IMG/VR virus record: IMGVR_UViG_3300021373_000910
Span: 1 to 53,467 of that record
Length of the DNA: 53,467 nucleotides
Source of the DNA: a virus
Reading direction: 5' to 3' (one strand)
Part shown: positions 1 through 53,467 of the stretch, in pieces
How positions within the stretch are numbered: the first letter of the stretch is position 1
Layout of the letters: every line of letters starts with the position of its first letter
Position numbers and translations under genes: made by a program
The notes under the pieces: model-generated
Told to the model about the DNA's origin: nothing
Database searches by the model: none
The model's input: only the letters and a program-made list of their open reading frames with translations

Positions 1-1967
1 CTACTGGGACTGTACTTGCTGAGTATGTGGGAGTTATCTCACTGGGTACTGTTGATGGTAAAGCGATCACAAATATCACTGCGACTGACATTTCCTTCTC
101 CGGTGCCACTATCACGTCAACAGGAGAAAACTTTGGTATTTTTGTAACTGGGGATACTATTACCGTAAGCGGTAGCGCAAACGGAAATGATGGCACATAT
201 GTTGTAACTAACGTCACTTCAGACGGTGCTGGCGGTACTGCTGACGTACTTACAGTTAAAGATTACATTTCAGACACAGCAACAGCATTCACCGCAGAAA
301 CTGTTGGTGCTTCCGTTACAATTGGCGGCGGTGACACTGTTTACTACGCATTCCGTCCCGCTCTCAGAAAAGCTGGACTTGTTATCACGGCTACTAATAC
401 AATTACAGGTGCGGCTGGAGATTTTGATTCGTTCTCTAATGGAGATATCATCGTCATTTCTGGAACATCGGGTGGAACGAATGACGGCCAATTTACAATT
501 GCTACAGCCGCTAGTAACAACATTGTATTGACGGGAACACCGTTGACTAACACAACTGAAGCTGATGTTGTTAATATTCGAAATATTAATTACGGAACGA
601 CTGCTGACTTTACATATGCTGGTGCCGTAAACGAAGCAATTCAAACGTTTGATGGAACTACGGATAACAGAACTAACGAACTTTCTCTCTTCGTTCGTGA
701 AGAAGGTAAGACGTTTGGTAAGTCAGACTCAGTGTCGATTGGTATCGCATCTGGTGCGGCTGTAAACTATCAGGTATTCCGATTCCCACTTGCGGAGTTG
801 AGAGATCTTGATTATACAATTTCTGACAAGGTTATCGAAGCCGCTGATGGTGCTAACGAAAAGTATGATGTTGCGGCTGGTAATGGTCCAGAGATCAACT
901 ATCTCGCCGCTGACGTTTCTTCCGCTACACTCTACTCTGGTGGAGTTGATCTTAACACATCCAGAAACTTTGGTGTAACGATCAGTGCGGAGAATGGCAC
1001 TGGAACTGGCAATCTTACACTTCAAGAGCTATATTCTTGGGTTAAGTATCGTCTACGTAGAACAACTAACGTCGATGACGAAGGTGCGGATTCAATCGTT
1101 CAGGTTGGTAAGACTTCTGACGAATTGTTGACATTCGTTGGACCAACTCTACAGACATTGCTTGTAGAACACGCTGACGGCGCTACAAACGATGCTGGTG
1201 TTGCTATCATTAACTTCTCTAGTGGAGATATTGGTAACTTAGCATTCCGATACACTGGTGGTGGTGGATCGCTAGAACTCTTCCCGAAGATTGCTTCTGG
1301 TACGATCTCATTCAACGACAACTTAATTAACGATAGCGAACCTTCGTTTACAGTCTACTATGAGTATACTCGTGAGTTTGATGTTACGGCACTTTCCGTC
1401 ACATCTGCTTCAGGTCAAACTGCTACAATTACAGACGGTGGTACTAATAATATGCCAGAAGTGACAGTCGGAGACTATCTTGACTTCTCTGGATTCACTA
1501 ATGCTGGAAACAATGGAGTTTGGGAAGTTACTGGAAGCATCGTAGCTGGTAGTGCGGCTGATACAACTGCATCCTTTGCGGCAACTAAGTTAGATGACGA
1601 TAATCCAAATGGAGCGGTCACTAACGAAGCTCAAACTACTGGAACTGAAAACTTCCGTTTTAATCCTGTTAACTCGCCTGATGCGATTATTGTACTTCAA
1701 GCAAATGGTACAAGTGAAATATCAGGCTCTGGTTCTGGAAGCATCAATGCTAATGGATTCGCATTCGACTACGCTTTCACTGGTGACACGACTCCCAACT
1801 CTGCAAACGGAGAAGAAAATCGACTTTCTGATACTGCGGTAAATACAGTAATTAGAGCAGTTGGTACTGATACAGCACAGTGGGTATCAACGCCCTTCAT
1901 AATTAACGAAGGTAACGCTAATAATATTACTGTGGTAGCGCCTCTCGAAAGAAACTATGCTCCATAA
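1..1967 (+). CDS. Beta-rich virion structural protein, 5' end outside window
   Basis: The reading frame is open from base 3, so the gene starts before the window and its N terminus is missing; the first start-like codon seen (GTG at 27) is probably internal. About 650 residues are visible, rich in Thr, Ser, Gly, Asn and Val with few charged residues, typical of phage fibre or appendage proteins. At least three copies of a short beta motif occur: Gly-Asp-x-Ile/Leu, then about ten residues, then Asn-Asp/Asn-Gly-x-Tyr/Phe/Trp-x-Val/Ile, at about residues 42-60, 142-165 and 470-500 of the visible part. The same motif recurs in the protein at 24164-25855. I do not recognise a specific family. A virion role is inferred from composition, neighbours and late-type promoters. 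Confidence 0.6.
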   Translation, partial: TGTVLAEYVGVISLGTVDGKAITNITATDISFSGATITSTGENFGIFVTGDTITVSGSANGNDGTYVVTNVTSDGAGGTADVLTVKDYISDTATAFTAETVGASVTIGGGDTVYYAFRPALRKAGLVITATNTITGAAGDFDSFSNGDIIVISGTSGGTNDGQFTIATAASNNIVLTGTPLTNTTEADVVNIRNINYGTTADFTYAGAVNEAIQTFDGTTDNRTNELSLFVREEGKTFGKSDSVSIGIASGAAVNYQVFRFPLAELRDLDYTISDKVIEAADGANEKYDVAAGNGPEINYLAADVSSATLYSGGVDLNTSRNFGVTISAENGTGTGNLTLQELYSWVKYRLRRTTNVDDEGADSIVQVGKTSDELLTFVGPTLQTLLVEHADGATNDAGVAIINFSSGDIGNLAFRYTGGGGSLELFPKIASGTISFNDNLINDSEPSFTVYYEYTREFDVTALSVTSASGQTATITDGGTNNMPEVTVGDYLDFSGFTNAGNNGVWEVTGSIVAGSAADTTASFAATKLDDDNPNGAVTNEAQTTGTENFRFNPVNSPDAIIVLQANGTSEISGSGSGSINANGFAFDYAFTGDTTPNSANGEENRLSDTAVNTVIRAVGTDTAQWVSTPFIINEGNANNITVVAPLERNYAP

Positions 1968-1970
1968 ATA
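1963..1970 (+). promoter_or_regulatory. Weak late-promoter-like box (CATAAATA)
   Basis: One mismatch to the T4 late promoter TATAAATA, overlapping the TAA stop of the upstream gene and lying just before a terminator-like hairpin. It could drive the 2022 gene, but the hairpin in between weakens the case. Confidence 0.3.
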
Positions 1971-1978
1971 ACTTTGAC

Positions 1979-1997
1979 GGGGGAGCTAGTCTCCCCC
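1979..1997 (+). terminator. Terminator-like hairpin
   Basis: A perfect 7-bp stem (GGGGGAG / CTCCCCC) with a 5-base loop CTAGT, 11 bases after the stop of the first gene. The T-tract behind it is short (ATTTAAC), so termination may be partial. Confidence 0.6.
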
Positions 1998-2021
1998 ATT
2001 TAACCTTTACGAGGATTTATT

Positions 2022-2321
2022 ATGAGAATCAACATTCAAGTTGCCGCAGACATTCTTGCATTGACGGAAGATGAGCTACTTATGGAAGCTCAGCAGGTCG
2101 ATGAACTCACTGCGCATTTCGTTCCCCCCACAGATATGATCTATAACGATGACGGAACCGTTCGCTTTGTCGATGATGGGGATTCTGAGTCTACGTGGGA
2201 GTTTGAGATGGATGAAGTTCTTGCGCATAAAAAAGTGCTTGACGAAAAGAAAGAAACTGAGCGAGATGCTAAAATCCGTAAAGCTGTAAGAGAAGCAAAC
2301 GAAGAAATGATCGAGGGCTAA
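2022..2321 (+). CDS. Small acidic protein of unknown function
   Basis: 99 residues, not recognised. The start is preceded by GAGG (2011-2014). The N terminus is hydrophobic-acidic, the middle is rich in Asp and Glu, and the last 35 residues are a charged Lys/Glu helix. The stop codon abuts the ATG of the next structural gene with no gap, so the two are probably translationally coupled. In T4-like phages small charged proteins directly before a long fibre gene are sometimes chaperones or scaffolds; that is only a suggestion from position. Confidence 0.55.
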   Translation: MRINIQVAADILALTEDELLMEAQQVDELTAHFVPPTDMIYNDDGTVRFVDDGDSESTWEFEMDEVLAHKKVLDEKKETERDAKIRKAVREANEEMIEG

Positions 2322-4421
2322 ATGGCAGTTCCATCATACGGTACAGACATTGTTACACTAGACGGCTCAGTCTATACTGCGACAGGTGGAACTTCTCTTG
2401 TTGTCAATGATTATGCCGCTGTTGGCGGAGGACAGGCTGGTCTTAACGAAGAAACAGATTACTATCTAATTGGAACAGAATGTATTTCTAAAAACGCATT
2501 TGGTAACGGTTCTCAAGAAAAGGGTATTGTTGACGATACAAATGCGGGTGGAAATATTGCGACAACACTCGCATCAGGTAATAATCCTGGCGGTAATCAG
2601 TACGTGTATATTTGGATGTTCTTTAATGCTCCTGCCTCGTTAGCTACAGCGGTATTGCCCCTCAACCAACGAGGTGGACTACACGCAATCATTGGGCCGA
2701 ATACAAATAACTATAACGCATATTCCGTTTCCGGCTCAGATTTACAGGACTATGGTGCTGACTGGGTTTGTGGATCTATTGACGTTAATGTTACTCCCGC
2801 AAATGGTCTTGCGCTAACCACCGTCGGAAATGGCGCAGGAGGAAACTATAGTGTTTTCGGCGCAGGAGCAAGCATTCCCACACAAGGCCCGACGAAAGGT
2901 GCTCCTTTTGCGATTGAAGGTATTCGAAGAGGTGCATACATTGATGCTGTAGAAGGCGAAACGGCCAACCCAGTTACTTTTGCGGGCTTAGAGGGATTTG
3001 ACGGTGGTGACAACATCAATGGTCGCTTAGGTGTTTTTACTGAACGAAGAGGCGTATACATTCTAAACACTGAAGTAAGACTAGGAAGTTCAACTCAGCT
3101 TTGTTTTATGCGTGATACATCTGGTGTTACTATTCGAAGACAAAATGATGCTACACCTTGGTATTCAAATACTGAAACCGACGGCGGAAAACATAGAATA
3201 CAAATACTCAATTCTTCTTCTGATATTGAATGGGAAAATGTAACTATTCTTGAAGATGCGATTGATATTCTTATTAATTCGACTGACAATCCTATCGTTA
3301 AGTTTACAGCTTGTTCTTTTTTTGGTGTTAGATTACTTCAGTGTGGTGGTGCGAACACAGAACTGACTCGTTGCACATTTGGAACAACTTCAGCGACGAT
3401 TTCATCTAATACAATGGCTGGAACAAACACTGAAGCAAGAGTTATTCAAAATGGTGCTACTATTACTTCTTGTACAGTTAGTGGGACAAGCAACACGGCG
3501 GAAACATCCGGAATTGAAGTTAGTGGGACTAATGCTACAGATCTTTCTAAGATCACTAACTGTAACTTTACAGGAAATGGTAGAGCGCTATTACTTGGTC
3601 AAATTGCTGGTGGACAAGGAGATGTAACAGTCATATATGATGGGCATTCATTTACTCCAAACGCACAACTTGGATATAATGATGGAGCAGTTCAATCAGC
3701 AACTACAGGCCCGCAAGGAAATTCCGGTGCTGTTATTGAAGTTGAAGTTTTATCGGGAACAAATTTAATAATTTCTGTATCTAATACAAGTCAGATACCT
3801 TCAGTGTATAATACTGGAAGCGGTCAAGTCACTATTCAGGCAGATGTTTCGGTGTCAATATCAGGTGTATTAGGAAACTCCGAAGTATCGATAATGCAAA
3901 GCCCTTCTCCTTACAGTCAAAACGGAGCAACACGAACTACTTTGTTCAATGAAGACACTGTGGCTGCTGTAACAGGAACTGATATTGAATTCGTTACTGT
4001 ACCTCAGGGTGCCGGTCCGGTATTGTTCATAGATAGTACGACAACAGATTTTACAAACATTACTGGATTAGCTGTTACAACGCCACCCCAAGTGATTCGT
4101 GTAACTCATAGAGATAATCTTGCTTTATTTGATGAGTTCGAGGTAGTTTCAATATCTGCAAATACTATCGGTGTGACTGCCGTTGGACAAAGCTCTATTA
4201 AGCAACAAGATCTGGTAGATTCGCCTGGTGAAACTGTTACTGTAGAAAAAGTAGATGCGACTTACACATTTAATGTGCCGTCAGGAACTGACATTGATGT
4301 GCTTATTTATAGAGTGGGTAGCTTACCTGTTTACTTATTAGAACAAACAATTACAACAGAAAATGCGTCTTTTCCTATTTCTCAGTCACTAGATAGAAAT
4401 TACGATTCGTTTGAAGTGTAG
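2322..4421 (+). CDS. Beta-helix-like virion or fibre protein
   Basis: 699 residues, Gly/Thr/Ser/Asn-rich. The middle (roughly 230-440) has repeated short strands with Asn/Thr/Cys turns, such as ITNCNFTGN, as in right-handed beta-helices of tail fibres and tailspikes. The C-terminal part is composed of short beta segments. No catalytic motif of a depolymerase could be picked out with confidence. It begins directly on the stop of the preceding small gene and is followed by a late promoter for the next gene. Probably an adsorption-apparatus or surface protein; the exact role is unknown. Confidence 0.6.
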   Translation: MAVPSYGTDIVTLDGSVYTATGGTSLVVNDYAAVGGGQAGLNEETDYYLIGTECISKNAFGNGSQEKGIVDDTNAGGNIATTLASGNNPGGNQYVYIWMFFNAPASLATAVLPLNQRGGLHAIIGPNTNNYNAYSVSGSDLQDYGADWVCGSIDVNVTPANGLALTTVGNGAGGNYSVFGAGASIPTQGPTKGAPFAIEGIRRGAYIDAVEGETANPVTFAGLEGFDGGDNINGRLGVFTERRGVYILNTEVRLGSSTQLCFMRDTSGVTIRRQNDATPWYSNTETDGGKHRIQILNSSSDIEWENVTILEDAIDILINSTDNPIVKFTACSFFGVRLLQCGGANTELTRCTFGTTSATISSNTMAGTNTEARVIQNGATITSCTVSGTSNTAETSGIEVSGTNATDLSKITNCNFTGNGRALLLGQIAGGQGDVTVIYDGHSFTPNAQLGYNDGAVQSATTGPQGNSGAVIEVEVLSGTNLIISVSNTSQIPSVYNTGSGQVTIQADVSVSISGVLGNSEVSIMQSPSPYSQNGATRTTLFNEDTVAAVTGTDIEFVTVPQGAGPVLFIDSTTTDFTNITGLAVTTPPQVIRVTHRDNLALFDEFEVVSISANTIGVTAVGQSSIKQQDLVDSPGETVTVEKVDATYTFNVPSGTDIDVLIYRVGSLPVYLLEQTITTENASFPISQSLDRNYDSFEV

Positions 4422-4425
4422 TCGA

Positions 4426-4433
4426 TATAAATA
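4426..4433 (+). promoter_or_regulatory. T4-type late promoter
   Basis: Exact TATAAATA in the 46-base gap before the 895-residue gene at 4468. This is the sequence recognised by RNA polymerase carrying the gp55 late sigma factor, which is encoded at 14805. Confidence 0.8.
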
Positions 4434-4467
4434 ATTAAAATTAGAACAATTTTAGCGGGATAATTAA

Positions 4468-7155
4468 ATGGCGCTCGGAGATAAAAGATTTACTAGAATT
4501 CCACCAGAGAGTACTGGTGATCGTGTATACATGATCCACACTGCCGAGATTGAGTTCGGAACGAACACTGGCGGAAATAGCATTGGATACAACTGGAAGA
4601 TCGGCTCAATGTACACTGTCACAGGATTTGGGATGGTGCATCTTCACGGTGTTTATGATAAAGGTGACGGTACTGGCGTTCTTGCTGTTCACTACTCAAA
4701 AGCAAATAAATTTGAGAATAACGAGCCTAGCGTTGGTCAAACAATCGTCGATCCCGACGATGGCGGTGCTACTCGAATTGTGGGTGAAGTTGTTCGATTT
4801 TACGATGTCTATATTCCAGCACAAAATATCATGGGATATGACAATCCCGAATATGGGCTCGACATTGATCCATATGGATCAGCACTCGTAACACTAGCGG
4901 ACGGTCGCCCAACTCTCGATGCGTTCGGTAAACTTCGCACAACAGGCGCAACTCACTTAGGTGAGTATGTTTACTCTAATATTGACGAACTCTTAGAAAA
5001 CTTTTCGTTGACATATCTTAATACAGCCGCAAGGGCAAAACGAGAAGCAGATGTCTTTTTTAGTGATACTGGAAAGTACATTGAGCCAAGAGTAAAAGAA
5101 CAACAAGACTTTGCGGCGGCTTCAAGCAAGACCTATCATCACTATATACCCGGCTCTGGTCATTTGTTCATGGGAACAATGTTGTTTAGTGATACTGGCA
5201 AAGTAAGTGCATTGCCTGCAACTAATTCAGGTACGGAAAGAAATTTTGGACTTTTTGACGCAGACAATGGATTTATGTTTCGTGTCGGCCCAACGGGTGT
5301 CCTTTATCTCGTAAGAAGATCAAGTGTATCTGGATCTGTTAAGAATTATATTTTAGCATCATCGGATACATCGGACGGATTCGATAACTTCAATGGCGAC
5401 TTAATTAACGGCTCCAGAACATTGAGCAATCGTAGTCAGATGGACTTCGACTTATCAAAGGACAATATCTTCTGGCTTGATATTCAGTGGCATGGCGCAG
5501 GTCGAGTAAGATTTGGCACATTTAATGATGGTCAACGTCTCGTTATTCATGAATACTTCCACGGTAATCGCAACACAGAATCATTAAGTGCAACAGCATC
5601 ACTTCCGGCTTGTCAACAACTGTACTACTACAGCGACAGCGAAATGCAAAATCATGCTGTTTATGGAGATGGGTCGGGAACAGACGGTAACTTTGGGCCG
5701 CTTCCTTCAGACCTTGTTCGTTTGGGCTTAACTTCGTCGAGACCAGAAGATGCTAACTACGTCTACATGAGAAGTTGGAGTTCATCTGTATGGACGGAAA
5801 CAGATATCGATTTACAGTCACTAGGTCGTCCAAAAGTTTACACATCTGGGCACTTGGCTGTAGATGGTGCTGGATTCAGACCATTGTTTACTCTATCTCC
5901 AAAAGAATTGCTTGCTTCGGGTTCAGTAGATCATAGTCTTTTTGTTCCTACAAAGATCACTGCATATGCATATGATAATAATGTGGATACTGAGGGAGAG
6001 ATTTCTGCGGGAGCAAATCGTGACGCAATTGTACACTTCCGAATAGGTAGAGATTGCGTTCATAGCGGCCACGATTTTCAAGACATCCCAGGCACTAACT
6101 TTCAAATTTCAACTGCTGGTACTTCATTCGAAGACACAAACTTATCGGGAAATACAAAGAACATCGAATTTGAAGATATGTTCAATGGGCAATTTACAGA
6201 TATTCTCACAGATCGCTATATTAATCTACAAAACGGTGCTTGGAAAAATAGACCCGATGATGGTGGTGTAGCAGAACAAGTTATTTCTGATATCGACAAT
6301 TCAATTGAAACGACAGGAGTGGGAGCGGCTGTTGATGCTGTAGGTAATAGCACTACGCTTTTACTTGACGATCAGACTGCGACAACTACGACAGTCGGAA
6401 CAACCGCAATATATTCTACTACAATTGAAGTAGCAGACGCAACTGGATTTGTTATCGGTGGATCAGTAACCGTTCTTGATTCAAATAATACTCCATTGAC
6501 ATCTGACGGAACAAACATTCTTGATATCAATGGAAGCGTGTTGACGCTAACTAAGCCAATTCAGAACAAGGCAATTCCTGCGGCGACTACACTGACGCAC
6601 ATTAAGTTAATCGAAGGTGGTGCGATCAGCGGAACAAACATTCCCGCAAACACTGTAATTCGTTCAGTGGATAGTGGAACTCAAGTCACATTAAGTTCAG
6701 CAACAACCGGAACGTTCTCTGGCGCTGAAACGTTTACGATGACTCGACCACCAGTCGTTACGATTGATCCGACTGATGCTGAATGTAGACCAGAAACAAG
6801 TGATCGTTGGCTGTTAAGAGAACCACAAACAGCAACATTCCCATTGAATGAAAATACCGCAGATGGCGCATTGCATTGTCATAGTATCTCTTCTACTGGT
6901 ATTGCAAATCCATTCCCAAGAACTGTTTTCATTAAGATTGTTAACTTGACGAAAGCGTATTTGTATCAAGATCGATTGCTTACGATTCCTGTGGATACAA
7001 CTGATTTTGCTTTCGATCCTGCGTCAGTGAATCCTGTTATTCATGGATTTACAGGATCTCGCTCGACTTGGACTTTCTTTGCACACGAGCAAATTAAGGA
7101 TATGCAAGATCCTAGAATTATGTTTAGCATTACTTGGAAAGAGATACTTCAGTAA
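4468..7155 (+). CDS. Large virion structural protein
   Basis: 895 residues; start ATG 34 bases after a late promoter. The N-terminal two thirds is mixed alpha/beta with aromatic residues. The segment at about 640-770 is Thr/Val/Gly-rich beta repeats resembling fibre shafts. The C terminus returns to a mixed, aromatic-rich composition. I recall similar proteins annotated only as virion structural proteins in marine T4-like phages. The stop TAA shares its last base with the ATG of the next gene, implying coupled translation and a shared assembly. Not recognised more precisely. Confidence 0.6.
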   Translation: MALGDKRFTRIPPESTGDRVYMIHTAEIEFGTNTGGNSIGYNWKIGSMYTVTGFGMVHLHGVYDKGDGTGVLAVHYSKANKFENNEPSVGQTIVDPDDGGATRIVGEVVRFYDVYIPAQNIMGYDNPEYGLDIDPYGSALVTLADGRPTLDAFGKLRTTGATHLGEYVYSNIDELLENFSLTYLNTAARAKREADVFFSDTGKYIEPRVKEQQDFAAASSKTYHHYIPGSGHLFMGTMLFSDTGKVSALPATNSGTERNFGLFDADNGFMFRVGPTGVLYLVRRSSVSGSVKNYILASSDTSDGFDNFNGDLINGSRTLSNRSQMDFDLSKDNIFWLDIQWHGAGRVRFGTFNDGQRLVIHEYFHGNRNTESLSATASLPACQQLYYYSDSEMQNHAVYGDGSGTDGNFGPLPSDLVRLGLTSSRPEDANYVYMRSWSSSVWTETDIDLQSLGRPKVYTSGHLAVDGAGFRPLFTLSPKELLASGSVDHSLFVPTKITAYAYDNNVDTEGEISAGANRDAIVHFRIGRDCVHSGHDFQDIPGTNFQISTAGTSFEDTNLSGNTKNIEFEDMFNGQFTDILTDRYINLQNGAWKNRPDDGGVAEQVISDIDNSIETTGVGAAVDAVGNSTTLLLDDQTATTTTVGTTAIYSTTIEVADATGFVIGGSVTVLDSNNTPLTSDGTNILDINGSVLTLTKPIQNKAIPAATTLTHIKLIEGGAISGTNIPANTVIRSVDSGTQVTLSSATTGTFSGAETFTMTRPPVVTIDPTDAECRPETSDRWLLREPQTATFPLNENTADGALHCHSISSTGIANPFPRTVFIKIVNLTKAYLYQDRLLTIPVDTTDFAFDPASVNPVIHGFTGSRSTWTFFAHEQIKDMQDPRIMFSITWKEILQ

Positions 7156-7766
7156 TGCCTTCGATTCATCAGTTTTATGGGACTCGATGGAATTGGCTTC
7201 CTGCTGATGAGGGTGGATACCCAAATCAAAAGGTTGCATTCGATGGGCCAACAAGAACGATATTTGTAGATGAAGGAGTGACAACGTTAGACGTAAAGAC
7301 GGATTTGTATTCCGCTTGGAAAGAATGGAATATTGCATCGACGGAAGCACCCGATGCTAGAGTTTGGGATAAAGCATTTACTGCTGTTGGTGGTGACCCG
7401 ATTACTGAAGATAGAGATCTTGGTGTCACATACTTTCTTGAGAATGGATGGAGGATACAGCCCTTTGCTTCAAAGTCATCATATACATTGACGATTGAAG
7501 GAAACTTATATACACGAGAAGCGGGTCAGACTCCGTTTTACTTTGCGGAAGGTGTTTCTGTTTCGCTTGTAAGATCGAATATCGTTGATTTAATTACTGT
7601 AGAAGCTGTTGGTGTGAGTTTGACAGATCAGGATATTACGAACATTGCAAATGCTGCCGCAGATCAAGTTTGGGATGAGCAATTAAATTCGCATCAAACA
7701 GCAGGATCTACGGGTAAAAAGCTGAAAGATAACTTAAAGCGTAACTCGTATATCGCCAGAATATGA
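7155..7766 (+). CDS. Conserved phage structural protein
   Basis: 203 residues from ATG 7155, which overlaps the upstream TAA by one base; a TTG start 7 codons earlier is possible but lies inside the previous gene. N-terminal 140 residues are a beta-rich domain containing the pattern Asp-Leu-Tyr-Ser-x-Trp-Lys-x-Trp. The C terminus (about 160-200) has the widespread phage pattern Ala-Ala-Asp-x-Val-Trp-Asp-Glu followed by a Ser-Gly-Lys-rich tail. I recall this arrangement from tail or fibre-associated proteins of many tailed phages, but no specific function. Confidence 0.6.
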   Translation: MPSIHQFYGTRWNWLPADEGGYPNQKVAFDGPTRTIFVDEGVTTLDVKTDLYSAWKEWNIASTEAPDARVWDKAFTAVGGDPITEDRDLGVTYFLENGWRIQPFASKSSYTLTIEGNLYTREAGQTPFYFAEGVSVSLVRSNIVDLITVEAVGVSLTDQDITNIANAAADQVWDEQLNSHQTAGSTGKKLKDNLKRNSYIARI

Positions 7767-7772
7767 GTTTAT

Positions 7773-7780
7773 TATAAATA
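7773..7780 (+). promoter_or_regulatory. T4-type late promoter
   Basis: Exact TATAAATA 22 bases before the head-core gene at 7803. Confidence 0.85.
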
Positions 7781-7802
7781 ATATACTACAGGAGAAATAA
7801 TT

Positions 7803-8015
7803 ATGGATAATACTACATTAGATTTAGTGAGACAGGCTATTAACTCCAAGCCAGACGAATTTAAAGATACGTTTAACGATATCATGACTAACAAAGTTGC
7901 AAATGCAGTCGATATGAAATATGACGAAATGTTTGCTTCCGCTTCAGAGGAAGAGTCCTTTGAAGAGTCAGAGATGGATGACGTAGAACAAGAAATGGAA
8001 ATCGAAGGAGAGTAA
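7803..8015 (+). CDS. 67: Prohead core protein, gp67-like
   Basis: 70 residues, very acidic C-terminal half (Glu/Asp/Met-rich from about residue 45), preceded by AGGAG. T4 gp67 is an 80-residue acidic core protein that is degraded by the gp21 protease to small peptides. The assignment rests on size, acidity and position directly upstream of the gp68-like, gp21 and gp22 genes, not on strong sequence identity. Confidence 0.65.
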   Translation: MDNTTLDLVRQAINSKPDEFKDTFNDIMTNKVANAVDMKYDEMFASASEEESFEESEMDDVEQEMEIEGE

Positions 8016-8018
8016 GGT

Positions 8019-8444
8019 ATGAGAACCTTGCAAGACATCATACAGGAAGCTGTTGATAAGCCTCGTTCAGAAGACGAACAGCGTTTTATCGACAAGCATA
8101 TTGTAGATAAAAAAGATCATCCAGAAGCTGAAGAAAGTCAATTCACTTCTAAGTCTAAAAAGGCTAAGCGCCGGGCAGACAGAGAAGAGGGTAATGACGC
8201 TGCAGTTTACGAAGAGCGTTTGCTTGGATTCTCTAATTTTATTTCTTTAGAGGAGTCAGTCAAACCCGGTAAGATGACCTTGCAAGATGGCTCTTCCGTA
8301 ATGATTGGCAAAGAAGATGCCTCGGCAATCAAATCTGTAATGGGATCTATGAGTGGATCTAGCAAGAAAAAGATGCACGAAAAGATGATGAAGAATAAGA
8401 AAGGATTTGAGGAGATTGTAAAATTTGCTAGGGAGGCTGCTTAA
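8019..8444 (+). CDS. 68: Prohead core protein, gp68-like
   Basis: 141 residues, the same length as I recall for T4 gp68. The N terminus MRTLQDIIQEAVDK resembles the T4 capsid-targeting sequence, with an Ile-x-Glu protease-type site at residues 8-10. The middle is a highly charged stretch containing a DEQRFIDKH pattern I recall from T4-like core proteins; the C terminus is Lys/Met-rich. It sits three bases after the gp67-like gene. Inferred role: scaffold-core component of the prohead, processed by gp21. Confidence 0.6.
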   Translation: MRTLQDIIQEAVDKPRSEDEQRFIDKHIVDKKDHPEAEESQFTSKSKKAKRRADREEGNDAAVYEERLLGFSNFISLEESVKPGKMTLQDGSSVMIGKEDASAIKSVMGSMSGSSKKKMHEKMMKNKKGFEEIVKFAREAA

Positions 8445-8710
8445 TGCCTAGCGTAGTCAAGCCATTAAGTCCAGCAGAAGATATCGCAAGCGGAGTCTCT
8501 GGAGCGGCCAGTGATATCAGCTTGGCTACTTTGGTTTCAGTAACAAACATGGATCCAGCACCAGCGCTGGTTATTATAGTGGAAACTGGAAACGGCATAT
8601 ACGTTAGTCCAAATGGAACTGTTTTTATCGAAAAAGAGCCTGCTCAAACTTTGGATGCTCCAGCCGCCACTACAGTTGTTTGGGCCAGTGCGATTGCATA
8701 TAGAGCATAA
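8444..8710 (+). CDS. Small unknown protein in head operon
   Basis: 88 residues; its ATG overlaps the preceding TAA by one base. Low charge, rich in Ala, Val, Ser and Pro, predicted mostly beta strand. Position between core proteins and the protease suggests a minor capsid or decoration protein. I do not recognise it. Confidence 0.55.
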   Translation: MPSVVKPLSPAEDIASGVSGAASDISLATLVSVTNMDPAPALVIIVETGNGIYVSPNGTVFIEKEPAQTLDAPAATTVVWASAIAYRA

Positions 8711-8722
8711 GGATAATAATAA

Positions 8723-9403
8723 ATGTCACTACTCATAAAAGAAATTGTTGAAGAAGTTCAATATATCACGGAAGAAAACGAGTCTGGTGGTAAGACGTAT
8801 TTCGTCGAAGGTGTTATCATGCAAGGTAACATCAAGAATAGAAACGGGCGCATTTATCCTTCTGAAGTTTTGTTTAACGAAACGAATCGTTATATCAAAA
8901 ATTACGTAGAAAAGAATCGTGCATACGGTGAGTTAGGACATCCCGCTGGTCCCACAATCAATTTGGATCGTGTGTCTCACATGTTCACCGAGTTGCGAAC
9001 AGAAGGTGACAATGTAGTTGGTCGAGCAAAAGTCATGGGAACTCCGATGGGCGAGATTGTTAAAAGTCTCATCGACGAAGGCGCTGTAATCGGAATTTCT
9101 TCTCGTGGAATGGGCTCGCTTAAGCAAAATAAAAGTGGCATCATGGAAGTCCAAAAGGATTTCATGCTTGCTACAGCAGGTGATATCGTTGCTGATCCAT
9201 CTGCGCCAGATGCATTTGTCAAAGGTGTAATGGAAGGAGTTGATTGGGTATATGACATAGCTTCCTCTACATGGGAGAGAGCTAATGCTTTTGATCAAAT
9301 TGAACAAGAAATTAAAGAAACTGCGAAAGTGTCTAGCAAAGATTTAGAAGCTAAGGCCGGCGTCATGTTCGAAAGATTTCTATCATCTTTAACAAAGATA
9401 TAG
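8723..9403 (+). CDS. 21: Prohead maturation protease gp21
   Basis: 226 residues, close to T4 gp21 (212). This serine protease assembles in the prohead core and cuts scaffold, capsid and internal proteins after sites of the (Leu/Ile)-x-Glu type before DNA packaging. The herpes-assemblin-type motifs are visible: GELGHP around residues 72-77 with the probable catalytic His, and the ISSRG block around 131-135 with the catalytic Ser. It lies directly before the scaffold gene 22 and capsid gene 23, the canonical order. Its probable substrates in this window include the linker-rich proteins at 40192 and 45310. Confidence 0.93.
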   Translation: MSLLIKEIVEEVQYITEENESGGKTYFVEGVIMQGNIKNRNGRIYPSEVLFNETNRYIKNYVEKNRAYGELGHPAGPTINLDRVSHMFTELRTEGDNVVGRAKVMGTPMGEIVKSLIDEGAVIGISSRGMGSLKQNKSGIMEVQKDFMLATAGDIVADPSAPDAFVKGVMEGVDWVYDIASSTWERANAFDQIEQEIKETAKVSSKDLEAKAGVMFERFLSSLTKI

Positions 9404-9407
9404 TTTT

Positions 9408-9415
9408 TATAAATA
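9408..9415 (+). promoter_or_regulatory. T4-type late promoter
   Basis: Exact TATAAATA 36 bases before gene 22, allowing scaffold to be expressed above the protease. Confidence 0.85.
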
Positions 9416-9451
9416 ATAGATAAACTATAACTAATAGTAAGGAGAATTCAT

Positions 9452-10408
9452 ATGAGTGAACAATACATTGAAGACGCTGATCTTATCAACGAGATCAAAG
9501 CTGATGGTGAGGATTCTGAATCTGCTGATCCCGTAGCTCCTGCTGGTGGCACTGGTGTTAAGCGTAAAGCTGACAAGCACCAAGGCGACATGAAGGCAGA
9601 CGAGATCGAAGACGATGTAAAAACTCCCCAAGGCAAGGAAGGCGTAAAAGCCGCTCCACGTCATGCAGACAAGAAGAGCATGAAAGAGTCTATCGAAGGT
9701 ATTTTCGAAGGTTCAGATCTTTCAGAAGATTTCAAGCAACGCACTGTTGCTATCTTTGAAGCTGCAGTACAAGAAAAAGTTGTTGCTGTTCAAGAAGAAC
9801 TTGAAGCTAAGTTTGAGCAAGATCTTGAAGAGCAAGTCCATCAAGCAGTTAACGATGTAGTCGAGAAAGTTGATGCATATCTCGATTATGTAGTTGAGTC
9901 TTGGATGAGCGAAAACGAACTTCAGGTTGAAAGCGGTATCAAGCTTGAAGTTGCGGAATCATTGATGGATGGTCTTAAGGCTTTGGCCTCTGAGCATAAC
10001 CTCAATATTGATCAAGAAGAAATTGATCGTGTTGCGGAAATAGAAGCCAAGCTCAAAGAGCAGACCGAAGAATACAATGAAATTTTCGAGCAGTTACTTG
10101 AAGCTCGAAATGAAAAAGAATCTCTTGAGCGTGACATTGCGTTTAAGCAGGTTGTTGAAGGACTGACTGATACACAAGCTGAAAGGCTCCGTGTTCTTTC
10201 AGAAGGAGTCTCTTACGAATCAGTAGAAGAATTTACTCAGAAGATCGAAGTTATTCGTGATCAGTTTGTTTCTGAGTCTGTAGCTCAACCTGTTTCTGAG
10301 GAAGAATCCGATGATCTTCTGCAAGAAGAGACAGAAGAAAAGGCCTACACTGATCCTTCGGTTTCGGCTTACGTAGAGTCTCTCAGCCGCTTTGCAGCTA
10401 AGAACTGA
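9452..10408 (+). CDS. 22: Major prohead scaffold gp22
   Basis: 318 residues, preceded by AAGGAG. Highly acidic and helical, with long Glu/Lys/Gln/Val heptad-like stretches from about residue 75 to 260, as expected for the coiled-coil core scaffold that gp21 degrades and expels. T4 gp22 is about 269 residues, so this is somewhat longer; the extra length is mainly an N-terminal low-complexity segment. Position between genes 21 and 23 makes the call secure. Confidence 0.88.
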   Translation: MSEQYIEDADLINEIKADGEDSESADPVAPAGGTGVKRKADKHQGDMKADEIEDDVKTPQGKEGVKAAPRHADKKSMKESIEGIFEGSDLSEDFKQRTVAIFEAAVQEKVVAVQEELEAKFEQDLEEQVHQAVNDVVEKVDAYLDYVVESWMSENELQVESGIKLEVAESLMDGLKALASEHNLNIDQEEIDRVAEIEAKLKEQTEEYNEIFEQLLEARNEKESLERDIAFKQVVEGLTDTQAERLRVLSEGVSYESVEEFTQKIEVIRDQFVSESVAQPVSEEESDDLLQEETEEKAYTDPSVSAYVESLSRFAAKN

Positions 10409-10412
10409 TTTT

Positions 10413-10420
10413 TATAAATA
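10413..10420 (+). promoter_or_regulatory. T4-type late promoter
   Basis: Exact TATAAATA 33 bases before the major capsid gene; a dedicated promoter fits the very high demand for gp23. Confidence 0.87.
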
Positions 10421-10453
10421 GTAATAGACAAAATCTCAATAAGGAGAACAACT

Positions 10454-11764
10454 ATGAGAAATGAAGAATTACTTCAAAAGTGGAAGCCAGTTCTGGAGCA
10501 TGAAGCTCTTCCTGCAATTGGCAACTCCCACAAGCAGGCAGTAACTGCTACTCTTTTGGAAAACACAGAAAACGCCATTCGTGAAGAAGGCGGCGCTACT
10601 ATGTCTCTCATGGAAGCACCTGCTACTTCTGACGGAAACGTATTCGGTTCTGGTGCCAACCGTGGTACTTACGATCCCGTATTGATCTCTCTCGTTCGTC
10701 GTGCAATGCCTAACCTCATCGCATATGACATCGCTGGCGTTCAGCCTATGACTGGTCCTACTGGACTGATCTTCGCTATGCGTTCAGAGTACGAGACAGA
10801 CGCCGCTGGCAATGATCGTAACGTAGAAGCAATGTACAACGAAGCTGATACTGATTTCTCTGGAAACGGTGCTGCAGACGGTGTACAGGGTAATGCTACA
10901 GGTACTGCTGGATCTGATGACATCGCTAACACTGGAACTGGTATGACTACTGCTCAAGCTGAAGCTCTGGGTGATGGTGCTGGTACTAACTTTGCTGAAA
11001 TGTCTTTTGCAATCGAGAAGGTTTCAGTAACTGCTAAGTCACGTGCGTTGAAAGCTGAGTACACTTCTGAACTCGCTCAAGATCTGAAAGCAATCCACGG
11101 TCTTGACGCTGAGCAAGAGCTTGCTAACATGCTCTCTGCTGAGTTGCTTGCTGAAATCAACCGTGAAGTTGTACGCACAATCTACTCTTCTGCTGTAACT
11201 GGTTCCGCAGACACTGCATCCGCTGGTACTTTCAACTTGGACGTTGATGCTAACGGTCGTTGGTCAGTAGAGAAGTTCAAGGGCTTGATGTTCCAAATCG
11301 AGAAAGAAGCAAACGCAATTGCCAAGGCGACTCGTCGTGGTAAGGGCAACATCATCGTTTGTTCTTCAGACGTTGCTTCTGCTCTTCAGATGGCTGGCGT
11401 TCTGGATTACACTCCTGCTCTTAACGCTAACAACCTGAACCCCGATGACACTGGCAATACATTCGCTGGTGTACTGAACGGACGTTTCCGTGTATACGTC
11501 GATCCGTATGCAGGTTCTAACTACATGGTAGTAGGCTACAAGGGTGCAAGCGCATTTGACGCTGGTATCTTCTACTGCCCATATGTTCCTCTGCAGATGG
11601 TTCGTGCAGTCGGTGAGAACAGCTTCCAATCTAAGCTGGGCTTCAAGACTCGCTACGGTATGGTTGCTAATCCCTTCGCTGAAGGTACCAACCAAGCGTA
11701 TGGTGTTATTAGTAATAATAGCAACGTTTACTATCGTCGTAGCTTGGTCACCAACTTGCTATAA
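10454..11764 (+). CDS. 23: Major capsid protein gp23
   Basis: 436 residues, HK97-fold major head protein of T4-type phages (T4 gp23 is 521 residues; marine relatives are shorter). Recognised from the central block around residues 195-240 (KAEYTSELAQDLKAIHGLDA) and the C-terminal block with PYVPLQM and GFKTRYG. A likely gp21 cleavage site is Leu-Met-Glu at residues 52-54, followed by Ala-Pro-Ala, which would remove an N-terminal 54-residue propeptide as in T4. Strong Shine-Dalgarno AAGGAG, its own late promoter and a strong terminator. Confidence 0.97.
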   Translation: MRNEELLQKWKPVLEHEALPAIGNSHKQAVTATLLENTENAIREEGGATMSLMEAPATSDGNVFGSGANRGTYDPVLISLVRRAMPNLIAYDIAGVQPMTGPTGLIFAMRSEYETDAAGNDRNVEAMYNEADTDFSGNGAADGVQGNATGTAGSDDIANTGTGMTTAQAEALGDGAGTNFAEMSFAIEKVSVTAKSRALKAEYTSELAQDLKAIHGLDAEQELANMLSAELLAEINREVVRTIYSSAVTGSADTASAGTFNLDVDANGRWSVEKFKGLMFQIEKEANAIAKATRRGKGNIIVCSSDVASALQMAGVLDYTPALNANNLNPDDTGNTFAGVLNGRFRVYVDPYAGSNYMVVGYKGASAFDAGIFYCPYVPLQMVRAVGENSFQSKLGFKTRYGMVANPFAEGTNQAYGVISNNSNVYYRRSLVTNLL

Positions 11765-11794
11765 TAAAAAGATCCGTCTTAACGGACACTTTGA

Positions 11795-11820
11795 GGGAGG
11801 CTCCGGCCTCCCTTTTTTTT
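11795..11820 (+). terminator. Strong intrinsic terminator after gene 23
   Basis: Perfect 7-bp GC stem (GGGAGGC / GCCTCCC) closed by the stable tetraloop TCCG, followed by eight T residues. It isolates the capsid gene from the tube-protein gene downstream. Confidence 0.93.
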
Positions 11821-11823
11821 GCT

Positions 11824-11831
11824 TATAAATA
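11824..11831 (+). promoter_or_regulatory. T4-type late promoter
   Basis: Exact TATAAATA, starting only four bases after the T-run of the gene 23 terminator and 33 bases before the tube-like gene. Confidence 0.85.
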
Positions 11832-11863
11832 GTAGATACAACAACACTTGAGACTTTAGAAAT

Positions 11864-12349
11864 ATGGCTACTTCTAATTTTCTATCACCAATTGAGTTTA
11901 GACTTGTAATTGATAGATTACCCGAGACTCGTTTTTATGTGCAGTCAGTAAATCTACCTGGCTTCAACACGAGTCCTGCGGCCACAGGAACTCCGTTTAA
12001 GACGCTCCCCTTTCCAAGTGTAAAGCTTGAATACGATGATCTCGTTGTGAGTGTGATAGCAGATGAAGATCTCAAAGCATTCCGAGAAGTTTCAGATTGG
12101 CTTATATCGCTGACATTCCCCAAAGAGTATAAGCAGTACGATGATCTACAGCAGTCTCCGCAGTCGACCCTTTCCGACATGTCTCTAGTAATACTTGATA
12201 GCACAAAGAATGCTAACATCACAATCAACTTTATTAACGTGTTTCCGGTATCAATAAGCGGTATACAGATGGATACGAGAAACGCAGATGTAACTCCGCC
12301 CACATTTGACGTTTCGTTTAGGTATGATTCATATAATATTGTAGTGTAA
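11864..12349 (+). CDS. Tail tube-like protein (gp19 family)
   Basis: 161 residues (T4 gp19: 163). Features of the tail-tube fold family: an N-terminal segment FYVQSVNLPG about residues 25-34, the central strand pair with DDLVVSVIADEDL around 58-70, and a C-terminal beta strand ending in aromatic residues. It could be the tube subunit itself, or a tube-initiator or terminator of the same fold. In related marine phages the slot between gene 23 and uvsY is sometimes annotated as a tail completion protein. Late promoter and structural context fit either. Confidence 0.7.
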   Translation: MATSNFLSPIEFRLVIDRLPETRFYVQSVNLPGFNTSPAATGTPFKTLPFPSVKLEYDDLVVSVIADEDLKAFREVSDWLISLTFPKEYKQYDDLQQSPQSTLSDMSLVILDSTKNANITINFINVFPVSISGIQMDTRNADVTPPTFDVSFRYDSYNIVV

Positions 12350-12367
12350 ACTTTTTTGTGTTATAAT
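12339..12367 (+). promoter_or_regulatory. Sigma70 promoter for uvsY-uvsW
   Basis: TTGTAG (12339-12344), 17-base spacer, perfect TATAAT (12362-12367), 36 bases upstream of uvsY. The -35 box overlaps the end of the upstream structural gene. It would give early expression of the recombination genes independently of late transcription. Confidence 0.65.
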
Positions 12368-12402
12368 TGATACTATTTAAGTTATTAGGTATGGAGAAGT
12401 GA

Positions 12403-12840
12403 ATGAAGATTGAAGATATTGTGCGTGAATGGGAAGGCGACTGCGAAATTGATATGACTAACATTGCATATGAAAGCGCATCAATTCCCAAGCTACATAA
12501 TAAGTACTTCAAGATTTATATGGGAGAAGGATACATTCTCAAGAAGCTTAAAGCCGATCATAAGCAGTTGCTCAAACTCAAAACAGAGTACTACAAGGGT
12601 GAACTGAGTTCCGAAGAATTAAACGAGTACGGTTGGGACCCTCAGCCATTGAAAATTCTTCGTCAAGATATTCCGACATATCTGGATTCAGATTCCGAAA
12701 TAATCGAGCATTCTTTGAAGATTGGAAGACAAGATCAGAAGATTGAATATCTAGAGTCCATAATAAAAATGATCAATAATCGTGGCTATCAGCTAAAGAC
12801 GATTCTTGATTACGAAAGATTTAAGAGTGGAATGAATTGA
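12403..12840 (+). CDS. uvsY: Recombination mediator UvsY
   Basis: 145 residues (T4 UvsY 137). UvsY helps load the UvsX recombinase on single-stranded DNA covered by gp32. The N terminus MKIEDIVREW and the C-terminal block NRGYQLKTILDYERFKSG match the T4 pattern of an acidic first helix and a conserved C-terminal helix. It overlaps uvsW by four bases, so the two are co-translated. Confidence 0.9.
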   Translation: MKIEDIVREWEGDCEIDMTNIAYESASIPKLHNKYFKIYMGEGYILKKLKADHKQLLKLKTEYYKGELSSEELNEYGWDPQPLKILRQDIPTYLDSDSEIIEHSLKIGRQDQKIEYLESIIKMINNRGYQLKTILDYERFKSGMN

Positions 12841-14297
12841 TAAAAGAAACTGTCAGAGTCGAAAAAGTAGATGACGTATATGTCCGTGTAGTCGCTGAAC
12901 CAGGCGTCAAGATGGAGATGTCTGAGTACTTTACCTTTTTTGTTCCCGGCTACAAATTTATGCCCGCATATAAGTCTAGGGTTTGGGACGGAAAGATTAG
13001 ACTCTTGAATACAATGACGGGAATCATCTATGGTGGTCTTGTTGCATACATAGCAAAGTTTTGCATGAACAGATCTTACGATTGTATCATTGACGAAGCA
13101 CTTTATCCCGAGATGAACGTAGATCCAGAAGAAGCATACAATATTGCGGAATACTTCAAATCAACGTTTATTCCTAGAGACTATCAGAATGATGCTGTTG
13201 TACATGCGCTCAAGAAAAATAGAGCGCTTTTACTCTCTCCTACAGCGTCCGGTAAGTCTTTCATTATCTACTTGCTGACACGCATTCGTATGGCTGATGA
13301 TCTTAGAACTCTGATTATTGTTCCCACAACATCGTTAGTCGATCAAATGGCATCAGACTTTATTGAGTATAACAATGGAGAAAAGCTAGACATCCACAAA
13401 ATTCGTGGTGGTGCTGACAAAAACGTAGACGCAAAAGTCGTAATATCAACTTGGCAGTCAATTTACAAACTAGACAAGTCTTGGTTTGATAAGTTTGACA
13501 TGGTGATTGGTGACGAAGCGCATTTGTTTAAGGCCAAGTCTTTGACCAAGATTCTTGAGAAGATGCCCAACTGTAAATACCGCTATGGGTTTACTGGAAC
13601 TCTCGACGGAACTCAAACGCACAAACTTGTGCTAGAAGGAGTGTTTGGCCCCGTATACGAAGTCACTACTACTAAGAAGCTAATGGATGACAACACGCTA
13701 GCGAATCTAAAAATTGTTGGACTTGTTTTAAAGTATCCTCTTGAAACGTGTGATCTTAATAAAGGTAGATCATATCAAGATGAAATAGATTGGATCGTAA
13801 CAAATGACGCAAGAAATAAATACATTCGAAATCTAGCACACTCTATAAAGGGCAACACGCTGATTCTTTTTCAGTTTGTTGAAAAGCATGGAAAGATTTT
13901 ACACAAGATGCTCGATAGCGAAGAGCATAGCGTTCACTTTGTTCATGGCGGAGTGAATACAGAAGAACGGGAAGAAGTACGAAGGATAACAGAAGAAACA
14001 GATAACAACATTATCTTGGCTTCGTATGGTACATTTTCTACCGGTATAAATATTAAGAAGCTAGATAATGTTATATTTGCATCACCGTCCAAGTCAAAAA
14101 TCAGAAATCTACAATCTATTGGAAGAGGTCTGAGAAAAGGAAACGGCAAAACAAAAGCAACTCTTTATGATATTGTCGATGATCTTAGATATAAAAGTCA
14201 TGTGAACTTTGCATTTAGACACTTTGCTGAAAGAGTCAAAATTTACAACGATGAAAGTTTTCAATACAAGATTTACGATATTGATATAAAGGAGTAG
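12837..14297 (+). CDS. uvsW: Recombination DNA helicase UvsW
   Basis: 486 residues (T4 UvsW 503), SF2 helicase acting on branched DNA and R-loops. Motifs: RDYQ at 114-117, Walker A SPTASGKS at 134-141, DEAH at 226-229, GFTGTL in motif III, QSIGRGLRKG as motif VI. The start is a TTG inside the uvsY stop (TTGA). It is preferred over internal ATGs because it supplies the about 28 residues that precede the conserved WDGKIRLL block in UvsW. This is one of two replication/recombination genes here with TTG starts. Confidence 0.93.
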   Translation: MIKETVRVEKVDDVYVRVVAEPGVKMEMSEYFTFFVPGYKFMPAYKSRVWDGKIRLLNTMTGIIYGGLVAYIAKFCMNRSYDCIIDEALYPEMNVDPEEAYNIAEYFKSTFIPRDYQNDAVVHALKKNRALLLSPTASGKSFIIYLLTRIRMADDLRTLIIVPTTSLVDQMASDFIEYNNGEKLDIHKIRGGADKNVDAKVVISTWQSIYKLDKSWFDKFDMVIGDEAHLFKAKSLTKILEKMPNCKYRYGFTGTLDGTQTHKLVLEGVFGPVYEVTTTKKLMDDNTLANLKIVGLVLKYPLETCDLNKGRSYQDEIDWIVTNDARNKYIRNLAHSIKGNTLILFQFVEKHGKILHKMLDSEEHSVHFVHGGVNTEEREEVRRITEETDNNIILASYGTFSTGINIKKLDNVIFASPSKSKIRNLQSIGRGLRKGNGKTKATLYDIVDDLRYKSHVNFAFRHFAERVKIYNDESFQYKIYDIDIKE

Positions 14298-14299
14298 TC

Positions 14300-14677
14300 A
14301 TGAATTTAATGCACATCAAGCTTCGGTCTGGAGAAGAACTCGTTGCAGACATTATCAATCAAAAGATTGCAGACGAAGAAGGACCAGCATGTCTTTTGCT
14401 CAGCAAGCCTGTTCAAGTAATTCCTACAGGGAACGGTATCTCTGCACGAGAGTGGCTTTATTTCTCAGAGACAAACGAAGTTTGGTTGTCCGTCAATGAT
14501 ATGATGTATATCAACGAAGCCAATGAAGATGCAATTGAATTCTACGATAGAATTGTTCTAATGAGAGAAGACCATGAGTCTGCAAAAAAGCATGAGCGTC
14601 TCGATGATATGGATATGGATGATATTCGTGAACTCTTCGACACCTTGGTAGAGTCAAAGAACTCTATAAAACATTAA
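14300..14677 (+). CDS. Conserved T4-like protein, possible LSm-like N terminus
   Basis: 125 residues. The first 25 (with LRSGEELVADI) resemble a small beta-barrel of the LSm type, and the last 40 are acidic and helical. It starts two bases after uvsW and precedes gene 55. I recall homologues as conserved hypothetical proteins in marine T4-like phages. Function unknown. Confidence 0.7.
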   Translation: MNLMHIKLRSGEELVADIINQKIADEEGPACLLLSKPVQVIPTGNGISAREWLYFSETNEVWLSVNDMMYINEANEDAIEFYDRIVLMREDHESAKKHERLDDMDMDDIRELFDTLVESKNSIKH

Positions 14678-14723
14678 TATTTTTTCCTGCGTTAACAGGA
14701 TTATACTGAACATATAAGCATCT

Positions 14724-14756
14724 GTCAATAGAAAATTAAAACTTTTTGCTATTGAC
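14724..14756 (+). promoter_or_regulatory. Inverted repeat overlapping the gene 55 promoter
   Basis: GTCAATAG (14724-14731) and CTATTGAC (14749-14756) form a perfect 8-bp inverted repeat separated by 17 bases; the right arm covers most of the -35 box at 14752-14757. It could be an operator for a repressor. Confidence 0.5.
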
Positions 14757-14780
14757 TCAACACTATTTTTCCCGTATACT
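14752..14780 (+). promoter_or_regulatory. Strong sigma70 promoter for gene 55
   Basis: TTGACT (14752-14757), 17-base spacer, TATACT (14775-14780). The transcript would start near 14787, leaving a short leader before the gene 55 ATG at 14805. Confidence 0.85.
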
Positions 14781-14804
14781 GTGTAAAAATGTCAGAGGTA
14801 TAAC

Positions 14805-15350
14805 ATGTCTAAAAATTATGTAAATAACGCTGAGTTCCTTGAAGCGATAATCTCGTATAAAGAGGTTTGTAGAAAAGCAGAAAGCGAAGGAAAAAACAAG
14901 CCTCAGATTCCTAATTATATCGGAGATTGTATTTTACAGATCTCAAGAAGACTATCAAGCAAGCCTAATTTTGCTGGCTACTCGTATAAAGATGAGATGA
15001 TCTCTGACGGCCTTGAAAACGCAGTACAAGCGCTCGACAACTTTGATCCAAACAAATCGAAGAATCCCTTTGCATACTTTACGCAAATTATCTGGTTCGC
15101 ATTCCTTCGACGAATTGAAAAGGAAAAGAAGCAACTCTATATCAAACACAAAGTCATTGAGCATTCAATCATGACCGACAGTGTAGTCGATTCAGATGGA
15201 TCTGATGATACATTTGACATGACGAATACTGAGTTTGCGAACGACTACATGAACGATTTCGTAAAAACATACGAAAAGAAAATTGATGAAAAGAAAAAAG
15301 CACAAGCCAAGAATAAGAAGAGTGTAGACTTAAGTGAATTCATAGGATAG
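14805..15350 (+). CDS. 55: Late transcription sigma factor gp55
   Basis: 181 residues (T4 gp55 185). It is a minimal sigma factor that lets host core RNA polymerase read TATAAATA late promoters, activated by the sliding clamp. The region FAYFTQIIWFAFLRRIEKEKKQLY (split here: residues about 88-111) corresponds to sigma region 2, which contacts the polymerase clamp and the -10 box. The C-terminal Lys-rich tail ends in a hydrophobic LSEFIG. The only sigma-like gene in the window; eight exact late promoters elsewhere support its role. Confidence 0.93.
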   Translation: MSKNYVNNAEFLEAIISYKEVCRKAESEGKNKPQIPNYIGDCILQISRRLSSKPNFAGYSYKDEMISDGLENAVQALDNFDPNKSKNPFAYFTQIIWFAFLRRIEKEKKQLYIKHKVIEHSIMTDSVVDSDGSDDTFDMTNTEFANDYMNDFVKTYEKKIDEKKKAQAKNKKSVDLSEFIG

Positions 15351-15358
15351 GAGTTTCT

Positions 15359-16429
15359 ATGCAGATTGCCATTCTAAATGACACACATTGGGGTGCTCGT
15401 AATGACTCTAAAGCCTTTGCCGATTACTTTCATCGATTCTATGATGAGGTGTTCTTTCCTTATCTAATCGAAAACAATATCAAGACTATTTTTCACTTGG
15501 GAGATGTCTTTGATCGACGTAAGTATGTGAACTTTGTTACAGCCGCAAATTTTGAAAAGCATTTCATTCGTCCTTGTGCGGAGAACGATATCGAACTGTA
15601 TATGATTGCTGGAAATCATGATACGTTCTATAAAAATACGAACGAAGTCAATAGCATTCGACAGCTATATCAAAACACAGCGTATGATAACATTCATCTA
15701 TATTGGCAAGATCCTGTGGAGGTAGATTTAGACGGATGTAAAATTCTGCTCTCTCCGTGGATTTGTGCAGATAATGAAGAGTCTACAATGAAAGCACTTG
15801 AAGACACGTCTGCTCAAGTTGTTATGGGACACTTTGAAATCGCTGGCTATGAAATGATGAGAGGTATGTTGTGCGAGCATGGCCTCAATAAAGATATCTT
15901 TAGAAAGTTTGACTCCGTTTATTCTGGTCACTTTCATCATCCGTCTTCTCATGGAAACATTACGTATCTGGGTGCTCAATATGAGATGACCTGGTCAGAC
16001 TACGATCAAGTCCGTGGGTTTAGTGTTTTTGATACAGACACCCGTGAGATGAGCTACGTCAAGAATCCTCTCAAGATGTTTCATAAGCTATTCTATGACG
16101 ATACAGACATGACGATGGAAGATGTTGCGGCTCTCGACTTTAATGACTTGACAAACACGTATATAAAAGTTATAGTACAGACTAAGAGCAATCCATACTT
16201 TTTCGACATGTATTTGGATAAGATTCAAGAAGTAGGGCCTGCTGATATTAAAGTAGTTGAAGATCACAAGAACTTGGACGGCATCGATGAAGACGAACTT
16301 GTTGATGAGGCTCAAGATACGTTAACTATCTTGAAGAACTATATTGACAATATTGATGTGAACGGCAAGAAAGAAAAAATCGAAAAGCTTTTGGGTGAAT
16401 TGTATCATGAGGCGATAAGCATCGAATGA
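15359..16429 (+). CDS. 47: Recombination nuclease subunit gp47 (SbcD/Mre11-like)
   Basis: 356 residues (T4 gp47 339). Metallophosphoesterase subunit of the gp46/gp47 complex that resects DNA ends for recombination-dependent replication. Motifs: NDTHWG at 7-12, HLGDVFDRR about 46-54, AGNHDTF about 84-90, GHFEIAG and SGHFHH metal ligands. It overlaps the next small gene by four bases. Confidence 0.95.
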   Translation: MQIAILNDTHWGARNDSKAFADYFHRFYDEVFFPYLIENNIKTIFHLGDVFDRRKYVNFVTAANFEKHFIRPCAENDIELYMIAGNHDTFYKNTNEVNSIRQLYQNTAYDNIHLYWQDPVEVDLDGCKILLSPWICADNEESTMKALEDTSAQVVMGHFEIAGYEMMRGMLCEHGLNKDIFRKFDSVYSGHFHHPSSHGNITYLGAQYEMTWSDYDQVRGFSVFDTDTREMSYVKNPLKMFHKLFYDDTDMTMEDVAALDFNDLTNTYIKVIVQTKSNPYFFDMYLDKIQEVGPADIKVVEDHKNLDGIDEDELVDEAQDTLTILKNYIDNIDVNGKKEKIEKLLGELYHEAISIE

Positions 16430-16656
16430 GTAAAAAGTATATTCATGTAAATCAGCATAAAATTCGTGCAAACAAAAAGCATGGAACTGATGAGCCTGTG
16501 ATCACAATCAAAGAAGGCCGAAGTAACACATATTGTCATGAAGTCAAAATTCATGGTGAATCGGTAGTGCGATACGGAGGAAGCGACAAGCCTATTCTTT
16601 CGTGTGGTGCTCGTGTTGTTATTGAGACTGAAGCTGACATTGAGATTATTAGATGA
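16426..16656 (+). CDS. Small conserved protein between 47 and 46
   Basis: 76 residues, overlapping both neighbours (ATGA junctions). It starts with KYIHVNQHKIRANKK and is beta-rich. The same protein occurs, from memory, at this place in many marine T4-like phages. Tight coupling with genes 47 and 46 suggests a role with the nuclease complex or its DNA, but function is unknown. Confidence 0.75.
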   Translation: MSKKYIHVNQHKIRANKKHGTDEPVITIKEGRSNTYCHEVKIHGESVVRYGGSDKPILSCGARVVIETEADIEIIR

Positions 16657-18362
16657 TAGTATTCAAAACCGTTAGATGGAAGAATTTTCTATCTACAGGG
16701 AATGTATGGACGGAAGTCCAACTCAACAAGAATAAATCTACTCTTGTTGTGGGTGAGAACGGAGCGGGTAAGTCTACAATGCTAGACGCCATCTGCTTTG
16801 CTCTTTATGGCAAACCCTTTAGAAAGATCAACAAGCCTCAGTTGATGAACAGCATCAACAAAAAGGGACTTGAGACCGAGATTGAATTTACTAACAAGGG
16901 TAAAACATATCTTGTTCGTCGTGGTATCAAGCCAGCGATCTTTGAAATTTACTGTGATGGAAAGCTACTTAATCAAGACGCTGCAGCCAGAGATTATCAA
17001 GCGTATCTTGAAGATACGATTCTGAAGCTCAGTTACAAGTCTTTTGGACAGGTCGTTGTACTTGGATCTTCTACGTTTATTCCTTTCATGCAACTAAGTG
17101 CAAAAGATCGACGTGAGGTCATTGAGGATCTTCTTGATATTCAAATCTTCACTACGATGAACACGTTACTCAAAGAACATGTTTCTACAAACAAGAGTGG
17201 TATTGATGAAAACAAGTATCAGATTTCACTTGTAGAGAACAAGATTGACTCCGCAAAAGATCACAACGAGTCTATTCGCAAGTTGCATGAAAATAAAATT
17301 GACGATCTAAAGGAAAAGATCAAAGAACAAGTGTCGCAGGTTGAGGAACAGCGGGAACTAGCCGATACAATCGATGTTGAGATACAGTCACTTCTAGGAT
17401 CAATATCTGACAAGGATAGCATTAAGAAAAAGCTAAAGAATGCTCAAAACATTGATCAAGATCTAAAAAACAAGTTACGGACGTTGGTGAAAGATATCTC
17501 TTTCTATGAGAATCATGATGAATGTCCTACTTGTCAGCAAGACATTGATTCAGACTTTAAAGAAAGTCATGTCGGTGTGCAAAATAAGAAGCGTATTGAA
17601 CTCGAAAATGGCTTAGATTCTTTACAAGAAAAGTTAGACGAACTCAACAAGCGTATCGATGAGATATCAGATATTGAAGATGATATTAATAAAAAGCATT
17701 TGTTAATGAGAGAACATGTTGCGAATCAAAAATTTGCAATGAACTCGCTAAAAGGAATAAAAAATGATTTGGAGTCAGCAGAAAAAGAGGCTGAAGAAAT
17801 TGACACTACGACTATCGAAGCCATGCAGGACGAACTCAATGAAAAGATTGCAGAACAACAGGAGCTAATGGACAAGAGAGAAGTCTTGGCAATCGTTAGT
17901 ACAATGCTCAAGGATGGTGGCATTAAGACAAGGATTATCAAGCAGTATGTTCCAATCATGAACAAACTGATAAATAAGTACCTTGCTGCGATGGACTTTT
18001 TTGTTCAGTTTGAACTTGATGAAAGCTTTAACGAAACAATTAAGAGTCGATTCCGTGACGAGTTTTCTTACGCTTCTTTTTCTGAGGGTGAAAAACTTAG
18101 AATTGATCTGTCTTTGATGTTTACTTGGAGAGCGGTGTCTAAATTGAGAAACTCAGTAAGTACGAATCTACTAGTTATGGATGAGATCATGGATTCATCG
18201 CTGGATAGCTCTGGAACAGATGAATTCCTAAAGATCATTAATGAGTTGACAGCAGACTCTAATGTGTTTATAATTAGCCACAAGAGTGAACAACTTTATG
18301 AAAAATTTGAAAACACCCTTCGCTTTGAGAAGGTCAAGAACTTTAGTAGGTTAGTAGCATGA
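16653..18362 (+). CDS. 46: Recombination ATPase subunit gp46 (SbcC/Rad50-like)
   Basis: 569 residues (T4 gp46 560). Walker A GENGAGKS at 34-41; long coiled-coil arms from about 180 to 425; a zinc hook CPTC at 291-294; ABC signature FSEGEK near residue 473; Walker B with LLVMDEIMDSSLDSSG around 507-521. With gp47 it forms the end-processing complex. Its last four bases overlap the start of the methyltransferase gene, so the modification cassette is translated from the same message. Confidence 0.95.
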   Translation: MIVFKTVRWKNFLSTGNVWTEVQLNKNKSTLVVGENGAGKSTMLDAICFALYGKPFRKINKPQLMNSINKKGLETEIEFTNKGKTYLVRRGIKPAIFEIYCDGKLLNQDAAARDYQAYLEDTILKLSYKSFGQVVVLGSSTFIPFMQLSAKDRREVIEDLLDIQIFTTMNTLLKEHVSTNKSGIDENKYQISLVENKIDSAKDHNESIRKLHENKIDDLKEKIKEQVSQVEEQRELADTIDVEIQSLLGSISDKDSIKKKLKNAQNIDQDLKNKLRTLVKDISFYENHDECPTCQQDIDSDFKESHVGVQNKKRIELENGLDSLQEKLDELNKRIDEISDIEDDINKKHLLMREHVANQKFAMNSLKGIKNDLESAEKEAEEIDTTTIEAMQDELNEKIAEQQELMDKREVLAIVSTMLKDGGIKTRIIKQYVPIMNKLINKYLAAMDFFVQFELDESFNETIKSRFRDEFSYASFSEGEKLRIDLSLMFTWRAVSKLRNSVSTNLLVMDEIMDSSLDSSGTDEFLKIINELTADSNVFIISHKSEQLYEKFENTLRFEKVKNFSRLVA

Positions 18363-19576
18363 ATGAATACAAGCCATATACAGTCGAGGATGTAATCAAT
18401 GCGTCTAACGAAAATAGATTTAGTGTCATTAGTTGTTTTGCTGGCGGCGGTGGGAGTAGCACTGGATATCGTCTCGCTGGTGGAAAAGTTCTTTTAATCA
18501 ACGAGTTTGTTGAAGAAGCGATTGCGTCATACAAGCAAAACTATACTGACACGAAAATCCTAGTTGATGATATTAAGAAGTATACTGGAGAAGATTTTCT
18601 TTCTCTTGCAAATATTAAAAAGGGTGAGCTTGATATCCTAGATGGATCGCCTCCTTGTTCTGCGTTTTCTGTTTCGGGTAAGCGTGAGAAAGGCTGGGCT
18701 GGTTACGTAAAAGACACACGCAAGTCTTACTTCGATGAGAATGGAGACATTGTTCACGAAGGTGAGATAGTCGTACAGGATGGAGTAAAGAAATACTCAG
18801 ACAACAAGGTTCAAGAAGGTATTGAAGATCTGTTTTTAGAGTTTGTTCGGATTGCAAAAGATATTCAGCCAAAAGTGATCATCGCTGAGAACGTTAAGGG
18901 AATCACTATGGGCGAAGCAAAAGGTAAGCTTGTTGAGTTTATCAATGCATTTGAAGAAATTGGATACGAGGTTACGTATCAAGTGATGAATGCGGCTGAT
19001 TATGGCACAGCACAGAATCGTGAGCGCACCATCTTTGTTTGTATTCGACAAGATGTATTTGATTCAATTGATATGAATGTGCTAACGATGAATCGAGTGT
19101 TTCCAGAGAGAACCTCTGATAAGATTCCTATGGAAAGCGCACTATCTGGTATTGAAAATGATCCAGAAGAGATCCAAATGTTGCTCGACTACGTACAAAG
19201 AACCTATCAGAAAAAGTTTATCGAGAACTTACCATTTCGACCACATAAGACACTGAACCCAAGTCAGCCTGAGTTCGCTGATTGGAATCCAACAGGATCG
19301 TGTTTTAATATGAAACGGCCTTCTCCCTATCATCCTTGTCCAACACTAACTCAGTTAGGTCAACAGATGACTACTTCCGGAGTGTTTCACTATGATTATA
19401 ATCGTAAGTTTACGATACCAGAACTCAAGAGATTGATGGGATTGCCCGAGGACTATCAACTGACGGGAACCTTCAATCAGAAAGCGGAGCGAATTGGTCG
19501 AATGGTTGCTCCTAAGATGATGGCTGAACTTGCAAAGTCCGTCTATGAAAATGTGATAAAGCCTTACAATGCTTAG
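18359..19576 (+). CDS. C5-cytosine DNA methyltransferase family, motif X Asn replaced by Arg
   Basis: 405 residues. It transfers the activated carbon of an S-adenosylmethionine-type cofactor to cytosine C5. Motif I CFAGGGGSS at 26-34; motif IV SPPCSAF with catalytic Cys100; motif VI ENV at 177-179; motif VIII QNRER at 219-223; target-recognition region about 232-320; motif IX around 320-331; motif X at about 371-392. In motif X the common Gly-Asn is Gly380-Arg381 (ERIGRMVAP). Arg at this site may change cofactor choice. Start ATG overlaps the gp46 stop; the end overlaps the next gene by 8 bases. Part of a cassette with the CmoA-like gene at 20104. It may be an ordinary methyltransferase protecting phage DNA, or use carboxy-SAM; sequence alone cannot decide. 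Confidence 0.93.
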   Translation: MNEYKPYTVEDVINASNENRFSVISCFAGGGGSSTGYRLAGGKVLLINEFVEEAIASYKQNYTDTKILVDDIKKYTGEDFLSLANIKKGELDILDGSPPCSAFSVSGKREKGWAGYVKDTRKSYFDENGDIVHEGEIVVQDGVKKYSDNKVQEGIEDLFLEFVRIAKDIQPKVIIAENVKGITMGEAKGKLVEFINAFEEIGYEVTYQVMNAADYGTAQNRERTIFVCIRQDVFDSIDMNVLTMNRVFPERTSDKIPMESALSGIENDPEEIQMLLDYVQRTYQKKFIENLPFRPHKTLNPSQPEFADWNPTGSCFNMKRPSPYHPCPTLTQLGQQMTTSGVFHYDYNRKFTIPELKRLMGLPEDYQLTGTFNQKAERIGRMVAPKMMAELAKSVYENVIKPYNA

Positions 19577-20111
19577 TCAACGAATACGAGAGCATAATGG
19601 CGAAAACTGCTATGATGATTCTTATCAGAGAGACGCATTAGTAAATCTGATTCACACAGATAATGAATTTCGAGAGTACATAAAAGCGCAGTTTAATATC
19701 ACGGATGAAGCAAACACTAAGATATGCAAAGACCCGCTTGGCGATTACAAAGTAGATCTCGGCGTGAAGCAAAATGGTGAGTTGATCGGTCTGATAGAAG
19801 TCGATTACTATATCAAGTGGGATCCCGACTGGCCTGAGAACTATCGATGGTGTCACGCACTCGCAAGAAAGATTAAGTACTGGAAAGAAGAGGGACTACC
19901 CTACATAGGTTGTACACTTAACAAGCAAGGTGATAAAGCGCTCGTGAGTACAGATGAAATGCAAAGAAAGTATATGTGGACAATGAAGCGAAAGAAAGTT
20001 TATCTCAATAATGAATGGATAGACGATAAGTTTATAGAGATACCCTTACGAGTAGCAAAGAAGTTTGGTAACTGGACAGATGATGAACTGAGGAGAGTGA
20101 ACAATGCCTGA
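19569..20111 (+). CDS. Unknown cassette protein, possible PD-(D/E)XK-like fold
   Basis: 180 residues; not recognised. It overlaps the methyltransferase and the CmoA-like gene by 8 bases each, so all three are made together. The segment 59-84 has an Asp (D63), a hydrophobic strand, then Glu77-Val-Asp79 and Lys83, loosely like a restriction-nuclease core (D...ExK) but with Asp where Lys is usual. A conserved-looking WCHALARKI helix (94-102) follows. It might be a nuclease, an inactive DNA-binding relative, or an accessory factor for DNA modification. Confidence in the gene is high, in the fold low. Confidence 0.6.
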   Translation: MLSQRIREHNGENCYDDSYQRDALVNLIHTDNEFREYIKAQFNITDEANTKICKDPLGDYKVDLGVKQNGELIGLIEVDYYIKWDPDWPENYRWCHALARKIKYWKEEGLPYIGCTLNKQGDKALVSTDEMQRKYMWTMKRKKVYLNNEWIDDKFIEIPLRVAKKFGNWTDDELRRVNNA

Positions 20112-20811
20112 TTTTACCTTTGCACATAGAGACGAAGGATTCGATGATCATATCGACAAATCTATTCGTGGCTATAGTGTTTTACATGATGATATAGTGA
20201 ATCTTAGTAGATACTTTGTTGAAGACGATACAAACGTAATTGATCTTGGTTGTTCAACAGGCAAGACTATTCATGCGATGATGAGACAAAACAACGAATT
20301 TGCTCCCAACGCAACATACGTGGGAATTGAGTATGCTGATGGATTTATTCCTGCTCTCGACGAACGTGAAAAGCAAATGCGTGAAGAGTTTGGTGGTGTC
20401 GAAGGAAAGGTTGAGTTTCATATTGGCGACATTCGCAACTATGATTTTGTGAATGCAAATCTAATCACTTCGATCTTCACCCTACAATTCATGCCCCCCA
20501 CATCTCGTCGTGATGTACTCAAGAAGATTTACAATTCACTGAACAAGAATGGTGCGTTTATCTTTGCTGAGAAAACGGTTGCTCAAGATCCAAGACTACA
20601 AGAAATGATGACGTTTACATATTACGATTACAAGCGGGAAAACTTCTCAGACAAAGACATTTTGGACAAAGAACAAACTCTTCGAAATATGTTGAAGCCA
20701 ATGACATGGAAAGAAATACAATCTGCTCTCGCTACGGCGGGATTTGGGTTTGACAAAATTCAACCGTTCTGGCAGAATCATTTATTTGTCGGAGCTATTG
20801 CCATCAAGTGA
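20104..20811 (+). CDS. CmoA-like carboxy-SAM synthase family protein
   Basis: 235 residues (E. coli CmoA 247). CmoA converts SAM and prephenate to carboxy-SAM, normally used by CmoB to modify U34 of tRNA. Family marks: SIRGYS at 20-25 (E. coli SVPGYS), SAM site DLGCSTG at 47-53, GDIRN at 108-112, the very characteristic FTLQFMPP at 125-132, AEK at 155-157, and YDYKREN at 174-180. Glu190 falls where I recall Arg199 of E. coli CmoA, a carboxylate contact, while Arg194 lies one helical turn later; activity is therefore uncertain. No CmoB gene is in the window. It could supply carboxy-SAM to the neighbouring DNA methyltransferase or boost host tRNA modification. Confidence 0.82.
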   Translation: MPDFTFAHRDEGFDDHIDKSIRGYSVLHDDIVNLSRYFVEDDTNVIDLGCSTGKTIHAMMRQNNEFAPNATYVGIEYADGFIPALDEREKQMREEFGGVEGKVEFHIGDIRNYDFVNANLITSIFTLQFMPPTSRRDVLKKIYNSLNKNGAFIFAEKTVAQDPRLQEMMTFTYYDYKRENFSDKDILDKEQTLRNMLKPMTWKEIQSALATAGFGFDKIQPFWQNHLFVGAIAIK

Positions 20812-20826
20812 TTTTTGTGATAAACT
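20798..20826 (+). promoter_or_regulatory. Possible sigma70 promoter for gene 45
   Basis: TTGCCA (20798-20803), 17-base spacer, TAAACT (20821-20826), 33 bases before the clamp start. The -35 box lies in the end of the CmoA-like gene. Confidence 0.45.
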
Positions 20827-20859
20827 CTCTTTTAAATCTTGAAAAAAGGATTATATCTT

Positions 20860-21510
20860 ATGCAATTTAGTGACAATACAATTTCAGTACTTAAAAATTT
20901 CTCTCAGATCAATCCCAGTATTATGTTTCGATCTGGAAGTGTCTTGAGAACTATCTCGCCCCAGAAGACAGTCATGGCTGCAGCCGAAATCGACGAATCA
21001 TTCGAGAAGTCAGTCGGCGTATACAATCTCGGTCGTTTTCTGGCAACCCTTTCCTTGTTTGATGAGCCGGAGATTGCACTTGAGGAAACTCAGTTTGTCA
21101 TCGGTGATGCGAAGAGTACTGTTAAGTATACGTACACTTCAGAGAACATGATTGTTTCTCCACCCGATAAGGATATTAATGTTCCTGATATTGTTGCTGA
21201 CATCAACATCACTTGGGAAGAAATCAAGAAGGTTCGAGACGCTGCAGCTGTCCTTGGACTTCCTGAGATTTCTTTCTCTAGTTCTGGTCGAGGTGTCTTA
21301 CTTTCAGCCGTCGATAGCAAAAACTCTACAGCGGATACTTTCAGCATTATCTCCGCACCCGACGAAACGTTTGAGCCATTTGATATGATTATCAAAACAG
21401 ACTATCTCAAACTGCTGGAGCAAGACTACCAGGTAGCCCTTTCGACCAAGGGAATGGCACACTTCCGTTCTAATGGAGTCAACTACTGGATCGCAATCGA
21501 ATCTCGGTAG
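20860..21510 (+). CDS. 45: Sliding clamp gp45
   Basis: 216 residues from ATG 20860, which has a good AAAAAAGGA ribosome site. A TTG seven codons upstream (20839) lies at that ribosome site and is rejected. T4 gp45 is 228 residues and begins with a similar block; here FSDNTISVLKNFSQINPSIM (residues 3-22). The trimeric ring clamp gives the polymerase processivity and activates gp55-dependent late transcription. Loading needs gp44/gp62, both encoded downstream. Confidence 0.93.
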   Translation: MQFSDNTISVLKNFSQINPSIMFRSGSVLRTISPQKTVMAAAEIDESFEKSVGVYNLGRFLATLSLFDEPEIALEETQFVIGDAKSTVKYTYTSENMIVSPPDKDINVPDIVADINITWEEIKKVRDAAAVLGLPEISFSSSGRGVLLSAVDSKNSTADTFSIISAPDETFEPFDMIIKTDYLKLLEQDYQVALSTKGMAHFRSNGVNYWIAIESR

Positions 21511-21512
21511 CC

Positions 21513-21541
21513 TTGACTACTAGCTTTTCTTATGCTAGAAT
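21513..21541 (+). promoter_or_regulatory. Strong sigma70 promoter
   Basis: TTGACT (21513-21518), 17-base spacer, TAGAAT (21536-21541), directly after gene 45 and 28 bases before the 21569 gene, which has a GGAGG ribosome site. Confidence 0.8.
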
Positions 21542-21568
21542 TGTGTCATTAATCTGCGGAGGATAGAT

Positions 21569-21868
21569 ATGGGAATGCTCTATGGTTCTATGCGTCATAC
21601 ATCAACAGGACGCAAGAAGAAAACTAATCACTGGAAAACTGCTCGGAAAACTAAAGCCCCGTTCGTAGAACTGAAAGCTGAGCCAGTGTACTATAGAGAA
21701 ACACCATACTATCCTTCAGCAGATTCCAAATCCTCCCACGAGGAATATTCCTCGCTTTCTCGTGAAGAAAAACTTGAGATTAGCTCCGGCTATACTGTAG
21801 CTCCCGCTTACAACAAGGGAGCGTATCAAGTTATATCCAAAGAGAATATAGAACACATAGGCAAATAA
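21569..21868 (+). CDS. Small basic protein of unknown function
   Basis: 99 residues with a basic N terminus (RKKKTNHWKTARKTK, 15-29) and a Tyr/Pro/Ser-rich middle. Its own strong promoter suggests early expression; a role in host takeover is a guess from that. Not recognised beyond a memory of similar short proteins in marine T4-like phages. Confidence 0.65.
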   Translation: MGMLYGSMRHTSTGRKKKTNHWKTARKTKAPFVELKAEPVYYRETPYYPSADSKSSHEEYSSLSREEKLEISSGYTVAPAYNKGAYQVISKENIEHIGK

Positions 21869-21910
21869 CAAAAAAGTCTAAAAAATGTTCAATATTTTCA
21901 CTCCTAAGTC

Positions 21911-21949
21911 ATTGATTTTATTAAGAAATAAAACACGTTATAAATCAAT
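21911..21949 (+). promoter_or_regulatory. AT-rich inverted repeat upstream of early promoter
   Basis: ATTGATTT (21911-21918) and AAATCAAT (21942-21949) form an 8-bp inverted repeat around a smaller TTTATT/AATAAA dyad. It lies 11 bases upstream of the -35 box at 21960. It may be an operator or the weak end of the previous transcript. Confidence 0.35.
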
Positions 21950-21959
21950 AGCTTACAGC

Positions 21960-21988
21960 TTGCAAATTACCCCAATCTATGAGATAAT
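21960..21988 (+). promoter_or_regulatory. Sigma70 promoter for the 22018 gene cluster
   Basis: TTGCAA (21960-21965), 17-base spacer, GATAAT (21983-21988). A 149-base intergenic region leads into a run of four small genes. Confidence 0.7.
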
Positions 21989-22017
21989 TACTCCGTAATT
22001 TGAGATGAGAGATTGAT

Positions 22018-22281
22018 ATGCAAGATTCAGTGATCGGTCGTCAAGTAGAAGCGGACTGGGGTGCGATGATCCCACCTTCTGTTGGCGTCATTGCGGGAAC
22101 ACGTGTGTGCCCCGGCGTGTGGGAGCGTCAAGTTCTGATTAACTGGGATGACGATTCGTCTGACTGGTACAACATCAAAGAAATCCGTATGCCCGGCTGG
22201 CGCTCGGTAAACGGATCTCCCATTGGATTGTACTGGAAAATGTCCGAGACTTGGATGGAATCATTTGGAGAGGTGAAGTAA
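22018..22281 (+). CDS. Small unknown early protein
   Basis: 87 residues, rich in Trp, Gly and Val, probably an all-beta barrel. First gene of a compact early cluster (22018-23159) with one- to eight-base spacing. Not recognised. Confidence 0.6.
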   Translation: MQDSVIGRQVEADWGAMIPPSVGVIAGTRVCPGVWERQVLINWDDDSSDWYNIKEIRMPGWRSVNGSPIGLYWKMSETWMESFGEVK

Positions 22282-22282
22282 T

Positions 22283-22633
22283 ATGGCTTATATGAATCAA
22301 GAGCGAAAAGCAGAACGTGCACCCAAGATCAAAGCGATCTTGAAAGAGTACGGTCAGAAGGGCAGCCTGAGCGTTCGACATCACTCTACACTCGTCCTCA
22401 AGCTGAAGGATGTTGCTGGAATGTTTGAGTTCAAAGATGAATATCAGAAAAGATGGGGCATTTCAATCAACCCTTATCATTTTCAAAATCAGTATGACTG
22501 TCCTAAAGTTGTTGAGATGCTGAAGAAGTTGACGGCTGCTATGTACGGTGATGACTACTTCGATGAGAGCGACTCGATGATTGACTACTTTCACTGTAGT
22601 CACTACATCGACATTGATGTTTTACCTGCTTAG
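22283..22633 (+). CDS. Conserved phage protein, LPD29-like
   Basis: 116 residues. The opening YMNQERKAERAPKIKAILKE with KGSLSVRHHSTLVL (about 36-49) and the closing FDESDSMIDYFHCSHY match, from memory, a widespread phage and plasmid domain of the large-polyvalent-protein set (LPD29). The molecular function is not established. It lies in an early small-gene cluster. Confidence 0.65.
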   Translation: MAYMNQERKAERAPKIKAILKEYGQKGSLSVRHHSTLVLKLKDVAGMFEFKDEYQKRWGISINPYHFQNQYDCPKVVEMLKKLTAAMYGDDYFDESDSMIDYFHCSHYIDIDVLPA

Positions 22634-22641
22634 GAGGTGCT

Positions 22642-22944
22642 ATGCTAAAGTTTGAAAATGTTGCTGAGATTGGCGATCTGATTCGTGCTTACGACTTTGA
22701 GCCAATACCTGATCGTCCTGACACTTATGTCAGTGGTTGGGTTGAGAAGAAAGGTCCGATCTTTGTTGAGATTGAAGAAGGTCGTGAAGTCTACATCTGT
22801 GATGGTTACACCATCCACTGTCAGTATGACACCAACGGTAGTCGTGAAGGTGTCAAGATTCACGTTCCGTTTGAGATGGGTTTCACTGACTTTGACGGTC
22901 GTGTCGAGAATCTAACTAAAGAAGTGCGTAAGGAGCCTTTGTAA
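22642..22944 (+). CDS. Small unknown protein
   Basis: 100 residues preceded by GGAGG. Beta-rich, acidic. The ATG of the next gene overlaps its stop by one base. It has an SH3-like feel (short alternating strands), but no family can be named. Confidence 0.55.
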   Translation: MLKFENVAEIGDLIRAYDFEPIPDRPDTYVSGWVEKKGPIFVEIEEGREVYICDGYTIHCQYDTNGSREGVKIHVPFEMGFTDFDGRVENLTKEVRKEPL

Positions 22945-23159
22945 TGATCCGTAAAAAGCAGATCAATTCCCCAATCGTCATTGATCTGACGGGGCCAAAT
23001 GGAAATGCTTTTGTACTGATTCAGTGTGCTAGGGATCTTAGTCATAAGCTGGGTCTCGACTTTACACCCATTCGAGAAGAGATGATGGATGGTGATTATG
23101 ATCATCTCATCTCAGTTTTTGATTCATACTTTGGGGATTTTGTGATTCTCGAAGTTTAA
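22944..23159 (+). CDS. Small conserved phage protein
   Basis: 71 residues. Opens with a basic strand, then IVIDLTGPNGNAFVLIQ (11-27) followed by a helix with CARDL. I recall similar short proteins in T4-like phages without known function. Translationally coupled to the preceding gene. Confidence 0.6.
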   Translation: MIRKKQINSPIVIDLTGPNGNAFVLIQCARDLSHKLGLDFTPIREEMMDGDYDHLISVFDSYFGDFVILEV

Positions 23160-23251
23160 GTTTTGATGGAATGATGTACTTTCGAAAATTGCTACTAATT
23201 GCTATGTGGTGCGAGTTCCATCCTTTTTATTCTTGACAATAGGAGTAGTTT

Positions 23252-23488
23252 ATGGATATACTATGGTATGACGCTGAAGCTTTAAACGGCAAGGGAATGC
23301 CGGGAGAGTATTCTTCCTCTGAAGAGCAAAATCTCGGACCGAGCAATGCACGAGAGTGTCCCTGCATTCCTTGTGAGCGAAGCGCTGAATGTAAAGCAAA
23401 CCTTTTATCGTGCGATGCGTTTCGAAAGTGGTGTAACACTGGAAACTATTCGGACGATAGTTTAATGATAAAGTTGAAGAGCATATGA
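23252..23488 (+). CDS. Cys-rich small protein, possible metal site
   Basis: 78 residues with seven Cys: CPCIPC near residues 36-41, then single Cys at about 47, 54 and 61. The pattern could bind zinc or an iron-sulfur cluster. It overlaps the next gene by four bases. AGGAG precedes the ATG. Not recognised. Confidence 0.55.
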   Translation: MDILWYDAEALNGKGMPGEYSSSEEQNLGPSNARECPCIPCERSAECKANLLSCDAFRKWCNTGNYSDDSLMIKLKSI

Positions 23489-24135
23489 TAGTAAAGATAA
23501 CGCAATGTCCTGATAGATCCAGATGGTATTCTTCTAAGGTTGGTGAGAACTGGGAAGTATTTGACTTGCAGAATGGAGAGTATTCTTGTCGATCATCTGA
23601 CGGCTATCTCAATTTCATTTTAGCATCCGACTGTGAACTAGTAGACCCCGCTCCAGCCTCTTACATAGATGACTTGATGCAAGAAAGTCATTTGCTGGAT
23701 ATGACAGAAGACATTGAGATTGATGCTGAAGTAGGCGGAACAAGAGAAGCACTCGGTGTCCCGTACATGAGATTCCTTCCGCTAGAAGCACTTGCTGCAG
23801 CAGCCGCATCTTTTGAATACGGCGCTAAGAAGTATGAGTCTAGAAATTGGGAGAAGGGACTTCCATGGCAACAGATGATCGATAGCCTCAAACGACATAT
23901 CGATGACTTCGAGCGAGGCATAGATCACGATGATGCTGAAGACGGATCTGGCTTACATCAGGTCTGTATGATCATGGCTAGTGCTATGATGTTGTCTGCA
24001 TCTGTCATTCGTGGAATCGGAAAAGACGATAGAACGCCTCTTATCAGTCCTACAATGACTGCTAAAGAATGTGCTAGGTGGATTGAAGATCAACTTGCGC
24101 TTGCTGATCAGCACTCAAATAAAAGTAATAAATAG
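23485..24135 (+). CDS. dATP/dGTP diphosphohydrolase-like protein (DUF5664)
   Basis: 216 residues in two parts. Residues 1-55 are a small beta domain of the kind seen in other small phage proteins. Residues about 92-180 match the DUF5664 domain, related to MazG/MazZ-type all-alpha NTP pyrophosphohydrolases: PLEALAAAAASFEYGAKKYE, then RNWEKG, RHIDDFERG and a DHDDAEDGSGLHQ metal-type region. Such enzymes remove pyrophosphate from dATP/dGTP and occur in phages that alter nucleotide pools. Fits with the DNA modification cassette and the nrd genes, but the substrate is inferred. Confidence 0.75.
   Translation: MIVKITQCPDRSRWYSSKVGENWEVFDLQNGEYSCRSSDGYLNFILASDCELVDPAPASYIDDLMQESHLLDMTEDIEIDAEVGGTREALGVPYMRFLPLEALAAAAASFEYGAKKYESRNWEKGLPWQQMIDSLKRHIDDFERGIDHDDAEDGSGLHQVCMIMASAMMLSASVIRGIGKDDRTPLISPTMTAKECARWIEDQLALADQHSNKSNK
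24127..24134 (+). promoter_or_regulatory. Weak late-promoter-like box (AATAAATA)
   Basis: One mismatch from TATAAATA, overlapping the end of the preceding gene and 30 bases before the 24164 virion-type gene. Confidence 0.4.
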
Positions 24136-24163
24136 TACAGTGTAATTAGTCATAGAGTAGATC

Positions 24164-25855
24164 ATGCCACAGTTTACTACAGAAACCACAGAAATTCTGC
24201 AAGCTTTTTCTGAGTTAGATTCCGGAATCTTTTTTGATCCCGTAAATAACTTCGACCTATTTTTAGACGACTCTAATGAAAAGGGCTTGCTCGTTTCTAA
24301 TGGAGTTGTTCTTAACACTATTGGATCTGATAATCTACAGTGGAACAATGCTGTATCTCCAGTCCCGTCAGCAGACTATCTCAATTTCTTTAATCGTCTC
24401 GAAGTCAATAATTTTATTGATATCAGTGGTGTTGGAGATTCCAACCTCGACGGTCGATGGGAAGTTACATCGTTAACGCCAGGTGGAAATTACGTCATAG
24501 GACTTACATATACTGGCACAGTTAACGACAATCAAAACATTACAAATACTGAGTTGACGATACAAAGAGTGATTGAGTATCCGTCAAACTATTTGCTATC
24601 TAATAGCTCTAACGGCTCAATAAGCGCTCAAGCAAACATCCCCATACAGTTTGCTAGTCTTGCTCCATTGGGAGATATAAACGGTCTATTGGCAAAGTTT
24701 ACTCTTTTCGAACTTCCGTTCGTCACTTTTTCTAATCCACAAAGTAAATTTGATATAACAGAAATCCAATCTGGATCGTCTGCAAAGATAGCCTCGTTTC
24801 CGTATGGAAATGCTGCAGACATTCCAGCACAACCAGATGTATCTCAATTAGATATTTCATCTGACGAAGATGTTACTGTAACGCTGACGAACAACGATAT
24901 TGACAGGATTAACAACGCTGTTAGTCAATATCAAATAGCAGAAAGCCAGCAAGGTCTCGATAGCGCAGTATCAGGTGTCACTGCGGAGTTCGATTTTTCT
25001 GGATCGTTTGAACTTACTCCAGTTGAAAACGAAAGTGGTTTAGATCTAAGTAGTCTTCAATTTAAGTCTGAGCAGTACACTCAAGCCGTTAACGACTACA
25101 CTCAAGCTGTTGATGACTACAACGCTACAAATCCAAATAGCGTTACTGAAATCCCTGCTTTGCAAATAGGGATCAGAGGTCTTACTGGTGGAAACACAGT
25201 AACGTTTAATCTAGCGAAAGATAGCGCTGTACTATCAGATCAGTGGACAATGACTTTACCTGCACCAGGCACTCCGTTTGTAAATGACTTTACGTTTTAT
25301 GTTGATGCAAGTTTCTTCTCTAAGATACTTTCTGGGATCGACTACGAATTGATTCTTTCGAGCCTATTTGAAAGAATGCAATTGACAGGTGAGCTAACTT
25401 ATGTTAATATAACATACAATCAAAGTGAATTTGATTCAAATATTTCGTCATTTAATTCTCAGGTCGAACAATTCGAAACTGACATCGAGGCGTATGAAGA
25501 GCAAAAGACTCTAGATATACAGGAAAATGATGAAAAGCTTGAAGATGCAAAGTTTGCTCTTCGAGATGCAAAACTAGTAGCCATGGCCAATGATCTAAGT
25601 GGAAGTGGCGGAACTGGTACATACACGTATGTTGCGCCAACTCCTGCTGAAGAACTTGCTGAAGCTTTGAACAATGGATACAGCGAAACATATGAAGCTG
25701 ATTACGATACTACTGGCCCTGGCGCACCGGGTAATGCGAATCCACGTCCGAATGATCCAGCGGACCTAGTAGAGACTGACGGAGAAGATACAAGTTATAT
25801 AAGTAATGTGACCTACTGGACTACAGTAGATTATGTTGATGACTCAAACCCTTAA
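24164..25855 (+). CDS. Probable virion protein with coiled-coil and beta repeat
   Basis: 563 residues. The N-terminal part (85-125) contains the same beta motif as the protein at 1-1967 (DISGVGDSNLDGRWEVTS), so it is probably structural. Residues 290-330 and 410-470 are helical; the second is a coiled coil rich in Glu, Gln and Asp. The last 90 residues are Gly/Pro/Asp-rich and low complexity. It is isolated among early and replication genes but has a late-like box and ends three genes before the clamp loader. Not recognised. Confidence 0.6.
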   Translation: MPQFTTETTEILQAFSELDSGIFFDPVNNFDLFLDDSNEKGLLVSNGVVLNTIGSDNLQWNNAVSPVPSADYLNFFNRLEVNNFIDISGVGDSNLDGRWEVTSLTPGGNYVIGLTYTGTVNDNQNITNTELTIQRVIEYPSNYLLSNSSNGSISAQANIPIQFASLAPLGDINGLLAKFTLFELPFVTFSNPQSKFDITEIQSGSSAKIASFPYGNAADIPAQPDVSQLDISSDEDVTVTLTNNDIDRINNAVSQYQIAESQQGLDSAVSGVTAEFDFSGSFELTPVENESGLDLSSLQFKSEQYTQAVNDYTQAVDDYNATNPNSVTEIPALQIGIRGLTGGNTVTFNLAKDSAVLSDQWTMTLPAPGTPFVNDFTFYVDASFFSKILSGIDYELILSSLFERMQLTGELTYVNITYNQSEFDSNISSFNSQVEQFETDIEAYEEQKTLDIQENDEKLEDAKFALRDAKLVAMANDLSGSGGTGTYTYVAPTPAEELAEALNNGYSETYEADYDTTGPGAPGNANPRPNDPADLVETDGEDTSYISNVTYWTTVDYVDDSNP

Positions 25856-25866
25856 GGAGATAGACT

Positions 25867-26142
25867 ATGAGTGAAGACGTAACCACCGCTGAAGCTGTAG
25901 CTGAAGCACCCACCATGCCTGAGATGGATGTACCCCCCGCACCCGGTGCTCCAGAAGGTGAACCTGTACAACTGTCGTTTGCTGACCTTGCGGCCGCTGT
26001 ACAAATCATTGACGTTTTTGTAACACGTGGAGCAATCCGTGGTGAAGAAATGTCTTCAGTTGGTCAAGTGCGAGATCGTTTGCAAGCATTTGTCCAGCAA
26101 GCGCAAGCGCAACAGGAGGCTCAACAAGCCGAAGCTGCATGA
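25867..26142 (+). CDS. Conserved small T4-like protein
   Basis: 91 residues. Pro/Ala/Glu-rich N terminus, then the block LSFADLAAAVQIIDVFVTRGA (split: residues 37-57) and a Gln/Ala-rich helical tail. From memory it is conserved in many T4-like phages as a protein of unknown function. It follows the 24164 gene by 11 bases and is followed by a double hairpin terminator. Confidence 0.75.
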   Translation: MSEDVTTAEAVAEAPTMPEMDVPPAPGAPEGEPVQLSFADLAAAVQIIDVFVTRGAIRGEEMSSVGQVRDRLQAFVQQAQAQQEAQQAEAA

Positions 26143-26147
26143 TCCTC

Positions 26148-26217
26148 TCCCAATCAACTTGGGAATGATAACACGGCCCCCATCTCATGTCTTCGGAATG
26201 AGCTTGGGGGTTCTTTT
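26148..26217 (+). terminator. Tandem hairpins with terminator
   Basis: First hairpin TCCCAA/TTGGGA (26148-26164, 5-base loop), then a longer stem CCCCCA plus CTCAT paired with ATGAG and TGGGGG (26177-26210) followed by TTCTTTT. The second is a good intrinsic terminator separating the virion-type genes from the clamp-loader operon. Confidence 0.8.
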
Positions 26218-26237
26218 ACAATATGATGGGGTGACAA

Positions 26238-27179
26238 ATGCAAGACAACTTTATTTGGGTTGAACGATATCGACCTAAAACAATTCAAGATACTATCTTA
26301 CCCGACTCTCTGAAAAAAACATTTCAGCAATTTGTCGATCAAAATAATGTGCCCAATCTTCTATTGACTGGTCGTGCTGGTATTGGCAAGACTACTGTGG
26401 CCAAAGCTATGCTTGAAGAGATTGGCGCTGACTATATTACAATCAACGGTTCGATGAATGGTAACATCGATACTCTACGTGTTGAAATCGCTAACTTTGC
26501 TTCTAGTGTTTCTTTTTCCGGCGGCCGCAAGTATGTCATTCTAGACGAAGCTGACTATCTGAATGCAAACTCTACTCAGCCTGCACTTAGAAACTTTATG
26601 GAAGAGTTTTCAAAAAACTGCGGCTTTATCCTAACTTGTAACTTTAAGAACCGTATCATTGAGCCTTTACACTCTCGTTGTAGTGTAGTTGAATTCAATG
26701 TAACTGGTGCTGATAAAACCAAACTCGCCGGACAGTTTTTTAAGCGATGCTGTAAAATACTGGAAACTGAGGATCTTGAATATGATGAAAAATCTGTTGC
26801 TGAACTTATCAAAACTTATTTTCCTGATTGGCGTCGAGTCCTTAATGAACTACAGCGTTATTCTGCTACTGGCCGTATTGATGCTGGTATATTAGTATCA
26901 ACTTCAGGCGAGTCTATTGATGACCTGATTAGTAGGATGCGTGAAAGAAACTTCACAGATGTTCGTAAGTGGGTTGCTGAGAATTCTCATGTTGAGTCAG
27001 CGGTACTCTACCGCCAACTCTATGATGTGCTACCCAGCAAACTCAAGTCTACTCAAAATGTAGCTGACGCAATTGTGATTCTCGCTGAGTATCAGTACAA
27101 AGAAGCGTTCGTTGCAAACTCCGAGATAAATAGAGTAGCGGCTCTCGCAACTCTTATGGCGGAGATGGAGTGGAAATGA
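26238..27179 (+). CDS. 44: Clamp loader ATPase subunit gp44
   Basis: 313 residues (T4 gp44 319). AAA+ ATPase that opens and loads the gp45 clamp with gp62. Walker A GRAGIGKT at 45-52, Walker B DEAD at 103-106, sensor and SRC motif LHSRCSVVEF around 148-157. It heads an overlapping run of genes to 29661 that also includes gp62 and RegA, the order found in T4-like phages. Confidence 0.95.
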   Translation: MQDNFIWVERYRPKTIQDTILPDSLKKTFQQFVDQNNVPNLLLTGRAGIGKTTVAKAMLEEIGADYITINGSMNGNIDTLRVEIANFASSVSFSGGRKYVILDEADYLNANSTQPALRNFMEEFSKNCGFILTCNFKNRIIEPLHSRCSVVEFNVTGADKTKLAGQFFKRCCKILETEDLEYDEKSVAELIKTYFPDWRRVLNELQRYSATGRIDAGILVSTSGESIDDLISRMRERNFTDVRKWVAENSHVESAVLYRQLYDVLPSKLKSTQNVADAIVILAEYQYKEAFVANSEINRVAALATLMAEMEWK

Positions 27180-27392
27180 ATGGGCATATGGGCTAAGATA
27201 AAAAGCTGGATCTTTGGAATACACTGTCTTTTGTGTAGAACAAAACTCGATCCCACGAGTGAGTATGTCATAGTCCAATATAGGTGTCTAGATGGCTATG
27301 ATAATCTTTATCTTTGTACTGAGTGTGCAAAAGATTTTGATGAAGCCGCATTTGATAGCAATACAGATCCGTCCGCTTTCATTGATATATGA
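27180..27392 (+). CDS. Small zinc-ribbon-like protein
   Basis: 70 residues; ATG directly follows the gp44 stop. Two Cys pairs, CLLC (about 16-19) and CTEC (about 46-49), separated by a strand-rich segment, look like a one-zinc ribbon. Overlaps the next gene by four bases. Not recognised. Confidence 0.6.
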   Translation: MGIWAKIKSWIFGIHCLLCRTKLDPTSEYVIVQYRCLDGYDNLYLCTECAKDFDEAAFDSNTDPSAFIDI

Positions 27393-28216
27393 AGTATGTA
27401 ACTCTGCTTACAGCTATTGCGATAGCGGCAGTAGCGGGATACTTCTCTATCATTGGATTGTCTACAATCTTTGCTGGTGCTTTCTGGGCTGTTGTTATTA
27501 TGGCGACAGTGCTAGAGATAGGTAAACTTGTTACTGCCGCATATCTTCATCTAGAGTGGAAAGATATAAGTACATGGATTAGGACTTATCTAATATCAGC
27601 AGTATTTGTCCTGATGATTATCACTTCAATGGGTATCTTTGGATATCTATCGAAGGCTCACTTAGAGCAGACAATAAATCAAGGTGGTAATAATGAATTA
27701 CTTATCAGCGGCCTCGAGAGAAAGATTGAAAGACAGCAATCGATCATCGATGACTCCGAAACGGTCTTGGCGCAACTCGACTCTGCGGTTGAAATACTGC
27801 AAGACTATGACCGAATTAGAGGACCTGATGGAGCAATTGCGGTTCGGAAGGCGCAAGCAGAGGAAAGGACAGAACTCAACAGAACAATCGGATTGGCGTA
27901 TGATCAGATTGCAGGATTCCAAGAACAACTTCTGCCCCTGCAGAAACAAACTCTTGAACTTGAAGCAGAAATCGGCCCAATCAAATACATAGCAGAACTA
28001 ATTTACGGAGAGAACTATGACATCGATAATGCGGTTCGTTTCGTTATTCTTTTACTTGTGTTTGTTTTCGACCCCTTGGCGATTATACTATTGATAGTAT
28101 CGACAGCAATGTTCAAACGTGATATCATTGCTAAACCCGAAGTAAAAAAAAAGTTGAAGACGGACAACTCAATGAATCCGTTAGTGAGCGAACAACAAAT
28201 TATGGTGATGGAATGA
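27389..28216 (+). CDS. Membrane protein with coiled-coil, in replication operon
   Basis: 275 residues. Three predicted transmembrane helices in the first 85 residues, a helical coiled-coil region (about 105-200, rich in Glu, Gln and Leu, presumably soluble), and one further long hydrophobic helix at about 215-240 with a basic tail. I recall a similar membrane protein next to gp44/gp62 in marine T4-like phages. It overlaps gp62 by four bases. Function is unknown; anchoring of the replication complex to the inner membrane is a possible role. Confidence 0.75.
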   Translation: MKYVTLLTAIAIAAVAGYFSIIGLSTIFAGAFWAVVIMATVLEIGKLVTAAYLHLEWKDISTWIRTYLISAVFVLMIITSMGIFGYLSKAHLEQTINQGGNNELLISGLERKIERQQSIIDDSETVLAQLDSAVEILQDYDRIRGPDGAIAVRKAQAEERTELNRTIGLAYDQIAGFQEQLLPLQKQTLELEAEIGPIKYIAELIYGENYDIDNAVRFVILLLVFVFDPLAIILLIVSTAMFKRDIIAKPEVKKKLKTDNSMNPLVSEQQIMVME

Positions 28217-28605
28217 ATCCTTTTGATTATGTGAACTCGATCACGCATTCGAAGAAAAATTTAATGCGTGATACTGAAAACGACACACTTGCTGAACGTG
28301 GCTATGAGCCATGGCTTTCAAACAACGCACTGTCTTACTTTCCGGACACCGTTTTACATGCTAATCTTATGAACATGTATAGCGATCTGGATAATCGTCC
28401 ACAATTCGAATTTTTACTAAATAGTATTAGACCTAGAAAGAGATTTTCTAAGTGGATAAAGAAAAGTGATAACGAAGACTTGAAAGCAATATGCGATCAT
28501 TATCAATGCAACGAAACGGTTGGCCGAGAGTACTTGTCTTTGTTATCGTCTGAACAAATAGACGCTATTAAAAAAGAACAAGAACAAGGCGGTTTAAAAA
28601 GATGA
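28213..28605 (+). CDS. 62: Clamp loader small subunit gp62
   Basis: 130 residues, shorter than T4 gp62 (187) but typical of marine relatives. Recognised from the N terminus NPFDYVNSITHSKK, the ALSYFPDTVLHANLMN block (about 39-54) and the RKRFSKWIKK segment (about 76-85). It forms the complex with four gp44 subunits. Coupled by ATGA overlaps to both neighbours. Confidence 0.88.
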   Translation: MNPFDYVNSITHSKKNLMRDTENDTLAERGYEPWLSNNALSYFPDTVLHANLMNMYSDLDNRPQFEFLLNSIRPRKRFSKWIKKSDNEDLKAICDHYQCNETVGREYLSLLSSEQIDAIKKEQEQGGLKR

Positions 28606-29000
28606 CGTTATTGATTGAAGATATGGTTGAAGTCTCTTTAACTCATGAAGAGAATTTTTTAAAAGTTAAGGAAACCTTAACGAGAATTGGTATTGCTTCT
28701 AAGAAGGATAGAAAGCTATACCAATCTTGTCACATCCTGCACAAGCAAGGAAAGTATTACATCGTTCATTTTAAAGAACTCTTTATGTTGGACGGCAAGG
28801 CGCACGATTTTTCAGAAGACGATTGCGCAAGAAGAAACACAATTGTTACTCTACTTCAAGAATGGGGGTTGATTAAGGTCGTTCGACCCGAAATGATTTC
28901 TTCACCTTCTGCCCCTTTATCACAAATCAAGATACTCCCACATAAAGAAAAGAGCGAGTGGGAACTTGTTGCTAAATATAGCATTGGTAAAAAACGATAA
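28602..29000 (+). CDS. regA: Translational repressor RegA
   Basis: 132 residues (T4 RegA 122). RegA binds the start region of early mRNAs, including its own and gp44/62/45, and blocks translation. The core FLKVKETLTRIGIASKKD (20-37), LYQSCHILHKQGKYYIVHFKE and the ending KYSIGKKR match the family closely. Two starts are possible: ATG 28602, overlapping the gp62 stop, and ATG 28623, which exactly matches the N terminus length of T4 RegA (MVEVSL against MIEITL). The first is favoured by the overlap; the second by homology. Confidence 0.95.
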   Translation: MTLLIEDMVEVSLTHEENFLKVKETLTRIGIASKKDRKLYQSCHILHKQGKYYIVHFKELFMLDGKAHDFSEDDCARRNTIVTLLQEWGLIKVVRPEMISSPSAPLSQIKILPHKEKSEWELVAKYSIGKKR

Positions 29001-29010
29001 GGAGAAAGCC

Positions 29011-29298
29011 ATGTTGTGGGACATCATTGTAATTTTGTTCGTATCGGGTCTTGTTTTTGGACTCGGATATGTAGCTTGGGTTTGGAACATGAAGGGCCTC
29101 GAAGGTGTAGTAGACAAGGCCGAAGAAATCGCAGAAGAAGTAGAAGAAGCGATTGACGATCTTGAGGATCTTGGTGATAAGCTCAAGAAGATGACTAAAG
29201 CAGAACTCGAAGAGTTTGCGCATACGCTTGGTATCAAAGTTGACAAGCGTAAGAAAAAAGATGATATGATTAAAAAGATTGTAGACGAAAAAAAATAA
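29011..29298 (+). CDS. Small membrane-anchored protein with SAP-like tail
   Basis: 95 residues from ATG 29011, which has the ribosome site GGAG; an ATG 15 codons earlier lies inside regA and is rejected. One transmembrane helix (about 3-27), an acidic coiled coil (about 33-58), and a C-terminal basic MTKAELEEFAHTLGI segment with Lys-rich end, resembling SAP or Rho-N helix-extended-helix DNA/RNA-binding folds. It may tether nucleic acid to the membrane; this is inferred from domains only. Confidence 0.65.
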   Translation: MLWDIIVILFVSGLVFGLGYVAWVWNMKGLEGVVDKAEEIAEEVEEAIDDLEDLGDKLKKMTKAELEEFAHTLGIKVDKRKKKDDMIKKIVDEKK

Positions 29299-29661
29299 AT
29301 GTACGAATATAAGTGCATCATTAAAAGAGTACTCGATGGCGACACAGTTGATGTCGATATCGATTTAGGATTTGGAGTGTGGTTACGTGGACAGCGAATT
29401 CGTTTTTATGGAATCGATGCCCCCGAAACTAGAACTCGTGATTTAGAAGAGAAGGCTCGTGGCCATGTAGCACGAGATTTCGTCTCTCAATTCTTACCAG
29501 TCGAATCTATTCAAACACTAATCAGCAGAAAAGATGAAACTGGAAAGTACGGTCGCATACTTGGCGACTTTGTAGTATACGATGCTGTTTGGGATGCTCA
29601 AAGAAACTTGACAGAACTTCTATTGCGTGAAGGTCTTGTCGAGGTTTATGAATCTAAATAA
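29299..29661 (+). CDS. Micrococcal-nuclease-like (SNase) nuclease
   Basis: 120 residues, the usual length of a bare thermonuclease fold. Motifs: VLDGDTVDVDID at 11-22, RFYGIDAPE with Arg35 and Glu43, and TGKYGRILG with Arg86, the three catalytic residues of staphylococcal-type nuclease. It cleaves DNA or RNA to 3'-phosphates. No signal peptide, so it should act in the cytoplasm, perhaps in host DNA breakdown. It starts right after the preceding stop. Confidence 0.88.
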   Translation: MYEYKCIIKRVLDGDTVDVDIDLGFGVWLRGQRIRFYGIDAPETRTRDLEEKARGHVARDFVSQFLPVESIQTLISRKDETGKYGRILGDFVVYDAVWDAQRNLTELLLREGLVEVYESK

Positions 29662-29673
29662 GCAGTAAAATCG

Positions 29674-29681
29674 TATAAATA
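29674..29681 (+). promoter_or_regulatory. T4-type late promoter for hsp20
   Basis: Exact TATAAATA. A start site about 6-7 bases downstream would begin the transcript at the first hairpin (29688) of the hsp20 leader. Confidence 0.78.
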
Positions 29682-29687
29682 AGAAGC

Positions 29688-29776
29688 GATGACAGGGCGA
29701 TCTTGTCATCCACATCAGTGCGGAATGGTCCGGCTGAGAGACAACAACCTTGCTTAATATAAGGAGGCAAAAAATG
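29688..29776 (+). promoter_or_regulatory. ROSE-like RNA thermometer in hsp20 leader
   Basis: Three hairpins fill the leader. H1: GATGACA/TGTCATC (29688-29694 with 29704-29710). H2: CGGA/TCCG around loop ATGG (29721-29732), extended by CAG/CTG. H3: CCTTGCTT (29748-29755) pairs with the Shine-Dalgarno AAGGAGG (29761-29767) across a 5-base loop, with the single G at 29752 bulged and one U-G pair. That UUGCU-against-SD geometry with one extra G is the hallmark of ROSE thermometers that hold heat-shock mRNAs closed until the temperature rises. Not tested experimentally. Confidence 0.7.
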
Positions 29777-30199
29777 GTTAATACCCGAACTAAAATGTTT
29801 ACATTCCCCCATTCACGTTTCATAGGATTTGATCACGTATGGGATGAGATTGAGAAACTTACCGCCGTCGGTGCTAACGAGAAAGGATTCCCTAGGCACA
29901 ATATCGTAAAGCATGATGACACAAACTATTCGATGGAGTTTGCTTTAGGTGGTTACAAGAGAAAAGATCTGGAAATTGAAGTCCAGCCTGGCGTTCTCAT
30001 TATTCGAGGTAATCCAGACGAAGACACTAAGCAATATCTTCACAAAGGTATTACTACGAAAAAGTTCGTAGAAACATTTAGACTCGCTGACCATGTTGTC
30101 GTTGATGGAGCTGAATTCGTCAACGGTTTACTAGTCATTAGTTTGAGAGTTGAACTGCCCGAAGAACAGCGTCCGAGAAAGATCGAAATTAAAATCTAA
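29774..30199 (+). CDS. Small heat-shock protein (Hsp20/alpha-crystallin)
   Basis: 141 residues from ATG 29774; the alternative start 24 bases earlier lies within the RNA thermometer and lacks a ribosome site. Short N-terminal arm, alpha-crystallin domain at about 35-125 (strand blocks NYSMEFALGGYKRKDLEIEV, split at residues 47-66, and GLLVISL), and a C-terminal IEIKI tail, the I-x-I motif that docks oligomers. It is an ATP-independent holdase against protein aggregation, likely useful during late assembly at raised temperature. Hsp20 genes are known in marine T4-like phages. Confidence 0.92.
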   Translation: MVNTRTKMFTFPHSRFIGFDHVWDEIEKLTAVGANEKGFPRHNIVKHDDTNYSMEFALGGYKRKDLEIEVQPGVLIIRGNPDEDTKQYLHKGITTKKFVETFRLADHVVVDGAEFVNGLLVISLRVELPEEQRPRKIEIKI

Positions 30200-30219
30200 T
30201 CTCAAAAGGACACTGATAA

Positions 30220-30555
30220 ATGAAAAAAGAACTATTTGCCGCATGTAGCGGTGTGGTATTCGCTGGCTTAATGTTAGCTCAACCTGTATTAGCTGTAGAA
30301 TCATACACAGCAAAACTCAACGAAGAAGGCAAATTTTGTGCTACAGTAAAAGTCGCCCAGCCGGGTGGATTTTTTATTCGTCGCATGAAGTGTCGTTCTT
30401 TGGAAGAGTGGGAAGCTAAGGGATATGAGGTTTCGTATCCAGAAGGTTTGTCTCCAGAAGAAGTGGCGGCATCTATGAGTGATAGTATTCTCTTAGATTT
30501 GGATAAAAGTCTTTTGGCACAAATCAAAGCATCCCTGCAGGTAGGTAGATCATGA
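30220..30555 (+). CDS. Exported small protein with signal peptide
   Basis: 111 residues. The N terminus MKKELFAACSGVVFAGLMLA is a good signal peptide (basic start, hydrophobic core, probable cut after the Ala-Val-like site near residue 25). Two Cys remain in the mature part. Probably periplasmic. It overlaps the next small membrane gene by four bases. Not recognised; a role in superinfection exclusion or lysis control is possible but not shown. Confidence 0.6.
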   Translation: MKKELFAACSGVVFAGLMLAQPVLAVESYTAKLNEEGKFCATVKVAQPGGFFIRRMKCRSLEEWEAKGYEVSYPEGLSPEEVAASMSDSILLDLDKSLLAQIKASLQVGRS

Positions 30556-30704
30556 AACTAACCCTTTCTGAAAAGCTATCAGCGATTGCTGTATGCACAT
30601 TTCTAATTGGGTGTATGGTGGCTGGCTTTTATGGACACATTATGTATCCGGAGTTGTATATGAATGCTACTCCAATGCCATATGTCTATACTCCCATAAT
30701 TTAA
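30552..30704 (+). CDS. Small membrane peptide
   Basis: 50 residues; ATG overlaps the preceding TGA (ATGA). One hydrophobic helix (about 10-28, containing two Cys) and a short Tyr/Pro/Met-rich tail. It pairs with the exported protein upstream. Not recognised. Confidence 0.5.
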   Translation: MKLTLSEKLSAIAVCTFLIGCMVAGFYGHIMYPELYMNATPMPYVYTPII

Positions 30705-30722
30705 ATGTGAATAGAGGTTTTT

Positions 30723-30764
30723 GTGACGTTCCTCGACCGTTGGTAAGGTCGCTAAAAACGTCAC
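30723..30764 (+). other. Nested RNA hairpin between small membrane genes
   Basis: Outer stem GTGACGTT/AACGTCAC (8 bp) encloses an inner stem CGACC/GGTCG (5 bp) with loop GTTGGTAA, with short internal loops between. No T-run follows, so it is not a typical terminator. It could be a processing or regulatory site. Confidence 0.5.
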
Positions 30765-30783
30765 GCAACTCTTAAGGTAGACG

Positions 30784-30897
30784 ATGTTTAACATAAGCGA
30801 CACGGCTAAAAGATTAGCAATTTTAGGAATAGTTATACTTCCGTGGGAACTAGCACTCATCTACTTCTTTACTACAACCGTAGAGAAACTTATATAA
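30784..30897 (+). CDS. Very small membrane peptide
   Basis: 37 residues, preceded by AAGGTAG. A single hydrophobic helix (about 10-30). Followed directly by the strong DNA polymerase promoter. Small hydrophobic phage peptides like this can affect host membranes or immunity to superinfection; the function here is unknown and the gene is only moderately supported. Confidence 0.4.
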   Translation: MFNISDTAKRLAILGIVILPWELALIYFFTTTVEKLI

Positions 30898-30901
30898 ATG
30901 G

Positions 30902-30931
30902 TTGACATGTCCCCCATGTCTACTATATAAT
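30902..30931 (+). promoter_or_regulatory. Consensus sigma70 promoter for DNA polymerase gene 43
   Basis: Perfect TTGACA (30902-30907), 18-base spacer, perfect TATAAT (30926-30931), 27 bases before the gene 43 start. One of the strongest promoters in the window. Confidence 0.88.
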
Positions 30932-30957
30932 GTGGAAAACATTTTGAGGAATCTATC

Positions 30958-33468
30958 TTGTCGTTTTACACAAACGTGACCCGTTACGGAAACAAGATCT
31001 TATATCGTGGATACTCTAGTAAAGGCACTAGAGAAACTAAGAAAGTAAAATTTCAACCTACACTTTACATTCAGAGCAAAAAGCAAGAATCTGGATGGAA
31101 GAGTCTGTATGGTCACACTGTCGATCCCGTTCAATTTCCTTCGATGTCTGAAGCAGGTGAGTTTATCAAGCAATATGAAGATGTTGACAACTTCAAGATC
31201 TTCGGTAATACAAACTTTGTAGCTCAGTTTGTTGCTGAAGAGTTCCCTGCTATTATTGACTTCGATCCCAAGTTCATCGATGTCGGCAATATCGATATTG
31301 AGGTTGCGTCAGATGAAGGATTCCCCGAACCCGACGAGGCCAAGTATCCCGTCATCTCAATCGCTTACATGAGTAGTAAGCACAAAGCGTTCTTTGTGTG
31401 GGGCCTCGATGACTATGATACAAGTCTTCGAGACTTTGATGACTCTGGCTATGAGGACTATGAGGTTGTCTATCGGAAGTGTCTGGATGAGAAGAATCTC
31501 TTACTAAACTTCTTGCATCACTGGAAGCAATTCACTCCAGATATTATCACTGGATGGAACATTCGACTCTTTGACATTCCGTATATTGTGAATCGAATGA
31601 ATCGAATCCTCGGCGAAGATATCTCTAAGCAAATCTCTCCGTTCGATGTGATTAAATATCGTCAGATTGCGGTCAAGGGTAAGAGTCTTGATGCATATGA
31701 AATTTATGGCGTCCAACAGGTAGACTACTTCGATTTATTTCAAAAGTTTGGCTATAGCTATGGAACTCTTGCATCGTATTCGCTTGATCACGTTGCATCT
31801 GTTGTTCTCGGTGAACGAAAACTATCGTATGAAGAGTACGGCTCTCTTCACAGTCTATACAAACAAGACTATCAAAAGTTTATCTCGTATAACATTCGAG
31901 ACATTCTTCTCGTTGACAAAATTGATCGTCAAACTGGATTGATGCAACTTGCACTCACGATTGCATACAAGGGTGGCGTCAACTATAGTGACACTTTTGG
32001 AACAACTGGGATATGGGATAGTATCATCTATCGATTCTTACATCATCGTAAGATTACTGTTCCTCCTTCTACTCGAAAAGAGAAGCAATCTTACCCAGGT
32101 GGCTATGTGAAAGAGCCTCGTATTGGAATGAGCGAATGGATCACTTCGTTTGACTTGAACAGTCTGTATCCTAATTTAATTGTTCAGTACAACATGTCTC
32201 CCGAGACACTAGTTGAAGGTATGCTTCCTGACTTTGGAGTAGATCATTTTCTGAAAACTACGATTCCTGATGAAATTCGAGAAAAGGATTATGCGGTCGC
32301 TGCCAACGGATCAATGTATCGCAAAGATAAGCGTGGAGTTCTTCCTGAGATCATCGTAGGACTGTATGATGAGCGAAAAGCAATCAAAGGTCAAATGATT
32401 AGTAAGAAGAAAGAATATGAGCGTAAGAAAACCAAGCAACTTGATATGGAGATCACGCAACTCGACAATCAACAAATGGCAGTAAAGATTCTTCTCAACT
32501 CACTCTATGGAGCGCTTGGGAATCAGTATTTTCGATACTTTGATATGCGTATGGCTGAAGGGATTACGCTCTCTGGTCAGTTGGCTATTCGATGGGCGGA
32601 GACTGCAATCAATCACTATCTCAATCGAATACTCAAGTCCTATGATGAAGACTATGTAATTGCAATTGATACCGATTCGTTGTATGTTGATCTTGCTCCA
32701 CTAGTGAAGCAGGTGAATCCTAAAGATCCCGTTAACTTTATTGACGAGGCTTGTAAGAGTAAATTTGTTCCTCAACTACAAAGGTCTTACAAGGATATGT
32801 TTAGTCACATGAATGCGTATGAACCTCGTATGGTTATGGAGCGTGAAGCAATTGCTGATCGTGGAGTCTGGACTGCTAAGAAAAGATATATACTTAACGT
32901 GCATAACAATGAGGGAGTTGCTTACGCTGAGCCTAAACTCAAGATCATGGGAATTGAGGCTGTTAAGTCCAGCACGCCTCAAGTGGTGCGGGATAAGTTT
33001 GTAAAAGCATATGGAATCATTCTAAACTCTACAGAAAGCGAACTTCAAGACTTCGTGGCAAACTTCTATGATGAGTTTAAAAGTCTCCCTGCCGAGGATG
33101 TTTCTTTTCCTAGAGGCGTGAGTGATATTGAGAAGTGGCAGGACAAACACACTGTCTACAAGAAGGGTTGTCCGATTCATGTAAGAGGTGCGCTTGTATT
33201 CAATAGATTGTCATCAAAAAATAAGCTTAATGTTGAAGATATTAAGAACGGAAGTAAAGTCAAATTTTGCTATCTGAAACTTCCAAATCCTTCAATGGAG
33301 AATGTGATATCTTTTCCACAGTTCTTACCCAGAGAGTTTGAGCTAGAACAGTATATCGATTATCAAACTCAGTTTGACAAGACGTTTAAAGAGCCATTGA
33401 AACTTGTATCTGATGCAATCAATTGGGATCTTGAAAAACGAAATACACTGGAGTCTTTCTTCTCATGA
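30958..33468 (+). CDS. 43: DNA polymerase gp43
   Basis: 836 residues (T4 gp43 898; marine relatives near 830). Family B polymerase with 3'-5' exonuclease. Exo I D113-I-E115, Exo II block GWNIRLFDIP, polymerase motif A DLNSLYP near 399, motif B NSLYG near 514, motif C DTDSLYV near 571. The start is TTG 30958, preceded by GAGGA, and gives an N terminus (SFYTNVTRYGNKILYRGY) fitting the family; no nearby ATG would do so. Own consensus promoter. Confidence 0.96.
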   Translation: MSFYTNVTRYGNKILYRGYSSKGTRETKKVKFQPTLYIQSKKQESGWKSLYGHTVDPVQFPSMSEAGEFIKQYEDVDNFKIFGNTNFVAQFVAEEFPAIIDFDPKFIDVGNIDIEVASDEGFPEPDEAKYPVISIAYMSSKHKAFFVWGLDDYDTSLRDFDDSGYEDYEVVYRKCLDEKNLLLNFLHHWKQFTPDIITGWNIRLFDIPYIVNRMNRILGEDISKQISPFDVIKYRQIAVKGKSLDAYEIYGVQQVDYFDLFQKFGYSYGTLASYSLDHVASVVLGERKLSYEEYGSLHSLYKQDYQKFISYNIRDILLVDKIDRQTGLMQLALTIAYKGGVNYSDTFGTTGIWDSIIYRFLHHRKITVPPSTRKEKQSYPGGYVKEPRIGMSEWITSFDLNSLYPNLIVQYNMSPETLVEGMLPDFGVDHFLKTTIPDEIREKDYAVAANGSMYRKDKRGVLPEIIVGLYDERKAIKGQMISKKKEYERKKTKQLDMEITQLDNQQMAVKILLNSLYGALGNQYFRYFDMRMAEGITLSGQLAIRWAETAINHYLNRILKSYDEDYVIAIDTDSLYVDLAPLVKQVNPKDPVNFIDEACKSKFVPQLQRSYKDMFSHMNAYEPRMVMEREAIADRGVWTAKKRYILNVHNNEGVAYAEPKLKIMGIEAVKSSTPQVVRDKFVKAYGIILNSTESELQDFVANFYDEFKSLPAEDVSFPRGVSDIEKWQDKHTVYKKGCPIHVRGALVFNRLSSKNKLNVEDIKNGSKVKFCYLKLPNPSMENVISFPQFLPREFELEQYIDYQTQFDKTFKEPLKLVSDAINWDLEKRNTLESFFS

Positions 33469-33552
33469 ATGTGTAAAGCAACATCGATTCAAAATGAATT
33501 GGAAAACAAGAGAAACCCCTAGCTGGTTTCAAGTCGCATAAGGAGAACTAAA

Positions 33553-33816
33553 ATGTCGGATGAATTTTTTGATTTTGGATTCACCGCTGTAACGGAAGAT
33601 GAGTTGGATGCGGTACGCCAGCTACAAGCACAGACGGAAACGATCCAACAAGAATTGGTATCAGTTGACAACAAGGCAAAAGCCTTGTATGATGCTATCA
33701 TGCCATTACTAGAAAACCTAAAGGCAGATCCCAATAAGGATTATATCTACTGGCCGAATCGATATGAAAAGATTGACGCATTCCAAGATAAGCTTGCGTC
33801 TATTATGACATCATAA
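33553..33816 (+). CDS. Conserved small protein between 43 and uvsX
   Basis: 87 residues beginning SDEFFDFGFTAVTEDEL and containing DYIYWPNRYEKI near the end, patterns I recall from a conserved T4-like protein at the same place in marine phages. Acidic, helical. AAGGAG ribosome site. Function unknown; possibly a replisome accessory. Confidence 0.75.
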   Translation: MSDEFFDFGFTAVTEDELDAVRQLQAQTETIQQELVSVDNKAKALYDAIMPLLENLKADPNKDYIYWPNRYEKIDAFQDKLASIMTS

Positions 33817-33819
33817 ATG

Positions 33820-33849
33820 TTGCATATATTGAACATATGACACTATAAT
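33820..33849 (+). promoter_or_regulatory. Sigma70 promoter for uvsX-41
   Basis: TTGCAT (33820-33825), 18-base spacer, perfect TATAAT (33844-33849). The -10 lies within a short dyad ATGAC/GTCAT (33837-33841 and 33851-33855), and the 9-mer ATATGACAC is repeated at 33835 and 33857. Confidence 0.65.
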
Positions 33850-33925
33850 GGTCATTATATGACACATTATCACTGTGGGATAATTCCCCACGTTAAAACA
33901 ATCAATAACTACTAAGGAAAAAAAT

Positions 33926-34993
33926 ATGTCATCACTACTAGAAAAGCTTCAGAAATCTGGAGCCATAAAACACACTTCGATATTAAATAAGTCTACATTT
34001 TTTAATGTGAAGGATAGTATACCAACTGAAATTCCAATCATTAATGTTGCTTTGAGTGGACGGTTAGACGGCGGCTTAACGCCTGGACTAACGTTTCTTG
34101 CTGGGGAATCAAAGAGCTTTAAATCTTTGCTCGGACTAATGCTTGTTAAGGCATACATGAAGAAACATGAAGATGCTGTGTGTTTGTTTTACGATTCAGA
34201 GTTTGGTATTACACCAGACTATATCGAGTCAAACGGGATTGACACTAGTAGAGTGCTTCATATTCCAATTGAACATCTTGAGCAACTGAAGTTTGACATT
34301 TCAAAGAGACTAGAAGAAATAGAGCGTGGCGACAAAGTAATTATCTTTGTTGACTCTGTAGGCAATCTTGCTTCTAAGAAAGAAGTGGAAGATGCTTTGG
34401 ACGGAAAGTCTGTTGCTGATATGTCTCGTGCAAAAGTGATGAAATCACTCTGGCGAATTGTAACGCCACACTTGACTACAAAAGACATTCCTTGTGTTGC
34501 TGTCAATCACACTTATCAGACAATGGAGCTTTATTCTAAAGCAATCATGTCCGGTGGTACTGGAGGCATGTATAGTGCAAATCAAGTATTTGTAATTACA
34601 AAAGCCCAAGACAAAGACGGGAAAGAGTTGATGGGTTATAACTTCACTATCAACATTGAGAAGTCACGCTTTGTTCGTGAGAAATCCAAGTTCCCATTCA
34701 ATGCTCGATTTGATGCTGGAATCAACAAGTGGTCTGGATTACTCGATCTTGCAACAGAAGGTGGCTTTGTCGTTAAACCTAGCATGGGTTGGTACTCAAA
34801 AGTCGATCCAGAAACAGGTGAAGTCGAAGATAAGAAGTATCGAGCAAAAGATACTGATACAAAAGATTTTTGGCTTCCCATCTTGACAAGCAAGCGCTTT
34901 CAAGAGTATATTAGTGACAGATATCAAATCGCCACACGTTCACTTGTGGTAGACGAACCAGAAGATTATGAAGAGGCTAATCTAGATGATTGA
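33926..34993 (+). CDS. uvsX: RecA-like recombinase UvsX
   Basis: 355 residues (T4 UvsX 391). Strand-exchange ATPase. The T4-type Walker A lacks the usual second Gly: GESKSFKS at 60-67. Walker B VIIFVDSVGN is at about 136-145, and a DNA-loop region with GGTGGMY follows. It needs UvsY (12403) for loading. Ends with an acidic tail and overlaps gp41 by eight bases. Confidence 0.95.
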   Translation: MSSLLEKLQKSGAIKHTSILNKSTFFNVKDSIPTEIPIINVALSGRLDGGLTPGLTFLAGESKSFKSLLGLMLVKAYMKKHEDAVCLFYDSEFGITPDYIESNGIDTSRVLHIPIEHLEQLKFDISKRLEEIERGDKVIIFVDSVGNLASKKEVEDALDGKSVADMSRAKVMKSLWRIVTPHLTTKDIPCVAVNHTYQTMELYSKAIMSGGTGGMYSANQVFVITKAQDKDGKELMGYNFTINIEKSRFVREKSKFPFNARFDAGINKWSGLLDLATEGGFVVKPSMGWYSKVDPETGEVEDKKYRAKDTDTKDFWLPILTSKRFQEYISDRYQIATRSLVVDEPEDYEEANLDD

Positions 34994-36368
34994 AAACACA
35001 ATTCTTGCGTCACTACTTCACAATGAAGAATACATGCGAAGAGTTGCACCTTTTCTAAGTGAATCTTACTTTTTTGATCTTACTGAGAAGACTGTTTACA
35101 GCGCTATTATGTCTTACATCGAAGACTACAATGGCATACCAACAAAAGAAGCATTGCGAATCAATCTTGAAGAGAAAACAACTCTGACGGAAGATTCCTT
35201 TTCTTCTGCTGTTGATATGATCAATGAGTTGAGTTATGATGATCAGACAGATCTCGACTGGCTAGTAGATAAAACTGAAAAGTTCTGTCAAGACAAGGCC
35301 ATCTATAATGCAGTCCGTGAATCCATCCTTGTACTAGACAATCAACACAAGACTCTAGACAAGGGTGCGATTCCACAATTGCTGAGTGACGCCCTTGGCG
35401 TCTCGTTTGATCAGAATGTTGGACACGACTTTCTGGAGCTTTACGAAGATCGATATCGCTTTTATCACACGAAAGAAGACAAGATCCCATTCGACATAGA
35501 TCTGATGAACAAGATCACGAAGGGTGGACTTTCTCGTAAATCTCTCAGCGTGATTCTTGCTGGAACAGGTGTGGGTAAAACTTTGTTTATGACTCACTGT
35601 GCATCTGCTAATCTTCTCTCTGGATTAAATGTTCTGTATATCACGATGGAGATGGCTGAAGAACGCATCGCTGAGCGGATCGATGCGAATCTACTTGACG
35701 TTACGATGGACACTCTGAGAGAAATGCCTAAAGATGTCTATCTTAAGAAGGTGCAACGAGTCAAAGAAAAGACTACAGGTAAGTTGATTGTCAAAGAGTA
35801 TCCAACAGCAAGCGCTGGATCTGGACACTTTCGACATTTGTTAAACGAGTTGAAACTGAAAAAGAACTTCACTCCAGATGTTATTTACATTGACTATCTG
35901 AATATATGTACAAGTTCTCGTGTGAAGAATGCAAGCGCAAACTCATATACAATTGTTAAGGCAATTGCTGAAGAATTGAGAGGGCTTGCTGTCGAGTTTA
36001 ATGTTCCAATTATGTCTGCGACACAGACTACAAGGAGCGGATACTCTAACTCTGATATTGGGCTTGAAGATACCTCTGAGTCTTTTGGACTTCCAGCGAC
36101 TGCTGACTTCATGTTTGGCGTAGTATCGACAGAGCAACTAGAAGAGTCTAATCTGGTGATGATCAAGCAATTGAAAAATCGCTGGGGAGATCCAAACTAC
36201 AAGAAGAGATTCGTTGTCGGCATTGATCGATCTAAGATGAAACTTTTTGATGCTGATGAGGATGCTCAAAGTGCTGTGATGGATGACTCTGCTCAAGCAC
36301 CTAAGTCTAACAATGTAGCGACACTCAAAGCGAAAAACTCGAAGCCAGACTTTTCGAATTTCACATAA
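34986..36368 (+). CDS. 41: Replicative DNA helicase gp41
   Basis: 460 residues (T4 gp41 475). DnaB-family hexameric helicase that works with primase gp61. Walker A GTGVGKT near 191-197, Walker B FTPDVIYIDYLN around 296-307, and a C-terminal SQ/AK-rich tail. Coupled to uvsX by overlap, followed by a strong terminator. Confidence 0.95.
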   Translation: MIENTILASLLHNEEYMRRVAPFLSESYFFDLTEKTVYSAIMSYIEDYNGIPTKEALRINLEEKTTLTEDSFSSAVDMINELSYDDQTDLDWLVDKTEKFCQDKAIYNAVRESILVLDNQHKTLDKGAIPQLLSDALGVSFDQNVGHDFLELYEDRYRFYHTKEDKIPFDIDLMNKITKGGLSRKSLSVILAGTGVGKTLFMTHCASANLLSGLNVLYITMEMAEERIAERIDANLLDVTMDTLREMPKDVYLKKVQRVKEKTTGKLIVKEYPTASAGSGHFRHLLNELKLKKNFTPDVIYIDYLNICTSSRVKNASANSYTIVKAIAEELRGLAVEFNVPIMSATQTTRSGYSNSDIGLEDTSESFGLPATADFMFGVVSTEQLEESNLVMIKQLKNRWGDPNYKKRFVVGIDRSKMKLFDADEDAQSAVMDDSAQAPKSNNVATLKAKNSKPDFSNFT

Positions 36369-36372
36369 AAAA

Positions 36373-36393
36373 AGGGGGCGCAATGCCCCCTCT
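36373..36393 (+). terminator. Terminator after gp41
   Basis: Stem GGGGGC/GCCCCC with loop GCAAT, preceded by seven A residues and followed by TCTT. The A-run on the left also makes it terminator-like for the opposite strand. Confidence 0.75.
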
Positions 36394-36572
36394 TATAAAT
36401 CAGACTACGTGGCAGGCCAGAACCCCACTGGCATTTAAAATGCTACACCTGCTATTCCTATGTGATTGGGTAATAATTACTCTACACACTTGCCTCTTAC
36501 GAATACCGTATGAACACGCACCCTGACACTATTTATACAAATTGATTTTTCAATGGCTTATATTCTGGATTT
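36394..36572. other. Non-coding region with dyads before late head-internal genes
   Basis: With its flanks this is a 237-base gap, one of the longest in the window. It contains a GCCAG/CTGGC dyad near 36415-36432 and an overlapping palindrome GCATTTAAAATGC just after. No convincing ORF, tRNA or sigma70 promoter was seen. It ends in a late promoter. Confidence 0.45.
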
Positions 36573-36580
36573 TATAAATA
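36573..36580 (+). promoter_or_regulatory. T4-type late promoter
   Basis: Exact TATAAATA followed by a second AT-rich stretch; drives the run of late genes 36606-40141. Confidence 0.85.
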
Positions 36581-36605
36581 TTATAATACTATTTAAGGGA
36601 TAGTC

Positions 36606-37322
36606 ATGAGCGCTGCGTCTGATAGATTCGAAAAAATGATAGCAGAATCTGCAAACTCTATTTCTGGCATAAGAGCTAGTCGGCCTACTGTGGGCACTCA
36701 GTACTCAGACGTATTGCTACAAAAGGGGGTCACAAAGACTTGGCTTGAAGTCAAGATGAATCACACCGACAATCTATCTAATCCTAGAGTATTCTATAAA
36801 AATGGAAAGTGGGATACTACTTACACTACCCCCGCTGCGAAAGAAGCAGTTGATATTCTTAACGATGATCCTAAGACAAAGAAGTTTCTTAAAGATTTGT
36901 CTAAGTTTACTGGTATACCCTTAAAACAAATAAAGATACCTACTACAAAAGGCGGACTAAAAGAAGAAGGCGCTGTTCCTCTTCATATAATGAAAGCATA
37001 CTTTGCACAGCCTGGAATCAATCGCTATATAGCAGAGATGAAAAACTATGATATGGCGTCTTTAATTACAAAGCATTACACTGTAGGTAAAGCTGAGCCT
37101 GCATATTATATGCAAGCCGCAGATGATTTTTATCGGATATCGAGTAAAAATCCATTTAAAGTGCCTAGTGCTGTTCCCTTGCTAAAAGGTAGCGGTGACT
37201 TTAAAGTAAGAATTGCAACTCGTTCGCAGTTTTACGAAGTTCAAGCGGAATTAAAAATTACGTCAATGCCTAGCAGTAAATACTCGTTAGCGCCTGACTC
37301 AAAGAAAAAGAATCCTTTTTAA
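36606..37322 (+). CDS. Putative PD-(D/E)XK-type nuclease, late
   Basis: 238 residues. Near the N terminus is a pattern of the restriction-nuclease fold: SDV with Asp35, a beta strand, then Glu48-Val-Lys50 (WLEVKMNH), followed by aromatic and basic residues. The rest is a mixed domain with no known name. First gene of a late operon that continues with capsid-targeted proteins, so it could be a virion-associated nuclease or act late on DNA. Family not recognised, so the nuclease call is an inference. Confidence 0.5.
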   Translation: MSAASDRFEKMIAESANSISGIRASRPTVGTQYSDVLLQKGVTKTWLEVKMNHTDNLSNPRVFYKNGKWDTTYTTPAAKEAVDILNDDPKTKKFLKDLSKFTGIPLKQIKIPTTKGGLKEEGAVPLHIMKAYFAQPGINRYIAEMKNYDMASLITKHYTVGKAEPAYYMQAADDFYRISSKNPFKVPSAVPLLKGSGDFKVRIATRSQFYEVQAELKITSMPSSKYSLAPDSKKKNPF

Positions 37323-37337
37323 GACTAAGTTAAAACA

Positions 37338-37604
37338 ATGAAATCATTCAGTCAATACATTACAGAGTATAACGATGAAACTCTTATAAAGAAAATAAAG
37401 CACCCTAGTGGGACTTCTTTGATGATCTCTCGTTACAAGAACGGTCCTGATGAAGGCAAGTATGTTGTTCGAATATCTAGGAGTAATTATGAGCGTGGAA
37501 AGCAGAATCGCACGATGCGAGCTATACACGATAAACCGCTTGATGCAGAAGCAGCCGTAGCACTTTTTAACAAAAGAAAGAAATCGATCTGGAAGAAAAA
37601 ATGA
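37338..37604 (+). CDS. Small predicted capsid-internal protein
   Basis: 88 residues beginning MKSFSQYITE, which matches the T4 capsid-targeting sequence of internal proteins (MKTYQEFIAE in IPII and IPIII, from memory) and ends in an Ile-x-Glu cleavage site. After the site the protein is strongly basic (pI high, many Lys/Arg), as expected for a DNA-packed internal protein ejected into the cell. Overlaps the next gene by four bases. Function in the cell is unknown; T4 IPs include inhibitors of host restriction. Confidence 0.7.
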   Translation: MKSFSQYITEYNDETLIKKIKHPSGTSLMISRYKNGPDEGKYVVRISRSNYERGKQNRTMRAIHDKPLDAEAAVALFNKRKKSIWKKK

Positions 37605-38122
37605 AATCGTTTAGTCAATTTATATCAGAAAGAAAAGACTCTTTTTTCATTGTAAGCTTTGATGGTGTTCTCGACAATAAGCTAGTTTCAGCTAAAGATG
37701 CCAAAGATGCAGTAAGCAAATCTAAAATGAAAGAACTAGGAATCGAACTCAAATATAAGCCTAATGGTATTGTCCACGGAGATGTTAAAAACTATAAAGA
37801 TACCAGTGGGAAAATTTTAAAGACTTTAGATTTCGAAGATCTTCTTTTTAAGTTTAGAAACAATCATCCCAAAGCTGGGAATATGAGAGTCGGACATGAA
37901 ATGAAACCAGGTGAAATTAAAAAGATATGGAAGCAGATTTCTACAAAAACAAAACATAGAATAAAGATTGCAAGATTTATTGAAGAAAAGAATTTTGACG
38001 AAATGTTTGATTTGTTTTTAATAATGGAGGCAGATAACACATTCGAAAAATTGGGAGTTAATCCTATTCAAGCAACAATAATCTTCAATTGGGTCAACAA
38101 AAATCTATTGAGTAAAAGATAA
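37601..38122 (+). CDS. Predicted capsid-internal protein
   Basis: 173 residues beginning MKSFSQFISE (same targeting signal and Ile-Ser-Glu site). The remainder is basic (Lys-rich), with a mixed helical fold. Overlaps the upstream small internal-protein gene by four bases, and its stop directly abuts the next start. Not recognised beyond the signal. Confidence 0.65.
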   Translation: MKSFSQFISERKDSFFIVSFDGVLDNKLVSAKDAKDAVSKSKMKELGIELKYKPNGIVHGDVKNYKDTSGKILKTLDFEDLLFKFRNNHPKAGNMRVGHEMKPGEIKKIWKQISTKTKHRIKIARFIEEKNFDEMFDLFLIMEADNTFEKLGVNPIQATIIFNWVNKNLLSKR

Positions 38123-39349
38123 ATGAAATCGTTTAAAACGTTTTTGAATGAGTCAAAGAACACACACATGACTCACCTTGAAGACTCTATCATTGATAAC
38201 GGGGTCGATGGTGCTCGTGACACAATTAACTATCTTCGCTCGTTGCGTGATATGCTCGCAGGCAAGTCAAAGAGTTCTGTCAACGTTACAGTGAAGTGGG
38301 ACGGAGCGCCTGCAGTGTTCGCTGGTATCGATCCGAGCGATGGCAAGTTCTTCGTGGCGAAGAAAGGTATCTTCAATAAGAATCCTAAGATATACAAGAC
38401 AAATGCAGATATTGATGCTGATACAACAGGTGATTTGAATGAGAAGATGAAAGTTGCATTGAAACATCTTCCAAGTTTAGGTATTAAAGGAGTTGTTCAA
38501 GGTGATTTTTTATTTTCGAAAAGTGATTTACAGACGATGGATATTGATGGTGAATCGCATATTACTTTCCATCCTAATACGATTGTTTACGCTGTACCGT
38601 CAAAAAGCGACCTCGGTAGAAAAATTAGCAGGGCAGACTTCGGTGTGGTATGGCATACAACATACAGAGGAGAGTCTTTTGAGTCAATGTCAGCAAGTTT
38701 TGGAAAGGAGATTGCAAGTGATCTTAAAACTTCAGCAAAGGTCTTCTCAGTAGACGCAATGTACAAAGATGTCTCTGGCTCAGCTAATTTTAACAAGAAA
38801 GAAACAGCAGAGATTACTGCGATTCTATCACAAGCAGGCAAGACGTTCAACAAAGTCAAGCGTAGTACGTTTGATATGATCAGTAAGAATGCTGATATTA
38901 ATATGAGAATGAACACCTTCATTAACGCTAAGATTCGTAACGATCAGTTGCCTAATCCAAAGAAAGTTGCTACCGAGTTTGTATCGTATATCGAAGGCAT
39001 CTATCAGAAAGAAGAAGACAAGCGCAAGAGCGAGAAAGGCAAAGCGACACAAAGAGCCAAGCGAGACGAAATCTTAAACTTCTTTAAGAGTAGCCCAGTC
39101 AAAGAAATCGAAGATCTGTTTACACTATATAATCTCGTAGCAAAAGCAAAACTCATGATCATTCGCAAGCTAGAGAAGGCGCAAGGGTTGGGAACATTCT
39201 TGAAGACTAAAGACGGGCTTGAAGCAACAGGTCAAGAAGGCTTTGTTGCGATTGATCACACAGGTAAAAATGTAGTCAAGCTAGTAGACAGATTACAGTT
39301 TAGTAAAGCAAACTTTTCTCCCGAATATATCAAGGGATGGGACAAGTAA
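38123..39349 (+). CDS. Capsid-targeted ligase-like protein (DUF6267-like)
   Basis: 408 residues; N terminus MKSFKTFLNE is a capsid-targeting signal with site Leu-Asn-Glu. The core has marks of the DNA/RNA ligase and capping-enzyme superfamily: motif I K58-W-D-G61, motif III-like GDFLF at 127-131, motif IV E372-G-F-V, motif V-like VVKLVD at 384-389 with Lys386. Residues about 200-350 insert a helical region between motifs. The family is conserved in marine T4-like phages as a DUF, function unknown. A packaged ligase injected with DNA would be unusual. Confidence 0.65.
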   Translation: MKSFKTFLNESKNTHMTHLEDSIIDNGVDGARDTINYLRSLRDMLAGKSKSSVNVTVKWDGAPAVFAGIDPSDGKFFVAKKGIFNKNPKIYKTNADIDADTTGDLNEKMKVALKHLPSLGIKGVVQGDFLFSKSDLQTMDIDGESHITFHPNTIVYAVPSKSDLGRKISRADFGVVWHTTYRGESFESMSASFGKEIASDLKTSAKVFSVDAMYKDVSGSANFNKKETAEITAILSQAGKTFNKVKRSTFDMISKNADINMRMNTFINAKIRNDQLPNPKKVATEFVSYIEGIYQKEEDKRKSEKGKATQRAKRDEILNFFKSSPVKEIEDLFTLYNLVAKAKLMIIRKLEKAQGLGTFLKTKDGLEATGQEGFVAIDHTGKNVVKLVDRLQFSKANFSPEYIKGWDK

Positions 39350-40141
39350 ATGGCTATTTGGAATAAAGACACTCAATCATTTTTAGATAATAATAAGACG
39401 CTGTTTGAGGCATTTCAAATGGCAGACAAAGACGGAAATATTATTAATTCTTCCGGTGCGGCTTCCAACATTCCAATTGCGGCAGGAGATGTTACTGGCT
39501 ACTCACATATCAACAAGTTTGGTGCTACAAACGGAGATGTCACTGCTGGAACAGTTTGGGACGGTAATAGCGGAACAGTTGCTTATCCTTATCCAGCAAA
39601 TAGCGTACTGACTTTAGCTGGAGCGACTAACACTGCGGATGATGGAGAGGCTGTAGAAGTTCAAGGTCTTGACGCAGATTATAATCCTGTTATTGAAATT
39701 ATTAATATCGGCTCGGCGGGATTGACAGTCTTCTCTCGTGTGTTTCGAGCAAGAATGGTAGCGTCAGAGAATAGTCAAGATATCAACATTTCACAAAGCG
39801 GTACAGTTGCAGCCAAGATTCTTGCTGGTCTGGGTCAAACTCTCATGACAGTTTACACTGTGCCAGCAGGAAAGACTGCCTATCTTCTCGATCTGCATTT
39901 GGGATCCGATAAAGCATCTACTAACGCTGGGGTGACTTATCGTTTGTTTGCACGACCATTTGGCGGAGCATTTAACATTAAAGGTAACTTCAATGCCGCA
40001 GGTGGTCAGAGTCTCGACATCAATTATCCTGTTCCCCTCAAGTTTGAAGAAAAGACAGATATCAAGATTGATGTTGTGGCCGGACAGGCAACACAAGTAT
40101 CAGCAACGTTCGATCTAATACTGGTAGACAATCCAGCTTAA
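39350..40141 (+). CDS. Late structural protein
   Basis: 263 residues. Starts directly after the ligase-like gene. Beta-rich, Ala/Gly/Thr/Val-rich, with few Lys/Arg, unlike the internal proteins around it. N terminus MAIWNKDTQSFLDNN resembles other late virion proteins (compare MALWGNTDT at 47377). Likely a virion surface or neck part. Not recognised further. Confidence 0.6.
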   Translation: MAIWNKDTQSFLDNNKTLFEAFQMADKDGNIINSSGAASNIPIAAGDVTGYSHINKFGATNGDVTAGTVWDGNSGTVAYPYPANSVLTLAGATNTADDGEAVEVQGLDADYNPVIEIINIGSAGLTVFSRVFRARMVASENSQDINISQSGTVAAKILAGLGQTLMTVYTVPAGKTAYLLDLHLGSDKASTNAGVTYRLFARPFGGAFNIKGNFNAAGGQSLDINYPVPLKFEEKTDIKIDVVAGQATQVSATFDLILVDNPA

Positions 40142-40142
40142 G

Positions 40143-40150
40143 TATAAATA
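40143..40150 (+). promoter_or_regulatory. T4-type late promoter
   Basis: Exact TATAAATA, one base after the stop of the preceding gene; drives the long internal polyprotein and following genes. Confidence 0.83.
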
Positions 40151-40191
40151 ACAACAACAGGTAAGTGTACGCAAAACCCTGAGAGGACAAC

Positions 40192-43100
40192 GTGGAAAAA
40201 GAAGAAAAAAAAGAAAATCCGTCTAAGACTAAAAAGAAAGACGAAACCTTAGTCAAGAACACCATCGAACTCAATCCAACTCTTAATGAGGCAAAAGGTA
40301 AAACTGTCGTCCTTGGTTGGGGTCGCATGAATCCAATCACGTCTGGTCACGAGAAGTTAGCAAACAAAATCAAAGAAGTTGCTAAGAAGCGCTCGGCTAC
40401 ACCCCTTATCTATCTTGGCCAATCACAAGATCCTAAAAAGAATCCGCTTAGTTACGATGATAAAATAAAGCTAGCGCAAATGGCATTTGGTCGTAATCTT
40501 GTAGTCAAGTCAAAAGCAAAGACCATTTTTCAAGTCATGAAAGAACTCGAGGCTAAGTTTGACAACGTAATTCTCGTTGTTGGTGCTGATAGAATCTCGG
40601 AATTTGATACTCTGCTTAACAAGTACAACGGTAAAGACTTTACCTTTGACGACATCGAAGTAGTTTCTGCCGGAGAGCGCACAGATCCCGACTCAGATGA
40701 AGCTAAGAATATGACTGCTGATACTATGTCTGCTTCTGTTATGCGTAAGCTAGCGTCTCAGGGCGATCTTGAGGGCTTTAAGAAGGGCCTCCCAAAGAAA
40801 CTCCAGCGAAACGCTAAGAACATCTACGACATGGTTCGTGGTGGAATGAAACTCGCTAAACTCGAAGAAGAAATGGAATCACTCGATGAAGTGATGACTA
40901 TTCAACAACGAAGAAAGCGTGCCCTTACTATGCGTCGATATAAGACTAAGATCGCCATGGCTCGTAAGAGAATGCGTAGACGATTTGCAGACGCAAGCAA
41001 GCTTAAAACTCGCTCTCGCAAGAAAGCAATTCAACTGATTCGTAAAAAGGTTGCGGGTAAGCAAGGCGCTAACTATAAAGATCTCAGTCCCGCACAAAAA
41101 ATGCTCATTGATAAGAAAGTCGCAAAGCGTAAAGCAATCATCGACAGAATTGCTAAGAGACTTTTACCTCAGGTCAAGAAAGCTGATCGTCAAAAGTTTA
41201 TGACGAAAAGCGAAGAAATGAATCCTGTACTGACTCCCGATAACGAGACACCAAGACAGAAGCGTTACCATCAGATGTTTAATAAGGAAGGATCAATCAA
41301 GCTAGATGGTCGATTCAAAGCATTTAAGAAAAAGCAAAGTCAGTTTGAAGAAGTCAATGACGTAGAGTTGCTACAGCTTATCGAAGAGATTACTAACACC
41401 ATCGATGAAAAGTCGCTCAGCGACAATGATCCGTGGGGCATCAAAAAGCTTAAGTCTGTAACAGTCAATCGAAAGCAATACGCTGTAGCCGCTCAGCTTT
41501 TAAAGAAACTACTTGCACGTAAGAAAAAAGAAAAACCCGGTCGTCATTCTCCAGTTTATTACGCTCAAGTTATTGCAAAGCAATTCGATAATGTAGACGC
41601 TAAGACTCTTGCAAAAATGGTTCAAGAAGAAGGTGGCGCAGGTGATCGTGGTACTGAAAAAGTAACTAAGCGATACAAGAGAGACACGCCCGGTGAGACT
41701 GTCAGCGAGCAAAAGGTTGCACAAGATCCAGACGTAAAAGATCAGCCTGGGACTCAGCCCAAAAAGTATTACAAGGGACTTTCTGATTCTGAAAAAGAAG
41801 CAAGAGCAAAGCAATTCCGTAAAGGCGTAAAAGCGGACGATGATAGTCCTAGCTCTTACAAGTCTGCACCGGGCGACGATGATGCGAAGACAAAAGAGTC
41901 TAAGCACACTAAAAAGTATCGTCAAATGTATGGGGAGTCTTTGGAAGAAGGTCCTAACATGGAACGAGCAAAGGATCAGATTAAGAGAATTCGCAATCGA
42001 GTCAGAAAAGAGGTTGATCAGATTCAAGATCGTGCGAGAGCTGCTGATGTTCAGCGTAAGAATCGCAGTACTCGTCCTCGGTTGGCAACTGAAACATATG
42101 AGTTGACTGAAGAGTCAAAAGAAGCATTGATGAAAAAGGCTGATAAGTCCGGAATTCCATATAGTATTCTCAAAAAAGTTTATGATCGGGGAATGGCAGC
42201 GTGGAAGACAGGGCATCGCCCAGGTGCTACTCAACAGCAGTGGGCGTATGCTCGTGTCAATTCGTTTATCACTAAGGGTAAAGGAACTTGGGACGGAGCA
42301 GATAAAGATCTAGCATCTAAGGTCAAGAAGGAATCGGTCAACGAAGAAGTCAACATGAAAAATGTTGATAAACTCAAGACTGCCGCCAGAGACTTTAGCA
42401 AAAACAAGAGCAGAAACTTTCAGTCAATCGAAGATGCACTATTAACGATTGTGCAGTCGATGCGGGTTTTAGGGAAAAGCACTTCTGGGCGGACTGATTA
42501 TAAGCACGAAGGAATCATTGATAAAGAAATCTCAAGAATCAATAATATCTCTAGTAAAGCATACGGTACAGAAGAAGGTAAAGAGATAAAAAGCCTTCTT
42601 ACTAAACACGGGCTTGTAACTAAGACAGGTAGCACATACAGTCCAATGATGGATTTGATTTACGAGTCGGTAAATGAAGCAGTTTCTCCCGCACAGCAAG
42701 CGGCTATTGCTATCTCTAAGAAAGAGCGAGGCGAAAAGCCTAAGAAGACTTTTAAAGAAGCTCGCAAGAGTCGAAAAATGTCTGCTCAAGATCGCTTGTG
42801 GAAAAGCTATAACGCTTATACCAAAAGAACAACTGGTAAAAGCGCAGACGAACGTGTAAAAGAACTTGAGCAAATGATCCAAAAAATGAAAAAGGAGCGA
42901 GAGGCTCTAGACGAACAAGATCCTTGTTGGGATGGATATAAGCAAGTTGGAATGAAGAAAGGGAAGAAAGGTAAGCCTGTTCCAAACTGCGTGAAAGAAA
43001 CTGTTCGAAGCAAGACAATCAAAGTCGGTGAAGACGCTATCGGCGCTGATGAAACTCACTATGCTCTCGTAAAGGAAAGAGAAGTAGTTGCAATCGGCAA

Positions 43101-43536
43101 TAAAGAGGATATGTTGTCACTTCACAGAGAAGAAGGTGGACGTGTTTGGGTATCAACAAAGCAAGTGGGAGATCTTGTTGAAGAAGTTACTCAACAGCAG
43201 ATCAACGATCTCGAAAAGTTTGCAGATCGCTTGCTCAACAAGTTTGACGTAGACATCGAATTTACGAGACACTTCGCTGATCGACTCAATGATCCTCGCA
43301 ACAAGCCTGCTATTACAGTTGCTGAGTTACAACGACTCTTTAAGAAGATGGCAGACAACAAGGGTAAGCGAATCAAGAAGCACGGTAACGCTGAAGCTGT
43401 CCTCAAAGATATGCAATCGGATCTGAATCTTCCCGTTGTTGTAAACTGGAAGAACGGTGAGTTCGAAGTTGTAAACAAAACAATCATGCGTAAGAAAGCA
43501 TTTAAGACGCCTAATCCAGTTATTAAGTACGAGTGA
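40192..43536 (+). CDS. Large capsid-internal polyprotein with nucleotidyltransferase domain
   Basis: 1114 residues from GTG 40192 (GAGG upstream). Residues 37-215: NMNAT/cytidylyltransferase-type fold, with GRMNPITSGH (44-53) and SASVMRK (181-187). Residues 235-340: very basic helices. 640-705: DUF5824-like (HRPGATQQQWAYARVNSF, 675-692). 905-937: conserved Cys-containing block with DPCWDGYKQVGMKKGKK (910-926). 1000-1114: fold reminiscent of BECR/DUF4258-type RNases (TRHFADRL, then PVVVNWKNGEFEVVNK). Protease-type linkers occur throughout (SLDE 230-233, YELTEE 636-641, ESVNEE 714-719, YESVNEA 824-830). Probably cut by gp21 into several virion-carried pieces. Confidence 0.7.
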   Translation: MEKEEKKENPSKTKKKDETLVKNTIELNPTLNEAKGKTVVLGWGRMNPITSGHEKLANKIKEVAKKRSATPLIYLGQSQDPKKNPLSYDDKIKLAQMAFGRNLVVKSKAKTIFQVMKELEAKFDNVILVVGADRISEFDTLLNKYNGKDFTFDDIEVVSAGERTDPDSDEAKNMTADTMSASVMRKLASQGDLEGFKKGLPKKLQRNAKNIYDMVRGGMKLAKLEEEMESLDEVMTIQQRRKRALTMRRYKTKIAMARKRMRRRFADASKLKTRSRKKAIQLIRKKVAGKQGANYKDLSPAQKMLIDKKVAKRKAIIDRIAKRLLPQVKKADRQKFMTKSEEMNPVLTPDNETPRQKRYHQMFNKEGSIKLDGRFKAFKKKQSQFEEVNDVELLQLIEEITNTIDEKSLSDNDPWGIKKLKSVTVNRKQYAVAAQLLKKLLARKKKEKPGRHSPVYYAQVIAKQFDNVDAKTLAKMVQEEGGAGDRGTEKVTKRYKRDTPGETVSEQKVAQDPDVKDQPGTQPKKYYKGLSDSEKEARAKQFRKGVKADDDSPSSYKSAPGDDDAKTKESKHTKKYRQMYGESLEEGPNMERAKDQIKRIRNRVRKEVDQIQDRARAADVQRKNRSTRPRLATETYELTEESKEALMKKADKSGIPYSILKKVYDRGMAAWKTGHRPGATQQQWAYARVNSFITKGKGTWDGADKDLASKVKKESVNEEVNMKNVDKLKTAARDFSKNKSRNFQSIEDALLTIVQSMRVLGKSTSGRTDYKHEGIIDKEISRINNISSKAYGTEEGKEIKSLLTKHGLVTKTGSTYSPMMDLIYESVNEAVSPAQQAAIAISKKERGEKPKKTFKEARKSRKMSAQDRLWKSYNAYTKRTTGKSADERVKELEQMIQKMKKEREALDEQDPCWDGYKQVGMKKGKKGKPVPNCVKETVRSKTIKVGEDAIGADETHYALVKEREVVAIGNKEDMLSLHREEGGRVWVSTKQVGDLVEEVTQQQINDLEKFADRLLNKFDVDIEFTRHFADRLNDPRNKPAITVAELQRLFKKMADNKGKRIKKHGNAEAVLKDMQSDLNLPVVVNWKNGEFEVVNKTIMRKKAFKTPNPVIKYE

Positions 43537-43542
43537 TAAATT

Positions 43543-44379
43543 ATGAGGGTGATTAGAAAAGATCTACTTGAGCAGATCTTGCCTCGCAATAAAGAAATTG
43601 ATGAGTGGTATGATCTACTCAACGATATGCTAGAAGACTATGGTATCACGACACCGGAAAGACTAGCCGCTTTTCTAGCACAGTGTTCTCATGAGAGTTC
43701 ACAGTTTAAAGTGTTGTCTGAAAACTTAAATTATTCTTCTGATGCACTTTCCAAGCTATTTGGAAAGTATTTTAAGAATAAGAATGTTGAAGCGTATCAT
43801 AGACAGCCCGTGAAGATCGCAAATGTAATATATGCGAACCGAATGGGTAACGGAGATACAGAGTCTGGAGAAGGATATAAATTCAGAGGAAGGGGAGTGA
43901 TACAGCTAACGGGCAAAGAAAACTATACTAAGTTTGCAAAGCATGTTGGTAAAACTCTGGACGAAACAATCCAATATTTAGAGACAAAGCGAGGTGCGTT
44001 ACATTCTGCTCTCTGGTATTGGGATACTCGTAATTTAAATGCATATGCTGATCAGCGAGATATTAAGGCGATCACAAGGAAAATTAATGGAGGATACATC
44101 GGTTTGACTGAGAGAACAGAACACTATGAAGAAGTCCTAAATTTAATGGGAATTGACATTCATCATGACACGGATACTTCCATGCACATTGATATGCACA
44201 TGGGATCTAAAGGAAATCAAGTTGTAGAACTACAAAATCTTTTAGATATCCCTGCTGATGGTTTTTTTGGAGAAGACACACAAGACGCAGTAATGAGATT
44301 CCAGATGGAAAACGATCTGTGTCCAGACGGCATTGTAGGCCCGATTACATGGGGTAGAATGAAGTCTCGATTAGCATAA
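43543..44379 (+). CDS. Endolysin: GH19 domain plus peptidoglycan-binding domain
   Basis: 278 residues. Residues 1-200: glycoside hydrolase family 19 chitinase/lysozyme domain, with catalytic-region HES at 50-52 (Glu51), Glu60, and the RGRGVIQLTGKENY block (115-128). Residues about 212-276: PG_binding_1 domain (GSKGNQVVELQNLL and GFFGEDTQDAVMRFQ). It should cut cell-wall glycan for lysis. No signal peptide, so it needs a holin, none of which is clearly present here. The neighbours are head-internal proteins, so a virion-associated role is also possible. Confidence 0.9.
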   Translation: MRVIRKDLLEQILPRNKEIDEWYDLLNDMLEDYGITTPERLAAFLAQCSHESSQFKVLSENLNYSSDALSKLFGKYFKNKNVEAYHRQPVKIANVIYANRMGNGDTESGEGYKFRGRGVIQLTGKENYTKFAKHVGKTLDETIQYLETKRGALHSALWYWDTRNLNAYADQRDIKAITRKINGGYIGLTERTEHYEEVLNLMGIDIHHDTDTSMHIDMHMGSKGNQVVELQNLLDIPADGFFGEDTQDAVMRFQMENDLCPDGIVGPITWGRMKSRLA

Positions 44380-44382
44380 ATA
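44375..44382 (+). promoter_or_regulatory. Late-promoter-like box (CATAAATA)
   Basis: One mismatch at the first base, overlapping the endolysin stop codon; 36 bases before the next late gene. Confidence 0.5.
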
Positions 44383-44417
44383 CTAAGAATACTAAACTTT
44401 ATTAGGGAATTATAAAA

Positions 44418-45296
44418 ATGAAAAAGCAACCAGTACATCCGCTCCCAGATACATTTATGAGTGCTTTCTCTAAGGCATTAGATCCTACATATAGCGCCGA
44501 AGAACAAGCTCCATCTGCGGTAGAAGATGCTGCCAATGTTATGAGTCAGCACGAGCCTGCACAAGAAACTGTAGAGCAATCTGTCGAAGAGTCATCTTGC
44601 GGAGGAAACATTCAAGCTTCTTACGGAAAGAAAAAGATGAAAGAAGATAAGCTTGATCCCGTAAACAAAAAGGCTGTCAAAAAAGACTTTGATGATCGAC
44701 AAGATCAAGATATCGATAACGACGGTGACGTTGATTCCTCAGATGAGTATCTACACAAGCGCAGAAAGGCTATTTCTAAGGCAGTAACAAAAGAAGAGCA
44801 AGATCCGCTGTTGGCTGACGAGAATCCAGTCACTGAAAACGGACAAGACGCTATTAGCGAAGAAAAGGAAGACTGCGAGAAGTGCGAAGGCACTGGTGAA
44901 GTAGACGGCGAAGAGTGCGATCATTGCGATGGTGAAGGCTATCATGATGACGATGATGACGATGATGACGAAGAAGATATGAATGAGTCAACTATGCGTG
45001 ATCGTCAAGTGGTTAGGGCAATGCGAATCGCTAAAGACATGGCAGGAAACATGACTGGTGCTACCAAAGCAATCGAGAAGTTAAAGAAAGGATTATCTAG
45101 TCATCCTAAAGTCAAAGGCGCATTGCAACTAGCAAACGAAGAAGTCGAGCAGGTTGATGAAGCAAAGATTGGTAATATGGGCCCATATACTATGGCTCAA
45201 GTTCAACAAGCCATGAAGGTCGCCAAGTGTAAAGGTCCTCAAGCTATTGCTCTCGCTGGCGCACTTCGAGGCATGAAAGAGTATTCCAAGTACTAA
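44418..45296 (+). CDS. Acidic virion protein with EF-hand-like and DnaJ-type zinc motifs
   Basis: 292 residues. Residues 98-109 form a calcium-loop-like DIDNDGDVDSSD (EF-hand or dockerin type), followed by EYLHKRR, a pattern I recall in phage head proteins. At 153-174 two CxxCxGxG repeats (Cys153, 156, 167, 170) form a single DnaJ-like zinc finger. A poly-Asp tract (177-184) follows. Near 241-249 an EEVEQVDEA linker of the protease-site type precedes a short helical end. Probably head-internal and cut by gp21; no known function. Confidence 0.6.
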   Translation: MKKQPVHPLPDTFMSAFSKALDPTYSAEEQAPSAVEDAANVMSQHEPAQETVEQSVEESSCGGNIQASYGKKKMKEDKLDPVNKKAVKKDFDDRQDQDIDNDGDVDSSDEYLHKRRKAISKAVTKEEQDPLLADENPVTENGQDAISEEKEDCEKCEGTGEVDGEECDHCDGEGYHDDDDDDDDEEDMNESTMRDRQVVRAMRIAKDMAGNMTGATKAIEKLKKGLSSHPKVKGALQLANEEVEQVDEAKIGNMGPYTMAQVQQAMKVAKCKGPQAIALAGALRGMKEYSKY

Positions 45297-45309
45297 TAGG
45301 AAATTACTG

Positions 45310-47331
45310 ATGAAAACGTTAAAAACTTTTTTGAAGACTACTGATACAAAAGAGTCAGTTAAACTTGATGAAGCAACTGTGTCACGATCTGATTTTGACA
45401 AGTTGAAGAAGGGTTCTAAGATTGAGATTACATACGGTTCTTCAATTAGTTCTAGTCAGACACGCACATTTCAAGTCAAGAGCAAGACTCGAAGTGCTAA
45501 GCACAATGTCGATAAAGTCAACATGGTTGATCCCAACAAACCAGGCGGTATGAAGTTTCATCTCTATAGTCGAGATGGCAAAGACGCAACCCTTGCACTA
45601 GGTGACATGGGGGCAACCATCAAGTCATACAAGATTCTGAGCGAGTCAGTCGATCTCGATGAAGCAGTAGACTACTTCAAGGTCGCAAAGGCATTTGATG
45701 ACTATGCAAAGAAGCATGGTGGTATAGATAAGAAAGATTTCGAACGTGTTGGTCAGTTCGTTCGTCAACTTGGTAAAGAGTCAGACGTAAACAAACAGGA
45801 CAAAACGTTCATGGCAATGCAGAAGTTCATTCGTGGAATGGACACTGATCCTCGTGATGGCGTACACCAGATATTCCAGAAGCATGGTATGTGGAAGGGT
45901 GGTCGAGTCATGCGTGAGTCAGTCGATCTCGAAGAGTCTGAATTTGCTGGCTGGATTGCTATGTATGGTGGCAAGAAGGTTGAAATTAAAAAAGGCGAAG
46001 CAAAAGACTTGTATGGTGCTAAGATGAAAGCGGCTCAAATGTTGAAAGTACCCAAGTCTAAAATGGGTCTTTTGGCAATCAAGCCTGCAGTTAATGAGTC
46101 AGTCGATCTCGACGAAGGTTACGATGAAGTGAGCATGGCGATTCGTCAGTTACACTTTATTCAGTATGCCGCTGAAGAAATTTCTGATTATCTCGAAATG
46201 TCTGGAGATATGGAAGAGTGGTATCAGAATAAACTTGCAAACGCACACAGCATGATGCAAACACTTCACTCATACGCTGAAGGCGACAAGCGTATGACTT
46301 CATACGATGATCCATATGGCGCATTCGGAGAAGAAGTCGAGCAGGTTACTGAAGCTACCTCTATCAGAGTAGATATTCCTTACTTTGATGATGAACCAGC
46401 ACGAGCCAAAAAGGTTCAAAGAAAATACCGTGTCAAGGTAGTTGATAAAGGTAGAGATTATCAAATCACTGGTGATAAAAAGAACATTGTTAAGTTCTTG
46501 ATGGACAAAGATGCTTTAGAATGGGATAAAGATGAAATTGAAGATGAATTTCCAGAACTTTTCGAATCAGTCGTGCAGGTTGACGAAGTAAAAAGAAACG
46601 CTGGTCAATCTGCTACAGGATATGACATTTATCACAAGACATACTCCGATGCACTACAACACGCATACGCTCATGCTGAGAAGAAGCACAAAGTAAAAGT
46701 TGATATGGACGCTGTGCATGACAAAGTTGCAATGGGTCCAAAGAAGCCTTCTTCGGGTAAGACTAACTCATTTATTCTTCCTACTAACACTAAGAAGAAT
46801 CTTCACGTCCAAGTATATAACACAGGCAAGAGCTATGAACTCAACATGTATGTCGAGTCTATAGAAGAAGCATTTTTACGAACTCTTGCGGAAGAGAATC
46901 AGAGTCTCGAAGAGCATCAGATCAAACAAAAACTTGATGAAGCACCAAAAGTGCCTGCTGGTATGAAATTTATGATCGGTCATGTCTACAAAGGCACCAG
47001 CCACACATATTATAGAAAAGGCAACAAGATGACCGACCCCGTTGTCGTTCATATTAATGACAAGCCTTGGAAAGAGTTTAGTTCATTACCTAAAGCAAAA
47101 GTAGCGGCGATTGCTCATATTAAGTCAATGAAAGAATCAGTTGAACTTGATGAGAAAGCAGTTTCTAAATCACAACAGAAGCTCATGGGCATGGCTCTCG
47201 CATACAAGCGTGGTGAGATGGATGATGCTTCAGACGAAGTAAAGAAGATCGCTAGTTCTATGTCTGAAAAGGATCTTGAAGACTTTGCAAAGACTAAGCA
47301 CAAGGGACTACCCACCAAAGTCGAAGACTAA
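45310..47331 (+). CDS. Modular capsid-internal polyprotein with repeated protease-type linkers
   Basis: 673 residues; N terminus MKTLKTFLKT resembles the capsid-targeting signal. Linkers of the form ES-V-x-L-D/E-E recur at 15-21, 112-118, 203-209, 263-269, 419-426 and 609-615, with looser ones at 343-349, 515-520 and 541-545. They separate modules of about 58-97 residues with unrelated sequences. Gp21 cuts after (Leu/Ile)-x-Glu, which these sites fit (Leu-Asp-Glu), so the product is likely a set of small proteins packed in the head and injected. I recall some modules, such as the one with AGWIAMYGGKKVEIKKG at 213-229, in other T4-like phages. None has a known function. Confidence 0.7.
   Translation: MKTLKTFLKTTDTKESVKLDEATVSRSDFDKLKKGSKIEITYGSSISSSQTRTFQVKSKTRSAKHNVDKVNMVDPNKPGGMKFHLYSRDGKDATLALGDMGATIKSYKILSESVDLDEAVDYFKVAKAFDDYAKKHGGIDKKDFERVGQFVRQLGKESDVNKQDKTFMAMQKFIRGMDTDPRDGVHQIFQKHGMWKGGRVMRESVDLEESEFAGWIAMYGGKKVEIKKGEAKDLYGAKMKAAQMLKVPKSKMGLLAIKPAVNESVDLDEGYDEVSMAIRQLHFIQYAAEEISDYLEMSGDMEEWYQNKLANAHSMMQTLHSYAEGDKRMTSYDDPYGAFGEEVEQVTEATSIRVDIPYFDDEPARAKKVQRKYRVKVVDKGRDYQITGDKKNIVKFLMDKDALEWDKDEIEDEFPELFESVVQVDEVKRNAGQSATGYDIYHKTYSDALQHAYAHAEKKHKVKVDMDAVHDKVAMGPKKPSSGKTNSFILPTNTKKNLHVQVYNTGKSYELNMYVESIEEAFLRTLAEENQSLEEHQIKQKLDEAPKVPAGMKFMIGHVYKGTSHTYYRKGNKMTDPVVVHINDKPWKEFSSLPKAKVAAIAHIKSMKESVELDEKAVSKSQQKLMGMALAYKRGEMDDASDEVKKIASSMSEKDLEDFAKTKHKGLPTKVED
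45643..45659 (+). repeat. 17-bp linker repeat, copy 1
   Basis: GAGTCAGTCGATCTCGA, encoding the ESVDLD linker; exact copies at 45916 and 46096. Confidence 0.85.
45916..45932 (+). repeat. 17-bp linker repeat, copy 2
   Basis: Same 17 bases as at 45643 and in the same frame, here encoding ESVDLE. Confidence 0.85.
46096..46112 (+). repeat. 17-bp linker repeat, copy 3
   Basis: Third exact copy. Identical DNA at module borders can support homologous loss or exchange of modules. Confidence 0.85.
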
Positions 47332-47335
47332 ATAA

Positions 47336-47343
47336 GATAAATA
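47336..47343 (+). promoter_or_regulatory. Late-promoter-like box (GATAAATA)
   Basis: One mismatch from TATAAATA, 34 bases before the Ig-like protein gene, which has an AAGGAG ribosome site. Confidence 0.45.
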
Positions 47344-47376
47344 GTAAGAATAATTTACTCATAAAGGAGAAACACA

Positions 47377-48231
47377 ATGGCACTATGGGGAAATACAGAT
47401 ACTTTTGCTGATGTGCCTAAGTATCTACAACCTGCAGTAACTTTTGATGGAACTGCTGTTGCTACTGGCAATGATATCACGCTGACAGCACATTCTTTCG
47501 AGAATGGAGACGAAGTGTTGTATACTTCAACTTCCGCTATCACGGGTTTAGTGACAGGAACACAATATTTTGTTGTTGGTCGAACTGCTGACACAATTCA
47601 GCTTGCGGCTACAGAAGGTGGTGCGGCTATTGGCTTGACTACTGGCGCTGGCGCAACTGACGATTCGCTTCAGAAAGTTGCTGAACCACCTGCATACTTC
47701 ATCGATGTTGAAGAAGCTGGTGTTAGCACTAACGCTGATCAAGGTTTGAAGACAGGAGGCTGGAACACGCTTCGCACTTGGACCACAAACGGTGGAGCAG
47801 TAACTCGTTACGCCGCTGAGCCTATTGTTGCAATGGGTGTACCTGCAAGCGTTTCTGGTGATGCTGAAGACGTAGTAACACCTGAAGCTACATTTGCGTT
47901 CCTTGCTCAGCCAGCTACAACACTTACAGTTGCTGACGGCGAAACTGCTACATTTACAGTAACGACTCAGACTAACTCTGATAGTGCAACTGTTAGCTAC
48001 ACTTGGGAGTACGACCCACTGGGCGGTACAGCTTGGGAAGATGTTGATTCGATCACTGATATCGAAGAGACAGCAGGCGGATTGGGAGTATTGGAAAGCA
48101 CAATCTCGTTCCCAGCACCACTTGCATTGAACGGTGCTACGTTCCGAGTGACTGCTTCAGCGAGCTTCCCTGGCGGAGATGGCGTCACAACTGCTCCGTC
48201 AACAACGTCTACGCTAACAGTAACAGCTTAA
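47377..48231 (+). CDS. Ig-like-domain virion surface protein
   Basis: 284 residues. Residues 20-95 form a beta-rich repeat (NGDEVLYTSTSAITG). Residues about 185-284 look like an immunoglobulin-like fold (TVADGETATFTV, SYTWEYDP, then FRVTASASF), as in head decoration proteins such as Hoc. Late-like box upstream and terminator downstream. Probably exposed on the virion; exact place unknown. Confidence 0.65.
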   Translation: MALWGNTDTFADVPKYLQPAVTFDGTAVATGNDITLTAHSFENGDEVLYTSTSAITGLVTGTQYFVVGRTADTIQLAATEGGAAIGLTTGAGATDDSLQKVAEPPAYFIDVEEAGVSTNADQGLKTGGWNTLRTWTTNGGAVTRYAAEPIVAMGVPASVSGDAEDVVTPEATFAFLAQPATTLTVADGETATFTVTTQTNSDSATVSYTWEYDPLGGTAWEDVDSITDIEETAGGLGVLESTISFPAPLALNGATFRVTASASFPGGDGVTTAPSTTSTLTVTA

Positions 48232-48249
48232 TATTACATTAGCTTTAAT

Positions 48250-48274
48250 GCTCCCCTTCGGGGGAGCGCTTTTT
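48250..48274 (+). terminator. Strong intrinsic terminator
   Basis: Stem GCTCCCC/GGGGAGC with the stable TTCG tetraloop, then GC and five T residues. It closes the late region. Confidence 0.92.
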
Positions 48275-48294
48275 GATGTGAGTAATGAATAATA

Positions 48295-48669
48295 ATGAGA
48301 TTAGATGATTCTACTTTTTTGCTATATGCGGCTAAGCATTATGATATGAAATCTGCCGCAAGTGCTGAAGACTTTTATGAAGACGCTAAAAGGTTTCAGC
48401 ATGTAAAACGATTATTTAAGCGATATAAGGAAGATGGGGATCTAAGAGTACGACTAATATTGAATCATCTCATAATTATTTACAATTGCTTTGGTCCGGC
48501 AGCAACAAACATGTTGTTTCTAAAGCTTAAGATGTATCATCATCATCTAAAGCCCTTTGTTATTTACTTGAGCTATATGCCGGAATTTATTGAGTATGAA
48601 GACGTACAAATAAAGTCTACGGATATTCCGCTAGACATAAACATAGTCCAAGAGTTACGGAAAATATGA
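48295..48669 (+). CDS. Conserved T4-like protein of unknown function
   Basis: 124 residues, helical, with a central hydrophobic helix pattern (RLILNHLIIIYNCFG at 53-67) and His-rich stretch after it. Overlaps the following gene by four bases. I recall this gene pair as conserved hypothetical proteins in marine T4-like phages. Confidence 0.7.
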   Translation: MRLDDSTFLLYAAKHYDMKSAASAEDFYEDAKRFQHVKRLFKRYKEDGDLRVRLILNHLIIIYNCFGPAATNMLFLKLKMYHHHLKPFVIYLSYMPEFIEYEDVQIKSTDIPLDINIVQELRKI

Positions 48670-49244
48670 TCGTCGATCTTTTTTTAGTATATCAGTTCAT
48701 TAAGAGACTTGCGACTCCCTTCAAGGAGTGGAAGGCTTATGAGCTTGGTATTATCGACGAGAATGGAAATCAACTGAAAAAGCGTAAAGAATTCACTCGT
48801 CGAGAAGAAAAAGACGCATTCGGTATATTCGACATCATGATCATGAAGTTAAAGCGACTTTTAGAAAAAGTGCCTGGTGGCAAGAGTCGATTAGCTTCTT
48901 ATGCTGCAGCCCTCTATCTAATCAAAGAGAGCGAAGAAATCCAGAAATACGAAGAAGACTTACTTACAGAAGAATACGTTGAGTGTAAGTTGGACGAATA
49001 CATGAGCATGGTAGTTAACATGTATTCCGATGATAGTATTAATCATTTATTTGAAAATACTATCGACGAAGAAGTTCCAGCAAATTCGGCTGGTTCGGGT
49101 AACGTGGCAGGTATAGGCGTGGGACCTCAAGGAGAACCAGGTGTCTCCAAGCGGGCTCAGAAACGTCTACAAAAAAAGAAAAAGAACTCTATAATTAAAA
49201 GGGTCCTGCACACAGGAGTAAACAAAGATGGACACTCAGAATAG
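48666..49244 (+). CDS. Conserved T4-like protein of unknown function
   Basis: 192 residues. The N terminus IVDLFLVYQFIKRLATPF and the VPGGKSRLASYAAALYLIKE block (about 74-93) are patterns I recall as conserved in marine T4-like phages. A Gly/Pro-rich low-complexity stretch (136-155) is followed by a basic C terminus. It overlaps the next gene by 17 bases. Function unknown, possibly virion-associated. Confidence 0.7.
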   Translation: MIVDLFLVYQFIKRLATPFKEWKAYELGIIDENGNQLKKRKEFTRREEKDAFGIFDIMIMKLKRLLEKVPGGKSRLASYAAALYLIKESEEIQKYEEDLLTEEYVECKLDEYMSMVVNMYSDDSINHLFENTIDEEVPANSAGSGNVAGIGVGPQGEPGVSKRAQKRLQKKKKNSIIKRVLHTGVNKDGHSE

Positions 49245-49683
49245 TATTCATGAAGTAAAGTCTGATGTGGAGATTTTAAAGAGAGACGTTAGTAACATGC
49301 AAGGATTATTAGCAAAACTCGACACTGCAATCGACAAAATCGCTACAGTATCGTCAGACGTTGGAAAAATATTGGCGGGCCAAGAAACTCGACTTGAGCA
49401 AGTAGAGTATGAAAGTAGAGAGTCAAAGCGACTGACCGAAAAAGAGACCGATCTAATACATGGGCGTATCTCTCAGAAAGAACATGAAGTTCGAATCGAT
49501 ATGGAGCGTAATCATAGAGAGCTTATGGAGTTTCTTCGTGTTCATGATGAAAAAAGCACAGATGCCTGGAACAAGGTCGAAGATCGAGTTACTAAGCTAG
49601 AAAGCTGGAAGTTCTATGCTATTGGAATTGCTACTGCTCTTGCATTCGCCGCTGTACAACTCAAGGATATAATTGCAGTCTAA
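49228..49683 (+). CDS. Coiled-coil protein with C-terminal membrane anchor
   Basis: 151 residues: a long charged coiled coil (about 5-125) and a C-terminal hydrophobic helix (about 128-148, with YAIGIATALAFAAVQL). Such tail-anchored coiled-coil proteins occur in marine T4-like phages. It might be a spanin- or holin-related lysis factor or a membrane tether; the sequence does not decide. Confidence 0.6.
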   Translation: MDTQNSIHEVKSDVEILKRDVSNMQGLLAKLDTAIDKIATVSSDVGKILAGQETRLEQVEYESRESKRLTEKETDLIHGRISQKEHEVRIDMERNHRELMEFLRVHDEKSTDAWNKVEDRVTKLESWKFYAIGIATALAFAAVQLKDIIAV

Positions 49684-49686
49684 CTA

Positions 49687-49715
49687 TTGACAAGAACACA
49701 TCTAGATGGTATAAT
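49687..49715 (+). promoter_or_regulatory. Consensus sigma70 promoter for primase gene 61
   Basis: Perfect TTGACA (49687-49692), 17-base spacer, perfect TATAAT (49710-49715), followed by a T-run. It restarts early expression for genes 61 and the following gene. Confidence 0.9.
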
Positions 49716-49753
49716 TTTTTTATCGCAAATCATAATATCACCTAGAGTATTCT

Positions 49754-50791
49754 ATGAATCATGTCGATTTAAAGTACGCCAACATTTTATCATCTCGTCT
49801 TGAACTTTTCAAGATCAAACAGAATAGTCCCTATCGAGCGAACTTTCGCTGTCCTATCTGTGGGGATTCTCAAAAGTCAAAGCACAAGGCTCGTGGCTGG
49901 ATCTTAGAAAAAGACAATTCAGCTATCTTCTATTGTCACAACTGTGGCGCATCTCATAATTTGCGTAACTTCCTAAGAGCGGTTGATCATAATCTTTTCA
50001 ATGATTATGTTATCGATACTGTAGCAGAAAAGTATGAGTCTCCAAAGCGACTCTACAAGCCGAACGCAAAGCCTCTAGATAAACTAAAACACAAGCGTCC
50101 AGCATTTACGAAGAAAGACTCTCCGCTTAGGGGAATCAAAAAAGTCTCTTCTCTTCCGCATAATCATATGTGTCGTAAGTATATTGAAGAGAGAAAGATT
50201 CCTACGAATCAACAATGGCGAATGTACTATGCTCCTAATTTTAATTCGTGGGTCAACACTCTGATTCCCAACAAACTTCCAGAGTTAGAAAACGATAGTC
50301 CTAGACTCGTGATGCCCTTCATCAATAGAAGAGGAGAAGTTTTTGGATTTAACGCAAGAGCATTTAATCCATATGAACTACGCTATATAACTATCATGCT
50401 AGACGAAGATTCGTCTAAGATTTTTGGCCTTGATGTAGTCGATACCACCAAAAAATATTACGTAGCGGAGGGTCCGCTAGACAGCATGTTTATAAGTAAT
50501 TGTATGGCTATGGCAGGAGCAGATGGAAATGCTTCGGGACTACCAAATCCAGAAAACGCTGTCTTTATCTTTGACAATGAACCAAGGAATAAAGAGATCG
50601 TTTCTAGAATGGAGAAGTGTATTGCATCCGGATATAAATTGTGCATCTGGCCAGATAGAGTCGTTGACAAAGACATTAATGATATGATATTATCAGGACT
50701 AACAATTCGTGAAGTTCAAGATATTATAAATTCTAATACATATCATGGTCTTGAAGGCAAGCTGAAGATAAGTTTCTGGAGAAAGTGTTAA
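49754..50791 (+). CDS. 61: DNA primase gp61
   Basis: 345 residues (T4 gp61 342). N-terminal zinc site with Cys33, Cys36, Cys61 and Cys64 (CPIC and CHNC). A TOPRIM-like core with YYVAEGPLDSMFI (about 235-247) and the acidic FDNEP motif about 275. It makes RNA primers for lagging-strand synthesis with the gp41 helicase. Its stop overlaps the next ATG by one base. Confidence 0.93.
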   Translation: MNHVDLKYANILSSRLELFKIKQNSPYRANFRCPICGDSQKSKHKARGWILEKDNSAIFYCHNCGASHNLRNFLRAVDHNLFNDYVIDTVAEKYESPKRLYKPNAKPLDKLKHKRPAFTKKDSPLRGIKKVSSLPHNHMCRKYIEERKIPTNQQWRMYYAPNFNSWVNTLIPNKLPELENDSPRLVMPFINRRGEVFGFNARAFNPYELRYITIMLDEDSSKIFGLDVVDTTKKYYVAEGPLDSMFISNCMAMAGADGNASGLPNPENAVFIFDNEPRNKEIVSRMEKCIASGYKLCIWPDRVVDKDINDMILSGLTIREVQDIINSNTYHGLEGKLKISFWRKC

Positions 50792-51231
50792 TGAAATTAG
50801 GCCCCGAAGATCAAATTGTCGCTGAGTTTTCGCAAAAATTCGAATACATTAGCGACCGGAATCATTATGACCAACGTGATGCTTGGTATATCATGGAATC
50901 AAAAGACGGCAAGTTTTATGGAGACTGTGAGGATTATGCTTTAACTCTGCTGTATCTACTGTGCAATCGATCTCTCTTTAGATTCTGGTTTTACTTGTTC
51001 ACTCGGAGAGCGAAGTTACAGTACTGCAAGACAAAGCGTGACGTAGGTCACGGAGTTCTTGTTTACAAATCAAAATACGTAGACAACATCCAAAAAAAGT
51101 TCGTTACTAAGAAAGATATGATAGACGCTGGATATCGATTTGAGACTAATCAATTCTCAGCTACTACTGTAGCAATTCGAATGGGAATCGGGTTCTTGAT
51201 CCGGCTTTTCAAAGACATGTATTCGTACTAG
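50791..51231 (+). CDS. Transglutaminase-like cysteine protein
   Basis: 146 residues from ATG 50791, which overlaps the primase TAA; an upstream GTG is rejected for position. The pattern GDCEDYAL with Cys46, then VGHGVLVY with His87, and Asp98-Asn99 resembles the Cys-His-Asp/Asn triad of transglutaminase-like cysteine proteases. The first 20 residues and a Trp/Phe-rich segment (62-72) may touch membranes. Function unknown; candidates are peptidase, amidase or protein cross-linking. Confidence 0.65.
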   Translation: MKLGPEDQIVAEFSQKFEYISDRNHYDQRDAWYIMESKDGKFYGDCEDYALTLLYLLCNRSLFRFWFYLFTRRAKLQYCKTKRDVGHGVLVYKSKYVDNIQKKFVTKKDMIDAGYRFETNQFSATTVAIRMGIGFLIRLFKDMYSY

Positions 51232-51324
51232 TATCTTAGAATGAACTCAATTTTTTTACAATTTAATTAAGGTGCTTCCCTGCATAGGGTTAGTAGCCGT
51301 TGAATTTAACAATAAGGAACCCAT
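51232..51324. other. Leader of the nrd operon
   Basis: 93 bases with a T-run and a small CCCT/AGGG hairpin with loop GCAT near 51280. I saw no good sigma70 or late promoter and no riboswitch, so nrdA expression probably uses readthrough or a promoter type I cannot identify. Confidence 0.4.
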
Positions 51325-53313
51325 ATGAAAATTAAGATCGATAAGTCCAAAGATGATCTATTAGCAGATTATGCTATTAACATGCTTAAGGATTTTTATC
51401 TTAATAGTTACGAATCATCCCCACAAGAAGGATACGCTAGAGCCGCTAAAGCATGGTCAGTATACAGAGAAACAATTGATGAAGATCTAGCCCAAAGGTT
51501 ATACGACTATGTTTCAAAAAAATGGTTTATGTTTGCATCTCCAGTTCTTAGCAATGCGCCTAATGGACACGGTAAAGGAAAGGGAATGCCTATCTCATGC
51601 TTCCTCACATACGTTCCGGACACTCTTGAAGGTCTTATTGATCATACTTCTGAACTGCGCTGGCTTAGTGTTTATGGCGGTGGCGTCGGTGGTCACTGGT
51701 CTGATGTACGGACAGTCTCTGACATTGCTCCAGGCCCTATCCCATTTCTCCACACTGTAGACGCAGATATGATTGCTTACCGTCAAGGTAAGACTAGAAA
51801 AGGCTCTTATGCCGCTTATATGGATGTCTCACATCCGGATATCGTAGAGTTTCTAAACATTCGAATTCCTACGGGTGATGTACAACGCAAGGCATTGAAT
51901 TTACATAATGCAATCAACATCACTGATGAGTTTATGAATTGCGTAAAGCATGGCGATTTCTTTGACTTAAGAGATCCTAAAGATGGAACAGTCAAAGACT
52001 CAGTTGATGCACGTAAACTATGGGAAAGAATTTTGGAGGTAAGATTCAGAACTGGTGAACCTTACTTAAACTTTATCGATACAGCAAACAAGCATTTACC
52101 AGAGCCTCTGAAAGAGAAAGGATTAAAGATTCATGGCTCTAATCTTTGCAATGAGATTCATCTCCCAACATCAGATGAACGTACTGCTGTTTGTTGCTTA
52201 TCATCTTTAAACTTGGAGTACTATGATGAGTGGAAAGACACAAGTATTGTACGGGATCTTGTTCGCATGTTGGATAACGTGCTTGAGTATTTCATTGATA
52301 ATGCACCTGATACTATATCTCGTGCTAAGTATAGTGCCATGCGTGAACGTAGCATTGGATTGGGGGCAATGGGCTTTCACTCGTTGCTACAAAAGCATGG
52401 AGTCGCTTGGGAGTCAGATAAGGCTCGTGAGATAAATGATGTAGTCTTCTCGCATATTCAGCGAGAAGCAAATGCGGAAACTGAGTGGCTTGCTGTTGAA
52501 AGAGGTGAGTATCTTGATGGCGAAGGAAGCGGAAAGCGAAACGCACATTTAATCGCAATCGCTCCTAATGCGTCATCTGGAGTGATTTTATCAACGAGTC
52601 CTAGCATCGAGCCAATGAAGGCAAATGCTTACACTCATAGAACCCGAGCAGGGAGTTTTCTAGTTAAAAATCGCTACTTGGAACAATTGCTTGCTGAACG
52701 GGAAATGAACAACGAGTCCACCTGGTCATCAATCATCACTAATAAAGGATCTGTTCAGCATCTTCCATTCTTAACTGAAGGAGAGAAGGCTGTCTTTAAG
52801 ACGGCACAAGAACTTGATCAGACTTGGGTTGTACAGCACGCCGCAGACAGACAAAAGTATATCTGTCAAGGTCAGTCTGTCAATTTATTCTTCCCGTCCG
52901 GAGTGGCCAGAGGCTATGTGAACAAAGTTCATTTAAAAGCTTGGCAAGAAGGACTGAAGGGCTTATACTATTTGAGAACGGAAGCTAAATCTCGTGCTGA
53001 GACTGTCGCTGACAAAGTGGAGCGAGTTGCTTTACAGGACGATAATAGAACTATTATCTACGGTAAGAGTAATTGTCCATTCTGTGAACTTGCAAAGCAA
53101 GAGTTGACACTGCAGGGAATCCCATTCGATTACATTGATTTGAAAGAGATTGGAAAAACTGCAGCAGAGGTCACTGGAAGGAAGGTGAATAGTGTACCTC
53201 AAATTTACATTAATGGAAAATACGTTGGCGGTTATGATCAGTTAATTGCTTACTTAAATTCTAACACAGTAGCAGCTCAACAAGGCGAAGAATGCCGAGC
53301 TTGTGAAGGCTAA
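51325..53313 (+). CDS. nrdA: Ribonucleotide reductase alpha subunit with fused glutaredoxin
   Basis: 662 residues. Class I RNR large subunit: the active-site segment SNLCNEIHLPTS, paired Cys residues, and LYYLRTEAKSRAETV with the radical-transfer Tyr pair. It makes deoxynucleotides from ribonucleotides with NrdB. After residue 571 comes a glutaredoxin domain (about 572-647) with active site CPFC (Cys584, Cys587), SVPQIYI and GGYDQL, then the usual reductase C-terminal Cys pair (Cys657, Cys660). The fused glutaredoxin can re-reduce that tail in cis, avoiding need for a separate redoxin. AAGGAAC ribosome site. The RNR portion is shorter than E. coli NrdA, lacking an N-terminal ATP-cone. Confidence 0.95.
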   Translation: MKIKIDKSKDDLLADYAINMLKDFYLNSYESSPQEGYARAAKAWSVYRETIDEDLAQRLYDYVSKKWFMFASPVLSNAPNGHGKGKGMPISCFLTYVPDTLEGLIDHTSELRWLSVYGGGVGGHWSDVRTVSDIAPGPIPFLHTVDADMIAYRQGKTRKGSYAAYMDVSHPDIVEFLNIRIPTGDVQRKALNLHNAINITDEFMNCVKHGDFFDLRDPKDGTVKDSVDARKLWERILEVRFRTGEPYLNFIDTANKHLPEPLKEKGLKIHGSNLCNEIHLPTSDERTAVCCLSSLNLEYYDEWKDTSIVRDLVRMLDNVLEYFIDNAPDTISRAKYSAMRERSIGLGAMGFHSLLQKHGVAWESDKAREINDVVFSHIQREANAETEWLAVERGEYLDGEGSGKRNAHLIAIAPNASSGVILSTSPSIEPMKANAYTHRTRAGSFLVKNRYLEQLLAEREMNNESTWSSIITNKGSVQHLPFLTEGEKAVFKTAQELDQTWVVQHAADRQKYICQGQSVNLFFPSGVARGYVNKVHLKAWQEGLKGLYYLRTEAKSRAETVADKVERVALQDDNRTIIYGKSNCPFCELAKQELTLQGIPFDYIDLKEIGKTAAEVTGRKVNSVPQIYINGKYVGGYDQLIAYLNSNTVAAQQGEECRACEG

Positions 53314-53331
53314 ATTTTAAAAGGAACAATA

Positions 53332-53467
53332 ATGTCATTACTTAAATTTTCAGAAGCCTACCGTCCGTTCAAGTATGACTGGGCAGTGGACTTATCGGTA
53401 AAGCACGAAGAAATACATTGGGTGGAGTCGGAAGCAGAGCTTTCAGAAGATGTCCAAGATTGGAAAA
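53332..53467 (+). CDS. nrdB: Ribonucleotide reductase beta subunit, 3' end outside window
   Basis: First 45 residues only. AAAGGAACA precedes the ATG, 18 bases after nrdA. The N terminus with YRPFKYDWAVDLSVKHEEIHW is typical of NrdB-type small subunits. No catalytic residues are visible yet. Confidence 0.85.
   Translation, partial: MSLLKFSEAYRPFKYDWAVDLSVKHEEIHWVESEAELSEDVQDWK

Follow-up and report, generated by a model that had tools for sequence, protein, structure and literature searches.

What do three overlapping genes, lying between genes 46 and 45 of a T4-like virus and encoding a cytosine C5-methyltransferase homologue (CmoX), a 180-residue protein (MID) and a CmoA-like protein, accomplish together? 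These genes are found in the window, i.e., the whole stretch of 53,467 nucleotides that was analysed (IMG/VR record IMGVR_UViG_3300021373_000910), for which an earlier note had proposed that the products would carboxymethylate cytosine in phage DNA, yielding a base not known as a natural phage modification.

The second part of this proposal does not stand, as the base is already published. In December 2025, Yang et al. described how CmoX (PDB 8YF3) and CmoA of the Synechococcus phage S-B43 install 5-carboxymethylcytosine (5cxmC) in DNA, to which the ligase CmoY then adds glycine, giving a glycine amide as the final base, in a pathway demonstrated with purified components in vitro, within E. 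coli cells, and in the DNA of S-B43 virions (PMC12783734). The mechanism, on the other hand, is supported, as both biochemistry and structure have established it in close homologues whose listed ligand residues are all kept in the window. Comparison of the sequences thus supports the reading of the cassette as essentially right, albeit no longer new, and the new part is the middle gene, not the base. Taken as a whole, the locus would be a translationally coupled CmoX-MID-CmoA operon that carboxymethylates the cytosine of the phage DNA and includes a nuclease-like third gene, an explanation to which a probability of roughly 0.8 is given, and which makes the cassette an independent example of the pathway in a sharper context.

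Organization of the cassette and its flanks

The three genes, all on the + strand, fill positions 18359-20811 of the window, with 8-base overlaps at both the CmoX/MID and MID/CmoA junctions, while the 3' end of gene 46 overlaps the start of CmoX by 4 bases (Table 1). The gene calls agree with the three overlapping genes described previously, and the domain matches of gp46 upstream and gp45 downstream confirm the placement between genes 46 and 45. The parallel that had been drawn with the position of the T4 alpha-glucosyltransferase is only a loose analogy. The view of this virus is extended by a 144-kb record, which has 99.92% identity with the window across its full length. In the case of gp45, an alternative ATG at about 20860 may be the true start.

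Table 1. Features of the CmoX-MID-CmoA cassette and its neighbours, in window coordinates.
Feature	Position	Strand	Evidence
gp47	15359-16429		Metallophos
gp46-like recombination nuclease subunit, upstream boundary	16653..18362	+	AAA_23/SMC_N
CmoX, DNA cytosine C5-carboxymethyltransferase homologue, 405 aa	18359..19576	+	PF00145 E 1.8e-52; PDB 8YF3 E 1.5e-110
Cys100 codon, catalytic nucleophile, SPPC motif (= SpCmoX Cys98)	18656..18658	+	
Arg381 codon, motif X (= SpCmoX Arg350; M.HhaI Asn304)	19499..19501	+	role per PMC12783734
MID, 180 aa, probable PD-(D/E)xK fold	19569..20111	+	homologue, hhalign, AF2 + Foldseek
CmoA, carboxy-SAM synthase homologue, 235 aa	20104..20811	+	TIGR00740 E 1.4e-38; 53-54% identity to SpCmoA
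gp45 sliding clamp, downstream boundary	20839..21510	+	PF09116 (gp45-slide_C) E 1e-9

CmoX, CmoA and the probable chemistry of the base

Profile search and alignment place the SPPC catalytic motif of CmoX at residues 97-100, and the identity of the protein with SpCmoX (PDB 8YF3) is about 47-50%. All nine of the nine key residues named in the paper on that structure are kept, including Arg350, which touches the carboxylate of Cx-SAM (PMC12783734) and corresponds here to Arg381. Motif X reads RIGR381MV, with Arg replacing the usual Asn, and the alignment of this residue with SpCmoX R350 confirms the Arg noted previously at this motif.

Given that the enzyme family (PF00145) is that of the C5-methyltransferases, and that homologues lacking the Arg exist, such as the enzyme of locus L087, which has Leu at the motif X position, the cassette might be thought to perform ordinary 5-methylcytosine methylation, with CmoA being unrelated. 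This is very unlikely, however, as the Arg is kept in nearly all of the 113 distinct CmoX loci surveyed, wild-type SpCmoX, which has the same Arg, accepts Cx-SAM and not SAM (PMC12783734), and CmoA is a constant overlapping neighbour. The repeated co-occurrence of this methyltransferase clade with CmoA-like genes, which had been suggested as a check, is indeed found, given that CmoA adjoins CmoX in most of the 113 loci, so that the pairing is not due to chance.

With Leu at the position of the Arg, the "CmoX" of the Melnitz phage is, on present evidence, not accepted as a carboxymethyltransferase. The GpC content is ordinary (observed/expected 1.07) and uninformative as to whether the DNA is modified.

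The window CmoA matches the PDB entries 1im8 (E 2.1e-27) and 4gek (E 2.6e-25), and it is named here after SpCmoA, the phage enzyme of proven function that it resembles. Its TIGR00740 score of 132.9 bits is under the NCBIfam equivalog cut-off of 193.3, which argues against the label of canonical bacterial tRNA-pathway CmoA. A tRNA-Thr(UGU), the kind of tRNA that bears cmo5U in E. coli, is encoded by the window's virus, which would favour a CmoA that boosts the wobble modification of the host tRNA (cmo5U34). Against such a role, which is most improbable, CmoB (PF08003) was found neither in the 144-kb nor in the 131-kb record of this virus, extending the absence first seen in the window, and in dozens of viruses the gene for CmoA lies within the operon of CmoX. 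The phage CmoA of S-B43, moreover, is ten times faster than that of E. coli and serves DNA modification (PMC12783734).

In the preferred explanation, that of DNA carboxymethylation, CmoA would convert SAM and prephenate into carboxy-SAM, Cys100 of CmoX would attack C6 of the cytosine while Arg381 holds the carboxylate, and the transfer of the carboxymethyl group to C5 would then yield 5cxmC. This chemistry, shown for the homologues, very probably also takes place in the window's virus, judging from the conserved residues.

Absence of CmoY and a proposed exchange of the third gene

A set of 66 well-flanked CmoX-CmoA loci was scored for CmoY on stop-to-stop frames, and the ligase was present in 52 of them. 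The search for a CmoY-type ligase (PF00733, Asn_synthase) found none, either in the window or across the two longer records of this virus (144 and 131 kb), the completeness of which is unproven, so that the ligase could lie in missing sequence. Given this absence, the virus is not filed as a glycine-hypermodifying member, and the end product may be free 5cxmC; on balance, the carboxylate would either stay free or be passed to another enzyme. The cassette provides a direct way to ask whether free 5cxmC is an end product in the virion.

A third CmoY-less cassette (L071) has, between CmoX and CmoA, a homologue of the T4 dC-specific endonuclease IV, DenB (phrog_1360, E 1.1e-8), in which D, E and K are conserved, while the same slot holds a glutaminase-type Asn synthetase in L222. 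Neither MID nor a DenB homologue is found in 11 other CmoY-less flanked loci. The link between MID or DenB and the loss of CmoY, which involves only two lineages with MID and a single one with DenB, has a P of 0.008, calculated post hoc on three loci. What near-identical viruses carry around the same CmoX-CmoA pair is a ligase of the glycine type, an Asn synthetase of the glutaminase type, or a nuclease-fold protein without a ligase, and these alternatives imply that the mark can be put to several uses. The best reading is that a ligase and a nuclease-like protein can replace one another as the product of the third gene, and it is in this exchange that the added value of the present example resides.

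The discoverers of the S-B43 pathway left open the role of the neighbouring ParB-domain proteins (PMC12783734). Many of these proteins end in an HNH motif in the loci surveyed, which offers a first hypothesis for their role.

The middle gene

The middle gene had been described as unknown. MID has no usable match in Pfam, PHROGs or PADLOC, tblastn of GenBank phages and the search of bacterial genomes returned no match, and a degenerate DNA motif scan recovered the same virus plus chance matches only. The description no longer suffices, given the link of the gene to CmoY-less cassettes and its probable fold. A single distant homologue (blastp E 1e-16) was found in another, distant CmoX-CmoA cassette (L242), while L234 and L239, which are 90-94% identical relatives of the L242 virus, have CmoY and lack MID.

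The comparison of MID with a phage family carrying D..ExK gave 96.2% in hhalign, versus 0.5% and 0.3% in the controls. The AF2 model has an a-b-b-b-a-b topology, but a pLDDT of only 56 (a single-sequence model, with a pLDDT of 41, was discarded), and its top PDB hits in Foldseek are mostly PD-(D/E)xK nucleases, the best of which is weak (E 1.5e-3, TM 0.30). Together, the sequence and the model make it likely that MID has a PD-(D/E)xK fold. Asp63, Glu77 and Asp79 are kept, and the position of the catalytic Lys in D..(D/E)xK is occupied by Tyr81 (Met in L242), and as the lysine is lost in both proteins, MID may not cut DNA. The identification of MID as DenB, or endonuclease IV, was rejected (hhalign 0.5%), only the slot gene of L071 being DenB.

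MID would have been gained when CmoY was lost, and its likeliest role, put forward tentatively, would be to act on DNA in a manner that depends on 5cxmC, sparing the phage DNA and cutting or binding DNA that lacks the mark, such as that of the host. It is plausible, though less likely than not, that 5cxmC is a self-mark towards phage-encoded nucleases. In CmoY-less cassettes, the free carboxylate would then shield the phage DNA, and the partner from the same operon (MID in the window, the DenB homologue in L071) would attack the unmodified DNA of the host or of competitors. The corresponding exchange, in which the base is either decorated by CmoY or left bare for use with MID or DenB, can be put forward only with similar reserve.

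Two other roles have to be considered for MID, each of them unlikely. As MID stands in place of CmoY in cassettes that are otherwise nearly the same, has lost the motif lysine, and has a glutaminase-type Asn synthetase as its counterpart in the slot of L222, it may be a functional stand-in for the ligase, performing another step of the base chemistry (for example, by bringing a host enzyme to 5cxmC or by covering the base itself) rather than acting as a nuclease, although the nuclease-superfamily fold is favoured for MID, and in L071 the slot contains a DenB nuclease homologue. An accessory passenger, i.e., a homing-like or cargo gene with no part in carboxymethylation, would be consistent with MID2, which is cleanly inserted (561 bp) elsewhere, following the gene for dCMP deaminase, and mobile genes for nucleases are frequent in the replication regions of phages. 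The passenger role is opposed by the MID-seeded scans, in which all the relatives found adjoin CmoX-CmoA, by the overlap of the window MID with both its neighbours, and by the gain that coincides with the loss of CmoY twice.

Comparison with known systems

A protein of approximately 149 aa with D..ExK, known from marine Zobellviridae (SIO1, ICBM2 gp27 and P12053L gp33), has a VDL...W..-W-P..RK core in common with MID. Unlike MID and L242, it keeps the motif lysine (ExK), and it was not seen in the CmoX loci surveyed.

The engineered M.MpeI N374K, as cited in PMC12783734, likewise owes its use of Cx-SAM to a basic side chain at this position of motif X, whereas the Arg of the window is natural and paired with a phage CmoA, and the target of the S-B43 CmoX is GC, not CG.

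The closest parallel is found in the CmoA-CmoX-CmoY system of S-B43 (PMC12783734; 8YF3), with which the window shares the catalytic and Cx-SAM-binding residues, the adjacent CmoA, and the T4-like virus context. In contrast with S-B43, CmoY is missing from the 144 kb known of the window's virus, the operon has a PD-(D/E)xK-like 180-aa protein instead, and the gene order is X-MID-A.

Finally, T4 combines hydroxymethylcytosine with the degradation of host DNA by DenA and DenB (PMC8056088, PMC12405507), and the cassette resembles it in pairing a modified cytosine with a nuclease-superfamily gene. In the relative L071, an actual DenB homologue is found between CmoX and CmoA. In the window, by contrast, the base would be made after replication, on the DNA, from carboxy-SAM, and MID is not detectably DenB by its sequence. 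If the self-mark reading is true, the cassette would be a self-contained counterpart of the hydroxymethylcytosine and DenB of T4.

The cassette and its chemistry

The earlier note had placed three overlapping genes between genes 46 and 45, and in this T4-like virus its coordinates (see table), both flanks (gp46 and gp45), and the overlaps of CmoX with MID and of MID with CmoA (8 bases each) were all borne out. The 53-kb window is part of a larger virus, as it is 99.92% identical across its full length to a 143,934-bp IMG/VR record, and a 130,810-bp record encodes CmoX and MID identical to those of the window, which allows absences to be checked beyond the limits of the window. A permuted tmRNA (Rfam RF04321, E 1.1e-17; ARAGORN tag AANDDYYGDVALAA) is also encoded by this virus, close to tRNA-Arg(UCU), tRNA-Asn(GUU), and tRNA-Thr(UGU).

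Positions of the cassette genes and of related features in the loci compared
Record	Feature	Position	Description
Window	CmoX	18359-19576	C5-cytosine methyltransferase gene
Window	MID	19569-20111	180-aa gene
Window	CmoA	20104-20811	third gene of the cassette
L242	MID2	7314-7862	MID homologue
L222	asparagine synthetase	563-1988	glutaminase-type
L019	ParB/GmrSD_N-like protein	8348-9748	adjoins cassette
L089 (window's virus)	tmRNA	14217-14636, minus strand	permuted
L090 (window's virus)	GmrSD_N + HNH-like protein	6560-7906, minus strand (26560-27906 of 144-kb record)	away from cassette
L232	270-277-aa family	2342-3151	directly upstream of CmoX
L238	270-277-aa family	4102-4932	directly upstream of CmoX
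L087 (Methylophilales phage Melnitz-3)	CmoX-like methyltransferase	4010-5227	Leu in place of Arg at motif X
L088 (Moraxella phage Mcat8)	CmoX homologue	6001-7708	Arg at motif X, then distant CmoA-like gene

The methyltransferase of the window belongs to PF00145, and by far its best solved relative is PDB 8YF3 (E 1.5e-110), the CmoX of Synechococcus phage S-B43, described in December 2025 (Nature Communications; PMC12783734). In that system, the phage CmoA makes carboxy-SAM (Cx-SAM), the sole donor accepted by wild-type CmoX, which contacts the carboxylate through Arg350 and carboxymethylates cytosine at C5 in GC sites, while the ligase CmoY attaches glycine, the glycine form being that present in virion DNA (PMC12783734). 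All nine residues named for 8YF3 are kept in the window (F27, E49, F50, D71, SPPC 97-100, and R381), with C100 as the nucleophile and R381 matching R350. The CmoA of the window shares 53-54% identity with the proven phage CmoA and scores under the cut-off of the bacterial equivalog model, and no CmoB was found in the window's virus, as the earlier note had observed for the window. The cassette is real and its proposed carboxymethylation chemistry stands by strong homology, although the base, which the earlier note did not know as a natural phage modification, had already been published for S-B43 (PMC12783734).

Loss of CmoY and variation among CmoX loci

No CmoY (PF00733) was found in the window, nor in the 144-kb and 131-kb records of its virus. 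The 113 distinct CmoX sequences compiled from IMG/VR and GenBank phages nearly all have Arg at motif X, and 66 of the loci combine CmoA with 2 kb or more on each side of CmoX (the flanked set), with CmoY present in 52 and absent in 14. As the closest CmoX relatives of the window are either CmoY-positive (Y-X-A-H) or short CmoY-negative pieces, CmoY appears to have been lost recently in this lineage.

Other arrangements were also observed. Tandem CmoX genes (Y-X-X-A) are found in L069 and L073-L083, perhaps with two sequence specificities, the second copy in L069 and L073-L076 being ~52-54% identical to the CmoX of the window. Six loci (L213, L215, L218, L235, L241, and L244) encode a CmoX with the motif X Arg and have no CmoA within ~5 kb on the side(s) covered by the record, and may depend on the CmoA of the host or on a copy farther away. 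The family upstream of CmoX in the CmoY-less L232 and L238, with no Pfam match, is possibly another base-modifying enzyme. Melnitz-3 has a RimK-like ATP-grasp gene three genes upstream of its methyltransferase and no Asn_synthase in its genome, and Mcat8, a phage of 40 kb, falls outside the T4-like group.

Exchange of the third gene

The only MID homologue in the CmoX collection is MID2 of L242 (blastp E 1e-16, 31% over 133 aa), 0.5 kb downstream of another CmoX-CmoA pair, and no CmoY was found in this record or in a 43.5-kb record of the same virus. Its syntenic relatives L234 and L239 (90-94% DNA identity) have the order SHMT-(ParB-like gene, L234)-CmoY-CmoX-CmoA-dCMP deaminase-uvsX, where "ParB-like" was assigned by eye, the Pfam search having given no match. 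In L242 the order is SHMT-CmoX-CmoA-dCMP deaminase-MID2-uvsX, with MID2 as a clean ~561-bp insertion and CmoY cleanly absent, which makes the comparison close to a natural experiment. In a third relative, L222, whose CmoX-CmoA region is ~91-93% identical to that of viruses with CmoY or MID2, the asparagine synthetase takes the CmoY slot. Together, these gene orders indicate that the CmoX-CmoA pair stays the same while the third component is swapped.

A predicted nuclease fold

No relatives of MID were found in Pfam, PHROGs, GenBank phages, or bacterial genomes. The L242 homologue weakly matches (E 0.04-0.6) a 149-aa protein of marine Zobellviridae with the motif NVDLVSQKNG...FNEVEVKTAWKxDWP...RK, and the MID+L242 profile matches this family with 96.2% probability (E 2.3e-9), against 0.5% for DenB and 0.3% for CmoA as controls, all pairwise values with no database correction. 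The AF2 model (44-sequence alignment; pLDDT 56 overall, 76-85 for residues 21-80) has the topology a-a-b-b-b-a-b-b, and its top 50 Foldseek hits in the PDB (best E 1.5e-3, TM 0.30) are mostly PD-(D/E)xK proteins, including Hjc, SPARDA nuclease, tRNA-splicing endonuclease, I-Ssp6803I, BstEII, HincII, and RecU. Given the profile match, topology, and hits, MID probably has a PD-(D/E)xK fold (probability of about 0.75). It keeps Asp63 and acidic residues 77/79, with the motif lysine replaced by Tyr81 (Met in L242), and the missing charge could be provided by Arg100-Lys101 of the next helix, invariant in the alignment; alternatively, MID may bind without cutting.

Instead of MID, L071 has between CmoX and CmoA, with overlaps of the same kind, a 186-aa DenB homologue (phrog_1360, E 1.1e-8; tblastn against annotated denB genes, E 3e-5) with D85, E95, and K97 conserved, and no CmoY was found in this 27.7-kb record. 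DenB is a dC-specific nuclease of the PD-(D/E)xK type (PMC12405507) and, as it attacks unmodified cytosine DNA, its occurrence in a genome has been proposed to point to a non-canonical base (PMC8056088). All three MID or DenB loci lack CmoY (hypergeometric P 0.008, post hoc and on three loci). Of the readings compatible with the data, the self-mark hypothesis is the most interesting, and we propose it only tentatively, as a possibility with the odds against it.

Comparison with the published system

ParB-like proteins occur in 12 sequences from CmoX loci, most with a conserved C-terminal HNH motif (GGHIxxHS..GG..NL....HN), and each of the nine that belong to the flanked set is accompanied by CmoY. 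The discoverers of the system noted ParB-domain neighbours and left their role unassigned, with no mention of nuclease genes in their text (PMC12783734). The L019 protein and those of eleven other CmoX-linked loci, with the HNH motif at the end, are probably at least part of these "ParBc" proteins. The GmrSD_N (E 5.4e-6) and HNH-like protein of the window's virus is homologous to this family (HMM E 4e-14). What is still new relative to the published system is a CmoY-less variant whose third gene is exchangeable and of predicted nuclease fold.

Follow-up and report, generated by a model that had tools for sequence, protein, structure and literature searches.

A two-hairpin ROSE-like leader, likely an RNA thermometer, precedes the small heat-shock gene hsp20 of T4-like and other phages

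The most closely comparable regulatory system described is the thermometer of the Pseudomonas ibpA leaders (Rfam family ROSE_3, RF02523), of the same two-hairpin design, which represses at 25 C and opens at 42 C; hairpin II alone is sufficient, and in P. aeruginosa ibpA deletion of a single G keeps that hairpin closed (PMC3669281). Rhizobial ROSE elements (RF00435), such as those on the Sinorhizobium fredii plasmids (L244 and L245), share with the phage leaders a GAUGCC..GGGUC hairpin with a bulged G, a hairpin with a bulged G that pairs UUGCU with the Shine-Dalgarno (SD) sequence, and a homologous Hsp20 downstream, but they have one more hairpin, in the middle, and their last stem is longer and reaches over the AUG region as well. 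RNA thermometers also precede small heat-shock genes in cyanobacteria, which as a phylum include the hosts of many of the related phages: a ROSE-like element in Anabaena variabilis and the hsp17 thermometer of Synechocystis, the latter, unlike the phage element, a single short hairpin (PMC4166951). No sequence comparison stands behind this likeness. The lambda cIII RNA thermosensor is likewise a temperature-responsive phage mRNA leader, but it uses two alternative folds, favors translation in the cold, and is unrelated in gene and structure (PMC4166951). Among cyanophages hsp20 counts as a core gene (PMC3037559). In the open-access literature searched, which leaves out most subscription journals, nothing was found that describes a thermometer, ROSE or otherwise, ahead of a phage hsp20, and priority is uncertain; a paper on the phylogeny of viral small heat-shock proteins and one on a cyanophage member make no mention of a thermometer.

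The window (the whole stretch of 53,467 nucleotides analysed) is a piece of a T4-like phage, with genes for the major head protein, a gp43-type DNA polymerase, the clamp loader, UvsX and RegA. Its hsp20 gene is placed between the RegA/clamp-loader genes and gp43 (Table 1), a neighborhood shared with phage C48C1 and S-PM2, and relatives of its product occur in 503 phage records. Immediately upstream of the leader is a gene for a staphylococcal-nuclease-like protein (29299-29661; PF00565, 3.1e-9). No psbA-type gene was found in eight contigs of the window's clade (up to 155 kb), and a cyanobacterial host is therefore not indicated. The leader resembles that of Pseudomonas ibpA in having two hairpins, a stable hairpin I, a UYGCU motif imperfectly paired with the SD, an unpaired start codon, a similar length and a small heat-shock gene downstream. 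In contrast to ibpA, the gene is phage-borne, the phages have a late or sigma-70-like rather than a sigma-32 promoter motif, the sequence has diverged below the Rfam cut-off, and the linker between the hairpins is invariant.

Table 1. Features of the hsp20 locus and late-promoter motifs in the window
Feature	Position	Strand	Remarks
RegA translational repressor gene	28602-29000		PF01818, 1.6e-42; short distance upstream of hsp20
T4-type late-promoter motif TATAAATA	29674-29681	+	transcript predicted to begin at about 29688
Extra 5' hairpin, 9 bp	29688-29710	+	fold: -10.8 kcal/mol, z -4.4
ROSE-like hairpin I	29715-29737	+	5-bp lower stem, bulged G29720, 3-bp upper stem
Linker AGACAACA between hairpins I and II	29739-29746	+	invariant alignment columns
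ROSE-like hairpin II, proposed thermosensing hairpin	29748-29767	+	CCUUGCUUA paired with UAAGGAGG
Bulged G within UUGCU, opposite the SD	29752	+	invariant in 35/35 leaders
SD AAGGAGG	29761-29767	+	paired inside hairpin II
Start codon ATG of hsp20	29774-29776	+	
hsp20, small heat-shock protein, 141 aa, regulated gene	29774-30199	+	Pfam HSP20 PF00011, 5.9e-15
TATAAATA late-promoter motifs before structural and other genes	4426, 9408, 10413, 11824, 36573, 40143	+	

Hairpin II pairs CCUUGCUU with the SD around the single bulged G, through four lower pairs (C29748-G29767, C29749-G29766, U29750-A29765 and U29751-G29764) and four upper pairs (C29753-G29763, U29754-A29762, U29755-A29761 and A29756-U29760), and ends 6 nt from the ATG. 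UUGCU at 29750-29754 fits the U(U/C)GCU motif by which ROSE thermometers are recognized; the definition of a fourU thermometer is not met, the SD being paired with CCUU-G-CUU with no UUUU run. The original prediction, which read the leader as a ROSE-like thermometer, had proposed two computational checks, folding and a search of the Rfam ROSE families. The single-sequence fold of the window is only weakly better than chance (z -1.78, with 10 of 200 shuffles equally good), and its centroid contains a competing UUGC/GCAA pairing that may shift the set point of this particular copy.

Since single-sequence folding is weak evidence, it is the comparison of leaders that shows hairpin II to be conserved by selection on structure. 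Eighty homologous hsp20 loci were taken from viral contigs and their leaders collapsed to 35 distinct sequences including the window, which align with few gaps; two loci (L002 and L003), DNA-identical to the window over 6.4 kb, were counted as the same virus. Across the 35 leaders 99.6% of pair cells are kept in the two hairpins, and 10 of the 16 pairs show compensatory changes, with 88 double-changed cells. The covariation score is 0.474 against 0.164 for shuffled alignments (none of 500 reaches it) and at most 0.107 when pairing partners are slid. In hairpin I, which shares its lower stem, bulged G and short upper stem with Rfam ROSE_3 and with other phages, seven of the eight pairs show compensatory changes and every cell is paired; hairpin II has 99.3% of cells paired and three such pairs, and RNAalifold, unprompted, returns the same two hairpins. 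Both the UYGCU motif and the bulged G are invariant. The linker, too, is identical in all 35 leaders although the stems vary, but it is not conserved in other clades. A pseudoknot between the loop of hairpin I and the linker (UGUC with GACA) was considered and dropped, as the loop varies while the linker is constant.

The conserved element thus comprises 29715-29767 and does not include the hairpin at 29688-29710, which has no exact match outside L002/L003, identical to the window in DNA, and copies of the window. Lying at the presumed 5' end of the mRNA, this extra hairpin might protect that end or stabilize the late transcript, a possibility only. The original prediction had three hairpins forming one element, the last hiding the SD behind a bulged G in the manner of ROSE, ahead of a phage small heat-shock gene. 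The three hairpins are present where it placed them, in sequence and in fold, but their unity held only in part, the 5'-most hairpin being peculiar to the window phage; the sequestered SD with its bulged G is borne out by fold, covariation and the invariant motif, and the nature of the gene by its Pfam match.

A reading at the level of DNA must also be considered, in which the conserved sequence acts as a regulatory site in the DNA, such as a Pho box. In its support, Table 2 of PMC10976474 lists the 5' arm of the S-PM2 hairpin, ATTCAAACTCGCTTAAATA, as a putative Pho box. In that study the S-PM2 gene was neither bound by PhoB nor responsive to phosphate, and the compensatory and G-U changes show selection on RNA pairing; this alternative is all but ruled out. 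The listed box, upstream of hsp20 (S-PM2d130, L087), coincides with the 5' arm of the ROSE-like hairpin, and the ROSE reading explains the false call.

In the Rfam search, the second proposed check, ROSE_3 was the best of 4227 families for the window under permissive conditions (18.9 bits, E 0.086), with both hairpins and the start codon aligned in register. Other phage leaders score higher: 26.9 bits (E 0.002) for a close relative (L246), 30.6 bits for DSL-LC03, 35.1 bits for L092, whose Hsp20 is 85% identical to that of S-PM2, and 39.9 bits (E 8.8e-5) for the distant phage L188, where, as in L246, ROSE_3 is again the best family. None of these, nor the window, meets the ROSE_3 gathering score of 43, and a search at the curated cut-off therefore misses all five; at gathering thresholds Rfam gave no match in the window, ROSE (RF00435) included, and only a tRNA in 20 relatives. 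Because ROSE_3 matched nothing in any of 14 control genomes, rhizobial plasmids served as the positive control, and their hsp20 leaders match Rfam ROSE at 84-86 bits. By that family's own cut-off the window element lies outside ROSE_3. It is best described as belonging to a viral branch of ROSE-like elements that, as far as we can tell, is new as a class.

A wider set was assembled by scans with the Hsp20 of S-PM2, HTVC008M, HTVC115P and S-TIM5, together with 25 named phage leaders. Hairpin II was scored mechanically by its lower stem, bulged G, C-G/U-A upper stem and contiguous 3' strand, and this test was positive in 83 of 89 distinct phage hsp20 leaders and in 4 of 421 other gene starts. 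Many leaders within one clade are related, and the count by Hsp20 cluster (17-18 of 18) is a fairer gauge of independence; 17 of the 18 clusters pass outright, and the exception, L110, still forms the hairpin, which there contains a U-G pair besides the bulged G. Both hairpins precede hsp20 in 124 of 140 distinct phage leaders but in none of 422 control gene starts, a control set that leaves out loci repeating hsp20, which had inflated an earlier count. The carriers include T4-like cyanophages (P-SSM2, Syn1, S-RIM2), pelagiphages and the smaller HTVC115P. Most of the remaining 16 leaders have one hairpin or a looser form, and the hsp20 leader of Vibrio phage PWH3a-P1 is without the element. 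The ROSE-like assignment is thus supported by covariation, the invariant bulged G and the best Rfam family, and it reaches further than the original prediction stated, the element being found in most phage hsp20 leaders tested.

A DNA-level search of the phage records matched nothing, and the case accordingly rests on protein-guided retrieval. In 12 whole phage records strong matches of our model R1 fell only at hsp20 leaders; weak second matches, with pairs broken or partial, were judged to be chance. No second model was made from other clades, MAFFT having misaligned the 3' arms.

Several individual records deserve separate mention. Pseudomonas phage 30-2 (L230; 287 kb, outside the T4-like group) has hairpin I and AUCUUGCGUAAAGGAGAU before its hsp20, a shorter ROSE-like form. 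The unverified record 'Pseudomonas phage Y7' (L083, OQ572409.1), counted in the phage set, contains, with its Hsp20 gene, a complete Rfam ROSE_3 (69.2 bits) and may be bacterial DNA filed as phage. The unverified 'Campylobacter phage A18a' (L222, MG065686.1) has an Hsp20 gene with a ROSE-like bulged-G hairpin, which was unexpected, and the identity of the record is doubtful. A contig in a Flavobacteriales MAG (L091, DQKQ01000195.1) encodes a 67% identical Hsp20 with a leader that fails the strict hairpin test; it is probably a phage contig binned with the bacterium.

A second alternative is that the leader is an operator for RegA or another RNA-binding protein, so that hsp20 would be controlled by timing and not by heat. 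In its favor, a RegA gene is near hsp20 in the window, and the invariant linker resembles a protein-binding site. Against it, no RegA match was found in HTVC115P, S-TIM5 or Pseudomonas phage 30-2; of these the first two pass the bulged-G hairpin test and the third has the shorter form by eye, and the linker is not conserved outside the clade. Because these phages lack a RegA match, RegA offers no general explanation, and we regard this reading as very unlikely.

Among plasmid-borne proteins, the window Hsp20 has its best matches in rhizobia, at about 41% identity. In distant phage clades hairpin I takes the form [stem]-UGCC-loop-GGG-[stem] with a bulged G, as in rhizobial ROSE; the rhizobial hairpin is GCCGAUGCCAAUUGGGUCGGC (GAUGCC..GGGUC), and its counterpart in phage L177 is AAGAUGCCAAUUAAGGGUCUU. 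From this we infer common descent of the phage and bacterial hsp20 gene and leader from an old shared ancestry, of which neither direction nor date is settled. The hint of host origin in the original prediction holds only in this sense, given how many phage lineages carry the element; a recent capture of hsp20 from its host by the window phage is unsupported. A search of genome contigs for Hsp20 gave a single match, the contig in the Flavobacteriales MAG, and chromosomal host relatives are thus unsurveyed.

The late-promoter motif upstream of the leader is one of 11 copies in the window, against 2.6 expected (none of 100 shuffles reaches 11), several of which lie some 35-50 nt ahead of genes, structural ones among them, and their positions are a usable map of the window's late units. 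A late motif also precedes the leader in the pelagiphages HTVC008M and Mosig and in phage L188, while most close relatives have instead, at the matching place, a sigma-70-like TTGACa-N17-TATAtAt; by a crude count their TTGACA box lies 16-18 nt before the TATA box, at the same distance from hairpin I. The leader element is thus kept while the promoter changes. The late promoter of the original prediction is thus present as a motif; that transcription starts just before hairpin I remains an inference.

The structure, position and conservation of the leader are shown, and we consider it likely that it works as a short two-hairpin ROSE-type RNA thermometer. The heat-dependent step is inferred by analogy: having the same design as the Pseudomonas ibpA leader, the phage leader is expected to act like it. 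Below a threshold temperature the SD would be held in hairpin II, out of reach of the 30S ribosome; warming would loosen the hairpin around the bulged G and the U-G pair, opening the SD for translation of Hsp20. Hairpin I, upstream, is itself stable and is built like its counterpart in bacterial ROSE. The translational heat induction that the original prediction proposed has not been shown, and no expression data for the phage leader were found. In computed melting, SD opening rises with temperature in a manner resembling the Pseudomonas-type leader of L083, but in the window it climbs gradually and only to 0.05% at 37 C and 0.7% at 50 C; control leaders open on heating as well, so the simulation has no power to discriminate. 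The real threshold could lie well under 42 C in a marine host.

These limits leave room for a third alternative, a fixed translational damper in which the SD is hidden at all temperatures and Hsp20 synthesis is lowered without any sensing. The low computed opening, even at 50 C, favors it, and conservation of structure alone cannot separate a damper from a thermometer. A damper, however, has no need of a specific bulge, whereas almost every phage clade retains the bulged G and UYGCU; these match experimentally tested ROSE elements (PMC3669281), and the controlled gene encodes a heat-shock protein. We therefore consider the damper unlikely and prefer the thermometer.

The late-promoter motif would confine the hsp20 message to the late, virion-building phase; if the leader is a thermometer, the window phage would then produce its chaperone only late in infection and in the warm. 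ROSE elements before hsp20 throughout the T4-like marine phages would give lytic phages a specific and testable means of sensing temperature on their own, and the phage leaders offer natural thermometers for bench use. We lean, by a narrow margin, towards a bolder reading, in which a ROSE thermometer has long belonged to the core of marine phage hsp20 and has travelled with that gene among T4-like cyanophages, pelagiphages and unrelated tailed phages, its promoters, sigma-70-like or late, being exchanged along the way. In much of the ocean's phage community, the synthesis of a chaperone that possibly serves virion assembly would then depend on the temperature of the sea, which raises the question of how warming affects the assembly and fitness of marine phages.
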